The notes under the pieces are model-generated. The model worked only from the letters and a program-made list of their open reading frames with translations, searched no databases and was not told the DNA's origin. The position numbers were made by a program, and so were the translations under genes. This document shows, piece by piece, positions 1 through 42,268 of a stretch of 42,268 nucleotides of DNA. How positions within the stretch are numbered: the first letter of the stretch is position 1; each line of letters begins with the position of its first letter. The DNA is taken from assembly GCA_903929485.1 (NCBI GenBank), contig CAIYUY010000257.1:1-42268 (forward strand). Direction: 5' to 3'. This DNA comes from an uncultured Desulfuromonadales bacterium (GTDB lineage Bacteria > Desulfobacterota > Desulfuromonadia > Geobacterales > CAIOGM01).

Positions 1-12
1 ACTGAACTCAAA

Positions 13-103
13 GGCATAGCGTAAGACTCAGTGGAAGAGCGGAGGGCGCGGAAAACATCACCGCGTTTCTCGTGTCGCGCGGTTCGATCCCGGCCGCTAT
101 GCC
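13..103 (+). ncRNA. tRNA-like element 1, noncanonical
   Basis: The ends GGCATAGCG and CGCTATGCC form a perfect 9-bp acceptor-like stem. A D-arm-like segment (CTC/GAG stem, loop AGTGGAA) and a TTCGATC T-loop with only about 3 good T-stem pairs are present. The centre is a long hairpin (CGCGG/CCGCG, 9-nt loop) rather than a normal 7-nt anticodon loop, and no CCA follows directly. It lies opposite to the phage genes, just past the 3' end of the methyltransferase. It shares its layout with element 2 at 1003-1089. It may be a divergent phage tRNA, an allo-tRNA-like molecule, a decoy or a decayed tRNA; no amino-acid identity can be assigned. Confidence 0.5.
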
Positions 104-145
104 TTCACCATTCCCCACCGAGCAACCGATATCTTTTCCCCGGCT

Positions 146-970
146 TTATTTCTCTTCAATCCTCTTGCAGGCAATCTCGAAATTACCGGGATCAAGCTCC
201 ATCCCGATAAACCGCCGTCCCGTCCGCAAACAAGCCACCCCCGTCGTCCCCGACCCGGAGAAAGGGTCAAGGACCGTTTCTCCTTCAACAACTATTTTAC
301 ACAGCGTCTCCATGATCCCCACCGGCTTCTGGGTGGAATGTTGCCGCTTTGCGTTGTACGGAGGACACTCCGACAAAACACCGGGGTGATAGGTTGCGCC
401 CTCTCGCGTGAAATCACGGGGCCCATTGCTGGCCCATGGGGCAAACTCACACTGTGCCCGAAACCGGTTAGGCATGGGGCGAGCGTTGATCTTGTCCCAG
501 GGTACGATTCCCCGCCATACCCACCCCGCAACCTGTAGCGCATCCGTTGCCGTGGGCAGCTGCCGCCAGTCGGAAAACGTTATGGCAACCCCGCCGGGTT
601 TCGTGACGTACAGAGCAAGACTTAACCACATCCGCGCCCACTCCAGATATGACCGTTGGTCCAAATTGTCGCCGGAAAAACTGGCATGCTCAGTAATAAG
701 TTTGCCGGAAGACTGGTATTTGCTCCGAGTTGACCCGGTTCTATCCCCGCGCATCATGCCGCCGGAACTATACGGCGGGTCAGTAATCACCGCATCAATA
801 GAACCTTTGGGCAGGGTCGGAATGATATCCAGACAATTCCCCCGATACATCACCGCCTGGCCTCCGGCTAATACTCGCTTTTCAAACACGTCGTCTCTCC
901 TGTCAAATGACCGCCCCTGGGAACGGGTAGGGCTATGAATGATGAATTTTTCACTTTTTTCAAGCGACAT
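146..970 (-). CDS. DNA methyltransferase, N4/N6 type
   Basis: A 274-aa SAM-dependent DNA methylase of the N-4 cytosine/N-6 adenine class. The catalytic motif DPPY lies near residue 65, after DAVIT. The SAM-binding motif DPFSGSGTTG is near the C-terminus, followed by RRFIGMELD. DPPY before FSGSG is the beta-type order. Mu-like phages often carry a DNA modification gene, typically against host restriction; here it sits between MuF and the missing head genes. The first ATG is used, although an internal Met near residue 41 is also possible because the methylase fold begins there. The target sequence cannot be read from the protein. Tightly flanked on both sides by tRNA-like elements on the other strand. 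Confidence 0.9.
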   Translation of the reverse strand: MSLEKSEKFIIHSPTRSQGRSFDRRDDVFEKRVLAGGQAVMYRGNCLDIIPTLPKGSIDAVITDPPYSSGGMMRGDRTGSTRSKYQSSGKLITEHASFSGDNLDQRSYLEWARMWLSLALYVTKPGGVAITFSDWRQLPTATDALQVAGWVWRGIVPWDKINARPMPNRFRAQCEFAPWASNGPRDFTREGATYHPGVLSECPPYNAKRQHSTQKPVGIMETLCKIVVEGETVLDPFSGSGTTGVACLRTGRRFIGMELDPGNFEIACKRIEEK

Positions 971-1002
971 TTTTAAACCTATATGATAGAATTAACTTGA
1001 TA

Positions 1003-1089
1003 GGAGCCGTATAAACTCAATGGTAGAGTGGAGTGCCGGGCTTTTCGGTTCGGCGGTCATGTTCCCGGTTCGATTCCGGGTGCGGTTCC
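1003..1089 (+). ncRNA. tRNA-like element 2, noncanonical
   Basis: The 9-nt ends GGAGCCGTA/TGCGGTTCC pair with two G-U wobbles. After TA comes a clean 4-bp D-arm (ACTC/GAGT, loop AATGGTA). A perfect 5-bp T-arm (CCCGG-TTCGATT-CCGGG) sits beside the acceptor strand. In the anticodon position, 1035-1054 forms a hairpin with a short UUUUCG loop, so there is no standard anticodon loop. No CCA is encoded. The 14 nt between T-loop and 3' end equal those in element 1 and exceed the 12 nt of a normal tRNA. The element overlaps the 3' end of the MuF gene on the opposite strand and begins 33 bp upstream of the methyltransferase start. Confidence 0.55.
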
Positions 1090-2520
1090 TTCTATTTTTC
1101 CCGTTAATACTTTATACCTTCCCCCATTAATCCCGCTGATATAATCCGAATCTGGAAGAATAGCCGCTGTTTTTATCTCATTGCTGACAAATCCTGTTTT
1201 TTTGTTTAGCACATTTACGCGTATGGCCCATTTCCCGGAGCTACCTTCTATGGGCACATCAAATATATACAGTAGCGACGGCTTGATGGTGTCATAAAGC
1301 ACTGCTGTGCTCTCCCTCAAGTGCTTGGGCAACTTCAGAGCCATATCCAAGGGAATAATTCGTTCCGCATCTCGACCTTTACCTGTAGCCAAATCCTTCA
1401 AGTGTAGCGAATGCAGAAACTCTTTATCTGTAATGGTGATCAGCGTCGTATCCAGGAGCACCGGATTTTTCAATTTAGCCAGTTTTACTTGCACTTCCGA
1501 ATCAATAAAACCGACGTTAAACTGTTCCCCTATGGTCTTTATCTCACCTGATTCCGTAGTGCCGGCCATCTTTGCCTTGGCCCACTGGGTAAATTCAGCG
1601 TCAATCTTTACGGCTGCTATCTCTTTGGAGAGCGGAGCGGATAGTACTGTAGGCAATGCTCCCACCCCCGCCAACTCCTTCCTCGCCGCCGGTCGAATTT
1701 CCGCCGGCATCGCCTTGACCTTCTCCCGGCCCAACTCCTGCAGCTTCGCCAGCCCCTTCCCCGGATTGGAGTTGAACCCAGGATCAGGCGCCATGTTCAC
1801 CTTCCGCCCCATCAGATCCGTGGTATTCACCCGCGTCACCGTCGTCCGGACGGGCGACCGCACCCCAACGGTCACCTCTTCACTGGTCAACGTCGCCGAC
1901 GGATTCTTCCCCACCGTGGAGCGCCGCGCCGCCGGTTCCGCCTGATCCTCCGCCAAGGCCCGCACCGTGCAGCGGCAGTTATACCCCTGGGGAGGATGGT
2001 GCGTCTCCCAGAAGGGATCATCAGCGTGAAAAATCAACCCGTTCAGCGCCGCGTGGGCCGGTCGCGTCCGCCGATCCATCACCGCCACATACTCCCACCA
2101 GGGGCGATTAGCCGCGTTCTCCCGATTCTGCTTGTAATCCCCCGCCATGTAGGCCGCTTGCAGATTCGTCTGATAGATCGTCTTTAAGCGCCGGGGAGAG
2201 CCCAACTGTACATCATGCAGCTCCCCCGTGGAGGGGTCCATGCTTTCCTTCCGTCCCCACCACCCCTTGGCCTGCAACGTCGGCTTCAACTCCTTCAAAA
2301 ACTCCCCAAACGGCTTCCCCTCACTCTGGGCCGCCACCAGCGCCCCATGAATATCCGCCAGGATATCGTTGCGCATGACCTTGGCCACGGTGAACTCCTT
2401 GGCGTGGGCCTCGTTCAGCATCTCCGTATAATCCCAGGTCAGGCGCGCCCCCTTGCTCACCAGGTAAGCAATCGCCTCCTCCGGTTTCAGCCCGAAGGCA
2501 TAGGTCAGGTCAACTTTCAC
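1057..2520 (-). CDS. Mu F-like head morphogenesis protein with PBECR-like C-terminal domain
   Basis: 487 aa, Mu gp30 (protein F) family, a minor head protein. The MuF core is visible at about residues 110-195, with TNLQAAYMAGDYKQ, RTRPAHAALNG and HPPQGYNCRC. After a linker, residues about 300-475 resemble the phage Barnase-EndoU-ColicinE5/D-RelE-like (PBECR) nuclease fold: ITDKEFLHSLHLKD, then a strand-rich end with KWAIRVNVLNKK and INGGRYKVL. MuF proteins with C-terminal toxin domains are known from other phages; nuclease activity here is inferred from resemblance. The start is a GTG supplied by a heptamer repeat. The last residues (GTAPGIEPGT) are encoded by the T-arm and acceptor of tRNA-like element 2, so the 3' end may have been altered. 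Confidence 0.85.
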   Translation of the reverse strand: MKVDLTYAFGLKPEEAIAYLVSKGARLTWDYTEMLNEAHAKEFTVAKVMRNDILADIHGALVAAQSEGKPFGEFLKELKPTLQAKGWWGRKESMDPSTGELHDVQLGSPRRLKTIYQTNLQAAYMAGDYKQNRENAANRPWWEYVAVMDRRTRPAHAALNGLIFHADDPFWETHHPPQGYNCRCTVRALAEDQAEPAARRSTVGKNPSATLTSEEVTVGVRSPVRTTVTRVNTTDLMGRKVNMAPDPGFNSNPGKGLAKLQELGREKVKAMPAEIRPAARKELAGVGALPTVLSAPLSKEIAAVKIDAEFTQWAKAKMAGTTESGEIKTIGEQFNVGFIDSEVQVKLAKLKNPVLLDTTLITITDKEFLHSLHLKDLATGKGRDAERIIPLDMALKLPKHLRESTAVLYDTIKPSLLYIFDVPIEGSSGKWAIRVNVLNKKTGFVSNEIKTAAILPDSDYISGINGGRYKVLTGKIEGTAPGIEPGT

Positions 2521-2544
2521 TCTTCACCCTTCACCCTTCACTCT
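2518..2544. repeat. TTCACCC heptamer array
   Basis: Tandem CTTCACC-type heptamers at the portal/MuF junction. On the minus strand they supply the TGA stop of the portal gene and the GTG start of the MuF gene. Confidence 0.85.
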
Positions 2545-4168
2545 TGCTTTTCATCCTGCCGCGAATCTCCGCCAGAAATATCATCCGCTCCAGGTTCCGC
2601 TCCAGGGCCGCGTCGGTCATGGTGGGGAAGGTCTGCAACAGCAGCTCCTGCGCCTCGGCGTAATCAACCGCCCCTTCAAGAGCGGTTAACACCGGCTTTA
2701 ACAATGTTTCCATCTGTTTCTGTAGGGGCGAATAACCATTCGCCCCCACGGTCGTCATGGAATTCATCAGGTTGTCGATATCCTGTTGCGCCTGTTGAAC
2801 GTTCACCGTTGACCGTTTACCGGTATCTTCCGCGAACTCCGCCGCCTGTTCCTTGATGGTCTGGGCCTGACCGGGCGATTCACGTACGGGCGATTCACGT
2901 ACGGGCGATTCATGAATCGCCCCTACGTTTTTCCCGCTCGCCGCTCCCCGCTCCCCGCTCTCCGCTCCCACCGAAACGATATCCCCTTCCTCGAACCCGT
3001 ACGCCCGCTGCAGATAGGCCGCCGAAAAGGAAACTCCGCAGTTGCGGGACAACTCCCCATCCCGCTGGGCCAGGGTCAAATCCACCAGCTCTTTCGAAAA
3101 CATCCGGAACCGAGGCCGCTCTCCTTCGCCGAAATTCAACTGATAAATCCAGTCAATCAGCTGATTCAGCGTCTGCTCCACCAATTTGCGGTCACTGTCG
3201 ATGATATCCTGCCGCACCGCCAGGGCGGCCGTCTCGCTCCCCAGCTTCCCCGGCGTCGATTCGGCGGCCCCCGCATGCCCCACCAACACTTCCGAGATCT
3301 CGCTCTTGGCTTCCTGAATCATCCCCCGGTAAAAGTCCGCGTTAGCCGCCTTGTTGGCCGCCTCCACCACCTCCAGGGAAGCATTATCCGGGATCACCGC
3401 TATGGCGTCCTGCACCATCCCTTCCAACATATCGGCTATCCGGCTGATCTCTCCCTGTTCCGCTCCCGGCGCATGCTTGCCGATGAGCCACGGCATGCCG
3501 TACTTCTCCGCGAAGATCGTCCAGAACTTCCATCCCCCCCGGGCGAAGGCCACCGGCCAGAAACAGCGGGATAACAGCGCCTCACCGTAGGGATTACGAT
3601 ACGTGGGGTAATTACGCGCCAACAGGAACTTGCGCGGGATCACCTCCTCGCCGTTGATCCAGTTCCACTTCGTCCGCAACCTCAACTCGTTCTGTTGCGG
3701 CCCGAAGGTAAACCACTCCTGGGGCTTACCCACCACGTCGGTGGGGAGGATAAAGCCGTTGCTCCCCTTGGCCCAGATCACCTCCAACGGTTGAAAGCCG
3801 TACAACACCGCGTCCAGGATCTCGGCAAAAATCCGCTCCAGATCCAGCCGGTTGAACAACGCCTCAATCTCCCGGTACTCCCGATTTCGACACTTCCCCC
3901 TCTCCAGCTCCCACTCCAGGGACATGACTCCGCTTTTCCGGCTGGTGATCCCCGACCAGACCCGGCCGTAACTGGTCAGATCCCGATACACCCGCAGATC
4001 AGCCCCGGTTTTTTTCAGCACCGGGTCGGGATTGGGTAAATACAGATTCAGGGAATAGAAATCGATGGATACTTTACGGGTGGCGAATTCGCTGGTCAGG
4101 TTCTGTTTCGGCTTCATCCCGCCGATACCGGGGATCATGAGCCCAGGTGTTGCTGCACTGTCGGACAT
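2531..4168 (-). CDS. Mu gp29-like portal protein (DUF935)
   Basis: About 545 aa, DUF935 family, the portal through which DNA enters and leaves the transposable-phage head. Recognisable stretches include KTGADLRVYRDL, the central ILDAVLYGFQPLEVIW and GYDVEEAGE-like C-terminal helices. The ATG at 4166-4168 overlaps the terminase TGA by one base and has GGAGG seven bases upstream. This is preferred over a TTG one codon earlier. Two repeat-derived inserts are visible in frame: HESPVRESPVRESP (from 2871-2927) and VGANGYSPLQ (from 2722-2750), both in the C-terminal third where insertion is probably tolerated. The TGA stop lies in a heptamer repeat. Confidence 0.9.
   Translation of the reverse strand: MSDSAATPGLMIPGIGGMKPKQNLTSEFATRKVSIDFYSLNLYLPNPDPVLKKTGADLRVYRDLTSYGRVWSGITSRKSGVMSLEWELERGKCRNREYREIEALFNRLDLERIFAEILDAVLYGFQPLEVIWAKGSNGFILPTDVVGKPQEWFTFGPQQNELRLRTKWNWINGEEVIPRKFLLARNYPTYRNPYGEALLSRCFWPVAFARGGWKFWTIFAEKYGMPWLIGKHAPGAEQGEISRIADMLEGMVQDAIAVIPDNASLEVVEAANKAANADFYRGMIQEAKSEISEVLVGHAGAAESTPGKLGSETAALAVRQDIIDSDRKLVEQTLNQLIDWIYQLNFGEGERPRFRMFSKELVDLTLAQRDGELSRNCGVSFSAAYLQRAYGFEEGDIVSVGAESGERGAASGKNVGAIHESPVRESPVRESPGQAQTIKEQAAEFAEDTGKRSTVNVQQAQQDIDNLMNSMTTVGANGYSPLQKQMETLLKPVLTALEGAVDYAEAQELLLQTFPTMTDAALERNLERMIFLAEIRGRMKSKSEG
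2722..2750. repeat. 29-bp palindromic repeat, AATAACCATT centre
   Basis: GTAGGGGCG arm, degenerate centre, CGCCCCCACG arm. Read in frame in the portal gene as VGANGYSPL. Confidence 0.85.
2871..2927. repeat. Nested palindromic repeats: two half copies and one full copy
   Basis: Two GGGCGATTCACGTAC half units precede a full ATTCATGAAT-centred palindrome at 2899-2927. All are translated in frame in the portal protein. The pattern suggests repeat-into-repeat insertion or slippage. Confidence 0.85.
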
Positions 4169-5481
4169 CAATAACCCTCCAAGAAAGCCGCGGCCTCTCG
4201 ACGGCCGCGACTGGTAACGGTGAGTGGCGTAAAGGCGGTAGCCGCCGCATACAGCCCCATGAAAGCCGCCCAGGTCCGGTCGGCATGCCCCGTGCTGTCG
4301 CTGTCGGCGTCAAACCGGGCGTTCCCCAGAGGGGTCACCACCTTCTTCAACTTGTGCAGATCCGCCCGCAATACATCATCGCCCAACGGAATCCGTACCT
4401 TGCGGTCTTCAAACTTCTCCTTGCCGATGGTGGCCAGCCGCAACTTGTTGGGGCCGGTGAAGAGCACCCCCTCCACCGTCGTCGAACCATACCGCCGAAT
4501 GGCGTCCTCCACCGGCTTTTCCCCCATTCCGGTCTGATCCATGCAGAGCCTAAGCGGCCGGTACTTCTTCATCAGCTGGTCAAGAATTTCATCCTGCTCC
4601 GCGAAACTGATTCTCTTTTTGGCGATGATCTCTCGCGCCCAGAAAACATCCCCTATTTTCTCCCAAACCCACGCCACCCAGAGGTCGTTACGCGCCGCGA
4701 TATCGTTGCCGATGTAGCAGGGTCCACCCTGGTAGCCGTCAGGATCACCGGCCCCGTCATGCTCGGCGGCGTTGATGAGATCAAAAGAGAGCCAGGCGGA
4801 CGCTTCATCCAGCCATTTCAGCTCGAACTCTTGCGCCCAGGCGTCATCATCCCCCAGCGCCCGCTTCAGTTCCTCGATGTTACGCGGCAAACCATCGGCC
4901 ACCGCTTGATAAATATCGGTAGTTTGGCGAAACCAGACCGGATCATCCCCCGTCATGAGATCGTAAAACTTGTTCCCCTTGCCGTTGGGAGTGGAAACCA
5001 CCCGCAGCTTCCACCCCTTGGAGATGACCGGGAAGAGCGCCGTCCAGATCTTGCGGCTGTCGGCATGAAACGCGAACTCGTCCAGCATGACGTTGGCGGA
5101 AAAGCCCCGGGCCGTATCCGGATTGGCGGGAAGCGCCGTGATCTTGGAGCCGTGGGGAAACTCCACTTCCAGGGCGCGAAAGGTGGCCTCTCCCTTCCAA
5201 TCGCCTTCACTGGCCTTGATCACGGCACCAAATGCCTGACAGTGCCGCTTGACCCCTTCCTCCATGGCTTCCTTGGCCTGCCGCTCTCCCCGTGAGAGAA
5301 TGACCCATCGGGTTCGCCTCTCTTCCAGGTCGGCCAGGATGCAGTCTTGAGCCACTTCCAGAGTGGTGGTATACGTCTTGCCTATCTGACGGCTCATCAT
5401 GGCGATCTTGAACCGCGATTCATCCGCCAGCCATCGGCGTTGATACGGATACAGGAGGAAGTCAGGCTCCATAGGTTTCAC
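4168..5481 (-). CDS. Mu gp28-like large terminase subunit
   Basis: 437 aa. The N-terminal ATPase has a Walker A-like SRQIGKTYT at about residues 30-38 and Walker B VMLDEF at 131-136. The C-terminal RNase H-like nuclease region includes GNDIAARNDLW and LRLCMDQTG. It drives headful DNA packaging in Mu-like phages. The reading frame starts at a GTG (5481); an ATG three codons in (5472) is equally plausible and still overlaps the gp27-like gene. The end overlaps the portal gene by one base, so translation is probably coupled. Confidence 0.93.
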   Translation of the reverse strand: MKPMEPDFLLYPYQRRWLADESRFKIAMMSRQIGKTYTTTLEVAQDCILADLEERRTRWVILSRGERQAKEAMEEGVKRHCQAFGAVIKASEGDWKGEATFRALEVEFPHGSKITALPANPDTARGFSANVMLDEFAFHADSRKIWTALFPVISKGWKLRVVSTPNGKGNKFYDLMTGDDPVWFRQTTDIYQAVADGLPRNIEELKRALGDDDAWAQEFELKWLDEASAWLSFDLINAAEHDGAGDPDGYQGGPCYIGNDIAARNDLWVAWVWEKIGDVFWAREIIAKKRISFAEQDEILDQLMKKYRPLRLCMDQTGMGEKPVEDAIRRYGSTTVEGVLFTGPNKLRLATIGKEKFEDRKVRIPLGDDVLRADLHKLKKVVTPLGNARFDADSDSTGHADRTWAAFMGLYAAATAFTPLTVTSRGRREAAAFLEGY

Positions 5482-6073
5482 GGATGATCTGCTTGAACTG
5501 TTCTGCGGTCATTTTCGCCCCTGGAGTACCGGACACTGCGTCATCCACCGCCTTCTCCGCCGCGCTTGCCAACTGCTTCTTCAATTCCCCATCCCGCTTC
5601 ACGTTATCGCTGGTGGCCTGTTCCAGCTTCTGAATGGCGAAGGCCAGATCCTTGATCATCCGAGGCTCCACCATCTCGTCCTCTTCGGACATCTTGACGA
5701 CGGTATCGAAGGCCAGGTTGCGCACCATCTCATTCAAGAGCTTCCCCACTTCCCCCTGGGGCTCCGTGCCCAGCTTGCCGATCCACATGGCGGCCACTTC
5801 CCGGGATTGACGCAGTTTCGCCCCCACCTGTTCCATCCGGACCGCGTACCGGTTCACGGCGGATTTGGACAACGGCGCCACGTCCATCGGTAGGGGCGAA
5901 TAATTATTAGCCCCTACGTGAATCGCCCCTACATCGTTCCCCTGCTCCCGGATGATTTCATTGATTTTCTCCACCGCTTCCAACTGGGTGCACCGGGGAT
6001 CGCGCAGCAGCTCCTGCAACGCGCTCTTGATATCATCGGGTAACCTGTCGATGGATGACTGTTGCCGCTTCAT
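5462..6073 (-). CDS. Mu gp27-like protein (DUF3486), probable small terminase
   Basis: 203 aa, DUF3486 family. It lies between the gp26-like protein and the large terminase, as in Mu, and is thought to act as the small terminase subunit. The N-terminus (SSIDRLPDDIKSALQELL) is typical. Residues about 48-63 carry a double palindromic-repeat insert read as VGAIHVGANNYSPLP, which interrupts the region between the first helices and the conserved SKSAVNRYAVRMEQ. The ATG at 6071-6073 is chosen because it starts the family-like sequence immediately after the stop of the preceding gene. The 3' end overlaps the terminase gene. Confidence 0.87.
   Translation of the reverse strand: MKRQQSSIDRLPDDIKSALQELLRDPRCTQLEAVEKINEIIREQGNDVGAIHVGANNYSPLPMDVAPLSKSAVNRYAVRMEQVGAKLRQSREVAAMWIGKLGTEPQGEVGKLLNEMVRNLAFDTVVKMSEEDEMVEPRMIKDLAFAIQKLEQATSDNVKRDGELKKQLASAAEKAVDDAVSGTPGAKMTAEQFKQIIRETYGA
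5890..5933. repeat. Palindromic repeat plus half copy
   Basis: A full copy with AATAATTATT-type centre (5890-5918) is followed by a half copy TGAATCGCCCCTAC. Both are translated in frame in the gp27-like gene. Confidence 0.85.
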
Positions 6074-6074
6074 C

Positions 6075-6377
6075 TCAGACCCCCGGCCTGGGGCGCTTGA
6101 CCCCCGGAACAGTGACCCGTCCGGCGGCCGCATCTTCGCCCCGCTGAGTCAACGTGGCCACCTGGATATTCACCACGGTGGCCACCGTTACCAGACCCTG
6201 CTCGGCCAACCAAGCCAGCTCCGTCCGTACCCGGTCCCGGCTCACGTTATGCCCCAATGCGCCCAGCATCGCCTGGATGATGGACTCATTAAGGCTGTAT
6301 CCGGGATCTTCGTTAAGACAGCGGAGTATTACCAGCCGCATATCCGAAGCTATCAACTCCGCGAAATTCGCGCTCAT
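6075..6377 (-). CDS. Mu gp26-like winged-helix phage protein
   Basis: 100 aa with an ArsR-like winged-helix layout: helices around RLVILRCLNEDPGYSLNES, a recognition-like helix NVSRDRVRTELAWLAEQG, and a beta wing LVTVATVVNIQVATLTQRG. It is in the position of Mu gp26 between gp25 and gp27 and matches the small conserved protein found there in many Mu-like phages. Its role is not established. It overlaps the upstream gene by 4 bp (ATGA) and is followed directly by the gp27-like ATG, pointing to one late operon. Confidence 0.8.
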   Translation of the reverse strand: MSANFAELIASDMRLVILRCLNEDPGYSLNESIIQAMLGALGHNVSRDRVRTELAWLAEQGLVTVATVVNIQVATLTQRGEDAAAGRVTVPGVKRPRPGV

Positions 6378-6715
6378 TTTTTCCCTCCCTGCTCGATGAG
6401 GAACTGGTTCATCAGATCCACGCTACGGCTCATCCCCCCCATGGCGCCGGTCAGCTTCCCCACCTCGCTGGTCAGGGTATCCATCCGCTTGTGCAGCGCC
6501 TGTGCGGTCAGGGTATGTTCGCCGTATTGACTGCACGGCATCCGGCTTTGCAGTGCGGTTTCCACATGAATCAGCCGCCGGTCTATCTCGTCGATGGTTC
6601 CCAACTTGGTCTCGAACGTCCGGAGGATCTTCCCCACAAAATACTTCAACAGGCCGAAGAAAATCCCGTTCCAGGCGAGCACCGCCGTAATGACCCTTGG
6701 ATCATGCCATGGCAT
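6374..6715 (-). CDS. Mu gp25-like membrane-anchored coiled-coil protein (DUF2730-like)
   Basis: 113 aa. A hydrophobic N-terminal segment (ITAVLAWNGIFFGLLKYFVG) is followed by a long charged amphipathic helix containing IDRRLIHVETALQSR and LHKRMDTLTSEVGKL. One membrane anchor plus coiled coil, together with its place before gp26, fits the gp25/DUF2730 family of Mu-like phages. Function unknown. Its start overlaps the stop of the TraR-like gene (TAATG) and its stop overlaps the next start. Confidence 0.72.
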   Translation of the reverse strand: MPWHDPRVITAVLAWNGIFFGLLKYFVGKILRTFETKLGTIDEIDRRLIHVETALQSRMPCSQYGEHTLTAQALHKRMDTLTSEVGKLTGAMGGMSRSVDLMNQFLIEQGGKK

Positions 6716-6939
6716 TATCTCTTCCTCCTTGCTTCATCCGCTTCCTGACAGCCGACACAGCGCGTGCAGCCCGCCGCCGCCGCCCGCCGTCTCTCGGGAA
6801 TCGGTTCATCACAATTAATGCATTCCATGGGTGCGAATAACGTAGGGGCGACCGGCCGGTCGCCCCTACCGGTAATCCGCGCCAACGATTCCGCCAGATG
6901 CGCCTCATTGATCAACTGCGCCCGATCTACATCATCCAT
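6715..6939 (-). CDS. TraR/DksA-family zinc-finger protein
   Basis: 74 aa. The DVDRAQ...AHLAESLARI helix and the CINCDEPIPERRRAAAAGCTRCVGC-type four-cysteine zinc site are typical of small TraR/DksA-like proteins common in Mu-like phages. Such proteins can bind the RNA polymerase secondary channel; an effect here is inferred. A palindromic repeat is translated between helix and zinc finger (TGRGDRPVAPTL), and a second repeat sits directly upstream of the start where a ribosome-binding site would be expected. Confidence 0.85.
   Translation of the reverse strand: MDDVDRAQLINEAHLAESLARITGRGDRPVAPTLFAPMECINCDEPIPERRRAAAAGCTRCVGCQEADEARRKR
6841..6870. repeat. Palindromic repeat, ACCGGCCGGT centre
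   Basis: Arms GTAGGGGCG/CGCCCCTAC with a GC-rich palindromic centre. Translated in frame inside the TraR-like gene. Confidence 0.88.
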
Positions 6940-6948
6940 GCGTCACCC

Positions 6949-6977
6949 GTAGGGGCGAATAATTATTCGCCCCTACC
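6949..6977. repeat. Palindromic repeat, AATAATTATT centre
   Basis: Lies between the lipoprotein gene and the TraR-like gene. Its minus-strand TAG (6973-6975) is the stop codon of the lipoprotein gene. Confidence 0.88.
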
Positions 6978-7143
6978 TTGGACATTCTTTCACCGCCTGC
7001 AACAGCAATTCGTTATCGCTATGGAGCTGCTCCAGCTCCCCTTTTTTGCACTGAATCATCTCATCACCGTTTACGGCCACGTAGCGCGGCGAGCACCCGG
7101 TCATGTTGATCAGCATCAAGCAGGCCGATACCAACAACATCAT
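6973..7143 (-). CDS. Small lipoprotein, Rz1-like outer spanin candidate
   Basis: The likely start is the ATG at 7141-7143, giving a 56-aa protein with a hydrophobic signal and lipobox NMTGC; an alternative lipobox-like LVSAC lies just before it. The mature part is a short charged helix ending KECPR. A small lipoprotein overlapping an inner-membrane protein next to endolysin and holin genes is the usual layout of Rz/Rz1 spanins, which disrupt the outer membrane at lysis. The stop codon comes from a palindromic repeat. Function is inferred from position and signal only. Confidence 0.6.
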   Translation of the reverse strand: MMLLVSACLMLINMTGCSPRYVAVNGDEMIQCKKGELEQLHSDNELLLQAVKECPR

Positions 7144-7279
7144 TTTTACTGAGCCGCTTCCGGTAGGTCTGAATGTTTGCATTACTGTCGCCCCCTTTAC
7201 GTTGGGTCTGCCAAGCCTGCACCCCCTGAATAATCAGGGGAAGCAGATAGGCCAGAAGAGTGAGAATCGCCGGGATCAT
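7064..7279 (-). CDS. Small inner-membrane protein, i-spanin/Rz-like candidate
   Basis: 71 aa. An N-terminal hydrophobic helix (IPAILTLLAYLLPLIIQGV) is followed by a basic, polar tail. Its start overlaps the holin-like stop by ATGA, and its 3' part overlaps the lipoprotein gene in another frame, as Rz/Rz1 pairs do. It is shorter than typical Rz and lacks an obvious long periplasmic coiled coil, so a second holin or unrelated membrane protein is possible. Confidence 0.55.
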   Translation of the reverse strand: MIPAILTLLAYLLPLIIQGVQAWQTQRKGGDSNANIQTYRKRLSKNDVVGIGLLDADQHDRVLAALRGRKR

Positions 7280-7833
7280 GCCGTCTGTAGGGGCGATTCA
7301 CGAATCGCCCCATTCGCCCCAATCACCCCGGGATAATTCGCCCCGACAGATATCGCCGCCGCCCCGGTGGCGCCCACCCCGGAAATCTGCGCCAACATGG
7401 ATTCCACCAGGGACTGCGCCTGGGTAGCGGTAATCTTGGGCATGAAATTAAGCAGATGAGACACGGCGATATCCACCTTCTGGTCACCGGTCAGCGCCGC
7501 CTTTGACCCCACCAACGCCGCCGCCTTCTCTTCCGCCAGGGTAATCCCCTGAAAGGCCAACTTCTCCAGGAAGTTATTCTTCTGGGAAAGGGCGTCGATA
7601 TGGAACTTGTTTCCCAGCTTCACCAGGAACATGGAGACCACCCCCATGAGGAGCGAACTGACCACCGGGAACACCGTCCCCTGGAGAAAGGCAGCAAAGG
7701 CCGCCGGCGCCGGATTATCAACCGCAACCACCGCCGGAACAACATCCGCCCCCATGGCATAGGTGCAAATACCCGCGATAATCAACGCCACCACCACCAT
7801 CCCTGAATAAATCGCCGCACTCTTTGCGTTCAT
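7276..7833 (-). CDS. Holin-like phage membrane protein
   Basis: 185 aa from the ATG at 7831-7833. A first hydrophobic segment lies at about 8-28 (SGMVVVALIIAGICTYAMG) and a second at about 53-70 (VFPVVSSLLMGVVSMFLVKL), followed by a helical cytoplasmic-like region. Its position beside the endolysin and a spanin-like pair suggests a holin or lysis regulator. The C-terminus carries repeat-derived sequence (GAIRESPLQTA) that runs to the stop, so the natural end may have been longer or different. Confidence 0.6.
   Translation of the reverse strand: MNAKSAAIYSGMVVVALIIAGICTYAMGADVVPAVVAVDNPAPAAFAAFLQGTVFPVVSSLLMGVVSMFLVKLGNKFHIDALSQKNNFLEKLAFQGITLAEEKAAALVGSKAALTGDQKVDIAVSHLLNFMPKITATQAQSLVESMLAQISGVGATGAAAISVGANYPGVIGANGAIRESPLQTA
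7287..7312. repeat. Palindromic repeat, ATTCACGAAT centre
   Basis: Encodes the C-terminal GAIRESPL of the holin-like protein. Its right arm is degenerate and followed by further ATTCGCCCC fragments to about 7345. Confidence 0.8.
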
Positions 7834-7850
7834 AAAACCCCCGAAAACCT

Positions 7851-7926
7851 GTGAATGGTGAATAGTGAATGGTGAAAAGATCAAAGACCCACGGTTTTAT
7901 TCACCATTCACCATTCACTATTCACT
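7851..7926. repeat. Inverted heptamer arrays forming a long hairpin
   Basis: GTGAATGGTGAATAGTGAA-type units at 7851-7877 face TTCACCATTCACCATTCAC-type units at 7899-7926 across a 21-bp spacer. The element lies between the endolysin and holin genes and supplies the endolysin stop (TGA). Similar elements are at 12242-12320 and 35255-35357. Confidence 0.85.
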
Positions 7927-8272
7927 TTCTGTTATCATGTTCCAACGAAAAATGATTGCCGTCTTGGCGGGTGAACCGTCCCCCCCAGCTTCCCCCCTGG
8001 GACTCCCACCATATCCCCAGCGGCTCATAATCCTCGCTCTTGGTCAGATACGCCCCCTCCTTGAAGAGGTTGATATCGTGGGCCATCCGGAGACAGTGCA
8101 GGGAGTTAACTATCCCCTTGCCCAGTCCCGCCAGCCGTTGAGCTTCCTCCGGAGAGCGGTAACCTTCACCCAGGGTCACGGAATAGCCCATGATGTCCGT
8201 CTGGTGTAAAAGCGCGGCGAACATCAGCGCGAATTTTGATTGTTTCTGCCGCAACGTCAATGGTCCGGTCAT
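7922..8272 (-). CDS. Phage endolysin, M15 family peptidase
   Basis: 116 aa from the ATG at 8270-8272 (GGAG five bases upstream). The metallopeptidase M15 core is visible: EGYRSPEEAQRLAGLGKG, then SLHCLRMAHDINLF with zinc-binding His and Asp, and GNHFSLEH near the C-terminus with the last His ligand. It probably cuts the peptide cross-links of peptidoglycan as the lysis enzyme, like the short M15 endolysins of other phages. There is no signal peptide, so export would depend on the holin. The stop TGA is inside a heptamer repeat. Confidence 0.9.
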   Translation of the reverse strand: MTGPLTLRQKQSKFALMFAALLHQTDIMGYSVTLGEGYRSPEEAQRLAGLGKGIVNSLHCLRMAHDINLFKEGAYLTKSEDYEPLGIWWESQGGSWGGRFTRQDGNHFSLEHDNRK

Positions 8273-8283
8273 AAAGGCTCCTA

Positions 8284-8327
8284 AAACCGTGAATGGTGAG
8301 GGCGATGCCCTGAGCGTAGTCGAAGGG
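8284..8327. repeat. Heptamer fragment plus CTGAGC..GTCGAAG element
   Basis: GTGAATGGTGAGGG at 8284 and CCCTGAGCGTAGTCGAAGGG at 8308-8327, in the leader of the endolysin gene. Confidence 0.75.
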
Positions 8328-8337
8328 TGAAACAACA

Positions 8338-8368
8338 ATACCCCCACAAGGTTTCCTTGTGGGGGTAT
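8338..8368 (-). terminator. Strong hairpin after the Mor gene
   Basis: A perfect 14-bp stem (ATACCCCCACAAGG/CCTTGTGGGGGTAT) with a 3-nt loop. It lies between the Mor-like gene and the endolysin. On the minus strand it is followed by TGTTGTTT, a weak U-rich tail. It probably ends early/middle transcripts ahead of the late genes; an operator role is an alternative. Confidence 0.6.
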
Positions 8369-8431
8369 GATGTTATATTATGTTATTTTGGTCTAAGTGA
8401 ATCGTTACAACGTTATACTTCACACGGTTTT

Positions 8432-8458
8432 ATTCACCATTCACCATTCACCATTCAC
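8432..8458. repeat. TTCACCA heptamer array
   Basis: Three to four TTCACCA units. The TGA stop of the Mor-like gene (8455-8457) lies inside the array. Confidence 0.85.
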
Positions 8459-8796
8459 GCCTCATCAAACAGACTCCCCTGCAACCGTGACATGGCGATG
8501 GGGCGAATCTTCTTGATTCGAGTGTACGCCTGCCGTTCCGTCATCCCGTAGCGCATCCCCAGCGCGGCGTAATTACTGCCGTCAAACGCTTCCCACATCT
8601 CCAGATCCCGCGTCTCCAGCCGTTGTGCAGTCCCCACGGCGATATAGATGGCGTCCCCCCGGAAATGCTCTTGAATCGTCGCCACGGCGGACAATGCCAA
8701 GCGGGAAGCATCCCCCAGCGGCAGGTTATGGGACTCCAAAAACTTCTCCGTAATGATTTCGCGCAACAACTTCAGGGTTTCGCTTTCCTTCGCCAT
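8455..8796 (-). CDS. mor: Mor-family transcription activator
   Basis: 113 aa from the ATG at 8794-8796, with AAGGAGA upstream. It matches the Mor/C family of Mu, which turns on middle and late promoters: an N-terminal dimerisation part with GDAIYIAVG, then a C-terminal helix-turn-helix NYAALGMRYGMTERQAYTRI. Mu Mor is about 129 aa. Only one family member is seen in the window, so it may serve both the Mor and C roles. It lies at the end of the early cluster, followed by a hairpin and then the lysis genes. The stop codon is in a heptamer repeat. Confidence 0.9.
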   Translation of the reverse strand: MAKESETLKLLREIITEKFLESHNLPLGDASRLALSAVATIQEHFRGDAIYIAVGTAQRLETRDLEMWEAFDGSNYAALGMRYGMTERQAYTRIKKIRPIAMSRLQGSLFDEA

Positions 8797-8815
8797 TACA
8801 TTCTCCTTATTTTTA

Positions 8816-8872
8816 TTCACTCTTCGACTACGCTCAGTGCCGCGCCTTTCACCATTCACCATTCACAGCTTT
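8816..8872. repeat. Heptamers interrupted by a CTTCGACTACGCTCAG element
   Basis: Heptamer units flank a CTGAGC..GTCGAAG-family copy at 8822-8840, suggesting one repeat inserted in another. The TGA stop of the 8856-9230 gene lies in the array. Confidence 0.8.
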
Positions 8873-9230
8873 TGTTTACCAATTCGGTTAACATTTTTTT
8901 GTTACACGCCCGTTGTTCGGCGCTGATGGTATGGCTGATGGCCGGAACCGGTTTCCGTGGCGGCATCAATTCAATTACCTGGATAGGCGCCGGCCACTCC
9001 CGGATCTTGGGGAAAAGTCTATGGAATCCTTCGCGTATTCGATGACTGTCAAGCTGCTCTATGCTCACCCGTTGACCTATGGCCCGTAACCAAATGTCCG
9101 CAGTCAATTCGATCATATCTTCAGCCGGACTATTCCTGAGCCGTAGCGCCAGCAACGCCTCCAACCCCTCGGCTACCTCCTGCCGGACCCAATGTACGGG
9201 CGATTCATGAATCGCCCCTACGCCTTCCAT
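8856..9230 (-). CDS. Phage protein of unknown function
   Basis: 124 aa, mostly helical, with EGLEALLALRLRNSPAEDM and ADIWLRAIGQRVSIEQLDS in the first half and a proline-rich PPRKPVPAI later. Small proteins of this kind are found beside Mor in Mu-like phages, but no function is known. The ATG at 9228-9230 has GGGAGG upstream. Residues 4-11 (VGAIHESP) are translated from the palindromic repeat at 9194-9222, which also provides the stop of the upstream gene. The stop of this gene lies in heptamers. Confidence 0.75.
   Translation of the reverse strand: MEGVGAIHESPVHWVRQEVAEGLEALLALRLRNSPAEDMIELTADIWLRAIGQRVSIEQLDSHRIREGFHRLFPKIREWPAPIQVIELMPPRKPVPAISHTISAEQRACNKKMLTELVNKSCEW
9194..9222. repeat. 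Palindromic repeat, ATTCATGAAT centre
   Basis: Sits on the overlap of two genes. It gives the TAG stop (9218-9220) of the upstream gene and codes for VGAIHESP at the start of the downstream one. Confidence 0.9.
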
Positions 9231-9661
9231 TGTTCCAGCCTCCCGATGGCCGATGCCGTTTTTGATGCCGGTACCTGGGATCGGGGACCGGTAACGGCTT
9301 GAACTGCTCCCCGCTCACTGCTCACCGCTTGCCGACTCTCCAAAACCCGCTTCAGATAATTATGATTCTTCAGCGGCCCCTTACCCTTACCCCTGAGCGC
9401 CTCCACCGTCTCCACCATCGCCTCCTGTAGGGGCGATTCATGAATCGCCCTTACGCCATCCATCAAACCCACCACCTCTCGTGCCAACTTCAGCGCCCGT
9501 TCCCACGACAGCGCTCGTTTTTCGGAGCGGAACAGAGCCAGATACGAAAACGTCGCCGGTGGCAGTTCCCCTTTCAGCCCTAGCAGCTCCCGCGCCGCTG
9601 CATCCTGGGTGATCGCCTCAACAGAAAACTGTGCATGACAGCATGGGCAGTGCAGCATCAT
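9218..9661 (-). CDS. Small phage protein with N-terminal Cys pair motif
   Basis: 147 aa from the ATG at 9659-9661 (AGGAG nine bases upstream; an upstream TTG is less likely). It begins MLHCPCCHAQFSVEA, a CxxC knuckle, followed by helical sequence containing SEKRALSWERALKLAREV and later LKNHNYLKRVLE. It resembles small proteins located before Mor in Mu-like phages; function unknown. A palindromic repeat is translated in frame mid-protein (VRAIHESPLQEA), and the stop codon comes from a second repeat. Confidence 0.72.
   Translation of the reverse strand: MMLHCPCCHAQFSVEAITQDAAARELLGLKGELPPATFSYLALFRSEKRALSWERALKLAREVVGLMDGVRAIHESPLQEAMVETVEALRGKGKGPLKNHNYLKRVLESRQAVSSERGAVQAVTGPRSQVPASKTASAIGRLEQWKA
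9427..9455. repeat. Palindromic repeat, ATTCATGAAT centre
   Basis: Translated in frame within the 9218-9661 gene; the right arm has one change (CGCCCTTACG). Confidence 0.88.
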
Positions 9662-9703
9662 AAAAATCAACTCCTATCGGCTTATTTTATGCATTTCCGG
9701 TCA

Positions 9704-9736
9704 CCCCCCCCAAAAGGGCCGTTGACCAGGGGGGGG
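9704..9736. other. Poly-C/poly-G hairpin
   Basis: Eight C (9704-9711) and eight G (9729-9736) can form an 8-bp stem around a 17-nt loop, in the 90-bp gap between two zinc-finger genes. No T-run follows on either strand. It could be a processing or structural site; function unknown. Confidence 0.5.
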
Positions 9737-9751
9737 CCGGTCAATAGGTGG

Positions 9752-10084
9752 TTATGCCGATAAACCCGACAGTTCCGATTCAGCCGCCGTCATCCGTTTT
9801 TTGAAATCTTCATGCCAGCCGCTTTCTTCGTTGCGGAGTGCTTCAATTTTCCGATATGCAGCATGTTTCTTGTCGCCGTTGCCCCGGAGCTGTGCGTCGC
9901 ACTCATGGCAATAGCTCCCATCACCGCTGCCGGAAAAATGGACAGCATGTTTATATTCCTTCAGTTCGGTGTTGCCGCACTCGTAGCAGAGTTCTTTACC
10001 GCAGCAGTCGCAATTTGTATAGCCGGATGCTTCTTTACCGCAGACATCACAGAATGATTTTTCGACAGTCACTTGTTTTTTCAA
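9752..10084 (-). CDS. Multi-cysteine zinc-binding protein
   Basis: 110 aa with a TTG start preceded by AAAGGAGG. Several zinc knuckles are visible: FCDVCGKEASGYTNCDCCGK, LCYECG and YCHECDAQL, followed by a charged helical tail with KKHAAYRKIEALRNEE. The cysteine spacing looks like a treble-clef/rubredoxin-like module, but no family is recognised. It lies among other small Cys-rich early phage genes. Confidence 0.75.
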   Translation of the reverse strand: MKKQVTVEKSFCDVCGKEASGYTNCDCCGKELCYECGNTELKEYKHAVHFSGSGDGSYCHECDAQLRGNGDKKHAAYRKIEALRNEESGWHEDFKKRMTAAESELSGLSA

Positions 10085-10130
10085 GGGATTCCTCCTTTAT
10101 TTGCAGCGCTGGCATAACCAACGCTGTGGA

Positions 10131-10153
10131 CCGGCCTAAAAACAGCCGGTCAC
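10131..10153. other. Short inverted repeat upstream of the multi-Cys gene
   Basis: GACCGGC/GCCGGTC 7-bp stem around a 9-nt loop in the 10085-10211 gap. No T-run follows; role unknown. Confidence 0.35.
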
Positions 10154-10211
10154 GCTTAATCGTTAGAATCAGAACCTAACCACCCATTGGACCGGACCGA
10201 AAACGAAAAAA

Positions 10212-10334
10212 TCAAATATCAAACCACTTCCTGCAATCTGAGCAGTACCAACGAATCTCAGGAAAAGCGGTTTGTTCGTTGCATGGATGAGGAGTAGTGC
10301 TGCTGCTGTTACAATTAGGACATCTTATAAACAT
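10212..10334 (-). CDS. 40-aa zinc-ribbon protein
   Basis: A short frame with a good ribosome-binding site (GGAGG, six bases before ATG). The protein begins MFIRCPNCNSSS and ends RWYCSDCRKWFDI, so it has two CxxC pairs 26 residues apart, a typical minimal zinc ribbon. It probably binds DNA or protein in the early phage region. It stands alone between two other Cys-rich genes. Confidence 0.75.
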   Translation of the reverse strand: MFIRCPNCNSSSTTPHPCNEQTAFPEIRWYCSDCRKWFDI

Positions 10335-10363
10335 ACTACCTCCGTTGATTTAAGGGAATGATC

Positions 10364-10388
10364 AACCTTCCGACCTTTTCGGAAGGTT
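10364..10388. other. Perfect 10-bp hairpin between small genes
   Basis: AACCTTCCGA/TCGGAAGGTT with a CCTTT loop, downstream of the 10404-10682 gene. It lacks a T-run on the minus strand, so terminator or mRNA-processing roles are only possibilities. Confidence 0.5.
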
Positions 10389-10403
10389 CGAAAACCTGGT
10401 TAG

Positions 10404-10682
10404 TTATATTTCTAATACAGTCTCTATCATGGCCGGCGCAAGCACCGCAGATTGTCTGCTCAGCGCCGCTATCCTCTCCAACTCCGAACGATACCGATCC
10501 GCCCGGTTCGCCGATTTAATGTACAAATCCGCTTGACGCTCGCAGGATTCGATCAGGTGTTTGTTGTCCCTGGTCAGCTGCTCCACCTCGGCGGCCAGAC
10601 AATCGGGACAGATAAGCACCCCACCAACTACACGACCTTGCGCCATGGCCATATCTCGATGGCCGCAATATATCGCCCTCAT
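10404..10682 (-). CDS. Small Cys-containing coiled-coil phage protein
   Basis: 92 aa from the ATG at 10680-10682, with GGGAGGGAGG upstream. The N-terminus has a zinc-like pattern (YCGHRD ... LICPDC) and continues into a long heptad-rich helix (AAEVEQLTRDNKHLIESCE, then RYRSELERIAAL). No family recognised. Upstream lies a cluster of palindromic and heptamer repeats. Confidence 0.68.
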   Translation of the reverse strand: MRAIYCGHRDMAMAQGRVVGGVLICPDCLAAEVEQLTRDNKHLIESCERQADLYIKSANRADRYRSELERIAALSRQSAVLAPAMIETVLEI

Positions 10683-10699
10683 ACCCCCTCCCTCCCATT

Positions 10700-10806
10700 C
10701 GGGCGCAGCAAGCCGCGCCCCTACGTTTTTGTACGGGCGATTCATGTAAGGGCGGTTCGCGAACCGCCCCTACGTTTTCACTCTTCACCCTTCACTCTTC
10801 ACCCTT
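10700..10806. repeat. Cluster of palindromic repeats and heptamers
   Basis: A GCAGCAAGCCGC-centred variant (10700-10725), a half copy (10731-10745), a GGTTCGCGAACC-centred full copy (10746-10774) and TTCACCC/TTCACTC heptamers (10776-10806) lie head to tail. The heptamers contain the stop codon of the gemA 3' fragment. Confidence 0.85.
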
Positions 10807-11276
10807 GCCTTTTGCTTCTCTCGCCAACCACTTCTTCAACGCCTCGATAATCACCGTTTTATCCGCCGTTGAACACCACTGCAACGCGCTATTCCGAATC
10901 ATCCGGAACACATACGCGCCCAACGCCTTCTCGCTGGGATCACGTACCTTCCCCGCCTCATGCAGCTCGATCCACAAGCCCCGAATCATCTTGCTCATGG
11001 CGTCATCGGCCAGGGGGCGCGAGGGCGTATGTCGTACGGGCGACGCATGCGTCGCCCCTACTTCACCCTTCCCCCTTCACCCTTGCCTTTCCACACGCCC
11101 GCCGCCGTCGCCTTGGCGGTCAAATCCTCCGTCAACTTGCCGGCGGTAAAGGCGGTTAACTCCTTGGATGACGTTACCTTGTACCCGGAAAGGATAGCCC
11201 GATACGTATCATCGTCCAGTTGCAACGCCCCTTTCAGCGTATGAATCATCTTGATCTGCCAGGGCTGTATTTTCAT
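10792..11276 (-). pseudogene. gemA: gemA-like regulator (Mu gp16), split by repeats
   Basis: Two pieces of one DUF1018/GemA-type protein. The 5' piece (11058-11276) starts MKIQPWQIKMIHTLKGAL and contains LDDDTYRAILSGYKVTSSKELT. It ends at a TAG in the palindromic repeat at 11034-11061. The 3' piece has an ATG at 10998, but its frame extends upstream as RPLADDAMSKMIRGLW. It continues WIELHEAGKVRDPSEKALGA and ends IIEALKKWLAREAKG, the typical GemA C-terminal half. Heptamers plus palindrome lie exactly at the join and shift the frame. The halves could still be made separately (10792-10998 and 11058-11276). GemA in Mu modulates host gene expression and gyrase. Confidence 0.8.
11034..11086. repeat. 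Palindromic repeat (GACGCATGCGTC centre) with heptamers
   Basis: The palindrome at 11034-11061 is followed by TTCACCCTTCCCCCTTCACCC. It separates the two gemA halves. Confidence 0.88.
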
Positions 11277-11644
11277 CTCCGCTCCTCTAATACCCGTGCG
11301 CACGCCCCCACCGCTTCCACCCCGCACAACGTCGTGTCATGGTTGTGCGGATAATACGCCCCACACCCCTGGCACGGGTTTCGCGTTGTCAATTGTCCCT
11401 TGTCCATTGTCAACTGATACTCAAACCACCGCTCCCCGCTGATTTCCGACCGGACGTGGCGCGATTCGATCAACTTCCCGTTGGCCCGCAGTTCCGAGAC
11501 GGAAGTCCCCACCGCGTAGTTGTGGCAACGGTGGGAGAGCTCCGCCGTGGAATGCCACTTTCCATCGGAAAGCGCCCCCAACAGTTTCTTAAGTCGGGGC
11601 GAGTTATCCAGCCGCGCATGATGCATGATGCCGTTTCGTGCCAT
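11273..11644 (-). CDS. Winged-helix/zinc phage protein
   Basis: 123 aa from the ATG at 11642-11644 (AAGGAAGG upstream). The first half resembles a winged helix: RLKKLLGALSDGKWHSTAEL then GTSVSELRANGKLIESR and a wing GERWFEYQL. The second half has CQGCGAYYPHNH and LCGVEAVGACARV, possible zinc ligands. Similar small DNA-binding proteins occur near gemA in Mu-like phages. Its end overlaps the gemA start by 4 bp. Confidence 0.7.
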   Translation of the reverse strand: MARNGIMHHARLDNSPRLKKLLGALSDGKWHSTAELSHRCHNYAVGTSVSELRANGKLIESRHVRSEISGERWFEYQLTMDKGQLTTRNPCQGCGAYYPHNHDTTLCGVEAVGACARVLEERR

Positions 11645-11739
11645 GTCCCTTCCTTCTTGGCTGCTCATCAGACCCGAAGCGCCACCCCCGGATGACGATC
11701 ATATTGCCGACGTCGGCAATGTGATCGTTTCACATGCCC

Positions 11740-11768
11740 GTACGGGCGACGCATGCGTCGCCCCTACG
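11740..11768. repeat. Palindromic repeat, GACGCATGCGTC centre
   Basis: Lies immediately after the stop codon of the 11770-11943 gene. Confidence 0.88.
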
Positions 11769-11769
11769 G

Positions 11770-11943
11770 TTATGCCGCCGTTATGGTGGCGAATTCCTCG
11801 CCGTTTTCCGAATTTTCCCAGACTTCCACGATGATGGCGTCCCCCACGGTGCTGATGGCGAAATCATCGGGCAAATCCGCCAGCGCCGCCCGAAGTCCGC
11901 CCACCGTATCGATATTGTCAAAATCTTCCCTGAGCACGACCAT
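11770..11943 (-). CDS. Small acidic phage protein
   Basis: 57 aa from the ATG at 11941-11943, preceded by AAAAGGAG. Sequence such as DNIDTVGGLRAALADLPDD and AIIVEVWENSENGEEFA suggests a compact acidic alpha/beta protein. No family recognised. Heptamers flank the start and a palindrome flanks the end. Confidence 0.62.
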   Translation of the reverse strand: MVVLREDFDNIDTVGGLRAALADLPDDFAISTVGDAIIVEVWENSENGEEFATITAA

Positions 11944-11951
11944 GATTCTCC

Positions 11952-11980
11952 TTTTCACCCTTCACCCTTCACCCTTGCCT
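11952..11980. repeat. TTCACCC heptamer array
   Basis: Three heptamer units just downstream of the 11981-12223 gene and upstream of the next small gene. Confidence 0.8.
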
Positions 11981-12223
11981 TTAAATCACCTCTATCAGAT
12001 CCCGTTCCGCCGCCCATTCATCCAGCTGCAACTGCAACAGCTTCGGATCATCCCCGATAGGCAACCGGCTGGTAATGACCCGCCTCCAGGTGGAACCGCT
12101 GGTGCTGACCCAGATGGCGTGATAAACCCCGCCGCTCCGGTGCGCCACCCCGATCACCTGTATCCCGTCATTGGGGGTACAATACAGATACCTCCGCCCG
12201 TAAAACTGCCCCTGTTTGCTCAT
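11981..12223 (-). CDS. Small phage protein, unknown
   Basis: 80 aa. ATG at 12221-12223 with AAGGAGGG upstream. The protein is rich in aromatic beta-strand-like segments (FYGRRYLYC, GGVYHAIWVSTSGSTWRRV) and ends with an amphipathic helix DPKLLQLQLDEWAAERDL. It was not matched to a family. It lies in the early cluster downstream of the DUF3164 gene. Confidence 0.62.
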   Translation of the reverse strand: MSKQGQFYGRRYLYCTPNDGIQVIGVAHRSGGVYHAIWVSTSGSTWRRVITSRLPIGDDPKLLQLQLDEWAAERDLIEVI

Positions 12224-12241
12224 CCATCCCTCCTTAAAATC

Positions 12242-12320
12242 GTGAATAGTGAAAAGTGAATGGTGAAAAGATCAAAAACATCCATTTTTATTCACCCTTC
12301 ACCCTTCACCCTTCACCCTT
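12242..12320. repeat. Inverted heptamer arrays forming a hairpin
   Basis: GTGAATAGTGAAAAGTGAA units (12242-12270) face TTCACCCTTCACCCTTCACC units (12290-12320). The spacer resembles that at 7878-7898 (AAAGATCAAA ... TTTTATTC). Confidence 0.85.
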
Positions 12321-12327
12321 GCCTTTA

Positions 12328-12939
12328 CTACGCCGCGATATTCAGATTCAGCTGCTGATAATCCCCCTTGGCGTCCCGCTGATAAAACCGGACATAGGCC
12401 TTGGAGCTCTCCACCTGAATGCTGTCACTGATGGCCTGCATGGCATGTTTCCACATCTCATCATCAAAATCGTATTTCCGCAGACTCAACACCCGCTTCG
12501 TGTTGATCCGACCGGCCTTGTCCACCTGAAAGGCATCCAGGACGATAGTTCGGAGCTCCTTACCGCTACCGTCGCTCCACCGGCTGAGACAGTCATCAAT
12601 CAACGCCTTGGCTGCCTGCAACCGCTCGTCGAACCTCAAGAAATCATCCATGGAACGGACGATCTTGAACTTTCCGTCATAGCTGGTGAGGGTGACGTTG
12701 CCCACCTTCCCCCCCAGATTAGCGCCGTACTTCTCGGCGGAGAGCTCCACAAACGCCTGAATATCCTCCATGGAGCTCTTCTTGCACTCCACCAGCAGCT
12801 GGGAAACCGTCTCCGCCCGTTTCATCAGCTCTATGACCAGGCCGTTACGCACCAGATCAACCTCCTTGATGCTCTCCAACGGCACCAGCCGTCCCACCCC
12901 ATCCGCCATGTATCCCGTCGGTATCTGTTGCGTTTCCAT
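12328..12939 (-). CDS. DUF3164 family phage protein
   Basis: 203 aa from the ATG at 12937-12939 with AAAAGGAG upstream. The frame remains open further 5', but that part is repeat-derived. The sequence matches the DUF3164 protein of Mu-like phages: GYMADGVGRLVPLESIKEVD at the N-terminus, KVGNVTLTSYDGKFKI in the middle, and DFDDEMWKHAMQAISDSIQV with SKAYVRFYQR at the end. Function is unknown; it is a conserved early gene of transposable phages. Confidence 0.88.
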   Translation of the reverse strand: METQQIPTGYMADGVGRLVPLESIKEVDLVRNGLVIELMKRAETVSQLLVECKKSSMEDIQAFVELSAEKYGANLGGKVGNVTLTSYDGKFKIVRSMDDFLRFDERLQAAKALIDDCLSRWSDGSGKELRTIVLDAFQVDKAGRINTKRVLSLRKYDFDDEMWKHAMQAISDSIQVESSKAYVRFYQRDAKGDYQQLNLNIAA

Positions 12940-12956
12940 CGTCGCTCCTTTTAGAA

Positions 12957-13043
12957 AAAATGTTGAATGTTTAATGTTGAAGGTTGAAGGTTGTATGTTT
13001 GATTCTGAATTTAATTCAGCATTCAAAATACAACATTCAAAAT
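12957..13043. repeat. TTGAATGTT/AACATTCAA hairpin element
   Basis: A third AT-rich repeat type: GTTGAAGGTTGAAGG-like units on the left, ATTCAAAATACAACATTCAA on the right, with CTGAATTTAATTCAG as a perfect palindromic centre. It separates the DUF3164 gene from the small membrane-protein gene. Confidence 0.75.
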
Positions 13044-13168
13044 TTTCTCCACCATTTCCACCAGGTAAAGAAGAGCAGGGCAAACAGCAGCATACTGCCC
13101 CACGCCTTGATCTCCCTGACCACCTGTTCCCGCCGCATCTTCGCCTGCCGTTGCGACTCCCTGACCAA
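13037..13168 (-). CDS. Small membrane protein, possibly 5'-truncated
   Basis: About 43 aa if the TTG at 13166-13168 (GAGGA seven bases upstream) is used; an internal ATG at 13136-13138 would give 33 aa. The charged N-terminus (RESQRQAKMRREQVVREI) is followed by one hydrophobic helix (SMLLFALLFFTWWKWW). The upstream sequence is a palindromic repeat, so the original start may have been lost. Function unknown. Confidence 0.5.
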   Translation of the reverse strand: MVRESQRQAKMRREQVVREIKAWGSMLLFALLFFTWWKWWRKF

Positions 13169-13200
13169 CCAGTAATCCTCTGCATGAATGATCTCCCGAC

Positions 13201-13261
13201 CGGGCGCAGCAAGCCGCGCCCCTACATTTTCACCCTTCACCCTTCGCCCTTCACCCTTGCC
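13201..13261. repeat. Palindrome variant (GCAGCAAGCCGC centre) and heptamers
   Basis: GGGCGCAGC-AAGCCGCGCCCCTAC at 13201-13225, then TTCACCC units to 13261, between two small membrane-protein genes. Confidence 0.83.
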
Positions 13262-13263
13262 TT

Positions 13264-13425
13264 TCACACCGTGGCGATGATCCGCGCCAACCAACCCAGC
13301 ATGAAGCCGATGAAGAGCGCCCCACAGCCGATTCCCGTTACCAGTCGACACGTCCGCTCCATAGCCTCTCGCTGGGCGTCGCCCCTCCTTCTCGTTTCGT
13401 GCTCGAATGAATCGATTGAACTCAT
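13264..13425 (-). CDS. 53-aa single-pass membrane protein
   Basis: ATG at 13423-13425 with GAGGAG ten bases upstream. The charged N-terminus (SFEHETRRRGDAQREA) is followed by a transmembrane helix (CGALFIGFMLGWLARIIATV) that runs to the stop. No family recognised. The stop adjoins a heptamer repeat. This frame is preferred over the overlapping longer open frame, which mixes several repeat-coded peptides. Confidence 0.62.
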   Translation of the reverse strand: MSSIDSFEHETRRRGDAQREAMERTCRLVTGIGCGALFIGFMLGWLARIIATV

Positions 13426-13497
13426 GATTGGTCATCTCCTCGTTAATTTCCGTGTCATGTTGCATATTGCCCCCGTACGGGGTTCGGCCGGTTGCCC

Positions 13498-13526
13498 GTA
13501 CGGGCGACGCATGCGTCGCCCCTATC
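13498..13526. repeat. Palindromic repeat, GACGCATGCGTC centre
   Basis: Supplies the TAG stop (13522-13524) of the 47-aa gene. A related fragment, CCCGTACGGGGTTCGGCCGG, lies just left of it at 13470-13490. Confidence 0.86.
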
Positions 13527-13665
13527 GTTTCCCGCCTCGCAAATTGAAGGCCCCCATATCCCACAGCGCCGTTTCCAGGCTGTAATAGGCGTGCCGCTTC
13601 ATGGCCCGTTTCGTTCGGCCAAAGGTCTGATGCCATTTCAGATAGTTACCGATGAGCTGCAGCAT
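13522..13665 (-). CDS. 47-aa phage protein
   Basis: ATG at 13663-13665 with AGGGAGGG upstream, overlapping the end of the preceding gene by 20 bp. The protein is basic and aromatic (IGNYLKWHQTFGRTKRAMKR then AYYSLETALWDMGAF). Unknown function. Its stop codon is the TAG of a palindromic repeat, so the natural C-terminus may have been replaced. Confidence 0.6.
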   Translation of the reverse strand: MLQLIGNYLKWHQTFGRTKRAMKRHAYYSLETALWDMGAFNLRGGKR

Positions 13666-14164
13666 GCTGTGTCCCTCCCTGGGTAGTCGTGCGTAGCCTA
13701 TAGGGTCCGACGATATGATTTCGCGTGATACATTCCGGATTGAGCTCCATCATATCCTTCAGAAACGAATGGGGTATGAACGGTGGCGGACCGGTCTGGG
13801 GGCCGTTTACCCAGTTTGACAAAATTCTCCCGTGTATGCCGCACATCCGGCTTTTGCTGTAATACACATACTTACTGCTGCATCCTTCCACGCAACACGC
13901 TTCAGTGCGGCGCGGATTCCTCCGATTTTCCCCGGTATTGCCGATCTTGATTCCCATCCCCTTCACCTTATCCAGGGGGATGTCCCGAAACTGCCCCAGA
14001 TAGCTTTCCGCCGGACGGGCAACCCGCCAGCCGCAGTTCCGGCAGCTGATTTCATCCTCCGCCACATAATCCGATCCGGCGCCGGTCATGATCCCCTCCA
14101 CCCGCTTGAGATTCCCGCCGCACTTGGGGCAAGCAGGCTTCTTGTTCAATTGAGAATTGTCCAT
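13646..14164 (-). CDS. Zinc-ribbon phage protein
   Basis: 172 aa from the ATG at 14162-14164, with AAAGGAGG upstream; the longer open frame upstream belongs to the neighbouring gene. An N-terminal zinc ribbon ACPKCGGNLKRVEG ... ISCRNCGWRV is followed by a second Cys-rich part (EACCVEGCSSKYVYY, then RMCGIHGR). Proteins of this sort are early-region nucleic-acid-binding candidates in Mu-like phages. No specific family assigned. Confidence 0.72.
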   Translation of the reverse strand: MDNSQLNKKPACPKCGGNLKRVEGIMTGAGSDYVAEDEISCRNCGWRVARPAESYLGQFRDIPLDKVKGMGIKIGNTGENRRNPRRTEACCVEGCSSKYVYYSKSRMCGIHGRILSNWVNGPQTGPPPFIPHSFLKDMMELNPECITRNHIVGPYRLRTTTQGGTQHAAAHR

Positions 14165-14166
14165 GG

Positions 14167-14511
14167 TCAATTGCCTCCTTTCCAGACGTTGCAGCTCGGA
14201 CAGCTCCGAAATAGGGCCACCCGTACGGGATTGGATGCGGCGAACTCCCGCCGACGATGAAAAGCACACTTGTCCAGGCTGATGGTGGAGAGAATCGGGC
14301 AATCAACAGTGATACCGCCGTAGATCTCCCGGAACTTCTCCATCACCGCCGAATCATCCGCGGGGTAGGTACCGGAAAGGAGCTGGCTGATGGTGGAAGG
14401 GTTATAGCCGATGGCCTTGGCCACCGTCGCCTGCCCCTGCTCCTTACAGACTTTGCGGAAGTGGTTACGCAGACCTGTCCTGAGCTCCGTCGAAGGATCG
14501 TCATGGCTCAT
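14167..14511 (-). CDS. HTH (XRE-like) phage regulator with C-terminal Cys motif
   Basis: 114 aa, ATG at 14509-14511 with GGAGG upstream and overlapping the previous gene. A helix-turn-helix is clear: QGQATVAKAIGYNPSTISQL. The C-terminal part has KCAFHRRREF ... FRSCPSCNVW, as in small Mu-like phage DNA-binding proteins with a zinc tail. It probably regulates early genes or takes part in replication. An N-terminal stretch STELRTG derives from a CTGAGC..GTCGAAG repeat. Confidence 0.78.
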   Translation of the reverse strand: MSHDDPSTELRTGLRNHFRKVCKEQGQATVAKAIGYNPSTISQLLSGTYPADDSAVMEKFREIYGGITVDCPILSTISLDKCAFHRRREFAASNPVRVALFRSCPSCNVWKGGN

Positions 14512-14612
14512 CGGTCACCTCCGTCTCTCCGGTCGCTGAGCGAAGCCGAAGCGCTGTCTCTGTCTCGCTCTCCGCCGCATCCTGTACGGGCGATTCATGA
14601 ATCGCCCCTACG
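14479..14612. repeat. Two CTGAGC-type elements and one palindromic repeat
   Basis: CCTGAGCTCCGTCGAAGG at 14479-14496, GCTGAGCGAAGCCGAAGC at 14535-14552, and an ATTCATGAAT-centred palindrome at 14584-14612. All three are within coding sequence and in frame. Confidence 0.82.
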
Positions 14613-14938
14613 TCTCCCTCTCTCTCTGTCTCTCTCTTCACCAAACCGGATTCCCGCCGACCGATACCCAACACCGGCACTTCTGGCCCGATATTATTCA
14701 CCAGCCGATAGATCCTAAACTCCCCCGACCTTCCGCCGGCGAATTCACCCGTGGCCACATAACCGCACTTCACCAGATTACGCACAAACTTCTGAGCATT
14801 TTCATAACTACATCCGCCGGGGACACTCCGAACCAACTCCGGTATGGTGAAATTTCGGTGTATCCTCATGGCGGTCCATAACATTTTTCGGACAGTCTTA
14901 CCTCGGGACGGCATCTTCATACCTCTGACACCACTCAC
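14501..14938 (-). CDS. Winged-helix-like early phage protein
   Basis: Up to 145 aa. The first start is a GTG overlapping the B stop; ATGs at 14920 and 14914 are alternatives, the latter with AGAGG seven bases away. KMLWTAMRIHRNFTIPELV ... YENAQKFVRNLVKCGYV looks like a winged-helix DNA-binding domain. The C-terminal third is largely repeat-derived (VGAIHESPVQ and LRLRSATGE), so only the N-terminal two thirds are likely functional. It follows B in the early operon. Confidence 0.72.
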   Translation of the reverse strand: MSGVRGMKMPSRGKTVRKMLWTAMRIHRNFTIPELVRSVPGGCSYENAQKFVRNLVKCGYVATGEFAGGRSGEFRIYRLVNNIGPEVPVLGIGRRESGLVKRETEREGDVGAIHESPVQDAAESETETALRLRSATGETEVTDEP

Positions 14939-15669
14939 GCATCACCCCGTTTACGTCCCTTGCCGAACGTCGGCTGATCGTAGAACAACTGCCGCGTGCC
15001 CCAGGCCGCCAAGTTCACCGTCGCCAACCGGCTCGCCTTGGCCATCGTCTCAATACGTGCCAAGCCGATGATGACCCGACCGATATTCCCCCGGCTTTCC
15101 CGGTGGAGAAACTCCAACAGATCCTCCGCCACCACGCACTCACAACAGCGCGCCGCCACCAGGGCCGTATCCGCTTGATCCAGCCCCTTGAACTCGATCC
15201 ACTGGGTAATCCGCCGGGCAAACCGGCCATGCTGCTGAATCTTTCGGGCGATCTCCTCCATGCCGATGAGGATCACCGGCGCGCCGCTGATGTCGTAGAT
15301 ATCCCGGATGGAATCCATCATATCTTCCTGCCGGAACAGGTAATCCGCCTCGTCAATGAAGATCGGGCGGGGCTTTTCCGCCAGATTCTTGCAGATGTAC
15401 GCCACCATGTCCGACCGGCGGCACATCCGATGACTTCCCAGCTCCGTGCAGAGCGCCCCCAGCATACTCGTCACCGTCCAGCACCCCAGGGCGCGGACGA
15501 ACACCGCGTCATACTGATTGGCCACCCAGGCCGTCGCCGTCGTCTTCCCGGTACCCGGCTCCCCCCAGAGCAAGCCGCACCCCTCAGTCCCGTGGGGGCG
15601 GTTCGTCAGGTCCTCAACGGCCCGCACGAACTGGTTTAATTCCTTCGTCATTGCCATGTCGTGTCTCAT
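14935..15669 (-). CDS. Transposition protein B, AAA+ ATPase
   Basis: 244 aa. ATPase of the MuB/TniB/ExeA type with Walker A GEPGTGKTT (residues 36-44) and Walker B FIDEADYLF (104-112). MuB binds target DNA and delivers it to the transposase, and gives target immunity. ATG at 15667-15669 with GAGGAGG upstream. It lies directly downstream of the transposase gene, separated by about 120 bp that hold two palindromic repeats and a plus-strand-oriented terminator hairpin. Confidence 0.93.
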   Translation of the reverse strand: MRHDMAMTKELNQFVRAVEDLTNRPHGTEGCGLLWGEPGTGKTTATAWVANQYDAVFVRALGCWTVTSMLGALCTELGSHRMCRRSDMVAYICKNLAEKPRPIFIDEADYLFRQEDMMDSIRDIYDISGAPVILIGMEEIARKIQQHGRFARRITQWIEFKGLDQADTALVAARCCECVVAEDLLEFLHRESRGNIGRVIIGLARIETMAKASRLATVNLAAWGTRQLFYDQPTFGKGRKRGDA

Positions 15670-15697
15670 CTGTTACAATCCTCCTCTCGTTAGATTC

Positions 15698-15723
15698 GGG
15701 CGCAGCAAGCCGCGCCCCTACGT
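15698..15723. repeat. Palindrome variant, GCAGCAAGCCGC centre
   Basis: Lies upstream of the B gene. Same variant as at 10700 and 13201. Confidence 0.83.
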
Positions 15724-15726
15724 CGG

Positions 15727-15757
15727 CCGCCGATGTCTCACCATCGGCGGTTTTTTT
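15727..15757 (+). terminator. Rho-independent terminator facing the early operon
   Basis: CCGCCGATG/CATCGGCGG 9-bp stem, 6-nt loop, then seven T on the plus strand. It would stop plus-strand (antisense) transcription entering the A gene; no plus-strand gene upstream explains it. Confidence 0.75.
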
Positions 15758-15768
15758 CATTTGATCCT

Positions 15769-15797
15769 GTACGGGCGATTCATGAATCGCCCCTACA
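15769..15797. repeat. Palindromic repeat, ATTCATGAAT centre
   Basis: Contains the TAG stop (15793-15795) of the transposase gene. Confidence 0.9.
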
Positions 15798-18006
15798 TCA
15801 CCGCCGCCTGCACCCTCTCCGGGTCCTTCTCACACCACGGATCATCCCGATACAACCCGAACCGTTTACCCCGGTCCGTCATGGCGTAATGACTCGCCCA
15901 TTGGCACTCATACGCCGTCGCTTCCCCTGCTTTTTGCCGCTCCAGGATCTCGTCATACAGTTGATGCTGATTGTCTCTAAGCTCCTGCTCCAACCGTGGC
16001 GCCGCATCCTTGGCCCGCTTCAACTCGATGACCTTAGCCATCGTGGCAATCGTCTCCGGCTCCAGCTCGTAGGGCGCCGGAGCCGCCTGAATCCGTTCCG
16101 GCCCGTGCATCTCCAGCCGGATCTCCTCCGCCTGCATCTCCAGCCGGTTCAACCGGGCCACGCCCCGCTGCTCCAGCTTCTCCTCGATATGCGACTTCAC
16201 GAAGTATTCGGAAGCGTTGCCGTCCAGCTTGGCCACGGCCAGTAATCGCTGATCTTCCATGCTCCGAACCCAAACCTTGCTGGGGTCGCTGGGCGAGAAC
16301 GAGACAAACACCTTCTGCTTGTTGAACTCGGTCAGATCGGCGCTGTAATACCGCTTTACATAGCCGTTGCGCTTCGTTCCCATCTGGATTTCGCCCCGCT
16401 GCACCGTCCGGATGATCTTGGGATGGTACAGGTCGGGCAATTCGTTGGCCGGTTGCAGCCATTGATTCTCCGGCCGTGTCCGTTTCATCTGCTCCATCCC
16501 CATGTCCCACGCCTGATTGGGGGTCAAATGGGTTCTCTTTTGCGTCTGTGGATCCCGCACCGCCGGTAAACCCTTGTGCGGCGTGTTGTTGTACCGCTCC
16601 ATGGCCCTGTTGATCCCCGCCACACCATCGTCGAATTCGATCAACAACCGCACGCTGAGCGAAGTCGAAGCGCCGTTTTCTTTGTCTTTCACCTCGCGCC
16701 TGGTCTTCTTGTAGACCAGTTTCTTCGTATCCTCGTCCATATCCGCCCCGATATAGGTGCAGAGCTCCTTGGCGGCGCGGATCAGTATCGTCTGGTGCGC
16801 CCGTTCGCTCACCCCGTGGGCCTTGGGATTACGCGGTCGGGAATATTCGGGATGAATTCCCAGCCAATGGAGCATCCCGGTCCCAGCCTCCGTCATCATC
16901 TGGTTCTTGAACCCGCTGCCGTTGTCGGTGTAGAAGATCGCCGGCGGGCCGAACGTCTCACAGGCCATCCGGAGGGCATCCAGCACCGCCAGACCGCTTT
17001 CCGCCAGGTCGATACTCCACCCCACAACCTTCCGGCTAAAAACATCGATAACCGGGGTAATCTCGGGCCGAAACGGCTTCCCATGGAACGGGTGCGCCCA
17101 TTCCGCGTCGTTGCAATGGCCATCCGCCGTGTAGCAGTCCCCAGGGAGCATCTCCTCCGTCGTCCGGCGGCGGTGAGGCTTGATATTGGCAATGGCATTC
17201 CCCGTCATCCGCCCCTTTTCCCGCTCCACCGTCCCCAACGTCTTCAGATAGCCCGTTGCCTGGTAATAGGTCGGCATGGGGACCCCGGCGGGAAGCTTGG
17301 TTTTCAGATTCTCCAACACATCCGTCAGCGGCAGGTTCTGTCCCTTGCGCCAGCATGCCAGAAAGGAGGGTACCCAGAGGGCCAACGGCTTCACGGGGAG
17401 CGCCTTGGGCGCCAGATTCATGGGGTTTTGCCCCTTCTCGGAGAGTATCCACCATGCCATCACGCCGCTCTCCGAAAGGGTTCTCTCCTTACCGGCTCGG
17501 GCGTTTGCCTGAGCAATACTGGCCTGAATTTCTGGCGGAGCCGTTCCGTTTGACGCCTCTTTAACGAGCTGTTTAATGGCCTTTGTTATCCCGATCGCTG
17601 GTTCCAAGTTCTGCAGGTAGCGAATGAGTGCTAACCGGGCGTACATCGGTATCCGTCGCCACTCCGGCAGCTGCTCCGGCGTCTCCGCTGCCTTCTCGGC
17701 AATGACCGTGGGCAGTAAAGGCTCACTCTCCCCTGGGGAGAGGCTTGCGCTGAGCGAAGTCGAAGCGGCGAGGGGTGAGGGGGAAACCGTCACCGCCGCT
17801 ATTTCCCGATTCAGCAGGTACTCTTGCGTCACCGTCGGCAGCGACCGCCAGAAGTACTCCTTCCCGCCACCCTTGCCTTCCCGTTTCCGCTCTTCCCAGG
17901 GGATGGCCTTGGCCTGATCATGGTCAGCCTTGCGTTGTACTGACCTTTCAGTCCCCGGCAAACCCGGCAGTCCGGCGGCCTCCTTGGCGCTGTACCATTC
18001 TTTCAT
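15793..18006 (-). CDS. Mu-type transposase A (DDE)
   Basis: 737 aa. The N-terminal Mu-type DNA-binding domain starts EWYSAKEAAGLPGLP. The DDE catalytic core has D295 (YTADGHC), D361 (FYTDNGSGFKN) and E401 (KAHGVSERAH). The C-terminal beta-barrel and B-interaction regions follow. It catalyses strand transfer for integration and replicative transposition. Two repeat-derived peptides are inserted in frame: STSLSASLS near residue 82-90, between DNA-binding modules, and GASTSLSVRLL near 445-455, after the catalytic Glu. The stop TAG is inside a palindromic repeat. The core residues are intact, so it may still be active. Confidence 0.95.
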   Translation of the reverse strand: MKEWYSAKEAAGLPGLPGTERSVQRKADHDQAKAIPWEERKREGKGGGKEYFWRSLPTVTQEYLLNREIAAVTVSPSPLAASTSLSASLSPGESEPLLPTVIAEKAAETPEQLPEWRRIPMYARLALIRYLQNLEPAIGITKAIKQLVKEASNGTAPPEIQASIAQANARAGKERTLSESGVMAWWILSEKGQNPMNLAPKALPVKPLALWVPSFLACWRKGQNLPLTDVLENLKTKLPAGVPMPTYYQATGYLKTLGTVEREKGRMTGNAIANIKPHRRRTTEEMLPGDCYTADGHCNDAEWAHPFHGKPFRPEITPVIDVFSRKVVGWSIDLAESGLAVLDALRMACETFGPPAIFYTDNGSGFKNQMMTEAGTGMLHWLGIHPEYSRPRNPKAHGVSERAHQTILIRAAKELCTYIGADMDEDTKKLVYKKTRREVKDKENGASTSLSVRLLIEFDDGVAGINRAMERYNNTPHKGLPAVRDPQTQKRTHLTPNQAWDMGMEQMKRTRPENQWLQPANELPDLYHPKIIRTVQRGEIQMGTKRNGYVKRYYSADLTEFNKQKVFVSFSPSDPSKVWVRSMEDQRLLAVAKLDGNASEYFVKSHIEEKLEQRGVARLNRLEMQAEEIRLEMHGPERIQAAPAPYELEPETIATMAKVIELKRAKDAAPRLEQELRDNQHQLYDEILERQKAGEATAYECQWASHYAMTDRGKRFGLYRDDPWCEKDPERVQAAVM
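16654..16673. repeat. GCTGAGCGAAGTCGAAGC element inside the transposase gene
   Basis: In-frame copy coding for STSLSV after the catalytic core. Confidence 0.85.
17725..17790. repeat. Composite repeat inside the transposase gene
   Basis: CTCTCCCCTGGGGAGAGG-like hairpin material flanks a GCTGAGCGAAGTCGAAGC copy at about 17748-17767. Translated as a Ser/Pro-rich stretch near residues 75-96. Confidence 0.78.
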
Positions 18007-18067
18007 GATCGTGCCGTTTTTTTTGTCATTGTCGCCCCCCGTATCCCGTGCTAAACTAGGCGAATAT

Positions 18068-18304
18068 CTACGCCTTAATGATAGCCTTCCGGGGGCGACT
18101 CAGGTGGGGGCGGTACATGTCGCCGAACACCTCTTGCGGCGTCATCGACAGCAACCCGGCGATATGTTCCTGCGTCGGCTTGCTCACCGTCCGCAGCTTG
18201 CAGACATCATTGAACGTCGTGGGCGAGATCTTCAGCTTCTCCGCTTCGCGGCAGAGCACAATGCCTGCTCTTTTCAATTCCGCAAGAATATCGTTGGCGT
18301 TCAT
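18068..18304 (-). CDS. Ner-like early regulator
   Basis: 78 aa, all helical with a helix-turn-helix: LCREAEKLKISPTTFNDV and TQEHIAGLLSMTPQEVFGD. Position directly before the transposase and opposite to the repressor fits Ner of Mu, which dampens early and repressor promoters. The C-terminus (MYRPHLSRPRKAIIKA) resembles the end of Ner proteins. It follows a 76-aa gene by only 4 bp. Confidence 0.82.
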   Translation of the reverse strand: MNANDILAELKRAGIVLCREAEKLKISPTTFNDVCKLRTVSKPTQEHIAGLLSMTPQEVFGDMYRPHLSRPRKAIIKA

Positions 18305-18308
18305 TGGT

Positions 18309-18539
18309 TTACCTCTTTACATTTTTGATTATGGTTAAAAGTTCCGCTACATAAGGAAAATGAGTAGCCGTAGCGACGTGATACAACGCCGCCATTTTGA
18401 ATTCATCAAGAGTAACTTCGGCATGTTTTAGATCGTGAAAGTAATGTTCAACGAGGCCAAGATCCATCTTTCGTTCCGGATAATTGTCACTCAAATAATT
18501 CATTATTCTTGCAAATGTTTCGAATTGTTCGTTAGTCAT
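18309..18539 (-). CDS. Small early phage protein, helicase-loader-inhibitor-like fold possible
   Basis: 76 aa, helical. The pattern YPERKMDLGLVEHYFHDL ... TLDEFKMAALYHV ... HFPYVAEL loosely recalls the N-terminal domain of phage helicase loader/inhibitor proteins (SPP1 G39P type), where an alpha-helical module ends in F-P-x-x-A-E/D. This is resemblance by eye only. It is the first gene of the leftward early operon, just ahead of the Ner-like gene. Confidence 0.55.
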   Translation of the reverse strand: MTNEQFETFARIMNYLSDNYPERKMDLGLVEHYFHDLKHAEVTLDEFKMAALYHVATATHFPYVAELLTIIKNVKR

Positions 18540-18558
18540 CTTCTTCTCCTGGGGTTAT

Positions 18559-18981
18559 ATGGAACTGGATAATTATGTAGTTGCCTGCAAGAACTTTAGG
18601 TTAGAGCTGCAAAATTTACTGACCCCAGAAGATAAATCTGCCCTTATTTACGATATCAGGACGCTCGGAAATTCCGGGTGGTGCCACTGGCAAGCTCAGA
18701 ATGAAGAGCTGATATTTGAGTTTGTCTCCGCGACACCATCCGCTCGGCGCGCAAGGAAATCCTGGAAAGATCCCGTGCTCCGTCGGAGACTAATTTTAGG
18801 ATCTCTGTACCATGTGATTCAGGCTCGGATACTGCTTGGCACAATCTGTGAGATGCATCTTGAAGCCGGCAGCAGCTACCGAGACATGGCTGCGCGTGCT
18901 GGGGAAGCGTACAATCGGATCGTCTTGGATGAAGCTGTCCCACTGTGGCCTCTTGAGGGTGAAAATCCGTTCGTAACATAG
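18559..18981 (+). CDS. Unknown protein between early operon and repressor
   Basis: 140 aa on the plus strand, head to head with the early operon (19 bp between starts). It is predicted helical, for example LRRRLILGSLYHVIQARILL and SYRDMAARAGEAYNRIVLD. No Cys clusters, signal or recognised domain. No strong ribosome-binding site. Being co-directional with the repressor it may be expressed in the lysogen, as cargo ('moron') genes are. An opposite-strand open frame at 18876-19118 overlaps it but has poorer protein-like composition. Confidence 0.62.
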   Translation: MELDNYVVACKNFRLELQNLLTPEDKSALIYDIRTLGNSGWCHWQAQNEELIFEFVSATPSARRARKSWKDPVLRRRLILGSLYHVIQARILLGTICEMHLEAGSSYRDMAARAGEAYNRIVLDEAVPLWPLEGENPFVT

Positions 18982-19096
18982 TCTTCTCCCGGCCCCTTAT
19001 CGGCCCTGTAATTCACCCCTCCCCGTGGAGTTTTCCACAGGGTAAAACGGGCGAAGTTTTCACCGCTTAAAGTTCGCTTGGTGAGCAGGAAGACAA

Positions 19097-19113
19097 CGCA
19101 CAAAAAGTGCGTA
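19097..19113. promoter_or_regulatory. Inverted repeat in early control region
   Basis: ACGCAC-AAAAA-GTGCGT, a 6-bp palindrome with an A5/T5 spacer, between the 140-aa gene and the repressor. Possible Ner or repressor-partner operator, or a weak terminator for the 140-aa gene. Confidence 0.45.
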
Positions 19114-19132
19114 GTCAACTTAAAAATTGTGC

Positions 19133-19262
19133 GTTCAAGTTTATTTTCTCAGAAAAAATAGCAAAAGACTGCATGTAGTTGTAATTGTTCAGTAAACAAA
19201 TGGGTTCAAGTTCGCTTTGATGGTTCAAGTTATGGTTCAAGTTGTTGGATTTAACTTGAACC
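19133..19262. promoter_or_regulatory. Operator array of GGTTCAAGTT repeats
   Basis: Identical GGTTCAAGTT at 19203-19212, 19222-19231 and 19234-19243, an inverted copy AACTTGAACC at 19253-19262, and GTTCAAGTT at 19133-19141. The cluster ends directly before the repressor start. The position and repeated form fit Mu-type operators bound by the phage repressor (autoregulation and control of leftward early transcription). Confidence 0.72.
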
Positions 19263-19264
19263 TC

Positions 19265-19672
19265 ATGGGTGCTAAAATGAAGCCAGCAGATAGATTGAAA
19301 ATTGTACGAGACAGTCTGTCCAAGTCTCAAGTAGACATGGCGAGCATGCTTGGAATCAATTACCGAACATTCCAGAATTATGAGGCTAGCCGTAGTGATA
19401 TCGGTTGGGACACACTTAAAGCCCTTGCTGAAATCGGATTTGATGCCAATTGGATATTGACGGGCGAAGGGGGGATGAAGCGGAGTGAAACGGGTGGGAG
19501 CCAGGAGCAAACGCTTGCCGGCGGCGGAGACATGGTGCAGACGCAACAAAGCGCCCCCCAACGCCCCGAAATCGCCGAACTGGTCAAACTCCTGGACAAC
19601 TACGCCAACAAAACCCTCCTGGAAGAGATCAAAGCCAAACTGCTGAATATAAAAAGAGTAATGGAAGGGTAG
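19265..19672 (+). CDS. Phage repressor, CI-type HTH
   Basis: About 135 aa from the ATG at 19265 (or 131 aa from 19277). An upstream ATG at 19217 lies inside the operator array and is rejected as start. The HTH is SKSQVDMASMLGINYRTFQN, followed by the SDIGWDTLKALAEIGFDANW and ILTGEGGM element typical of CI-type phage repressors. The C-terminus is a helical, coiled-coil-like tail (LVKLLDNYANKTLLEEI). It lacks the S24 peptidase of LexA-like repressors, so induction would need another route, as in Mu. No clear Shine-Dalgarno is seen; translation may start near the mRNA 5' end. Confidence 0.87.
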   Translation: MGAKMKPADRLKIVRDSLSKSQVDMASMLGINYRTFQNYEASRSDIGWDTLKALAEIGFDANWILTGEGGMKRSETGGSQEQTLAGGGDMVQTQQSAPQRPEIAELVKLLDNYANKTLLEEIKAKLLNIKRVMEG

Positions 19673-19738
19673 GGTGAGGCAGGGGAGGGGGGCGTAATAG
19701 AGATTTACTTTATAAAGGGGCTTGTATATATTCCAGAT

Positions 19739-20158
19739 ATGAAAGCCATAACTCATCAACTACTCGAAGAAAAAATAACCACCGAAAGCGCGATAATTAA
19801 GGCGATATCGGCGGCAATGCTTCTTCCCGAGACCTATCTAGGCATCTACTGGCACTGTATCTCCATAGCCATTGCGTTGCGCCGCTTCCTGCGGAACTTG
19901 GATATGTTCGACAGAGATCATTGTCTCACCTGTGAAACTGCTTGTTCATTCCCCATCCAGGATGATATTCGTACTGCTCGTGATGGTATTGTCAGTATTC
20001 TCGACAAACAGCGATCAGTTCCCTTATTGTCACCGGTAATCTATATGTTAAACAGCTTTATTGGTAAATTAGATGATAAGCTTGAAAATTACGCATTAGC
20101 CGGAGACACCGAAATCAAGGATCTTATCACTTCAATATCAAATAAACTGGGGTCCTGA
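19739..20158 (+). CDS. Unknown protein, possible partner of RelE-like toxin
   Basis: 139 aa, predicted helical, with a cysteine group (DHCLTCETACSF) near the middle and a C-terminal helix ending LITSISNKLGS. No helix-turn-helix or known antitoxin domain. Its TGA overlaps the ATG of the RelE-like gene by one base, indicating translational coupling. It could be an antitoxin of a new type, or an unrelated gene upstream of an orphan toxin. It lies just outside the recognised phage genes. Confidence 0.6.
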   Translation: MKAITHQLLEEKITTESAIIKAISAAMLLPETYLGIYWHCISIAIALRRFLRNLDMFDRDHCLTCETACSFPIQDDIRTARDGIVSILDKQRSVPLLSPVIYMLNSFIGKLDDKLENYALAGDTEIKDLITSISNKLGS

Positions 20159-20517
20159 TGCCCACGGAACAACAACACGACTATCCATCATGTTTTAACC
20201 GACTCCTCAAAGACATTTTAAAAAAGTTCATAAAATCAAAACAGACCATACTGGTTTTACTGGCTTCACTCTCCCTTCGTCCTTCCGGGGGTGATCGTAT
20301 ACCAGGCTTTGCACCATTTGATCTGCGCAAGGTCCGTTTCGGCCTGCCAGAATATCGTATCGGTAAAAGTGGTGGCCTCAGAGTTATTTACATGGTGCAT
20401 CCATCCCGTGTTATCCCGCTGTTCATTTCAATTTATTTCAAAGGAGATTACCGATCCGAGCATGATGTTGTTGCGTTGGTAAAGAGCAATTTAAAAGAAA
20501 TATTGGAAACCCTCTAG
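20158..20517 (+). CDS. RelE/HigB-like toxin
   Basis: 119 aa. The second half matches RelE-superfamily toxins (COG4737 type): RIPGFAPFDLRKVRFGLPEY, then GKSGGLRVIYMVHPSR and the strand IPLFISIYFKGDY, then a terminal helix. Such toxins usually cleave mRNA at the ribosome or inhibit gyrase (ParE branch). The N-terminal 45 residues are an unusual basic/hydrophobic extension (LLKDILKKFIKSKQTILVLL). No antitoxin gene follows; the only coupled gene is upstream. Confidence 0.78.
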   Translation: MPTEQQHDYPSCFNRLLKDILKKFIKSKQTILVLLASLSLRPSGGDRIPGFAPFDLRKVRFGLPEYRIGKSGGLRVIYMVHPSRVIPLFISIYFKGDYRSEHDVVALVKSNLKEILETL

Positions 20518-20802
20518 CGCCGTTCAGGTTATCCTTCCGGGATAAAGTTACTGCCAAAGCTCCCCCTAAAATTGAAGCACTTCCAAAGCGTCCCCAAAAA
20601 AGAGCGAATCAGGATCATCACCCGAAGCGCCTGAAAAGTTTTCAAAATTACCACGATATCAATATGATCCCACTCAATCCCGCCCGATCCCACCCATTCC
20701 CGTCTACTGCCTAAGCGATTACCTTCTCACAGTAATTGCTCTTGATGCTCTCTAAGGTTGCTATGCGCATTACAGGGAAGCTGTTTCTTCAGGGATTATG
20801 AT
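20518..20802. other. Non-coding gap, no feature identified
   Basis: No open frame with support. Contains GATCCCACTCAATCCCGCCC-like runs of ATCCC repeats near 20668-20700. It may contain the outer end of the prophage, but no paired transposase-binding sites were found by eye. Confidence 0.4.
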
Positions 20803-21192
20803 ATGAGTATTATTGATAAAGCTGTGGCATTATATTGTGCTTGTAAAAACTACTTCAGGTGGAAGAAATTTATAAAACAACACAATTTATAGAAACTCAA
20901 AAAAAACATTGCAGCAAAGTATTCAGCACTTTATGAAAATGCAAAATCCAAAGATTCAGAGCTATATACGGATGAAAATATATACAAGATTCATTCTGCA
21001 TTTATGGAAAATCCGTGTATAGCTACAGCATCATCGGTTGTAACTTTAGATAATAAATCAATTGAGTTGTTTATAAGAAAAGGCGAGACGCAAATCACAG
21101 TTAACGAATGGAAATGTATTTTATTAGCAAAAGATGGAAAGATACCTTTTTCGTTAGTTGGTCCATTATCGCGGCATTTGCCAAAAAGCTGA
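20803..21192 (+). pseudogene. AT-rich ORF with in-frame amber codon
   Basis: One frame runs from the ATG at 20803 to TGA at 21192, interrupted only by TAG at 20890-20892. Before the stop: MSIIDKAVALYCACKNYF. After it: LKKNIAAKYSALYENAKSK and later KSIELFIRKGETQITV. The composition (AT-rich, Lys/Ile-rich) differs sharply from all neighbours, pointing to recent transfer. If the TAG is real, only a 29-aa peptide or an internal-start 62-aa protein (21004) would be made. No family recognised. Confidence 0.55.
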
Positions 21193-21211
21193 AAACACCC
21201 TCTGTCGTGCC

Positions 21212-21371
21212 GGTCCCTGTGGTGAGGTCCGGCCCGTTCGATACCAGTATTTACCAGCCTGCCATGAGGTCCGGTTGCGCCGGGTCAAAGCCAGGTTTTA
21301 TCAGGTGCTCAAGGGGTCCGGTTCAAAAGGTCCGGTTCAACTGTAGTTTTCTCTACCTGTCACGGGGTCCG
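21212..21371. repeat. Scattered GGTCC(GG) repeats
   Basis: Six GGTCC copies in 160 bp (21212, 21226, 21268, 21315, 21329, 21366); two are extended as GGTCCGGTTCAA with 14-bp spacing. This region (21193-21547) has no supported gene. Confidence 0.5.
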
Positions 21372-21547
21372 CTTCCTGGTGGCAATATCACCGTGATCTC
21401 CCCTTACATCCCTCGGCTCACGCTTTATCTCAATGATGACGAGGCAACCGTTGGAATCAAGAGCCGCCAGGTCGCATTCGCCCTTGGAGGTCGTAGCGGT
21501 TACAATTCGACACCGCAAGCAAACTTCCTGCACTTAAAAGCTAACTG

Positions 21548-21684
21548 TGATGCTTTCGCAAATTCTGTCATTGCGAGCGAAGCGAAGCAATCCAGTATCT
21601 CTCTAACACCATGAAACTACTGAGATTGCTTCGTCGCTTCGCTCCTCGCAATGACGTCTTAAAAGAGAATTTGCGAGAGCATCA
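21548..21684. mobile_element. MITE-like inverted-repeat element
   Basis: Terminal inverted repeats TGATGCTTTCGCAAATTCT (21548-21566) and AGAATTTGCGAGAGCATCA (21666-21684) match with one difference. Inside lies a second inverted pair, TCATTGCGAGCGAAGCGAAG and its near complement. The whole can fold into one long hairpin. No ORF inside. The inner sequence belongs to a widespread class of hairpin repeats in bacterial genomes. Confidence 0.7.
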
Positions 21685-21772
21685 ACTGTGAACAGAACAC
21701 ACATTCGGTCAGAAACGACTCCGGCCACAAATCACTTTTTTGTGGGACGCAGTCGAGCCCAAGAAATCGCTT

Positions 21773-21839
21773 TGCGGGTATTCTTGGGTATCCCATAGGG
21801 TAGGGCTTTTGCGGGTATTATCGGGTATGATTGCGGGTA
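21773..21839. promoter_or_regulatory. Phased TGCGGGTA direct repeats upstream of fic
   Basis: TGCGGGTA at 21773, 21810 and 21832, with TTGGGTA at 21784, TAGGGTA near 21797 and TCGGGTA at 21821. Spacing is about one helical turn (11-13 bp), all on one face. The array ends just before the ribosome-binding site (AAGGAG) of the fic gene, so it is probably an operator for a regulator of that gene. Confidence 0.65.
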
Positions 21840-21852
21840 AGGAGAAGTCACA

Positions 21853-22275
21853 ATGATAAACGGCATTACCATTGACGCGACCGTGCTGAATCTGATCGCC
21901 GAACTGGACGAGTTCAAGGGACGATGGGAGATGCTTGGTTGCCTCGCACCTGATATCCTCCGGTCGCTGAAAAAGGTCGCCACGATAGAGTCGGTAGGCT
22001 CTTCCATCCGGATCGAGGGATCTCGCCTGTCAGACTTTGAAGTAGAGGTGCTGCTGGCGAACCTGGACATCTCCTCCTTCAAATCGCGTGACGAGGAAGA
22101 GGTGGCCGGGTATGCCGAGGCCATGAGCACGGCATTTGACTCGTGGGAGCAGATCCCGCTGACGGAGAACTACATCAAGCAGTTCCACGGGATACTGCTG
22201 AACGTCAACCGGAATACGGCCAAGCTACATTTCCGTCAACTGGTAGAAAGCAGCGCAATCTATAATTTTTCCTGA
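21853..22275 (+). pseudogene. Fic-family protein, C-terminally truncated
   Basis: 140 aa. The first 120 residues match the N-terminal part of Fic proteins: the inhibitory-helix-like motif GSSIRIEGSRLSDFEVEVLL, then SRDEEEVAGYAEAM and TENYIKQFHGILL. The catalytic HPFxxGNGR loop and everything after are absent; from about 22212 the sequence diverges (RNTAKLHFRQLVESS) and stops. Full Fic proteins run to about 300-380 aa, so the AMP-transferase core has been deleted. The break lies just before the opposite-strand thiamine-binding gene. Start chosen by AAGGAG upstream. Confidence 0.78.
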
Positions 22276-22556
22276 ACACTCCTGATTTTGTCTTCCATCG
22301 TCTGGTCGCGATCCGTCCGGGTTCCGGCTTTGATTGTGGTGGTTATCCGGGGGGCACCCATGTCATGCACGACCTCATGGCAACGTTTGATAGCCGCAAA
22401 GACATCATCCCATTCACCTTCAATGTTCGTACCGTATGAATGCAGCGCTATTTTCAGGCCCGCTTCCTTGAGCACCTTTTCACAGGCCGCTATATAGGAA
22501 GAAAGAGAGACACCCACGCCAATCGGTACAATGCAGAGATCGACCAACACCTTCAT
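22260..22556 (-). CDS. Thiamine-binding protein, MTH1187/YkoF-like
   Basis: 98 aa, DUF77/MTH1187 family: VDLCIVPIGVGVSLSSYI at the N-terminus, LHSYGTNIEGEWDDVFAAI in the middle and helix CHEVVHDMGAPRI then strand TTTIKAGTRTD. These ferredoxin-like proteins bind thiamine or its pyrimidine part and often oligomerise. Length is the family norm. It is monocistronic, convergent with the broken fic gene whose last bases overlap it. Confidence 0.87.
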   Translation of the reverse strand: MKVLVDLCIVPIGVGVSLSSYIAACEKVLKEAGLKIALHSYGTNIEGEWDDVFAAIKRCHEVVHDMGAPRITTTIKAGTRTDRDQTMEDKIRSVQEKL

Positions 22557-22633
22557 ATCCTGACTCCTCCAAAGTTAATAATCCCACTCTCCACGCTGCT
22601 GTCCGGGCTCCGATGATCAAGACCCCCGATTTC

Positions 22634-25600
22634 TCAAAACCACCCATTCTCACTCCGCTGCCAGATGAAGTTATAGACCTTCCGAGCGGCCTGGCTTTTG
22701 TCGTCGGAGGTAAAGGGTGGATCGGGGAGGTTCCTGTGTAGTTCATCCAGGATGAAAACCTCAACCTCCGCCTGGGTCTGCTCCTTCCGGGTCCACTGCT
22801 CCAGCGGCGCCAGGAGCTCCTGCAAGGATTTCAGTAATCCCCGACTTCCGACTTTCAACCGTTCCCGGTCGCTCTTGCTCAGGTCGTCACGGTGCAGCAG
22901 GCAGAAGAGGGCATATTCCTCTTCGCTTAATCCCTCTTCGGCGGCCCGCCGTTGTTCCGCGTCGAGACTCGCGGCAAGGTCGGCCAGCCGGGAAAAAGTC
23001 TCCTCCATGCTCACCCGATCCTTTTCCCGGTTGTAATCCGCGATGATCTCCTGGTATCGCTTGTAGTAATCCATCCGCTGGGAATTCTGCCTCAACATCA
23101 GGACCAGCTTCCGCTCCACGATCTCCCGGATGTCCTGGATGGCGGTGGCCTTGCGTCGTATCTTCTTGGCAAACTCCTGTTGCAATTTTTCCAGATCAAG
23201 GGCGCTCAGGTCGTAGAGTTTGCTCTCAGTCGGTGGTTCGGCCACTGTAGAGTGGGCATTGATCGCCTCGTTGACGATCCGGTGCAGCTCCTTGAGGAGT
23301 TCCGCCACGTCAGCCGTATCGCGCCGCTCGGAGAGCTTCTTGTAGATCGCCTCGATGTTGTCATGGCGTTCGGCGTAGAGGTGAGCTGACGGCTCCATCA
23401 GCAGCCCCTTGAAGCGGATGAAGATCTGTCGGGCCATGATCTCGAAGCGCCTCTTGCTTTCGTCGGAGGTGTAGACCGCATCCACGGCATCGGCCAGCGC
23501 CTGGATACGGATAAAGCCCTTGCTGCCGATCATCTCTTCGGCATGAAAGCCGAGGCTGACCAGGTGCTGTTCCGTCGCCTCGATGGCCGCCAGCAGCGCC
23601 TTCACCACCCGCTCTTCCACCGGGGCGACGATCTCTTCTCCGCCGGCGCCGTCATCACCAAGGGCATACGTCGCCAGCGCCTCCCGCAGGCTCTTGAGCA
23701 TGCCATTGTAGTCGACGATGAGGCCGAAATCCTTGCCGGGGTAGCGCCGGTTGGCGCGGGCGATGGCCTGCATGAGGGTGTGTGCCTTCATCGGCTTGTC
23801 GATGTAGAGGGTTGAGAGGCACTCCACGTCGAAGCCGGTGAGCCACATGGCGCAGACGATGGCGACCCGGAAGGGGTGTTCCGGATTCTTGAAGGCCGAT
23901 TCCACGTCCACCCGCTTGCCGTCGGCGGTCTCGAACCCCTGCTTCATGATGGTCCGGTGGGGGATGATGTCGATCCCCCACTTCTTGAAGTCGGCCACCT
24001 CGTTCTGGGCCTCGCTGATAATGATCTCGATGATGGTGCTTTCCAGCCACGCCGCCTGTGCCGCGAGCTTGTTCCGCTCGTCCGTCAGCATTTTACGGGT
24101 TTCGTGGTCACAGGGGATTTCTAGAGCCGCCTCGCGGGCGAGGATTTCTTTCCTGATCGCCGCCAGCTTCGACTTCCACTTGGGCATGATGAGTTTATGC
24201 ATCCGGGCGCAGGTGACCTTGTCCACGCAGACCAGCATGGGCTTACCCGATTCCCAGCGGGTGGTGGCGTGTTCCACGAAATCGGCGGCGATCTTTGCCA
24301 GTCGGTCGTCGGCGGTGATCACCTCGTAATCCTTCCCCAGCAGTTTTTCCAGTAAGGCTTCCTGATCCGGGTCCAGCTCGACTCTGGCGATGGCGTCGGC
24401 GATCCGGTCATTCAGGTCCAGCCGGGCAATACCCAGCTTCTCCCCCCGGTTCTCATAGACCAGCTTCACCGTCGCGCCATCCTGCTCGGAACGTTTAAAG
24501 TCGTAGCAAGAGACGTAACTGCCGAAGATCCGCCGGGTCAGATTGTCGTTTTTAAAGAGCGGAGTGCCCGTAAAGCCGATGAAGGACGCGTTGGGAAGGG
24601 CCAGCCGCATGTTTCGCGCCAGCCTGCCTGCCTGGGTGCGGTGGGCTTCGTCGGAGATGACGACGATATCATCCCGGCGGCTGTACGGTTCTTCGTGGTT
24701 TATCTCCTGATTGAACTTGTGGATCAGGCTGAAGATGTAGCGATGGTTCTGCTTGAGAAGCTGCTCCAGCTCCTTGCCGGAACTTGCCCGAGGTGTCTGC
24801 TCGTTGACCACGCCGCAGCCGACAAAGGTTCGGTAAATTTGGCTATCCAGGTCATTGCGGTCAGTCATGAGGACGAAAGTAAAGTTCCCCGGCACCAGTC
24901 GCCGGACCTTTTCGGTGAAGAAGGCCATGGAGTAGGACTTGCCGCTCCCTTGGGTATGCCAGAAAACGCCCAGTCTCCCCAGGTCGGGATGGGCCGCTTC
25001 CGGCAGCATGAGGGTGCGCGGCTCTGCATTCAACTCTCCCATGCCCCGCGCCAACATTTCCTCCCCTTCACGCCTGTCCTGAGCGTGGTCCCCGAGCGGA
25101 GTCGAGGGGAAGTCGAAGGAGGGAGGGTCAGGGAGGGGATGGGGTTGTTCCTTGTCCGTCATCTGTTCGGGAGGGAGCTCGACCAGCCGATAGGTAACCC
25201 GCTGCTCCGGCGGGAACCGGAGTTTCAACTCTTCCTGGCGCACCACCGCTGCTACCGCGTTATTGACTCCCAGGACCTGATGGTTGCGGGCCACCACCTT
25301 GCGAATCGATCCCGGCTTGCCGGCATCGAACAGGATGAAGTTCTCGATGATATCCAGCAACCGTTCATGACCCAGCATCCCGTTGAGGAGCACCTCCGCC
25401 TCCACGCTTCCCGACTCCCGTTCCTCCAGTCGTTTCCACTGAGCGAAATGCTCCCAGGAGCTGGTGATGGAACCGTAGCGCGCCCGGTGACCGTTGCTGA
25501 CGATGAGGAAGGCGTTGTGATGGAAGGCATGGGCGATGACCTGCTCGTCCAGGTAATCCTTCAGGTTCCCCTCGAACCCGGCCCGGATATTTCGGTAGAC

Positions 25601-26128
25601 CGCTTTCAGTTCGATGAAAACCAGGGGGAGGCCGTTGACGAAACAGACCAGATCGGCCCGGCGGTTGTAGTGGGGACTCCGGAGCCCGGTGATCTTCAGC
25701 TCTCGCACCGCCTGGAAGCGGTTGTTGGGCACCCCGTTGGTGGAACCGTTGCTGAAGTCGATAACTTTCGCCTGGGCATGACGCAGGGTCCCGCTGGCCT
25801 CGCGGTAACTCACCGGGACACCGTCACGGATCATCTTGAAGAATGCTTGATTCTGTTGGATGAGGGACCGGGTGAAATCGTGGTGGGAAAGTTTGGTGAC
25901 CGCCTCATGGACAGCGGTGGGGGGAAGCTGGGGGTTCAGTTGCGCCACTGCCCGGCTTAGTTCGCGCTTGAGGACGACATCACGGGTATCGGTTCGCCCC
26001 AGCAGGCTGTCCGGGCCGAAGTCCTCCTGATTCCAGGCATAGACACTTTCCAATCCCAGCGCCTGCTCCAGGTGTTCGGCAAAGGTAGTTTGTACCAGCC
26101 GGTCTTCACTGTTGATGTCGGTGATCAT
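22634..26128 (-). CDS. hsdR: Type I restriction enzyme R subunit
   Basis: 1164 aa motor and nuclease subunit. N-terminal nuclease motif: D159 with E173-x-K175 (RADLVCF, FIELKA). Superfamily 2 helicase: Walker A TQGSGKS near residue 393, DEAH (VVISDEAH), motif III FTGTP, and later motif VI QAIARANRR. The C-terminal helical domain contacts the methylase. ATP-driven translocation is followed by cleavage of unmethylated DNA. Residues about 325-358 (FDFPSTPLGDHAQDRREGEE) come from repeat DNA and form a Pro/acid-rich insert before the motor. Last gene of the operon. Confidence 0.96.
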   Translation of the reverse strand: MITDINSEDRLVQTTFAEHLEQALGLESVYAWNQEDFGPDSLLGRTDTRDVVLKRELSRAVAQLNPQLPPTAVHEAVTKLSHHDFTRSLIQQNQAFFKMIRDGVPVSYREASGTLRHAQAKVIDFSNGSTNGVPNNRFQAVRELKITGLRSPHYNRRADLVCFVNGLPLVFIELKAVYRNIRAGFEGNLKDYLDEQVIAHAFHHNAFLIVSNGHRARYGSITSSWEHFAQWKRLEERESGSVEAEVLLNGMLGHERLLDIIENFILFDAGKPGSIRKVVARNHQVLGVNNAVAAVVRQEELKLRFPPEQRVTYRLVELPPEQMTDKEQPHPLPDPPSFDFPSTPLGDHAQDRREGEEMLARGMGELNAEPRTLMLPEAAHPDLGRLGVFWHTQGSGKSYSMAFFTEKVRRLVPGNFTFVLMTDRNDLDSQIYRTFVGCGVVNEQTPRASSGKELEQLLKQNHRYIFSLIHKFNQEINHEEPYSRRDDIVVISDEAHRTQAGRLARNMRLALPNASFIGFTGTPLFKNDNLTRRIFGSYVSCYDFKRSEQDGATVKLVYENRGEKLGIARLDLNDRIADAIARVELDPDQEALLEKLLGKDYEVITADDRLAKIAADFVEHATTRWESGKPMLVCVDKVTCARMHKLIMPKWKSKLAAIRKEILAREAALEIPCDHETRKMLTDERNKLAAQAAWLESTIIEIIISEAQNEVADFKKWGIDIIPHRTIMKQGFETADGKRVDVESAFKNPEHPFRVAIVCAMWLTGFDVECLSTLYIDKPMKAHTLMQAIARANRRYPGKDFGLIVDYNGMLKSLREALATYALGDDGAGGEEIVAPVEERVVKALLAAIEATEQHLVSLGFHAEEMIGSKGFIRIQALADAVDAVYTSDESKRRFEIMARQIFIRFKGLLMEPSAHLYAERHDNIEAIYKKLSERRDTADVAELLKELHRIVNEAINAHSTVAEPPTESKLYDLSALDLEKLQQEFAKKIRRKATAIQDIREIVERKLVLMLRQNSQRMDYYKRYQEIIADYNREKDRVSMEETFSRLADLAASLDAEQRRAAEEGLSEEEYALFCLLHRDDLSKSDRERLKVGSRGLLKSLQELLAPLEQWTRKEQTQAEVEVFILDELHRNLPDPPFTSDDKSQAARKVYNFIWQRSENGWF
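25074..25122. repeat. Composite CTGAGC..GTCGAAG repeat inside hsdR
   Basis: CCTGAGCGTGGTCCCCGAGC and GGAGTCGAGGGGAAGTCGAA, an extended variant of the family, translated in frame between nuclease and helicase domains. Confidence 0.75.
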
Positions 26129-26168
26129 GGTCGCCTTATTTGGGAAATGTTAGGGGAAATTCCGCGGC

Positions 26169-26921
26169 TCATATATGTTTGGTCCCTTTGCATTCCGGGT
26201 AACCGGAGCACCCCAGAAATTGCGCCCCTGCGTTTTTCCCCTGCTTTGCCGTGCGGAGCACCATGAGCTTGCCGCATAACGGGCAATTGGGAAAAGCTCC
26301 AGTGTCAGCCCGATCCGACCGATGATCACTTTTTCGCTCTTGCAGCCGTGCTGCCGCCAGTTGTTCGCTGTAGCCGCCTTCGTGGATGAAGTTCTGCTCA
26401 AGAGCTCGAATGAGCTGGTCGAGCAGGTAGTTTGTCTGGTGGATCAGGCAGATGAGCGTATTGGCGACGATGGCAGGGTCGGGGTTTTGCAGCCAGGCGG
26501 CGTAAGCGTCGCGATCGGTCTGATCGGGCTGATCAGAGTGATCTGACCGATCAGTTAGCCCCTTCCCCACACCCCTTACCGCTATTGCCTCGGGGGCGTC
26601 TTTGGCCCATTGTCGCTTGCCATGCTGCCGAATGTAGTCTTCGTAATCCAGCAGCAGTTCGTCCAGACTGGCGCGGGCGACATTGACCAGCCGCAGCTCG
26701 GTCTGGCTGGAGGTGGCCGAGGCCCGACTCCCCTCGGCGATATTCTGCCGTCCGCTCCGGGCGGCTTGCACCATCTGGTCAACCAGGCGTGAGTGCTTGT
26801 CTATGAACCGTTCGCAGAACGACACCGTGGCGTCATAGATCAGCGTTGAGGTTCGGAACGAGCGGAGCGTTCGATAGCCGCCGCTGGGGCGCAGCTTCTT
26901 GTAACCGGCGGGCTCACTCAT
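26169..26921 (-). CDS. Four-helix-bundle protein with C-terminal zinc ribbon
   Basis: 250 aa. The N-terminal part resembles the four-helix-bundle (23S rRNA intervening-sequence, S23) family: LVDQMVQAARSGRQNIAEGS and ARASLDELLLDYEDYI. The C-terminus is a topoisomerase-type zinc ribbon: CPLCGKLMVLRTAKQG ... FLGCSGYPECKGT. Proteins of this four-helix-bundle-suffix kind are found inside some type I restriction operons; their role is unknown. It overlaps hsdS by 4 bp (ATGA). The linker contains GATCAGACCGATC-type microrepeats (LTDRSDHSDQPDQTDRD). Confidence 0.82.
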   Translation of the reverse strand: MSEPAGYKKLRPSGGYRTLRSFRTSTLIYDATVSFCERFIDKHSRLVDQMVQAARSGRQNIAEGSRASATSSQTELRLVNVARASLDELLLDYEDYIRQHGKRQWAKDAPEAIAVRGVGKGLTDRSDHSDQPDQTDRDAYAAWLQNPDPAIVANTLICLIHQTNYLLDQLIRALEQNFIHEGGYSEQLAAARLQERKSDHRSDRADTGAFPNCPLCGKLMVLRTAKQGKNAGAQFLGCSGYPECKGTKHI

Positions 26922-28138
26922 ACGGCAATCTCCCCGCTCATCAGCTTCGGCAGCAGCAGGTCGCGGGCGGTGCGGAGTTTCTGGTTTTGCAACCGCAAAT
27001 TATGTGATTGTGCCATTTGCTGTTCCACAAATTCGTTGAAGGCTGAGACGAGAGGTTTTATCGGCACAGTTACGACAGCCCGTTCAAAATCGCCTGAGAC
27101 AACAGCCGGATAAGCTGCGCCCTTTGCGTGGTTTGACAGATAACCGACAAATGATTCTGTAGTTAGCGCTTGGTACAGGTAAGAAGTCGGTAGATATCGT
27201 GGAGTAATAACGGCAAATCCAGTTGACGCGACCAGGTTTTCTGGTGGGTTCCAAATTACGGCATGCGATCTCCGATTGGGCCGAACGCACGACCAGATAA
27301 TGTCTCCATGCTTGACGACACGGCGTGCTCTACTTGGGGCATCACGGAAAATATATATAGTCGTGTCATCAATTGAGCCCGGAGAAACAGAAGAAATATC
27401 AATATACTCAACATCTCCATCGTAACTGTTGCTGATATTGGTTTGGTTGATTTCGGCAACATCCCCCAGCTTCTTCCTTTCCCACCCCACCGGCACCCCG
27501 TCAACGATGCGGGTATGCTCATGGCCGGGGAAGCGGAGGCGAACGAACCACTCGTTGTACAGTTGCCGCGCCGTCTCCTCCAGCAGCACCATCCGTCGCC
27601 GGTTGTTTTCGATCAGGTCATCGTAGGCGGAGAGGGTGGAGGCGATTTTGTGCTGAGCCTTGATTGATGGAAAACGTACTGGTAATTTTGCGACAATACC
27701 AGCGCTGAGATTAAGCATTGTCGTTCCTACTGAGTTTTGGAGCAACCACTTTACAACATGGTCTTGTTCCATAAAATAGTAGAGATATTCTGGCGCAAGT
27801 TTTTTACCATCGAGCTCAATCTTGATACAGCCTGTTCCACAGATCCAACCTACTTGATCTTCCCTGATAAATGCTCTTTTTGTAATCTCTCCCCGACGCG
27901 GCAAAACAATTGTTCTTAATTTTATTTTGTGCCGCTCAAGCCGGTTCGCCATCTCCTCTGAAATATGTGCGATAGAATCGACTGATACTTGTCCATCAGC
28001 AATGTCTTTGGGCATAATTACTGGTATGCCTTCAGATTGATAATCAGCTTGATGGAGTTGTGCGCCAAATGGTCCGGTTTGAATTAACCCGCCATCTTGT
28101 TTAACTATTTCTCCAAGAGTTGAGTCCTGCCACTTCAT
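26918..28138 (-). CDS. hsdS: Type I restriction specificity subunit
   Basis: 406 aa with two target-recognition domains. The first (about 1-190) ends in the conserved LPVRFPSIKAQHKIASTL and helix AYDDLIENNRRRMVLLEETA. The second starts at GWERKKLGDVAEINQT and ends in a second helix EQQMAQSHNLRLQNQKLRTA then RDLLLPKLMSGEIAV, the classical C-terminal signature. It sets the bipartite DNA target for both methylation and cleavage. Overlaps genes on both sides by 4 bp. Confidence 0.95.
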   Translation of the reverse strand: MKWQDSTLGEIVKQDGGLIQTGPFGAQLHQADYQSEGIPVIMPKDIADGQVSVDSIAHISEEMANRLERHKIKLRTIVLPRRGEITKRAFIREDQVGWICGTGCIKIELDGKKLAPEYLYYFMEQDHVVKWLLQNSVGTTMLNLSAGIVAKLPVRFPSIKAQHKIASTLSAYDDLIENNRRRMVLLEETARQLYNEWFVRLRFPGHEHTRIVDGVPVGWERKKLGDVAEINQTNISNSYDGDVEYIDISSVSPGSIDDTTIYIFRDAPSRARRVVKHGDIIWSCVRPNRRSHAVIWNPPENLVASTGFAVITPRYLPTSYLYQALTTESFVGYLSNHAKGAAYPAVVSGDFERAVVTVPIKPLVSAFNEFVEQQMAQSHNLRLQNQKLRTARDLLLPKLMSGEIAV

Positions 28139-28482
28139 ACCTTCTCCTCAACATTCTCCTGAGTGCTATTTTTCCGTTCGCCCTGAGCTTGTCGAAGGGC
28201 ACATTTTGATTTCGCTAATCTGGAAACTTCTTCCCAGTCACCTCGCATCATTGCCTCTTTCTTTGCCCTGCTCCAGCTTTTTATCTGTTGTTCCGCAGCG
28301 AGCGCTTCTAATCTGGTATGAAATACCTCACAGTACACAAGCTGAACCGGGAGCCGTTTGTGCGTGTAGCAGGTAGCTATTGCTCCGCTGTGATGCTCCG
28401 CCAGACGTTTTTCGAGATTGTCAGTATGCCCGGTATAATAGCTCTTATCGGAACACCTGAGAATGTATACGTAAAAGTCCAT
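28135..28482 (-). CDS. GIY-YIG nuclease-fold protein
   Basis: 115 aa, URI-type GIY-YIG family: FYVYILRCSDKSYYTGHTDN, then LEKRLAEHHSGAIATCYT, with the basic VQLVYCEVFHTRLEALAAEQ following. Stand-alone members are common and often of unknown role; some act on damaged DNA. The C-terminus (ALRQAQGERKNS) is translated from a CTGAGC..GTCGAAG repeat, so the natural end may be shorter. It overlaps hsdS by 4 bp and so is transcribed with the restriction operon, perhaps as a late insertion. Confidence 0.85.
   Translation of the reverse strand: MDFYVYILRCSDKSYYTGHTDNLEKRLAEHHSGAIATCYTHKRLPVQLVYCEVFHTRLEALAAEQQIKSWSRAKKEAMMRGDWEEVSRLAKSKCALRQAQGERKNSTQENVEEKV
28179..28201. repeat. GCCCTGAGCTTGTCGAAGGGC element
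   Basis: Classic CTGAGC..GTCGAAG hairpin inside the 3' end of the GIY-YIG gene. Confidence 0.85.
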
Positions 28483-28790
28483 ATTGATCTAACCTTGCGG
28501 ATTTATTTGCCCTTCGACAAGCTCAGGGCGAACGGATGTGGGATTTGCAACGAATACATTTTCCGTTCATGGTGAGTTCTTCGACATGCCTGTTTTGAGC
28601 ATAGTCGAAGGGCTTAGGGCGAACGGAGCTAGGTGATTCGCTACCGCAATATAGTCGGCGTTAGTGTTCCGCTCATGGTTCGACAGGCTCACCACGAACG
28701 GAACACAAGCCAATTAATAGCCTGAATCCGTTCACCCTGAGCTTGTCGAAGGGTGCAATTTTACTATGCGGATTTAAGATGATGACGAGT
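28483..28790. repeat. Non-coding gap filled with CTGAGC..GTCGAAG hairpin repeats
   Basis: Copies near 28510-28535, 28590-28625, 28676-28700 and 28732-28755, often with CGAACGG on one side, separate hsdM from the GIY-YIG gene. No ORF or promoter supported. Confidence 0.8.
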
Positions 28791-30956
28791 TCATACCCCC
28801 AACTCCTCGAAATTCTCCTGAATCTTCGCCGCCAGTTCCACCGCTTCCCGGTTGAGGTCAGCCAACTCCAGATGAATGTCCTTGAGGGTCTGCTCGAAGT
28901 CGAAATCATCATCGACCTCTGCCGGGGCGACACCGACGTAACGGCCCGGCGTCAGACTCCAATCGGCGGCCTTTATCTCGGCGCGGGTTACTACCTTGCA
29001 GAGTCCCGGCACGGCCCGCATTTCGGCCTCGGGGAATCGATCTTGTAACCATCCTATCTGCCGGTGGTAGTAGACTGCCTGCTTTAACTGCTCCACCGCC
29101 TGCTTCCGCTCTTCGTCCAGTTGCTTCAGCAGTTTGTTTATGGCCCGGCGGTCGTAAGATTTGCCGGTGTCATCGAGGGCCAGTTCCTGAGCCACCTGTC
29201 CTGAACGGGCCGCCAGCTTGTAGAGGAGGTCTACCTGTTTGATCAACCCCTTCATCCGATCCGCCAGATAGTCGAAAGCCTGCCGTGCTTCATGCTGGGC
29301 GGTGTTGTCTACGGGAAGGTTCGCGCAATGGGTGGAGAGATAGACGTTCAGGTCGGTCAGCAGTCCGGTCCGGTCACTGTCGTAGGCCGTCGCGGCTTCG
29401 CCAAGCTCCGTCAGTGCGTCGGTAAGCGGTTGGCGTTGTGCCGTGGTGATTGCTTTGACCGTCGCCACTGCGCCGGAAAATTCGGTTAATTGCTTCCTGA
29501 TGTCGCCAAGTGTGGCGTCAAAGATGGAGAGTTCTCCCGTGACCGCGTCGACTTCATGGCAGAGGGAGGTGAAGTAATTCTTGATCAGACAAAGAAAACG
29601 CTCCCGCTCTCCCCGGTGTAGCCAGACGATGGCGGTGAGGTTTGCCAGTTGCTCGGGACTGAAGTCGTAGATTTTCCGGGTGACTTTTCGGTAGATGTTC
29701 CGGGCATCCAGCATGAGGACAGTATCAGCTCCTCGCTGCGGGACATCCCCCCCACCCCGACCCTCCCCCGCCATGGGGGAGGGAGCTAACTGTTTCCCTT
29801 TATCAAAAAACCAGAGCTCGCAGGGGACGGTGCGGGTGTAGAAGAAGTTGGAGCGGATGGCGATCATGGCATCCACATCTCCGGTTTCGACGATCTTGCG
29901 CCGGACCTCGGCTTCACCATGCCCCGCGCTGGAGGCCTGGGACGACATGACGAACCCGGCCCTTCCAGTCTTGTTCAGATAGCTGTGGAAGTAGGAGATC
30001 CAGAGGTAGTTTCCGTTGCTGACTTTCTTGTTCTTGTTCACTCCCGGCAGACCGAAGGGGAGGCGGCGGTCGTCCTTGATCCGCTCTGCATCCACCATGT
30101 CCACGTTGAAGGGAGGATTGGCCATGACGAAGTCGCACTCTCCCCAGATGGGATGGAGATCTTCATAGAAGGTGTTGGCCTCGCGGATGTCTCCTTCCAG
30201 CCCATGCACCGCCAGGTTCATCTTGGCCAGACGGATGGTGGTGCCGGTCTTTTCCTGACCATAGAAGGTGACCCGTTTCATGGTGTCAAGCCCTTCCTGC
30301 TCGATGAAGTGACTGGACTGCACGAACATACCGGCGGAGCCGGAGGCCGGGTCGAGGATGATGCCGTGATCCGGTTCGATGACATTGACGATGGTCTGGA
30401 CGAGGGAAGGAGGGGTGAAGAATTCGCCGTTATCCTGGGCACCCTGCATGGCGAATTTCATCAGGAAATATTCGTAGATCCGACCGAAGATGTCGCCACG
30501 GGCATTCCGGAGCGCCTCGCTGTCGAAAGCCCGGAGCAGGTCCTCCAGCAGCTTGTCGTCGAATTTGTCGTACTCCTTGGGAAGCTGCCCCCGGAGCGGC
30601 TCGAAGTCATCTTCGATGGCGTTCATCGCCTCCACCAGGGCCGTGCCCAGACTCTGGCCGGTGGGGAGTTGCAGCAGATAGCCGTACCGGGCCTTCTCGG
30701 GGAGCATGAGCGCCCGACGTTTGATGAAATCACCCTTCACCAACGGTCGGTCGGGCATCTTTCCGGCGGCCTGATCCGACTTGATCTGGGCGAGGGCGAT
30801 TTCGTGGCGGTTGCCGGCGTGACGCAAAAAAATGACCCCCAGCACCGGCATGCAGTATTCGCTGGAGGTCAGTTTTGAATTGGCGCGGAGTTGATCGGCG
30901 GCTTCCCAGAGGCTGGATTCAAACTGCTCGATACTGTTAAGGTGGTTGACGGTCAT
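28791..30956 (-). CDS. hsdM: Type I restriction modification methylase
   Basis: About 721 aa from the ATG at 30954-30956; an ATG seven codons earlier (30977) is possible. N6-adenine methylase with SAM motif DPASGSAGMF near residue 202 and catalytic NPPF near 280. The N-terminal HsdM helical domain (HLNSIEQFESSLWEAADQLR) precedes it. It is longer than the usual 500-aa HsdM because of a helical C-terminal region of about 250 residues, related to the long HsdM subfamily. A repeat-derived insert (APSPMAGEGRGGGD) lies in the middle after WFFDKGK. First gene of the operon. Confidence 0.95.
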   Translation of the reverse strand: MTVNHLNSIEQFESSLWEAADQLRANSKLTSSEYCMPVLGVIFLRHAGNRHEIALAQIKSDQAAGKMPDRPLVKGDFIKRRALMLPEKARYGYLLQLPTGQSLGTALVEAMNAIEDDFEPLRGQLPKEYDKFDDKLLEDLLRAFDSEALRNARGDIFGRIYEYFLMKFAMQGAQDNGEFFTPPSLVQTIVNVIEPDHGIILDPASGSAGMFVQSSHFIEQEGLDTMKRVTFYGQEKTGTTIRLAKMNLAVHGLEGDIREANTFYEDLHPIWGECDFVMANPPFNVDMVDAERIKDDRRLPFGLPGVNKNKKVSNGNYLWISYFHSYLNKTGRAGFVMSSQASSAGHGEAEVRRKIVETGDVDAMIAIRSNFFYTRTVPCELWFFDKGKQLAPSPMAGEGRGGGDVPQRGADTVLMLDARNIYRKVTRKIYDFSPEQLANLTAIVWLHRGERERFLCLIKNYFTSLCHEVDAVTGELSIFDATLGDIRKQLTEFSGAVATVKAITTAQRQPLTDALTELGEAATAYDSDRTGLLTDLNVYLSTHCANLPVDNTAQHEARQAFDYLADRMKGLIKQVDLLYKLAARSGQVAQELALDDTGKSYDRRAINKLLKQLDEERKQAVEQLKQAVYYHRQIGWLQDRFPEAEMRAVPGLCKVVTRAEIKAADWSLTPGRYVGVAPAEVDDDFDFEQTLKDIHLELADLNREAVELAAKIQENFEELGV
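29735..29795. repeat. CCCTCCCCCATGGGGGAGGG hairpin insert in hsdM
   Basis: Repeat material of the 'GEGRGGG' kind translated in frame within hsdM. Confidence 0.7.
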
Positions 30957-30977
30957 GAGCAGCAGAGTCCTTTTCAT

Positions 30978-31251
30978 TGGATTGCGACGGCTTTGGGACT
31001 CTACTGCATTTATAAGGTTTCTGCAATGGAACTTCCGTTGCCCTACGCGTCATCCCCCAGATCCGTATTTCCAGATATTTACCTTCCGTTTAATTTTTTC
31101 TCAGTCCGTCATGGAAAACGATTCCTTCTCACCATCAGCCGGTAAACCTGCCCTGGCTGTCCAGTCGTGGTCCCAACTCGGCATCCCATTTGAGATTCAC
31201 TCCTTCACCCCTCTCTCCATGATTGACCTCTCGCCGGCCCTTCAGAATTGT
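30978..31251. other. Non-coding gap upstream of hsdM
   Basis: No supported gene. A plus-strand frame from 31111 (MENDSFSPSAGKPALAV) is too short and weak to call. The promoter of the restriction operon should lie here, but no clear consensus was seen. Confidence 0.4.
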
Positions 31252-31280
31252 GTAGGGGCGGTTCGCGAACCGCCCCTACG
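31252..31280. repeat. Palindromic repeat, GGTTCGCGAACC centre
   Basis: The only copy of the 29-bp palindrome seen outside the prophage in this window. It lies between the restriction operon and the PIN remnant. Confidence 0.88.
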
Positions 31281-31358
31281 ACGTTTTGACAAAGAATTGC
31301 TGGTATATTAAGACAAAACAAGGTAAAATGTGAAATTACTCGTGTTCAGTGACCGGTA

Positions 31359-31478
31359 CTGCGTAAGGTCGTCTTCGACACCAACAGCTACATCTCCACG
31401 CTCATCACCCCATTCCGGTGGGATAAGCATCCGGCCCCCTTCCGGAGCCATTTTCTTCTCCCCTGCAACTGGTCTTAA
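31359..31478 (+). pseudogene. PIN-domain toxin remnant
   Basis: An open stretch reads KVVFDTNSYISTLITPF and then diverges to a stop at 31478. KVVFDTNxxIS is the N-terminal signature (first catalytic Asp) of PIN-family toxins (VapC/COG1569). There is no ATG or GTG in frame and about 100 residues are missing, so it is a fossil. Confidence 0.62.
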
Positions 31479-31493
31479 AAAATTGAGGTAGCC

Positions 31494-32165
31494 ATGACTA
31501 AACATACGATGTCACAGTTTGATTCGGATCTGGACGATATTCGCTCCCGCCTGCTGGAGATGGGGGGCAAAGTCGAGAAGATGATCAACGATGCCATGAA
31601 AGCCCTGGTGGAGCGGAACAGCGAACTGGCGGTAAGAACAATTGAGTACGACCATGAGATTAATCGGCTGGAGGTTGAAATTGACGAACGCTGCCTGGAG
31701 GTCATAGCATTACGCCAACCAGCGGCGCGTGACCTCCGCTTCATTACCGTGGTCATGAAAATCGTCACCGATCTGGAACGAATTGGAGATCAATGTTGCA
31801 CCATCGCCAAGAGGGCCAAGGAGTTGAACGACCTCCCTCCACTCAAGCCGTACACTCTTCTACCGCGGATGGCGGACATTGCGACAGGCATGGTCACCGA
31901 GGCCCTGAACGCCTTTGTCCAAGGTGACGCCCAGGCGGCATCCGCTGTCTGTCACCGGGACAGCGAAGTCGACAGGCTTCACGATGATGTTCAACGACTT
32001 CTCCTGACCTACATGATTAATGATGCCGACACCATCACCCGGATCATCAAGATCTCCGCCATCGCCAAGGCTCTTGAACGGATAGCCGACCACGCAACCA
32101 ACTTGGCTGAAATGGCCGTCTTCATGGTTAAGGGGAAGGATATCAGGCATATGGTAGTCAAGTGA
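31494..32165 (+). CDS. phoU: Phosphate signalling regulator PhoU
   Basis: 223 aa, the usual PhoU length. Two three-helix bundles with the repeated metal-binding motif E/DxxxD: EYDHEINRLEVEIDERCLEV in the first and CHRDSEVDRLHDDVQRLLL in the second, with DLERIGDQCCTIAKRA and ALERIADHATNLAEMAVFM. It links the Pst transporter to the PhoR kinase. The pst and phoBR genes are not in the window. ATG with GAGG nine bases upstream. Confidence 0.95.
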   Translation: MTKHTMSQFDSDLDDIRSRLLEMGGKVEKMINDAMKALVERNSELAVRTIEYDHEINRLEVEIDERCLEVIALRQPAARDLRFITVVMKIVTDLERIGDQCCTIAKRAKELNDLPPLKPYTLLPRMADIATGMVTEALNAFVQGDAQAASAVCHRDSEVDRLHDDVQRLLLTYMINDADTITRIIKISAIAKALERIADHATNLAEMAVFMVKGKDIRHMVVK

Positions 32166-32226
32166 CAAAGACGGGACGCGGAGACAGGGGTCGATCACGA
32201 TATGAATTTAATTCACTCTCCGTAGT

Positions 32227-32430
32227 TCAGTAATGTGGCGGGGGCTCTTCCTCTTCTTCCGTCCGATTCATGGAAGGGGTGGCCTGCTGCATCTGTTCCC
32301 GAATCTGCCTCAGTTCCCGCTCCAGCTTCTCCAACACCGACTCCTGGCGGCAGACGATATCGTTTAACTCCTGAACCGTCCGCTCCTGATGCATGAACCG
32401 GATCTCAAGGTCGGTAACTCGCTGATTCAT
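32227..32430 (-). CDS. slyX: SlyX family protein
   Basis: 67 aa. RVTDLEIRFMHQERTVQELN and the coiled coil SVLEKLERELRQIREQMQQA are typical of SlyX, ending in an acidic and proline tail PPPHY. Role unknown in any organism. The ATG directly follows the TAA of the response regulator gene, so it is the last gene of the two-component operon. Confidence 0.9.
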   Translation of the reverse strand: MNQRVTDLEIRFMHQERTVQELNDIVCRQESVLEKLERELRQIREQMQQATPSMNRTEEEEEPPPHY

Positions 32431-33813
32431 TTAATCCTCCCGCCGTTTTCCCGGTTTGTCGATGCCGAATTTTTCCAGCCGATACTGAAAAGTCTTATAG
32501 GACATCCCCAGGAGTTGGGCCGCCCGGCCGATGACGCCATTGGCCCGTTCCATCGCCTTGGCGATGAGTTCCCGCTCCAACTCCTCGAACTGTATCCCCT
32601 CCGGCGGCAGATCGAAAGTGAGCCCTCCGATTCCCCCCGGCCTTTCACGCAGCTCCAGGGGAAGGTCTTCCGGTTGGATATAGTCGCTCTCGGACATGAG
32701 CACCCCCCGCTCCACCACCGACTCCAGCTCCCGCACATTACCCGGCCAGGGATAGTTCATGATCAGCTTAAGGGCCGGCTTGGCGATCCCCTTCAGCGGA
32801 ACCACGGCGTGCTTGTTGAACTTGTTCACGAAGAAATCGGCCAGGGTCACGATGTCGTTCCCCCGATCCCGTAGCGGCGGGAGGGTAATCCTGATGACGT
32901 TGAGGCGATAGAAAAGATCCTCCCGAAAATTCCCTTTTTTGATCTCCTGCTCCAGCCCCTTGTTGGTGGCGGAGATGATCCGGACGTCGATGGGGACATT
33001 CACCTTTCCCCCCACTCGTCGGATCTCCTTCTCCTGGATGGCCCTCAGCAGCTTGACCTGCATGGCCATGCTGATCTCACCGATCTCGTCCAGAAAGACC
33101 GTCCCTCCCGACGCCGCCTCGAAGATCCCGATCTCGCGGCTGCTGGCGCCGGTGAAGGAGCCCTTCTCATGGCCGAACAGTTCGCTCTCGATGAGGGTCT
33201 CGGGAATGGCGGCGCAGTTGATGGCAAAGAAGAGCTTGTCCCGGCGATGGCTGTTGTCATGAATGGCCCTGGCCACCAGCTCCTTCCCCGTGCCGGACTC
33301 GCCGTAGATGAGGGCCGTGGAGGTGGAGGGGGCGATCTTCTTGATGATTCGAAAGACCTCCCGCATGGTGGGATGATCGCCGATGATGGTGGGGATAAGA
33401 TGGGTTTCCGCCAGTTTTCGGTTCAGCGCCTCGTTCTCCCTCAGGAGCATCAGGTGGTCAAAAGCCCGCTGGAGAGTCAAAAGGAGATCCTGGCGTTCCA
33501 AGGGCTTTTCCAGATAATCAAAGGCCCCCTTCTTCATCGCCTCCACGGCGGAGTCTATGGTGCCGTGGGCGGTCATCATCACCACGCACTGCCGAGGATT
33601 GGCGTCCACCACTGTTTCCAAAAGCTCCATCCCCGACATCCCTTGCATCTTCAGGTCGGTGAGGATGACGTCAAAAGCCTCCCCCTCCAGCGCAAGGAGC
33701 GCCTCGCGTCCACCCGGCACGGCGGCGACCCGGTACCCCGACCCCTTGAGAATGGTGGAGAGAATCTCCCGCTGCCCCCGCTCATCGTCAACAATAAGAA
33801 TCGAACCGCTCAT
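32431..33813 (-). CDS. Sigma-54-dependent response regulator, NtrC family
   Basis: 460 aa. Receiver domain 1-120 with phosphoacceptor D53 (VILTDLK) and D9/D10. AAA+ domain with Walker A YGESGTGKE, the sigma-54 contact loop as GSFTGA (usually GAFTGA) and Walker B GGTVFLDEIGE. C-terminal Fis-type HTH GRAAQLLGMSYKTFQYRL. When phosphorylated it opens sigma-54 promoters. It overlaps the kinase gene by 4 bp, giving a cognate pair. Confidence 0.95.
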   Translation of the reverse strand: MSGSILIVDDERGQREILSTILKGSGYRVAAVPGGREALLALEGEAFDVILTDLKMQGMSGMELLETVVDANPRQCVVMMTAHGTIDSAVEAMKKGAFDYLEKPLERQDLLLTLQRAFDHLMLLRENEALNRKLAETHLIPTIIGDHPTMREVFRIIKKIAPSTSTALIYGESGTGKELVARAIHDNSHRRDKLFFAINCAAIPETLIESELFGHEKGSFTGASSREIGIFEAASGGTVFLDEIGEISMAMQVKLLRAIQEKEIRRVGGKVNVPIDVRIISATNKGLEQEIKKGNFREDLFYRLNVIRITLPPLRDRGNDIVTLADFFVNKFNKHAVVPLKGIAKPALKLIMNYPWPGNVRELESVVERGVLMSESDYIQPEDLPLELRERPGGIGGLTFDLPPEGIQFEELERELIAKAMERANGVIGRAAQLLGMSYKTFQYRLEKFGIDKPGKRRED

Positions 33814-35243
33814 ACTTCGCCTCTCTGCGGGTTTCCGGGAAGGACAATGGTAAAGAGCGTCCCCTTCCCCGGTTCACTGGCCACCCGGATGGTTCCCCGG
33901 TGCTCCTTCACGATTCGCTCGGTGATGGCGAGTCCCAGGCCGATTCCCGCCTCCTTGGTGGTAAAGTAGGGCTGGAAAATTTTTTCCAGATCTTCCGGCT
34001 CAATCCCCCCCCCTTCGTCGGCCACCGTAAGGTGAAAACTCTCCGTCTCGCCGTCGTAGAGTGCGCCCAGGGTGACGGTCCCCCCTTCATCCATGGACTG
34101 AGCCGCGTTGGTGATAAAATTCACCAGGCAGTTCCGCATCAGCTCCGGATCGATCTCCAGGGGGGGAAGGTCGTCGGGAATCTCCATGACAACCTTGACG
34201 TGCTGCTCGGTAAGTTTTTCCTGCACCAGCGGGAGGAGCTTGATGATGAATGCCCGGTACTCTACTGTGGCGGGGCGAAGCTTCAACGGTCGGCCATAGT
34301 TCATGAAGTTGAGCACCATATAATTGGCTCGCCGGACCTCTTCCTTGATCTTCCCGGTCAGCTCCAGCAGTTCGCCGCTCCGCTCTCCGCAAATGGGGAG
34401 CATCTCGCTCCGCAGATGATCCACCGCCAAGCTGATGTAGTTGAGGGGGTTCCTGATCTCGTGGGCGATGCCCGAAGCAAGTTGCCCCACCTTGGAGAGG
34501 TGCTCCGCCTCGTAGAGCCGTTTTTCCAGATGCTCCCGCTCCCTGAGCTTGGCGACCATCTCGTTGAAACTCTCGGCCAACTCGCCGATTTCGTCACGAG
34601 TTTCCACCGGCATGGTGACGGTAAGATCTCCCCCCGAAACCCGTTTGACCCCTTCCACCAGTCGCCGAATGGGCATGGTATACCGTTGGGCCAGGAAGAA
34701 GGTAAGCATGATGCCGAACATGAAGAGGAGCGAGGTGGCAAGGAGTCTCCGGAGGAAATTGTCATGCTGGATCTCCCTGATGTTGTCCAGGAGGAGGTTG
34801 ACCTGGACATACCCCAACTGCTCGTCCCCCACAATAACCGGCACCACCAGATCGTACGGTTTCAAGGAGCTTGCTCCTCCCTGCTGGCGCCCCCCCCGCA
34901 CCGCCTTGAGGCCGGTTCCTATTTTCTTGAGATCCCGCTTTTTCCCAACCAATGCCGGGTCGGAGGAGTTGATAATCTCACCATCGTTGTCGATGATATT
35001 GATCTCGTTGATCCCCTTCTTACGAGCCTGTTGGAGATACTCCTTGAGACGGGAATTCTCCACATCGGACTCGGAGGTAAGATCTTCCACGCTAAGCTGG
35101 ATCGCCTTGGAGACCTCGTTGGAGCTCTCCTGGATCTCTCGCACCAAGTCGTTCTGGCTGAACTGGTTCAGGATGAAGAGAACCAGGATGGCCAGCACCA
35201 GCAGAGACAGCATCATCATGACCAACTTGGCGTTAAGTTTCAT
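33810..35243 (-). CDS. Membrane sensor histidine kinase
   Basis: 477 aa from the ATG at 35241-35243. First transmembrane helix at about 5-25 (MMMLSLLVLAILVLFILNQF), a periplasmic sensor of about 140 residues, second helix (LLFMFGIMLTFFLAQR), then HAMP (RLVEGVKRVSGGDLTVTMPV), HisKA with AHEIRNPLNYISLA and HATPase_c with NFITNAAQSMD, DEGGGIEPED and GIGLGLAI. The sensor part looks PAS/Cache-like (INIIDNDGEIINSSDPALVG). Stimulus unknown. The frame upstream of the ATG is repeat DNA. Confidence 0.95.
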   Translation of the reverse strand: MKLNAKLVMMMLSLLVLAILVLFILNQFSQNDLVREIQESSNEVSKAIQLSVEDLTSESDVENSRLKEYLQQARKKGINEINIIDNDGEIINSSDPALVGKKRDLKKIGTGLKAVRGGRQQGGASSLKPYDLVVPVIVGDEQLGYVQVNLLLDNIREIQHDNFLRRLLATSLLFMFGIMLTFFLAQRYTMPIRRLVEGVKRVSGGDLTVTMPVETRDEIGELAESFNEMVAKLREREHLEKRLYEAEHLSKVGQLASGIAHEIRNPLNYISLAVDHLRSEMLPICGERSGELLELTGKIKEEVRRANYMVLNFMNYGRPLKLRPATVEYRAFIIKLLPLVQEKLTEQHVKVVMEIPDDLPPLEIDPELMRNCLVNFITNAAQSMDEGGTVTLGALYDGETESFHLTVADEGGGIEPEDLEKIFQPYFTTKEAGIGLGLAITERIVKEHRGTIRVASEPGKGTLFTIVLPGNPQRGEV

Positions 35244-35254
35244 TTTAAAATCTC

Positions 35255-35357
35255 GTGAATGGTGAAACGTGAAGGGTGAAAAGAACTGGTGAAGGGTGAA
35301 ATGTGAAGGGTGAAAAAAAGCCTTTGACCTTTTCACCATTCACCATTCACCTTTCAC
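35255..35357. repeat. Inverted heptamer arrays upstream of the kinase gene
   Basis: GTGAATGGTGAAACGTGAA... units (35255-35317) face TTCACCATTCACCATTCACC (35331-35352). Same family as the prophage elements at 7851 and 12242, showing the repeat is genomic. It separates the SDR gene from the kinase operon. Confidence 0.85.
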
Positions 35358-36229
35358 AGTTTTTGTCCGCAGGCCGGTATCCCCTCGGCCAAGGTCGGAT
35401 AGGAAAGCGTAACCTCCAGCTTTTCCAGCATCTTCCTGTTGTCCATCCTCCGTGACTCGGCGACATAGGAGAGCATGAGAGGGGACATGACCTGCCGGGC
35501 CTCCTCCCAAGTCACCTGCCGGGGGCGCGGCAGGCGAAGAAAGTCGGCGGCGGCGTTAAAGTAGGCGGTCATGGTGGAGGGGTGACCGTCACTGACGTTA
35601 TAGATCTCCCCCCCCTCCCCCCGCTGCGCCGCGGCGCGGCAGACTTGAACCAGGTCGTCGGCGTGAATCCGGTTGGTCAAGTTGGCTATCCCGACCTCCA
35701 GCACCGGCTCTCCGCTGGTGAGTTGGCTCACCGGGAGTCGGCCGGGCCCATAGATGCCGGTGACCCGGAGGATGATCACGGGGACGTTATTATCTCCCCC
35801 CCACTCCAAAAGAAGCGACTCGGCATGAAGACGGCGCTTCCCGCGGGCGGTCAGTGGTATCGCCGGGCTCTCCTCGGTGACGGTGGTGTCACCAAAATCA
35901 CCATACACCCCGCTGGTGCTCATGTAGATCAGGCGCGACGGTTCCGCACCCGACGCCGGCGCTTGGCAAAAGTTCCGTACCCGGGGATCCTGGTGTCCCC
36001 CGCCGGGAGGGGGGGCGAAATAGAAAAGGATCGCACCGGCGGTGGGAAGCCCGGCCAGAGTCGCGGGATCATCCAGATCGGCAATGATCACCTTAATCCC
36101 CAACGCCTCCAGCAATTTCCCCTTTTCCGGGGAGCGGATCAACGCCGTTACCGGTATCCCTTCCGCCAGATACCCCAACGCCACCCGTTTCCCCATATCA
36201 CCGCAACCTACGATGAAAACATTCGTCAT
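35354..36229 (-). CDS. NAD(P)-dependent epimerase/dehydratase (SDR)
   Basis: 291 aa, atypical/extended SDR fold. N-terminal dinucleotide motif VFIVGCGDMGKRVALGYL (GxGxxG), then the strand VIIADLDD, YMSTSGVYGDFGD with active-site-like Tyr, and the substrate-side motif NLTNRIHADDLVQVC. It is similar to YeeZ-type epimerases of unknown substrate. It ends FTLSYPTLAEGI-like helices (LSYPTLAEGIPACGQKL). The gene is followed by heptamer repeats. Confidence 0.85.
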   Translation of the reverse strand: MTNVFIVGCGDMGKRVALGYLAEGIPVTALIRSPEKGKLLEALGIKVIIADLDDPATLAGLPTAGAILFYFAPPPGGGHQDPRVRNFCQAPASGAEPSRLIYMSTSGVYGDFGDTTVTEESPAIPLTARGKRRLHAESLLLEWGGDNNVPVIILRVTGIYGPGRLPVSQLTSGEPVLEVGIANLTNRIHADDLVQVCRAAAQRGEGGEIYNVSDGHPSTMTAYFNAAADFLRLPRPRQVTWEEARQVMSPLMLSYVAESRRMDNRKMLEKLEVTLSYPTLAEGIPACGQKL

Positions 36230-36238
36230 GTTCTACTC

Positions 36239-36814
36239 CTACTTGAAATTCAGCTGGAACCGGATACCCAGCCTCTCCTCGGTACGACCCGTCGCCCCCC
36301 CGGTGAGAGGTGTGGTGACCTTGTCGTAGTAAAAATAAGAACGGAACCCTTTTCCGAAATCACTTCCCACTTCGCCGCTCCAGGTCAAATTACTCCCCGT
36401 GGGGCTCAAGAGTTCCAGTCCGCCACGTCCCGTGGCGGCGGCGGAACCGGACGGAACAGTGCTGGAACTCTGGTAGGAATAGAGCGGATATTTCAGCGCC
36501 GCCGAGAGATACATCCCCTCCAGGATGCTGATCCTCCCCCCGGCCTGGGCCGTAATGCTGTGGGCCGATTCCTTGGCAAAGAGACTCAAATCCCGATGCT
36601 GCATGTCGTGGCCGACCCCCAGAAGCGGTTCCAGTTTAAGCTCCTCGGTGGCATGAAAGGCCAACCCACCACTGGAAAGGTAGAGCGGACGACTCAACAC
36701 CTCTTCGGCGCTGCTCTTTTCATGAACGGTCGCCTTAACGATTTCATCCCCTTGCGCCGGAAATCCCAACAGCAGCAGAAGGAGCATCCCGACGACCCAC
36801 ACTCTCATGAGCAT
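36239..36814 (-). CDS. Exported beta-rich protein, outer-membrane-like
   Basis: 191 aa with a signal peptide (VWVVGMLLLLLLGFPAQG) and a mature part rich in alternating strands with aromatic ends (GGLAFHATEELKLEPLLGV, KGFRSYFYYDKV) finishing in RLGIRFQLNFK, with a C-terminal aromatic as in outer-membrane barrels. No family recognised. ATG at 36812-36814 with AAGGA upstream. Likely the partner of the downstream SDR gene only by co-transcription. Confidence 0.72.
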   Translation of the reverse strand: MLMRVWVVGMLLLLLLGFPAQGDEIVKATVHEKSSAEEVLSRPLYLSSGGLAFHATEELKLEPLLGVGHDMQHRDLSLFAKESAHSITAQAGGRISILEGMYLSAALKYPLYSYQSSSTVPSGSAAATGRGGLELLSPTGSNLTWSGEVGSDFGKGFRSYFYYDKVTTPLTGGATGRTEERLGIRFQLNFK

Positions 36815-36839
36815 AAGGATATCCTTACGTCAGGTAACG

Positions 36840-37214
36840 TCAGTGACCGAACTCTTGCGGTCCCGGCCTCATGGCGCCCTGACCCTGCTGAAGAAATTCC
36901 AGCTCTTTTATCTTTTCGCCCAGCCAGGCATGGAGATTACGGGCATTATCATAGTTGAGGATGATCCCGGTGGAGACGGCGCGAACGAAGTTGCTCCTCA
37001 TGTCGGCGGGCTCTTCGGCGATTTCACCGCCGATGCTCCCGTTGGGGGTGATCTCATTGGCCACCATCATGGGGAGAACCGGCTTTTCCAGGAAAAAGTT
37101 GGCGATGATCTCCCCCCGGGGTGAGACTCCACCCAGGGCGCCATTGACATAATGAGGGCCATACCCTTCCTGGTACTCATAGATGAAACGAATCTCCGGT
37201 TTTTTCAGTGGCAT
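36840..37214 (-). CDS. Conserved small protein, DUF3467-like possible
   Basis: 124 aa. PEIRFIYEYQEGYGPHYVNG, then SPRGEIIANFFLEKP, and a C-terminal helix NARNLHAWLGEKIKELEFL. The pattern of a beta sheet followed by RxWLxxKI(xx)LE helix recalls DUF3467-type small proteins, but I am not certain. No Cys, no signal peptide. ATG with GGAGAAG upstream. Confidence 0.65.
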   Translation of the reverse strand: MPLKKPEIRFIYEYQEGYGPHYVNGALGGVSPRGEIIANFFLEKPVLPMMVANEITPNGSIGGEIAEEPADMRSNFVRAVSTGIILNYDNARNLHAWLGEKIKELEFLQQGQGAMRPGPQEFGH

Positions 37215-37251
37215 CTCTTCTCCTTTTCCTGCTGCGGGACTTGCCCCGTTG

Positions 37252-37578
37252 TTAGTGGCCGTTGGTCAGATATTCACCCAGAAGCCCCCGGCTATGCTGG
37301 TCGTCATGGCAGTAAGAGCAGAGGTTTTCCCAGTTACTGCCATCCGCCGGGTTGTTCTGGTGATTACCATCCTTGTGATGAACCGTCAGCAGGTGCAGGT
37401 TGGCAAGTTCGAATTCCCGGGCGCAGCGGGCGCAAATCCAGCCGTTGACCTTCAGCGACCTCTCCCGGTAATTTATCCCCTTCTCCTGCCCGTCCCTCAT
37501 CCGCCGAACCAGCTCCGCGACCTCCGCCGGAGATTTGGTGGGGGGGGTCGGTCGTTTATGCCTGAAACTCTGTCCCAT
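37252..37578 (-). CDS. YajD-type HNH nuclease-fold protein
   Basis: 108 aa. WICARCAREFELANLHLLTV holds the first Cys pair, HHKDGNHQNNPADGSNWEN the H-N core, and LCSYCHDDQHSRG the second Cys pair and last His. This is the HNH motif of the YajD family. The substrate is unknown. ATG overlaps nothing; a short gap precedes DUF6178. Confidence 0.88.
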   Translation of the reverse strand: MGQSFRHKRPTPPTKSPAEVAELVRRMRDGQEKGINYRERSLKVNGWICARCAREFELANLHLLTVHHKDGNHQNNPADGSNWENLCSYCHDDQHSRGLLGEYLTNGH

Positions 37579-37600
37579 GATGCTCCTCCGTACGTTATCG

Positions 37601-38854
37601 TTACCCTGCCAGTAGCGCCAGGAATTTCTCTACACTCCTGATATCCTCAAGATCGGAAAACTCTCGATGGCCGTCGATTCCCTCTCCGCCAAGTCCCCGA
37701 TAAAATTGAGGGAAATCCGCCTTCAACCCCGCCAGCACCGAGCCGGTGGCATGATCATCGGAGGTGAAGGGGGCCGCTTGGCGACGAAGTCGGCGGACGA
37801 GGCTATAACCAAGCCGGAACAGCTGCTTCAGGTAGTTATTGGTGACACTCTCCAGGGCAATGGTCTCATCGTCGCCTCCCAGATATTCCAAGGCGATGGT
37901 CAGGTAGCCATGCACCCGGAGCAGTACGGCCTCGGCCCGCTCGTCATCATCGGCATCCGGATCCTCCACCACCAGGGCGCAGGTGATAAGGTACTGAAGT
38001 TCCCGGAGCAGATCGGAGGAATCCGCCCGTCGCAGAGTCCGTCCCAGGAGAGAATCATCATGACGAAAAAGCGAGGGGAGGACCGGATCCCGTTCCGCGG
38101 AGAAGAATTTCTTTGCCCCTTCCATCCGGAATGATTCCGGCTCCACCACGGAGTAGATAGTAAGAGCGTCCAGCCGTTCAGGAAAACCGAAGTCGGCCAA
38201 TCTTCCCGAGCGATACCGGCGACAGTGCTCCTCGACCTCGGGGTTCACCTCGTTTTTAACCCCTTGCATGAGCGCCAGATAAAGATCCTTATCGCTCCTG
38301 AAGACAAGATCGATGAATCTTCCCACCAGATCGCTGGTATGATCATGGCGATAGGTAATCATGAAGATGTTATCGAAGGAGTGATCCCACTCCGTCTGCC
38401 GCTCGTCGTCGGTGGTGAGGTCGCCGATTCCTCCCCCCACGGTGATCTCCTGCATGAGAATGAGCAGGACGGTGGCAAAATCCAGGTGAGGAAGGAGCTT
38501 GACCAGATCATCTTCTTCTTCCGCCGCCATGAGGAGCGTGAGCCACTCCATCCCTTTCTCGGGAAGGTATTCGTCATGGCGCCAGAGTTCGCGATCCAGG
38601 CAAAAGGTGAGCTGTTCCGGCGTGGCCAGCGGGAGGAGGAGATAGGAGTCGTCAAGGCCGATCTCCCGCAGAAGGAGATGATACTCCTGGGGCTCCAGCT
38701 CACCCACAAGAGCGGACGGATCCGGCTCCTCCAGGATCAAAGCCAGACGTTTCTGGGGAGGAAGGTCGTGAAGAAGAGCGATTCTGTCGTTGAGCGACGA
38801 TTCCGGCAAACTCTTTGCCTGTCGTCTCTCCTGGTGTCCCGCATGTTCCGTCAT
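37601..38854 (-). CDS. DUF6178 family protein
   Basis: 417 aa from the ATG at 38852-38854, since the frame upstream is unlikely coding. Leu/Glu-rich: RIALLHDLPPQKRLALILEE, YHLLLREIGLDDSYLLLPLA, DLVKLLPHLDFATVLLILM and the acidic EDPDADDDERAEAVLLRVHG. These features match the DUF6178 proteins of Geobacter-type bacteria. It is predicted cytoplasmic and helical. Function unknown. Confidence 0.8.
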   Translation of the reverse strand: MTEHAGHQERRQAKSLPESSLNDRIALLHDLPPQKRLALILEEPDPSALVGELEPQEYHLLLREIGLDDSYLLLPLATPEQLTFCLDRELWRHDEYLPEKGMEWLTLLMAAEEEDDLVKLLPHLDFATVLLILMQEITVGGGIGDLTTDDERQTEWDHSFDNIFMITYRHDHTSDLVGRFIDLVFRSDKDLYLALMQGVKNEVNPEVEEHCRRYRSGRLADFGFPERLDALTIYSVVEPESFRMEGAKKFFSAERDPVLPSLFRHDDSLLGRTLRRADSSDLLRELQYLITCALVVEDPDADDDERAEAVLLRVHGYLTIALEYLGGDDETIALESVTNNYLKQLFRLGYSLVRRLRRQAAPFTSDDHATGSVLAGLKADFPQFYRGLGGEGIDGHREFSDLEDIRSVEKFLALLAG

Positions 38855-38949
38855 GGTTGGCTCTTTTCCCGTTTGAAAGAAATGAATTTTTTTATACCAT
38901 ATCGGTCGGCCGTTTACAAACCGCATCTGTCCCGGGGCAACTGTTAGTC

Positions 38950-39075
38950 AAAAGCATTAACGCAAAGACGCTAGGAAAACCGGGGGAGAAGTTATAAAGT
39001 CCTTGCGGGTAAACGATGACTTTTGTTTTTGACGTTCTCGGCGCCTTTGCGACTTGGCGTGAGATGCTTTATAAT
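38950..39075. repeat. CGCAAAGACGC/TTTGCGACTTGGCG repeat
   Basis: ATTAACGCAAAGACGC at about 38955 and CGCCTTTGCGACTTGGCGTG at about 39043 form the arms of a widespread hairpin repeat type. It fills the DUF6178/NlpC divergent gap; promoters for both genes must also lie here but none is clear. Confidence 0.65.
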
Positions 39076-39094
39076 TCTTTGACCGGAGGAGACC

Positions 39095-40018
39095 ATGAGA
39101 GTAAGAGGGATGGCTGAACGGCTCATATTCAGCTGTCTGGCTGCCGTTTTCACACTTCCCGCCGGAGCCGGGGAGCTCCCCCCTTATGCCGTGGCAAGGG
39201 TTCCCACACCTGTCTTCAGCGATCCGGCATTTCCGAGACTCTTCGGGGGGAATGATGGCGACGTCCTGGGAAGAGACCGCTGCGGCCAGATCCGCTCGTT
39301 GGAGTTCATCGCCCCGGTGGGATCGCTCTTCACCGTCCAGGGAGCGGTTCCGGGGAGTTCACCCCCTGTCTGGCGGGTTACCACAAACGAGTACCCCTAC
39401 CCGACGGCCAAGGGATATTTCGTCGACCCCCGCCTCCTGGCGCCGGCGTCCGCTCTCCACCCCCAGCGGGCGCGTTCCCTGCCTCCCAAGGAGGAGATTC
39501 TCCGCAGGCTCAGGTCTTCGGTGGGGGCCCCCTACGTCTGGGGCGGCAACGTGAGAAACGGCATTCCGGAACTGCCGCTCCTCTATCACCCCTCATCTCC
39601 CCTCCCCACCGCCATGGCGGCGGCATGGAGCCTGGCGGGTGTGGACTGCTCCGGCCTGCTTTACGAGGCCAGCGGAGGTATCACCCCACGCAATACCTCC
39701 GCACTCATCGGCTACAAAAACGCGCTCCCCTTGGCCGGCCTGGCTCCTCAAAAAATTTCGGCGTCCCTCCTGCCGCTGGATCTCATCGTTTGGAACGGCC
39801 ATGTCATGATCGTTTTGGATAACGGGGAGGTGGTGGAGAGCCGACTGAAATGCGGCGTATCGGGTAATGGCGGCGTTGTTATCCGTCCGCTGCTCCAGGC
39901 ATTGAACCAACTGATGAAACAAAGAAACGCGGTAAACGACTATCCCACCGCGCCGGAGGAGGGGAAAAGGGCGTTCATCGTCCGACGGTGGTATCCCGAG
40001 ACGCCCCATAAACCTTGA
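39095..40018 (+). CDS. NlpC/P60-family cell-wall peptidase
   Basis: 307 aa with an N-terminal signal (LIFSCLAAVFTLPAGAGELP), an SH3-like region (SLFTVQGAVPGSSPPVWRVT) and a C-terminal NlpC/P60 domain: GAPYVWGGNVRNGIPELPLL, catalytic Cys in GVDCSGLLYEA and His in WNGHVMIVLDNG. It probably cuts peptidoglycan stem peptides in the periplasm. GGAGGAG upstream of the ATG. No partner genes. Confidence 0.9.
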   Translation: MRVRGMAERLIFSCLAAVFTLPAGAGELPPYAVARVPTPVFSDPAFPRLFGGNDGDVLGRDRCGQIRSLEFIAPVGSLFTVQGAVPGSSPPVWRVTTNEYPYPTAKGYFVDPRLLAPASALHPQRARSLPPKEEILRRLRSSVGAPYVWGGNVRNGIPELPLLYHPSSPLPTAMAAAWSLAGVDCSGLLYEASGGITPRNTSALIGYKNALPLAGLAPQKISASLLPLDLIVWNGHVMIVLDNGEVVESRLKCGVSGNGGVVIRPLLQALNQLMKQRNAVNDYPTAPEEGKRAFIVRRWYPETPHKP

Positions 40019-40092
40019 GCGCCGAAAATTTCTTGAATCGTTAGCGGTTTCCCTGTAGCGTGTCACGATTAACAAAAGGAAGGAATCATTCA

Positions 40093-41016
40093 ATGCGCAT
40101 GGGACTCTGCTGCCTGTTCAAGGAGGAAAATGTTTCCTTCCGCACGACCACCGCCACGGCGCTCTCCTCCCTGCCCCGGGGAGAGCAGTTAATAAAGCTC
40201 TCCGGCATCTGTCATGACAACGTCCGCAATCTGCTGTTGGCTCTGAAAGCCGTCCAACGACTGGGGATAGGCGCCTTCCGGATCATGTCGCCGCTCTTCC
40301 CGCGCATGACCCACCCCCAGGTGGGGTACGAATTAGCCGATCTCCCCGCGGGAGAGGACATCCGACATCTGCTGGAGGGGATCAGGAACTTTGCCGGAGG
40401 GCACGACATCCGCCTCAGCTTTCATCCCGATCAGTTTGTCGTGTTATCGTCGCCGCATCCCCATGTGGTCGCCAATTCCGTCAGGGAGCTGACATATCAG
40501 GCATGGTTGGGGAAGACGCTGGGGGCCGACCTCATCAACATCCACGCCGGCGGGGTCTATGGCGACAAACTGTCGGCCCTGGAACGATTCCGTCAGGTTT
40601 TTTCCGATCTTCCGGACGCCGTCAGAAACCGCCTGACCCTGGAAAATGACGATGTGAGTTATACCGTGCGAGATCTCCTTCCCCTCTGCCAAAAGCTCTC
40701 CATCCCCTTGGTTTACGATGTCCACCACCATCGCTGTAACCCCGACGGCCTCTCACAAGAGGAAGCAACCGAACTGACGGGAGAAATCTGGCGGAGCATG
40801 GGGCTGGAACAGTACTGCCACCTGTCATCGCCGCGGGCCGGTTGGGGGGGGAAAGACCCCAGACCCCATGCCGATTATATTGCAGAAAAAGACCTCCCCT
40901 TCTGCTGGCGGGAAAGGGTCATGACGGTTGATATCGAAGCCAAGGCCAAGGAACTGGCAGTCGTCCGGCTGATGGATCACCTAAGGGAGAACGATCTGTT
41001 CGGAGGCGCTGATTGA
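40093..41016 (+). CDS. uvsE: UV damage endonuclease UvsE
   Basis: 307 aa, TIM-barrel UV endonuclease. RMGLCCLFKEENVSFRTTTA at the start; metal-binding residues in FHPDQFVVLSSP, NIHAGGVYGDK, LTLENDD, YDVHHHRC and SSPRAGWGGKDPRPHADYI. It nicks 5' to UV photoproducts, an alternative to UvrABC. ATG at 40093 with AAGGAAGG upstream. Single gene, same strand as the next two. Confidence 0.94.
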   Translation: MRMGLCCLFKEENVSFRTTTATALSSLPRGEQLIKLSGICHDNVRNLLLALKAVQRLGIGAFRIMSPLFPRMTHPQVGYELADLPAGEDIRHLLEGIRNFAGGHDIRLSFHPDQFVVLSSPHPHVVANSVRELTYQAWLGKTLGADLINIHAGGVYGDKLSALERFRQVFSDLPDAVRNRLTLENDDVSYTVRDLLPLCQKLSIPLVYDVHHHRCNPDGLSQEEATELTGEIWRSMGLEQYCHLSSPRAGWGGKDPRPHADYIAEKDLPFCWRERVMTVDIEAKAKELAVVRLMDHLRENDLFGGAD

Positions 41017-41153
41017 AATACCCTTGTCTTTTATCAAATGATGATATATTTTAGCGGCATTAAAAAAGGAGATGAAAAATAAAATACCGGACGAATCTAA
41101 TCACCAGCAGCCCCACCTAGGGCACAAATCACACAAAAACAAGGAGTTACGGC

Positions 41154-41720
41154 ATGTCAAACAGTCAAGTCCCGACAGGAAACCCCGGAGTGGTAGGATT
41201 GGCAGGCTTCGGTCTCACGACGATGCTCTTGCAGTTTCATAACGTCGGTTGGTGCGGTGTCGGCCCGATAGTTGCCTTGGCATTTGTTTTCGGAGGGCTT
41301 GCCCAGATGATCGCCGGTTTCCAGGAGTTCAAATGCGGCAATAACTTCGGTTACAGCGCCTTTGTTTCCTACGGAGCATTCTGGATTGCCCTCGGAATAA
41401 TCTTCATGCTCAATCAATTTCACATTTACCAATCAGACACCAAGGACATCGGTTGGTTTCTTGTCGGCTGGACGCTCTACACGTTCGTCATGTGGATTCC
41501 CGCCATGAAGATTCATGGAGCAATGGCTGTCACCTTTACTCTGCTGCTCATCGGCTTCATCCTGCTGGACCTGGCCCACTTCGGCTACCCGGACATGACA
41601 AAGGTTGCCGGCTACGAGCTTATGCTCTGCGCTCTTGCCGCATGGTACATGATGGCTCATACCATCTTTCTGCAGGTGTTCGGCAGGGATGTTCTGCCGG
41701 TGGGGAAGTCCTGGATCTAA
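41154..41720 (+). CDS. Acetate/succinate transporter, SatP (GPR1/FUN34/YaaH) family
   Basis: 188 aa, six transmembrane helices. The family signature is NPGVVGLAGFGLTTMLL (usually NPAPLGL) near the N-terminus, followed by VALAFVFGGLAQMIAGFQEF and FVSYGAFWIALGIIF. These are acetate channels/transporters. Acetate is a typical growth substrate of Geobacter-type organisms. AAGGAG upstream; an AT-rich 137-bp leader precedes it. Confidence 0.94.
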   Translation: MSNSQVPTGNPGVVGLAGFGLTTMLLQFHNVGWCGVGPIVALAFVFGGLAQMIAGFQEFKCGNNFGYSAFVSYGAFWIALGIIFMLNQFHIYQSDTKDIGWFLVGWTLYTFVMWIPAMKIHGAMAVTFTLLLIGFILLDLAHFGYPDMTKVAGYELMLCALAAWYMMAHTIFLQVFGRDVLPVGKSWI

Positions 41721-41787
41721 TTAACACCTGACCGGCCATGCTACTTTTCCGTGACTGAAATCAACCATGCATATCAAGGAGCTCATT

Positions 41788-42267
41788 ATGAAAAGAATGT
41801 ATTTCGCCGCCGCCTTTATTTTATCCCTTATTTTTTCGGTGGCTGCCTGGGCGGATCAATCGGCCACGAAAGATGAATGTGTGACCAAATGTTATGAAGC
41901 CGCGGCCCTGATCAATTCCAAAGGATTGACTGAAGCGGTAAGACAGATAGGCAATTCCAAAGGTCCCTTTGTCTGGAAAGACAGTTATGTTTTTCTTATG
42001 AACCTGGACGGCAAGATGTTGGCGCATCCCATGCAGCCGGAACTCACTCAGCTCCCCCATTGTCTTCTCATAACCGACCCCACGGACAAGGCGATTTTTG
42101 TCAGTTTTGTCAATACGGCAAGAACTGTAGGCCAAGGGTGGGTCGAATATATGTGGCCCAGACCAGGCAGAAAATCGCCCTCTCAAAAAGTCACCTATGT
42201 CTACAGAGTTCCAGGCAAGGATCTTTTCGTGGCAGCCGGCGTCTACGTGGGCGGCATGATGTACTAG
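41788..42267 (+). CDS. Exported single-Cache-domain protein
   Basis: 159 aa from the ATG at 41788 (AAGGAG upstream). Signal peptide YFAAAFILSLIFSVAAWADQ, then a single Cache-like sensor fold: EAALINSKGLTEAVRQIGN-like helix, GPFVWKDSYVFLMNLDGKML, AHPMQPEL, and YMWPRPGRKSPSQKVTYVYR ending in LFVAAGVYV. Such proteins bind small molecules (often organic acids) in the periplasm. It lies just downstream of the acetate transporter, a possible functional link. It ends at the window edge with its stop. Confidence 0.88.
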   Translation: MKRMYFAAAFILSLIFSVAAWADQSATKDECVTKCYEAAALINSKGLTEAVRQIGNSKGPFVWKDSYVFLMNLDGKMLAHPMQPELTQLPHCLLITDPTDKAIFVSFVNTARTVGQGWVEYMWPRPGRKSPSQKVTYVYRVPGKDLFVAAGVYVGGMMY

Positions 42268-42268
42268 C

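Follow-up and report, generated by a model that had tools for sequence, protein, structure and literature searches.

Comparative sequence evidence identifies two short elements, E1 and E2, as members of a family, not described before, of small RNAs that are shaped like tRNA and lack an anticodon. Both lie in the window, the whole stretch of 42,268 nucleotides analysed here from an uncultured Desulfuromonadales bacterium (GCA_903929485.1 CAIYUY010000257.1:1-42268). Confidence in the family, and in its linkage to the MuF-C domain of the phage head protein gpF, is judged to be high. The family and its module are new; the mechanism is a proposal, namely that the lysogen would make the RNA as an immunity factor against MuF-C or as a decoy that mimics tRNA, a reading to which we assign a probability of roughly 0.45.

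Two tRNA-like elements in a Mu-like prophage

The features concerned are listed below by their positions in the window.

1-3, plus strand: last three bases of a predicted extended -10 promoter element of E1 (TGcTATACT), from the promoter test on the L007 upstream sequence; the rest is off the contig
13-103, plus strand: E1, tRNA-like RNA of 91 nt (81-104 bits with covariance models R1, R2 and R3)
146-970, minus strand: N6/N4 DNA methyltransferase between E1 and E2 (PF01555, E=1.7e-27)
984-992, plus strand: predicted extended -10 promoter element of E2 (TGaTAGAAT, hexamer 987-992, p=0.008), 10 nt from E2
1003-1089, plus strand: E2, tRNA-like RNA of 87 nt (67-88 bits with the covariance models; folding z=-4.17)
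1057-2520, minus strand: gpF-like minor head protein (MuF), 487 aa, with N-terminal Phage_Mu_F domain (PF04233, E=1.5e-26)
1093-1650, minus strand: C-terminal MuF-C/PBECR-like domain of gpF, a predicted RNase (profile, homologues, alignment)
2531-4171, minus strand: Mu-like portal protein (PF06074, E=1.7e-85)
4168-5481: terminase of the Mu-like prophage
15793-18006: transposase of the Mu-like prophage

Read directly from the sequence, E1 is closed by a 9-bp acceptor stem at 13-21/95-103 (GGCATAGCG/CGCTATGCC), which is followed by TA, a D arm of CTC/GAG and, later, TTCGA. The acceptor of E2 pairs 1003-1011 with 1081-1089 (GGAGCCGTA/TGCGGTTCC, 9 bp including G-U pairs) and gives way to TA, a D arm of ACTC/GAGT and TTCGAT within a perfect 5-bp T arm. 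The initial annotation had described these parts at these positions, on the strand opposite to the late genes of the Mu-like prophage and on either side of the methyltransferase, and all of this is borne out. The layout that it had seen the two elements share holds as described and reaches further, to a canonical variable loop of five nucleotides (GTGTC in E1, ATGTT in E2) and to a conserved anticodon-arm base of 2 bp plus a 1x1 mismatch. ARAGORN reports E2 as 'tRNA-???' and makes no call for E1. The folding z-scores (-4.2 for E2, -1.9 for E1) are, taken alone, weak evidence of anything beyond chance.

The window corresponds to contig C257 in a genome assembled as 369 contigs and starts inside a 118-bp assembly overlap common to four contigs. 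E1 is identical on C17, C30, C101 and C257 within this overlap, which corresponds to two genomic copies of E1; a third element of the family, E3, occurs on contig C195. As the window begins at the contig edge, the E1 promoter falls outside it and was read from contig C17 (L007).

Members of the family

A covariance model built from E1-E3 (R1) matched an element in a genome of the same genus (G001, 57 bits) and another within the same order (G033, 61.5 bits). Model R2 led to G331 and G370, DNA patterns to the IMG/VR contigs L086, L091, L092 and L093, and model R3, built from 11 rows, to G607 and two copies in G645. There are 14 distinct members, three in the window's genome and the others in Desulfobacterota genomes and IMG/VR viral contigs, with the identical elements of L086 and L087 counted once. 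Further members score 57-103 bits, as compared with a maximum of 37 for canonical tRNAs. The covariance-model search that the initial annotation had proposed yielded more members, together with covariation in the acceptor.

The family is sparse: it was detected in 3 of 395 genomes in a sample of the phylum and in 5 of 277 in the class. No member was seen by blastn in 50,697 GenBank phage records, and the E1, G331 and G607 elements, used as blastn queries against GenBank phages and plasmids, returned short chance or tRNA matches only. When E1/E2, E3 and eight homologue loci were scanned with Rfam, no family fitted, and a literature search found no description of such an RNA. The earlier suggestion of a new phage small-RNA family is supported by the homologues, the compensatory changes, the conserved promoters and this lack of an Rfam counterpart.

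Two other tRNA-like RNAs, retrieved with an E2-like pattern (L094 4331-4412, minus strand; L095 2484-2565, plus strand), have abnormal anticodon arms with GCGACGG common to their loops and lie between late genes in phages of another type. As sense-strand elements in that setting, scoring 41-56 bits against an R3 tRNA background of up to 49.5, they were not counted as members. In phage G444, the L086 phage, a weak second tRNA-like match (L101 16013-16090, plus strand, 24-29 bits) is possibly a degraded or divergent element.

A tRNA core without an anticodon

Forced into the tRNA layout, the members follow a common plan. First come a 9-bp acceptor, U8-A9, a D arm whose loop has 7 nt, and one unpaired base (26). 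The rebuilt anticodon arm consists of 2 bp, a 1x1 mismatch and a variable, short-looped hairpin of ∼4-9 bp; the variable-loop position is taken by five RUGUC-like nucleotides, and a T arm with TTCGAYT follows. In E1, E3, G001, G645a and L092 the anticodon-arm base deviates and the remaining plan is kept. The canonical tertiary core of tRNA is present (U8-A9, D-loop GG, T loop TTCRA; alignment A8). Among the 11 aligned members the acceptor is paired in 98% of cells, with double-sided changes in eight of its nine pairs; across the whole 11-row alignment 94.3% of cells are paired and 12 pairs show double changes. The whole-structure covariation score is 0.559, against 0.189±0.028 for shuffled and at most 0.149 for slid alignments, and exceeds 500 of 500 shuffles and every slide; the alignment was fitted to the model and hence favours the model's structure, though the acceptor ends are fixed by position. 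The held-out element of G607, which was not among the training rows, takes the same fold plan.

In several members the T stem (helix 4) contains mismatches, 82% of its cells being paired, and this, together with the patchy distribution, is what might be expected of decayed tRNA genes or of a functionless selfish repeat derived from tRNA. Such an origin is very improbable given the covarying acceptor, the promoters in 11/11 upstream regions tested, the architecture retained by the held-out member and the fixed gene position. E1 and E2 had been judged too similar for two random decayed tRNAs, a view with which the covariance-model homologues and the covariation, beating all shuffles and slides, agree.

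The anticodon loops measure 3-9 nt and have no triplet common to the members; those of L092 (UUUUUAA) and G370 (UUUUCAG) are readable as 7-nt loops, ambiguously. CCA at the proper place is encoded in none of the 14 members, whereas 5/5 tRNA genes checked at host-type loci encode it. Canonical tRNA (RF00005) was rejected on the acceptor, 9 bp instead of 7 in the 11 aligned members, and on the lack of a 7-nt loop with U33 and a meaningful anticodon; none of the E1, E2, E3, G001, G033, G331, G370, L086 and L091 elements reaches the Rfam tRNA threshold. The best Rfam score is that of E2 with tRNA-Sec (RF01852), 24 bits against a gathering threshold of 47, and this class, which has a UCA anticodon, was likewise rejected: the D stem has 3-4 bp, not 6, and a 5-nt variable loop replaces the long arm. 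Allo-tRNAs have 8/4 or 9/3 stems, and some allo-tRNA-like pseudogenes are suspected of transposon or toxin-antitoxin links (PMC7609411, reviewing Mukai et al. 2017). The family resembles them in its lengthened acceptor and differs in its 9/5 stems, in place of a 12-bp acceptor/T domain, in a 5-nt variable loop where they have a long arm of Ser type, in the missing anticodon and in its genomic setting; allo-tRNA was rejected on the stems and the variable loop. The proposed 'allo-tRNA / tRNA-Sec-like class' is not supported, with stems of 9/5 rather than 8/4, 9/3 or 8/5, no consistent anticodon and the low tRNA-Sec score of E2. The tRNA core and the 7-nt readings in L092 and G370 would be accounted for by a working tRNA of unusual type (allo-tRNA or Sec-like), one that reads a codon or inserts an amino acid; in the face of the loop lengths, the mismatch in the anticodon stem, the absence of CCA, the 9/5 stems and the tRNA-Sec score, we consider it highly unlikely.

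Predicted promoters and the transcribed strand

A sigma70-like site precedes the RNA in 11 of 11 upstream regions tested, its -10 box ending 5-16 nt before the element; the individual p-value is below 0.05 in ten of them and 0.11 in G033. With an approximate sigma70 matrix, the same for test and control, the scores sum to 105, whereas 500 random trials averaged 22 and went no higher than 49, and the opposite strand behaves as random (19.9 versus 20.9). Wobble cells are biased in the same direction, with ten G-U against three A-C overall and six against one in the acceptor. Promoters and wobble bias together support the tRNA-like strand as the transcript.

The MuF-C domain of gpF

The gpF gene is located downstream of the Mu portal gene (PF06074), which is the position of MuF toxin genes. 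MuF proteins are head components and their C-terminal domains have been proposed as injected effectors (PMC5512222, PMC5576092). The C-terminal domain of the window's own gpF reaches no Pfam BECR model (MuF_C, PBECR3), its MuF-C profile match is by construction, and scans of viral contigs with it as single- and three-sequence query returned nothing. The L093 homologue matches PF18819 (MuF_C) with 28.6 bits, the cut-off being 27.6, and PBECR3 weakly, and the L092 homologue matches MuF_C at 8.5e-4. An AlphaFold2 model of the L091 domain (six-row alignment, pLDDT 82) retrieved MuF C-terminal and polyvalent 'nuclease' proteins from a viral fold library with probability 1.00; in the PDB its first match, the BrnT RNase toxin, was not significant (E=0.47).

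A conserved helix His and a Ser/Thr after a conserved Asn are kept in the MuF-C alignment, with the Thr of L093 one column off and the G645 remnant lacking the His part. These residues correspond to the active configuration, His plus Ser/Thr, reported for phage BECR domains, which are predicted RNases (Iyer et al. 2017, PMC5512222). The same authors suggested that these domains might spare host tRNA, a point against the immunity reading proposed below. Fold match and catalytic pattern thus resemble those of known MuF-C/PBECR domains (PF18819, PF18812); the differences are that none is described with an RNA partner (PMC5512222) and that the window's sequence lies below Pfam detection.

BECR domains bind RNA, and phage Mu's own MuF-C is predicted to act through RNA binding (PMC5512222). 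Both points would suit a cofactor, activator or packaged cargo, bound by the capsid MuF-C for folding, head assembly or target choice. That role is nonetheless improbable, as related phages carry MuF-C without the RNA, whose own opposite-strand promoter suggests expression apart from the late genes.

The RNA at the end of MuF-C genes

At nine loci (E2, G001, G033, G331, L091, L092, L093, G607 and G645) the RNA meets a convergent MuF-C gene, its 3' end lying at -33 to +9 nt relative to that gene's stop codon. The MuF-C proteins of these loci are as little as 18% identical to that of the window. L091-L093, G607 and G645 came to light through the RNA alone, G331 through protein profile and RNA model separately. 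Distances among the RNAs correlate with those among the MuF-C domains (Mantel r=0.43, p=0.026). In G033 a stand-alone MuF-C gene of 168 aa lies outside any phage, flanked by cellular genes, and again ends at the RNA; in G645 a C-terminal MuF-C remnant gene near a CRISPR array is bracketed by two RNAs. On this positional evidence the predicted MuF-C nuclease domain of gpF, which the initial annotation had missed, is the recurrent partner, and the methyltransferase is not the key partner. Seven of the nine genes are gpF of Mu-like phages, and part of the linkage is therefore shared synteny.

The association is not universal. A MuF-C gene is absent beside E1, E3, G370 and L086, and the proteins near E3 and L086 have no Pfam match. 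Related MuF-C domains without detectable RNA occur in phages B3 and JBD67, in a Pasteurella phage and at loci G440 and G096, which implies that the RNA is not obligatory for the domain. L078, a decayed prophage with a gpF fragment, has no RNA.

In the window the 3' half of E2 is antisense to the end of gpF, whose stop lies at 1057. The 33-nt overlap arises because the gpF frame ran on into E2, adding ∼11 residues that are read from the strand complementary to the T arm and acceptor. This overlap, the convergent position at gpF/gpG and the dedicated promoters would be consistent with an antisense regulator of the late operon, acting by pairing with gpF-gpG mRNA or by transcriptional interference, with the tRNA shape providing stability. 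Most linked loci, however, have no overlap with gpF (gap 0-9 nt), such a regulator would need neither covarying acceptor pairs nor invariant tRNA loop bases, and orphan copies are not at gpF; we regard it as unlikely, if somewhat less so than a cofactor. In L091, L092, L093, G331 and G607 the interval between gpF and gpG is filled by the RNA and leaves no room for a small immunity ORF after gpF.

The retained tertiary core (U8-A9, D-loop GG, TTCGAYT, 5-nt variable loop) and the orphan copies, some of them near defence loci (Wadjet-like on C101, CRISPR in G645 and G370), would also suit a general tRNA decoy or scavenger that distracts tRNA-acting host factors, such as defence nucleases or modification or processing enzymes, the adjacency to MuF-C reflecting phage gene order only. 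This is the least improbable of the alternatives, at about one chance in five; it leaves unexplained the exact abutment on MuF-C stop codons at nine loci and the stand-alone MuF-C gene with its RNA in G033.

The remnant RNA locus of G645 (L114 1-545 and 711-1213) and the solitary RNA of G370 (L081 1501-1589 and about 1805-1878) each lie ∼170-220 bp from a CRISPR array, that of G370 consisting of two repeats only, at the contig end. Perhaps they reside in defence islands.

The methyltransferase and other neighbouring genes

The methyltransferase stop lies 42 nt from E1, which faces it. Most RNA homologues have no methyltransferase, no RNA element was found beside 20 viral relatives of the enzyme, and a second genomic copy of the gene, on C101, has E1 and lacks E2. 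These results speak against the idea that the elements are ends of a mobile methyltransferase module, and the enzyme, whose relatives lack the RNA, is not a conserved partner of it. The C101 copy is mosaic (L009, G000 contig C101, 1-8407): its ends are 97-99% identical to the window, its middle is replaced, and it is followed by genes that, on sequence impression, are Wadjet/MksB-like, including a 1141-aa coiled-coil ATPase.

Elsewhere in the window, an RF02276 match (50.9 bits, gathering threshold 37) places a type II hammerhead ribozyme at 11655-11735 on the minus strand, in the prophage early region just upstream of an ORF at 11273-11668. Type I restriction-modification genes (22634-30977, minus strand; HsdR 22634-26128, HsdM 28791-30977) lie beside the prophage.

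A candidate RNA antidote to a predicted phage-borne nuclease

RNA family, fold, strand, promoters and exact convergent linkage to MuF-C are supported by the comparisons above; injection, RNase activity, binding, protection and lysogenic expression are inferred in the favoured immunity reading. According to this reading, gpF would travel in the phage head, and its C-terminal RNase would be delivered to the next host together with the DNA. Transcription of the RNA would start from its own sigma70-type promoter opposite the late operon; in this orientation the promoter is probably active in lysogens, so that the RNA could be made while the late operon is silent. A tRNA-shaped decoy might then bind or occupy the MuF-C RNase and shield the lysogen or producing cell, the RNA taking the slot of the immunity protein in polymorphic toxin systems, and copies away from MuF-C (E1, E3, G370 and L086) would be orphan immunity RNAs. 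The fuller version, in which an anticodon-less antidote counters a head-borne injected RNase and orphan genomic copies, some near defence loci, protect against such phages, is slightly more tentative still.

The closest likenesses are to a MuF polymorphic toxin and the immunity determinant that accompanies it, and to a type III toxin-antitoxin pair; the module departs from both in defining features. In type III systems an RNA of tandem pseudoknot repeats, encoded upstream of the toxin and co-transcribed with it, neutralizes an RNase. The module has in common with them a predicted RNase and an adjacent RNA that may be an inhibitor, and differs in that the RNA is a single tRNA-fold unit, convergent, downstream and with its own opposite promoter. 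YrlA, a bacterial Y RNA with a tRNA-like module, offers a parallel of tRNA mimicry by a non-decoding bacterial RNA; here, by contrast, the RNA begins and ends in the acceptor stem, as a tRNA does, and there is no Rfam match. MuF polymorphic toxins (PMC5576092) share with the module a MuF domain at the N-terminus, encoded just after the portal gene, a variable C-terminal domain, here of putative effector type, and a candidate immunity determinant immediately downstream. In 89% of MuF toxin genes, a small putative immunity ORF follows (Jamet et al. 2017, PMC5576092); here a convergent structured RNA is found downstream instead, and the C-terminus is MuF-C/PBECR.

Whichever mechanism holds, the RNA family and its linkage rest on sequence evidence, and a covarying RNA with a full tRNA core and no anticodon, set at the end of a phage head-protein gene for a predicted RNase, has no counterpart in Rfam or in the literature searched. 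The module offers a handle on a standing question, the role of MuF-C/PBECR domains in Mu-like head proteins and the survival of the lysogen, and suggests that polymorphic toxin systems can use an RNA instead of an immunity protein. If the proposal is true, it would represent a new kind of immunity: an RNA antidote to an RNase carried in the phage head.

What the first reader, a model, noticed from the sequence alone, without database searches (positions are those of the whole stretch)
1003..2520. MuF head protein with toxin-like domain whose 3' end is a tRNA-like gene
The MuF protein carries a PBECR-like (Barnase/EndoU/colicin/RelE fold) C-terminus. The tRNA-like element on the other strand overlaps its last 13 codons. 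If the domain is an RNase injected with the DNA, a tRNA-like RNA could be substrate, decoy or immunity. This link is speculation; the overlap itself is seen.
Basis: partly seen in the sequence, partly recalled or inferred. Interest (0 to 1): 0.6.

Follow-up and report, generated by a model that had tools for sequence, protein, structure and literature searches.

The report
Phage head toxin with tRNA-like antidote
A head protein of this Mu-like phage carries a predicted RNA-cutting toxin, and a small tRNA-shaped RNA gene sits on the opposite strand exactly at its end; related phages keep the RNA whenever the toxin looks active and lack it when the toxin looks dead, so the RNA is probably the toxin's antidote.

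Summary
Confirmed and extended. MuF (1057-2520, -) has a Phage_Mu_F domain plus a modular C-terminal domain of the MuF_C/PBECR type: predicted RNase, with His370 in a helix and Thr451 in strand 4. On the + strand at 1003-1089, overlapping the last 33 nt of muF, lies a folded cloverleaf (z -4.5) behind a sigma70-like promoter. It is no decoding tRNA: the anticodon-like arm has a 4-nt loop.

The pairing is not strain-specific. In the host's class, 7 of 7 usable genes for this domain, one of them a stand-alone chromosomal gene, have an antisense cloverleaf-like RNA at their 3' end. So do B3, a Rhodocyclaceae phage and 34 of 34 Pasteurella-type prophages. Terminal stems are kept by compensatory changes. 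Relatives that lost the His (Mu, D108, PM105, phiSHP3 and others; 12 loci) have none, and a tree needs at least four separate changes.

Best explanation: a virion-carried RNase toxin with an antisense-encoded, tRNA-like RNA antidote (immunity), probably acting by direct binding. The association and the RNA fold are shown. RNase activity, RNA expression and inhibition are inferred. The domain was known (Iyer 2017); I found the RNA neither in Rfam nor in the papers searched. Orphan copies of the RNA also exist.

The parts
1057..2520 (-). muF gene: minor head protein with a C-terminal toxin-like domain
   Evidence: ORF; Phage_Mu_F E 1.5e-26 at residues 56-185; PHROG 220 minor head protein and DNA pilot; portal and terminase genes lie upstream
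1060..1665 (-). C-terminal MuF_C/PBECR-like domain, residues 286-487 (predicted RNase)
   Evidence: relatives match MuF_C in 22 of 24 rows; AF2 pLDDT 78.3, pTM 0.76; 62% identical to the G001 protein, whose MuF part is only 29% identical, so the domain is modular
1411..1413 (-). codon of His370 (motif TDKEFLH), the predicted catalytic His
   Evidence: nearly invariant in A4 as His85 of the fragment; lies in a model helix; absent from Mu, D108 and PM105-type relatives
1003..1089 (+). tRNA-like cloverleaf RNA 'B': 9-bp terminal stem, D-like arm, 9-bp middle arm with 4-nt loop, T-like arm CCCGG-TTCGATT-CCGGG
   Evidence: (z -4.46); covariation in A7
964..992 (+). sigma70-like promoter of RNA B: -35 GCGACA (964-969), 17 nt, -10 TAGAAT (987-992), 10 nt before the RNA
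13..103 (+). second tRNA-like element 'A', between the methylase gene and, by the C17 copy, gpG
   Evidence: core present 4 times in the genome; its own fold is not significant (z -0.59)
146..970 (-). N6/N4 DNA methylase gene inserted between muF and gpG
   Evidence: PF01555 E 1.7e-27; whether it belongs to the system is unknown

Best explanation
The locus is a toxin-antidote pair. The toxin is the C-terminal MuF_C/PBECR domain of MuF, a head protein presumably carried in the virion and delivered with the DNA; it is a predicted metal-independent RNase. The antidote is a roughly 90-nt cloverleaf RNA made from its own sigma70-like promoter on the opposite strand, ending at the muF stop codon. 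In a lysogen, or once a newly arrived phage genome is transcribed, the RNA would bind the domain and block it. That would protect the cell from toxin made late in the lytic cycle and from toxin injected by a related phage. The tRNA-like body (terminal stem, T-loop, D-arm) suggests that the toxin recognises tRNA and that the RNA is a mimic with a non-cleavable middle arm. Shown: domain identity, RNA fold, promoter-like sequence, adjacency in distant relatives, compensatory changes, and joint absence of His and RNA. Inferred: RNase activity, injection, RNA expression, direct binding, tRNA as target.
For: Adjacency. Class of the host: 9 of 277 genomes match the domain profile; 7 have a usable gene and all 7 carry an antisense structured RNA at its 3' end; 2 were dropped (G002 a short fragment, G105 a weak match with stops). 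Second class: 8 of 369 genomes, 9 places: 5 of 5 His-bearing intact genes with a readable flank have one (G425 is the weakest), 2 of 2 His-less places have none, 1 frame is broken with an RNA remnant, 1 runs off its contig. Pasteurella-type prophages: 34 of 34, of which L221/L222 carry a longer variant. B3 and AFS-2018a likewise. Blind detector (promoter plus an 8-bp closing stem): score 14 or more in 31 of 37 His+ loci (28 at the right place), 0 of 12 His-, 1 of 7 without MuF_C (wrong place), 201 of 2240 random windows. Covariation: A7 10 of 18 pairs and A6 10 of 22 pairs with changes on both sides, 0 of 500 shuffles as high. Promoter score of 3 or better in 20 of 31 against 1.0% of random sites. 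Joint absence: the 'none' rows need 5 changes on the tree, at least 4 by supported branches; sister pairs are B3/PM105 and G519/Mu. Stand-alone domain plus RNA in G033. RNA distance follows the toxin domain more than the MuF N-part: 0.84 against 0.72, partial 0.63.
Against: No expression, toxicity or binding data. The RNA also occurs without a toxin nearby: element A (4 copies), E in G081, L165, and beside umuC in G528; these need the extra assumption of orphan immunity or immunity to rival phages. RNA families differ a lot between toxin groups, so one shared mechanism is assumed. The family-2 and 'other' RNAs mostly lack the T-loop and were judged partly by eye; L194 and L186 are doubtful. 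The fold search was weak (no Foldseek E <= 0.001, best Z 4.1). Many His+ loci are close relatives, so the counts are not independent.
Confidence: 0.72

Rival explanations
1. The RNA is an antisense regulator (as in type I toxin-antitoxin pairs) that pairs with the late mRNA and lowers MuF or gpG output.
For: It is encoded opposite the muF-gpG junction, so it is perfectly complementary to the late transcript; in several loci its promoter lies over the start of gpG.
Against: It overlaps only the last codons of muF or none (3' end within -13 to +9 of the stop in 27 of 28 correctly placed detections), far from the muF start. Base changes preserve the cloverleaf and a T-loop. It could not protect against injected toxin by this route. 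The stand-alone domain in G033 has no gpG.
Confidence: 0.1
2. The RNA is a cofactor or packaging partner: it holds the domain inactive during head assembly and may be loaded into the virion, or it is the toxin's natural substrate.
For: Same co-occurrence data; an RNA-binding role was suggested for the inactive domain of Mu by Iyer 2017.
Against: Mu-type domains that would only bind RNA lack the RNA gene. Separate promoter and orphan copies suggest action outside assembly.
Confidence: 0.1
3. The RNA is a tRNA-derived mobile or repeated element that settles just after stop codons, with no functional tie to the toxin.
For: Copies beside a methylase gene (A), beside umuC (G528) and after CRISPR arrays (E); tandem copy in L236.
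Against: Present with His-bearing and absent with His-less domains in separate lineages; always antisense at the 3' end in 34 of 34 diverged prophages; several different RNA families take the same place.
Confidence: 0.06
4. The domain is only a structural part of the head and the RNA an unrelated small RNA or decayed tRNA.
For: Mu and relatives live with a His-less domain; PHROG 220 is a head protein family.
Against: Stand-alone domain genes with the RNA on chromosomes (G033, remnant in G077); domain swapped between MuF proteins; compensatory changes.
Confidence: 0.02

Closest known systems
MuF polymorphic toxins of temperate phages (Jamet 2017, PMC5576092; passages read)
   Same: MuF N-part fused to a variable toxin-like C-part, in prophages, thought to be delivered with the DNA
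   Different: There the presumed immunity is a small protein ORF downstream (89.4% of 191 genes); here a structured RNA on the opposite strand takes that place
MuF_C / PBECR domains (Iyer 2017, PMC5512222; section 19 read; Pfam PF18819)
   Same: Same domain; that paper calls Mu gp30 inactive and predicts that orthologs are RNases
   Different: That section mentions no RNA partner; here the RNA follows the active/inactive split
Type III toxin-antitoxin (ToxIN; abstracts seen: PMC8860590, PMC5772629)
   Same: RNase toxin held by a noncoding RNA
   Different: ToxI is a co-transcribed pseudoknot in repeats; here a cloverleaf on the other strand with its own promoter, mostly single copy, and the toxin is fused to a virion protein
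BECR-fold RNase toxins (colicin D/E5, CdiA-CT, RelE/HigB)
   Same: Predicted fold and His plus S/T active-site layout
   Different: Their antidotes are proteins (recalled, not from a call)

Membership tests
MuF_C / PBECR domain | sequence match to Pfam MuF_C PF18819 | tested here: met
   22 of 24 aligned members match at E <= 1, best 1.3e-7; the window member itself gives no hit and is placed through its relatives
[quoted passage not shown]
   His85 in helix 80-86 and Thr166 in the fourth strand of the meander, 163-170, of the model; both aligned
MuF_C / PBECR domain | BECR fold by structure comparison | tested here: inconclusive
   top VIA rows are mostly BECR/RelE-type toxins but Z <= 4.1; no Foldseek match at E <= 0.001
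MuF_C / PBECR domain | RNase activity | not testable with these tools
   needs an assay
MuF polymorphic toxin | MuF domain fused to a modular C-terminal toxin domain in a (pro)phage | tested here: met
MuF polymorphic toxin | small immunity protein gene directly downstream | tested here: not met
   next gene on the strand is a DNA methylase, 146-970; the junction holds the antisense RNA
Type III toxin-antitoxin | RNA antitoxin in repeats, co-transcribed with the toxin on the same strand | tested here: not met
   single copy on the opposite strand, own promoter-like sequence; tandem copy seen only in L236
Type III toxin-antitoxin | RNA neutralises the RNase by direct binding | not testable with these tools
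   needs binding and toxicity assays
Type I toxin-antitoxin | antisense RNA covers the toxin start or ribosome-binding region | tested here: not met
   RNA lies at the 3' end, more than 1.3 kb from the start
Decoding tRNA | 7-nt anticodon loop with assignable anticodon | tested here: not met
   ARAGORN 'tRNA-???'; 9-bp arm with 4-nt loop; no CCA after the stem
Known Rfam RNA family | match at the gathering score | tested here: not met
   no match to any of these RNAs in the window or in 13 related loci

The most novel reading that the evidence does not exclude
Active MuF_C RNase domains of Mu-like phages are generally escorted by a dedicated cloverleaf RNA antidote. This would be a widespread RNA-based immunity to virion-delivered toxins, in which a tRNA mimic blocks a tRNA-cutting enzyme. 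Orphan copies in chromosomes and after CRISPR arrays would be host-side or rival-phage immunity, and phage Mu would be a lineage that disarmed the toxin and dropped the antidote.
Probability: 0.55. Interest if true: 0.92.

Novelty: new variant of a known kind. Interest (0 to 1): 0.85.

Why it matters
It offers an answer to an open question about the textbook phage Mu family: what the RNase-like end of the head protein F is for, and how its owner survives it. It would be an RNA serving as the immunity factor of a phage-carried polymorphic toxin, a role filled by proteins in the systems read here. The claim is directly testable with a roughly 200-aa domain and a roughly 90-nt RNA. If RNA inhibitors that look like tRNA neutralise these RNases, they also point to the toxin's target.

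Tried and rejected
Ordinary phage tRNA: rejected (unassigned anticodon; 4-nt loop; no CCA). Known RNA family: no Rfam gathering match. Overlap as the conserved feature: rejected, the adjacency is conserved. Unique to this strain: rejected. Domain profile against PDB sequences: 0 matches. Fold search: no significant Foldseek match; a VIA row is only a weak hint. Domain query alone in viral contigs and in phage records: no match; relatives were reached by other members. Reverse search from the RNA: model R1 in 369 genomes found 1 place, beside umuC and without a toxin, which is against a strict pairing. R1 independently finds the Rhodocyclaceae RNA (28.8 bits, E 2e-4) and not the window's own RNA; the R1 hit at window 25308-25379 (17.7 bits, E 0.14) I take as chance. 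In one search my stem for L173 was in the wrong register (2 of 9 pairs), so that family-2 figure is conservative. L003, L018, L020, L022, L031, L190 and L004 were used as MuF genes without MuF_C; L004 and L190 have other C-terminal domains, which I did not pursue. These cover open-access PMC only; of PMC5576092 I saw passages, of PMC5512222 passages and section 19, of the others listings and abstracts.

Full report
Observation. The window is a whole contig of its genome (G000:C257) carrying a Mu-like prophage with terminase, portal and MuF genes in order on the minus strand and a Mu transposase further in. MuF is 487 aa, with Phage_Mu_F at residues 56-185. On the plus strand at 1003-1089 lies a tRNA-like element; ARAGORN finds it but cannot assign an anticodon. 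It folds alone as a cloverleaf with a 9-bp terminal stem, a D-like arm, a 9-bp middle arm with a 4-nt loop and a perfect T-like arm (z -4.46). The -10 TAGAAT and -35 GCGACA end 10 and 33 nt before its first base. A second element, A, lies at 13-103; alone it folds no better than shuffles (z -0.59).

The domain. Residues 286-487 are modular: G001 has them at 62% identity behind a MuF part only 29% identical, and G033 has them as a separate chromosomal gene. Twenty-two of 24 aligned relatives match Pfam MuF_C; the window copy alone does not. The AlphaFold2 model (pLDDT 78.3, pTM 0.76) places the nearly invariant His in a helix and a Thr in the fourth strand of the meander, the active-site layout that Iyer 2017 gives for PBECR RNases; that paper calls phage Mu's copy inactive and predicts that orthologs are RNases. 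Structure searches are only suggestive: no Foldseek match at E <= 0.001, and VIA rows up to Z 4.1 led by toxin RNases of the RelE/HigB, CdiA and sequence-specific RNase kinds, with unrelated rows among them.

The RNA recurs at the end of the domain. A profile of the domain found 9 of 277 genomes of the class. Seven have a usable gene and all seven have an antisense structured RNA at the 3' end: five of the window's tRNA-like family (window, G001, G102, G033, G077) and two of another family (G092, G019). G002 (fragment) and G105 (weak, stops) were dropped. A Rhodocyclaceae phage has one as well, and its RNA is recognised by a covariance model built from Pasteurella-type RNAs without it (28.8 bits, E 2e-4). 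In that organism's class, 8 of 369 genomes match (9 places). The five His-bearing intact genes with readable flanks have an RNA (G425 is doubtful), both His-less places have none, one broken gene keeps an RNA remnant, and one runs off its contig. Thirty-four of 34 Pasteurella-type prophages carry it, two of them (L221, L222) as a longer variant, and L236 twice in tandem. Pseudomonas phage B3 and Pasteurella phage AFS-2018a carry it too.

Co-absence with the active-site His. Phage Mu, D108, PM105, JBD67, CF78a, phiSHP3, Bhz63 and a Klebsiella phage lack the His and have no room between F and G. A blind detector (promoter followed by an 8-bp closing stem) scores 14 or more in 31 of 37 His+ loci, 28 of them at the right place (L214, L228 and L236 are picked up elsewhere); in 0 of 12 His- loci; in 1 of 7 loci without MuF_C, at a wrong place; and in 201 of 2240 random windows. 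Of the six His+ misses, L012 is confirmed by the model; L193, L005 and L007 show the element to the eye; L194 and L186 stay doubtful. In 27 of the 28 right-place detections the RNA ends within -13 to +9 nt of the muF stop; the window is the exception at -34. On the tree the His-less, RNA-less rows are scattered (5 changes, at least 4 forced by well-supported branches), with sister pairs B3/PM105 and G519/Mu. The window-type RNA goes with one clade of four (1 change, 93% of bootstrap trees). The loci are not independent samples, and the fine classes of RNA were set by eye.

The RNA is under selection for its fold. Window-type RNAs (A7, 8 sequences): 94.3% of cells paired, 10 of 18 pairs with changes on both sides, 0 of 500 shuffles as high, slid controls far lower. 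Pasteurella-type RNAs (A6, 14 sequences): 94.2% paired, 10 of 22 pairs with changes on both sides. The D- and T-arms hardly vary and so add little to this. Promoter-like sequence precedes the RNAs (20 of 31 at penalty 3 or less against 1.0% of random sites). RNA distances follow the toxin domain better than the MuF N-part (0.84 against 0.72; partial 0.63, 0 of 2000 permutations), though physical closeness alone could add to that.

How it most likely works. The phage head delivers MuF with a C-terminal RNase; the RNA, made from its own promoter by a resident or newly arrived phage genome, binds and blocks it. Lysogens would then be immune, non-lysogens not. The tRNA-like body and the missing anticodon loop suggest a tRNA mimic that cannot be cut. 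Direct binding is preferred over antisense action because the RNA barely overlaps the coding part and lies more than 1.3 kb from the muF start. Nothing here measures toxicity, expression or binding.

Against and unexplained. Some RNAs stand without a toxin: element A in four places of this genome, E beside a CRISPR array in G081, L165 in the early region of a Mu-like contig, and one next to umuC in G528, the only place a model search of 369 genomes found. They could be orphan immunity, as known for protein immunity genes (term seen in the listing), but they could also mean that the RNA has another role.

Known and new. The domain, its phage context and its likely RNase nature are published. 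I found no description of the RNA: no Rfam match and nothing in nine full-text searches. It works like a type III toxin-antitoxin pair but fails that family's layout (strand, repeats, co-transcription), so I file it as a new variant: a MuF toxin with an RNA in place of the immunity protein.

Noticed in passing
window 11655-11735 (-): Type II hammerhead ribozyme in the prophage contig (Rfam RF02276, 50.9 bits).
   Followed up: no
L033 711-792 and L039 about 451-530: tRNA-like element E stands directly after a CRISPR array in two genomes (G077, G081), with a strong promoter (TTGACA -35); no toxin domain was found near it in G081 (the G081 array was seen by eye).
   Followed up: partly
G000 C17, C30, C101, C257 (L036, L041, L043, window 13-103): Element A has an identical core four times in this genome, next to gpG and/or methylase cassettes; in C101 the similarity to the window ends just at the promoter of RNA B.
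   Followed up: partly
L246 1501-1580 (-): A Pasteurella-type tRNA-like RNA lies antisense just after umuC in a chromosome (47 bits), without a MuF gene.
   Followed up: partly
L179 3005-3103 (phage B3 ORF34): Annotated hypothetical protein ORF34 of phage B3 lies over the antisense RNA and is probably not a gene.
   Followed up: no
L165 1283-1366 (-): Orphan tRNA-like RNA in the early region of a Mu-like viral contig (GemA-like gene nearby by eye), with no MuF domain in the stretch.
   Followed up: no
window 22634-30977: Type I restriction-modification genes (HsdR 22634-26128, HsdM 28791-30977) in the same contig.
   Followed up: no
L221/L222 3' end of the MuF gene: Two prophages have swapped the usual RNA for a longer tRNA-like one (T-arm GTGGG-TTCGAGT-CCCAC) at the same place behind the same promoter, as if the RNA were a replaceable cassette.
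   Followed up: no
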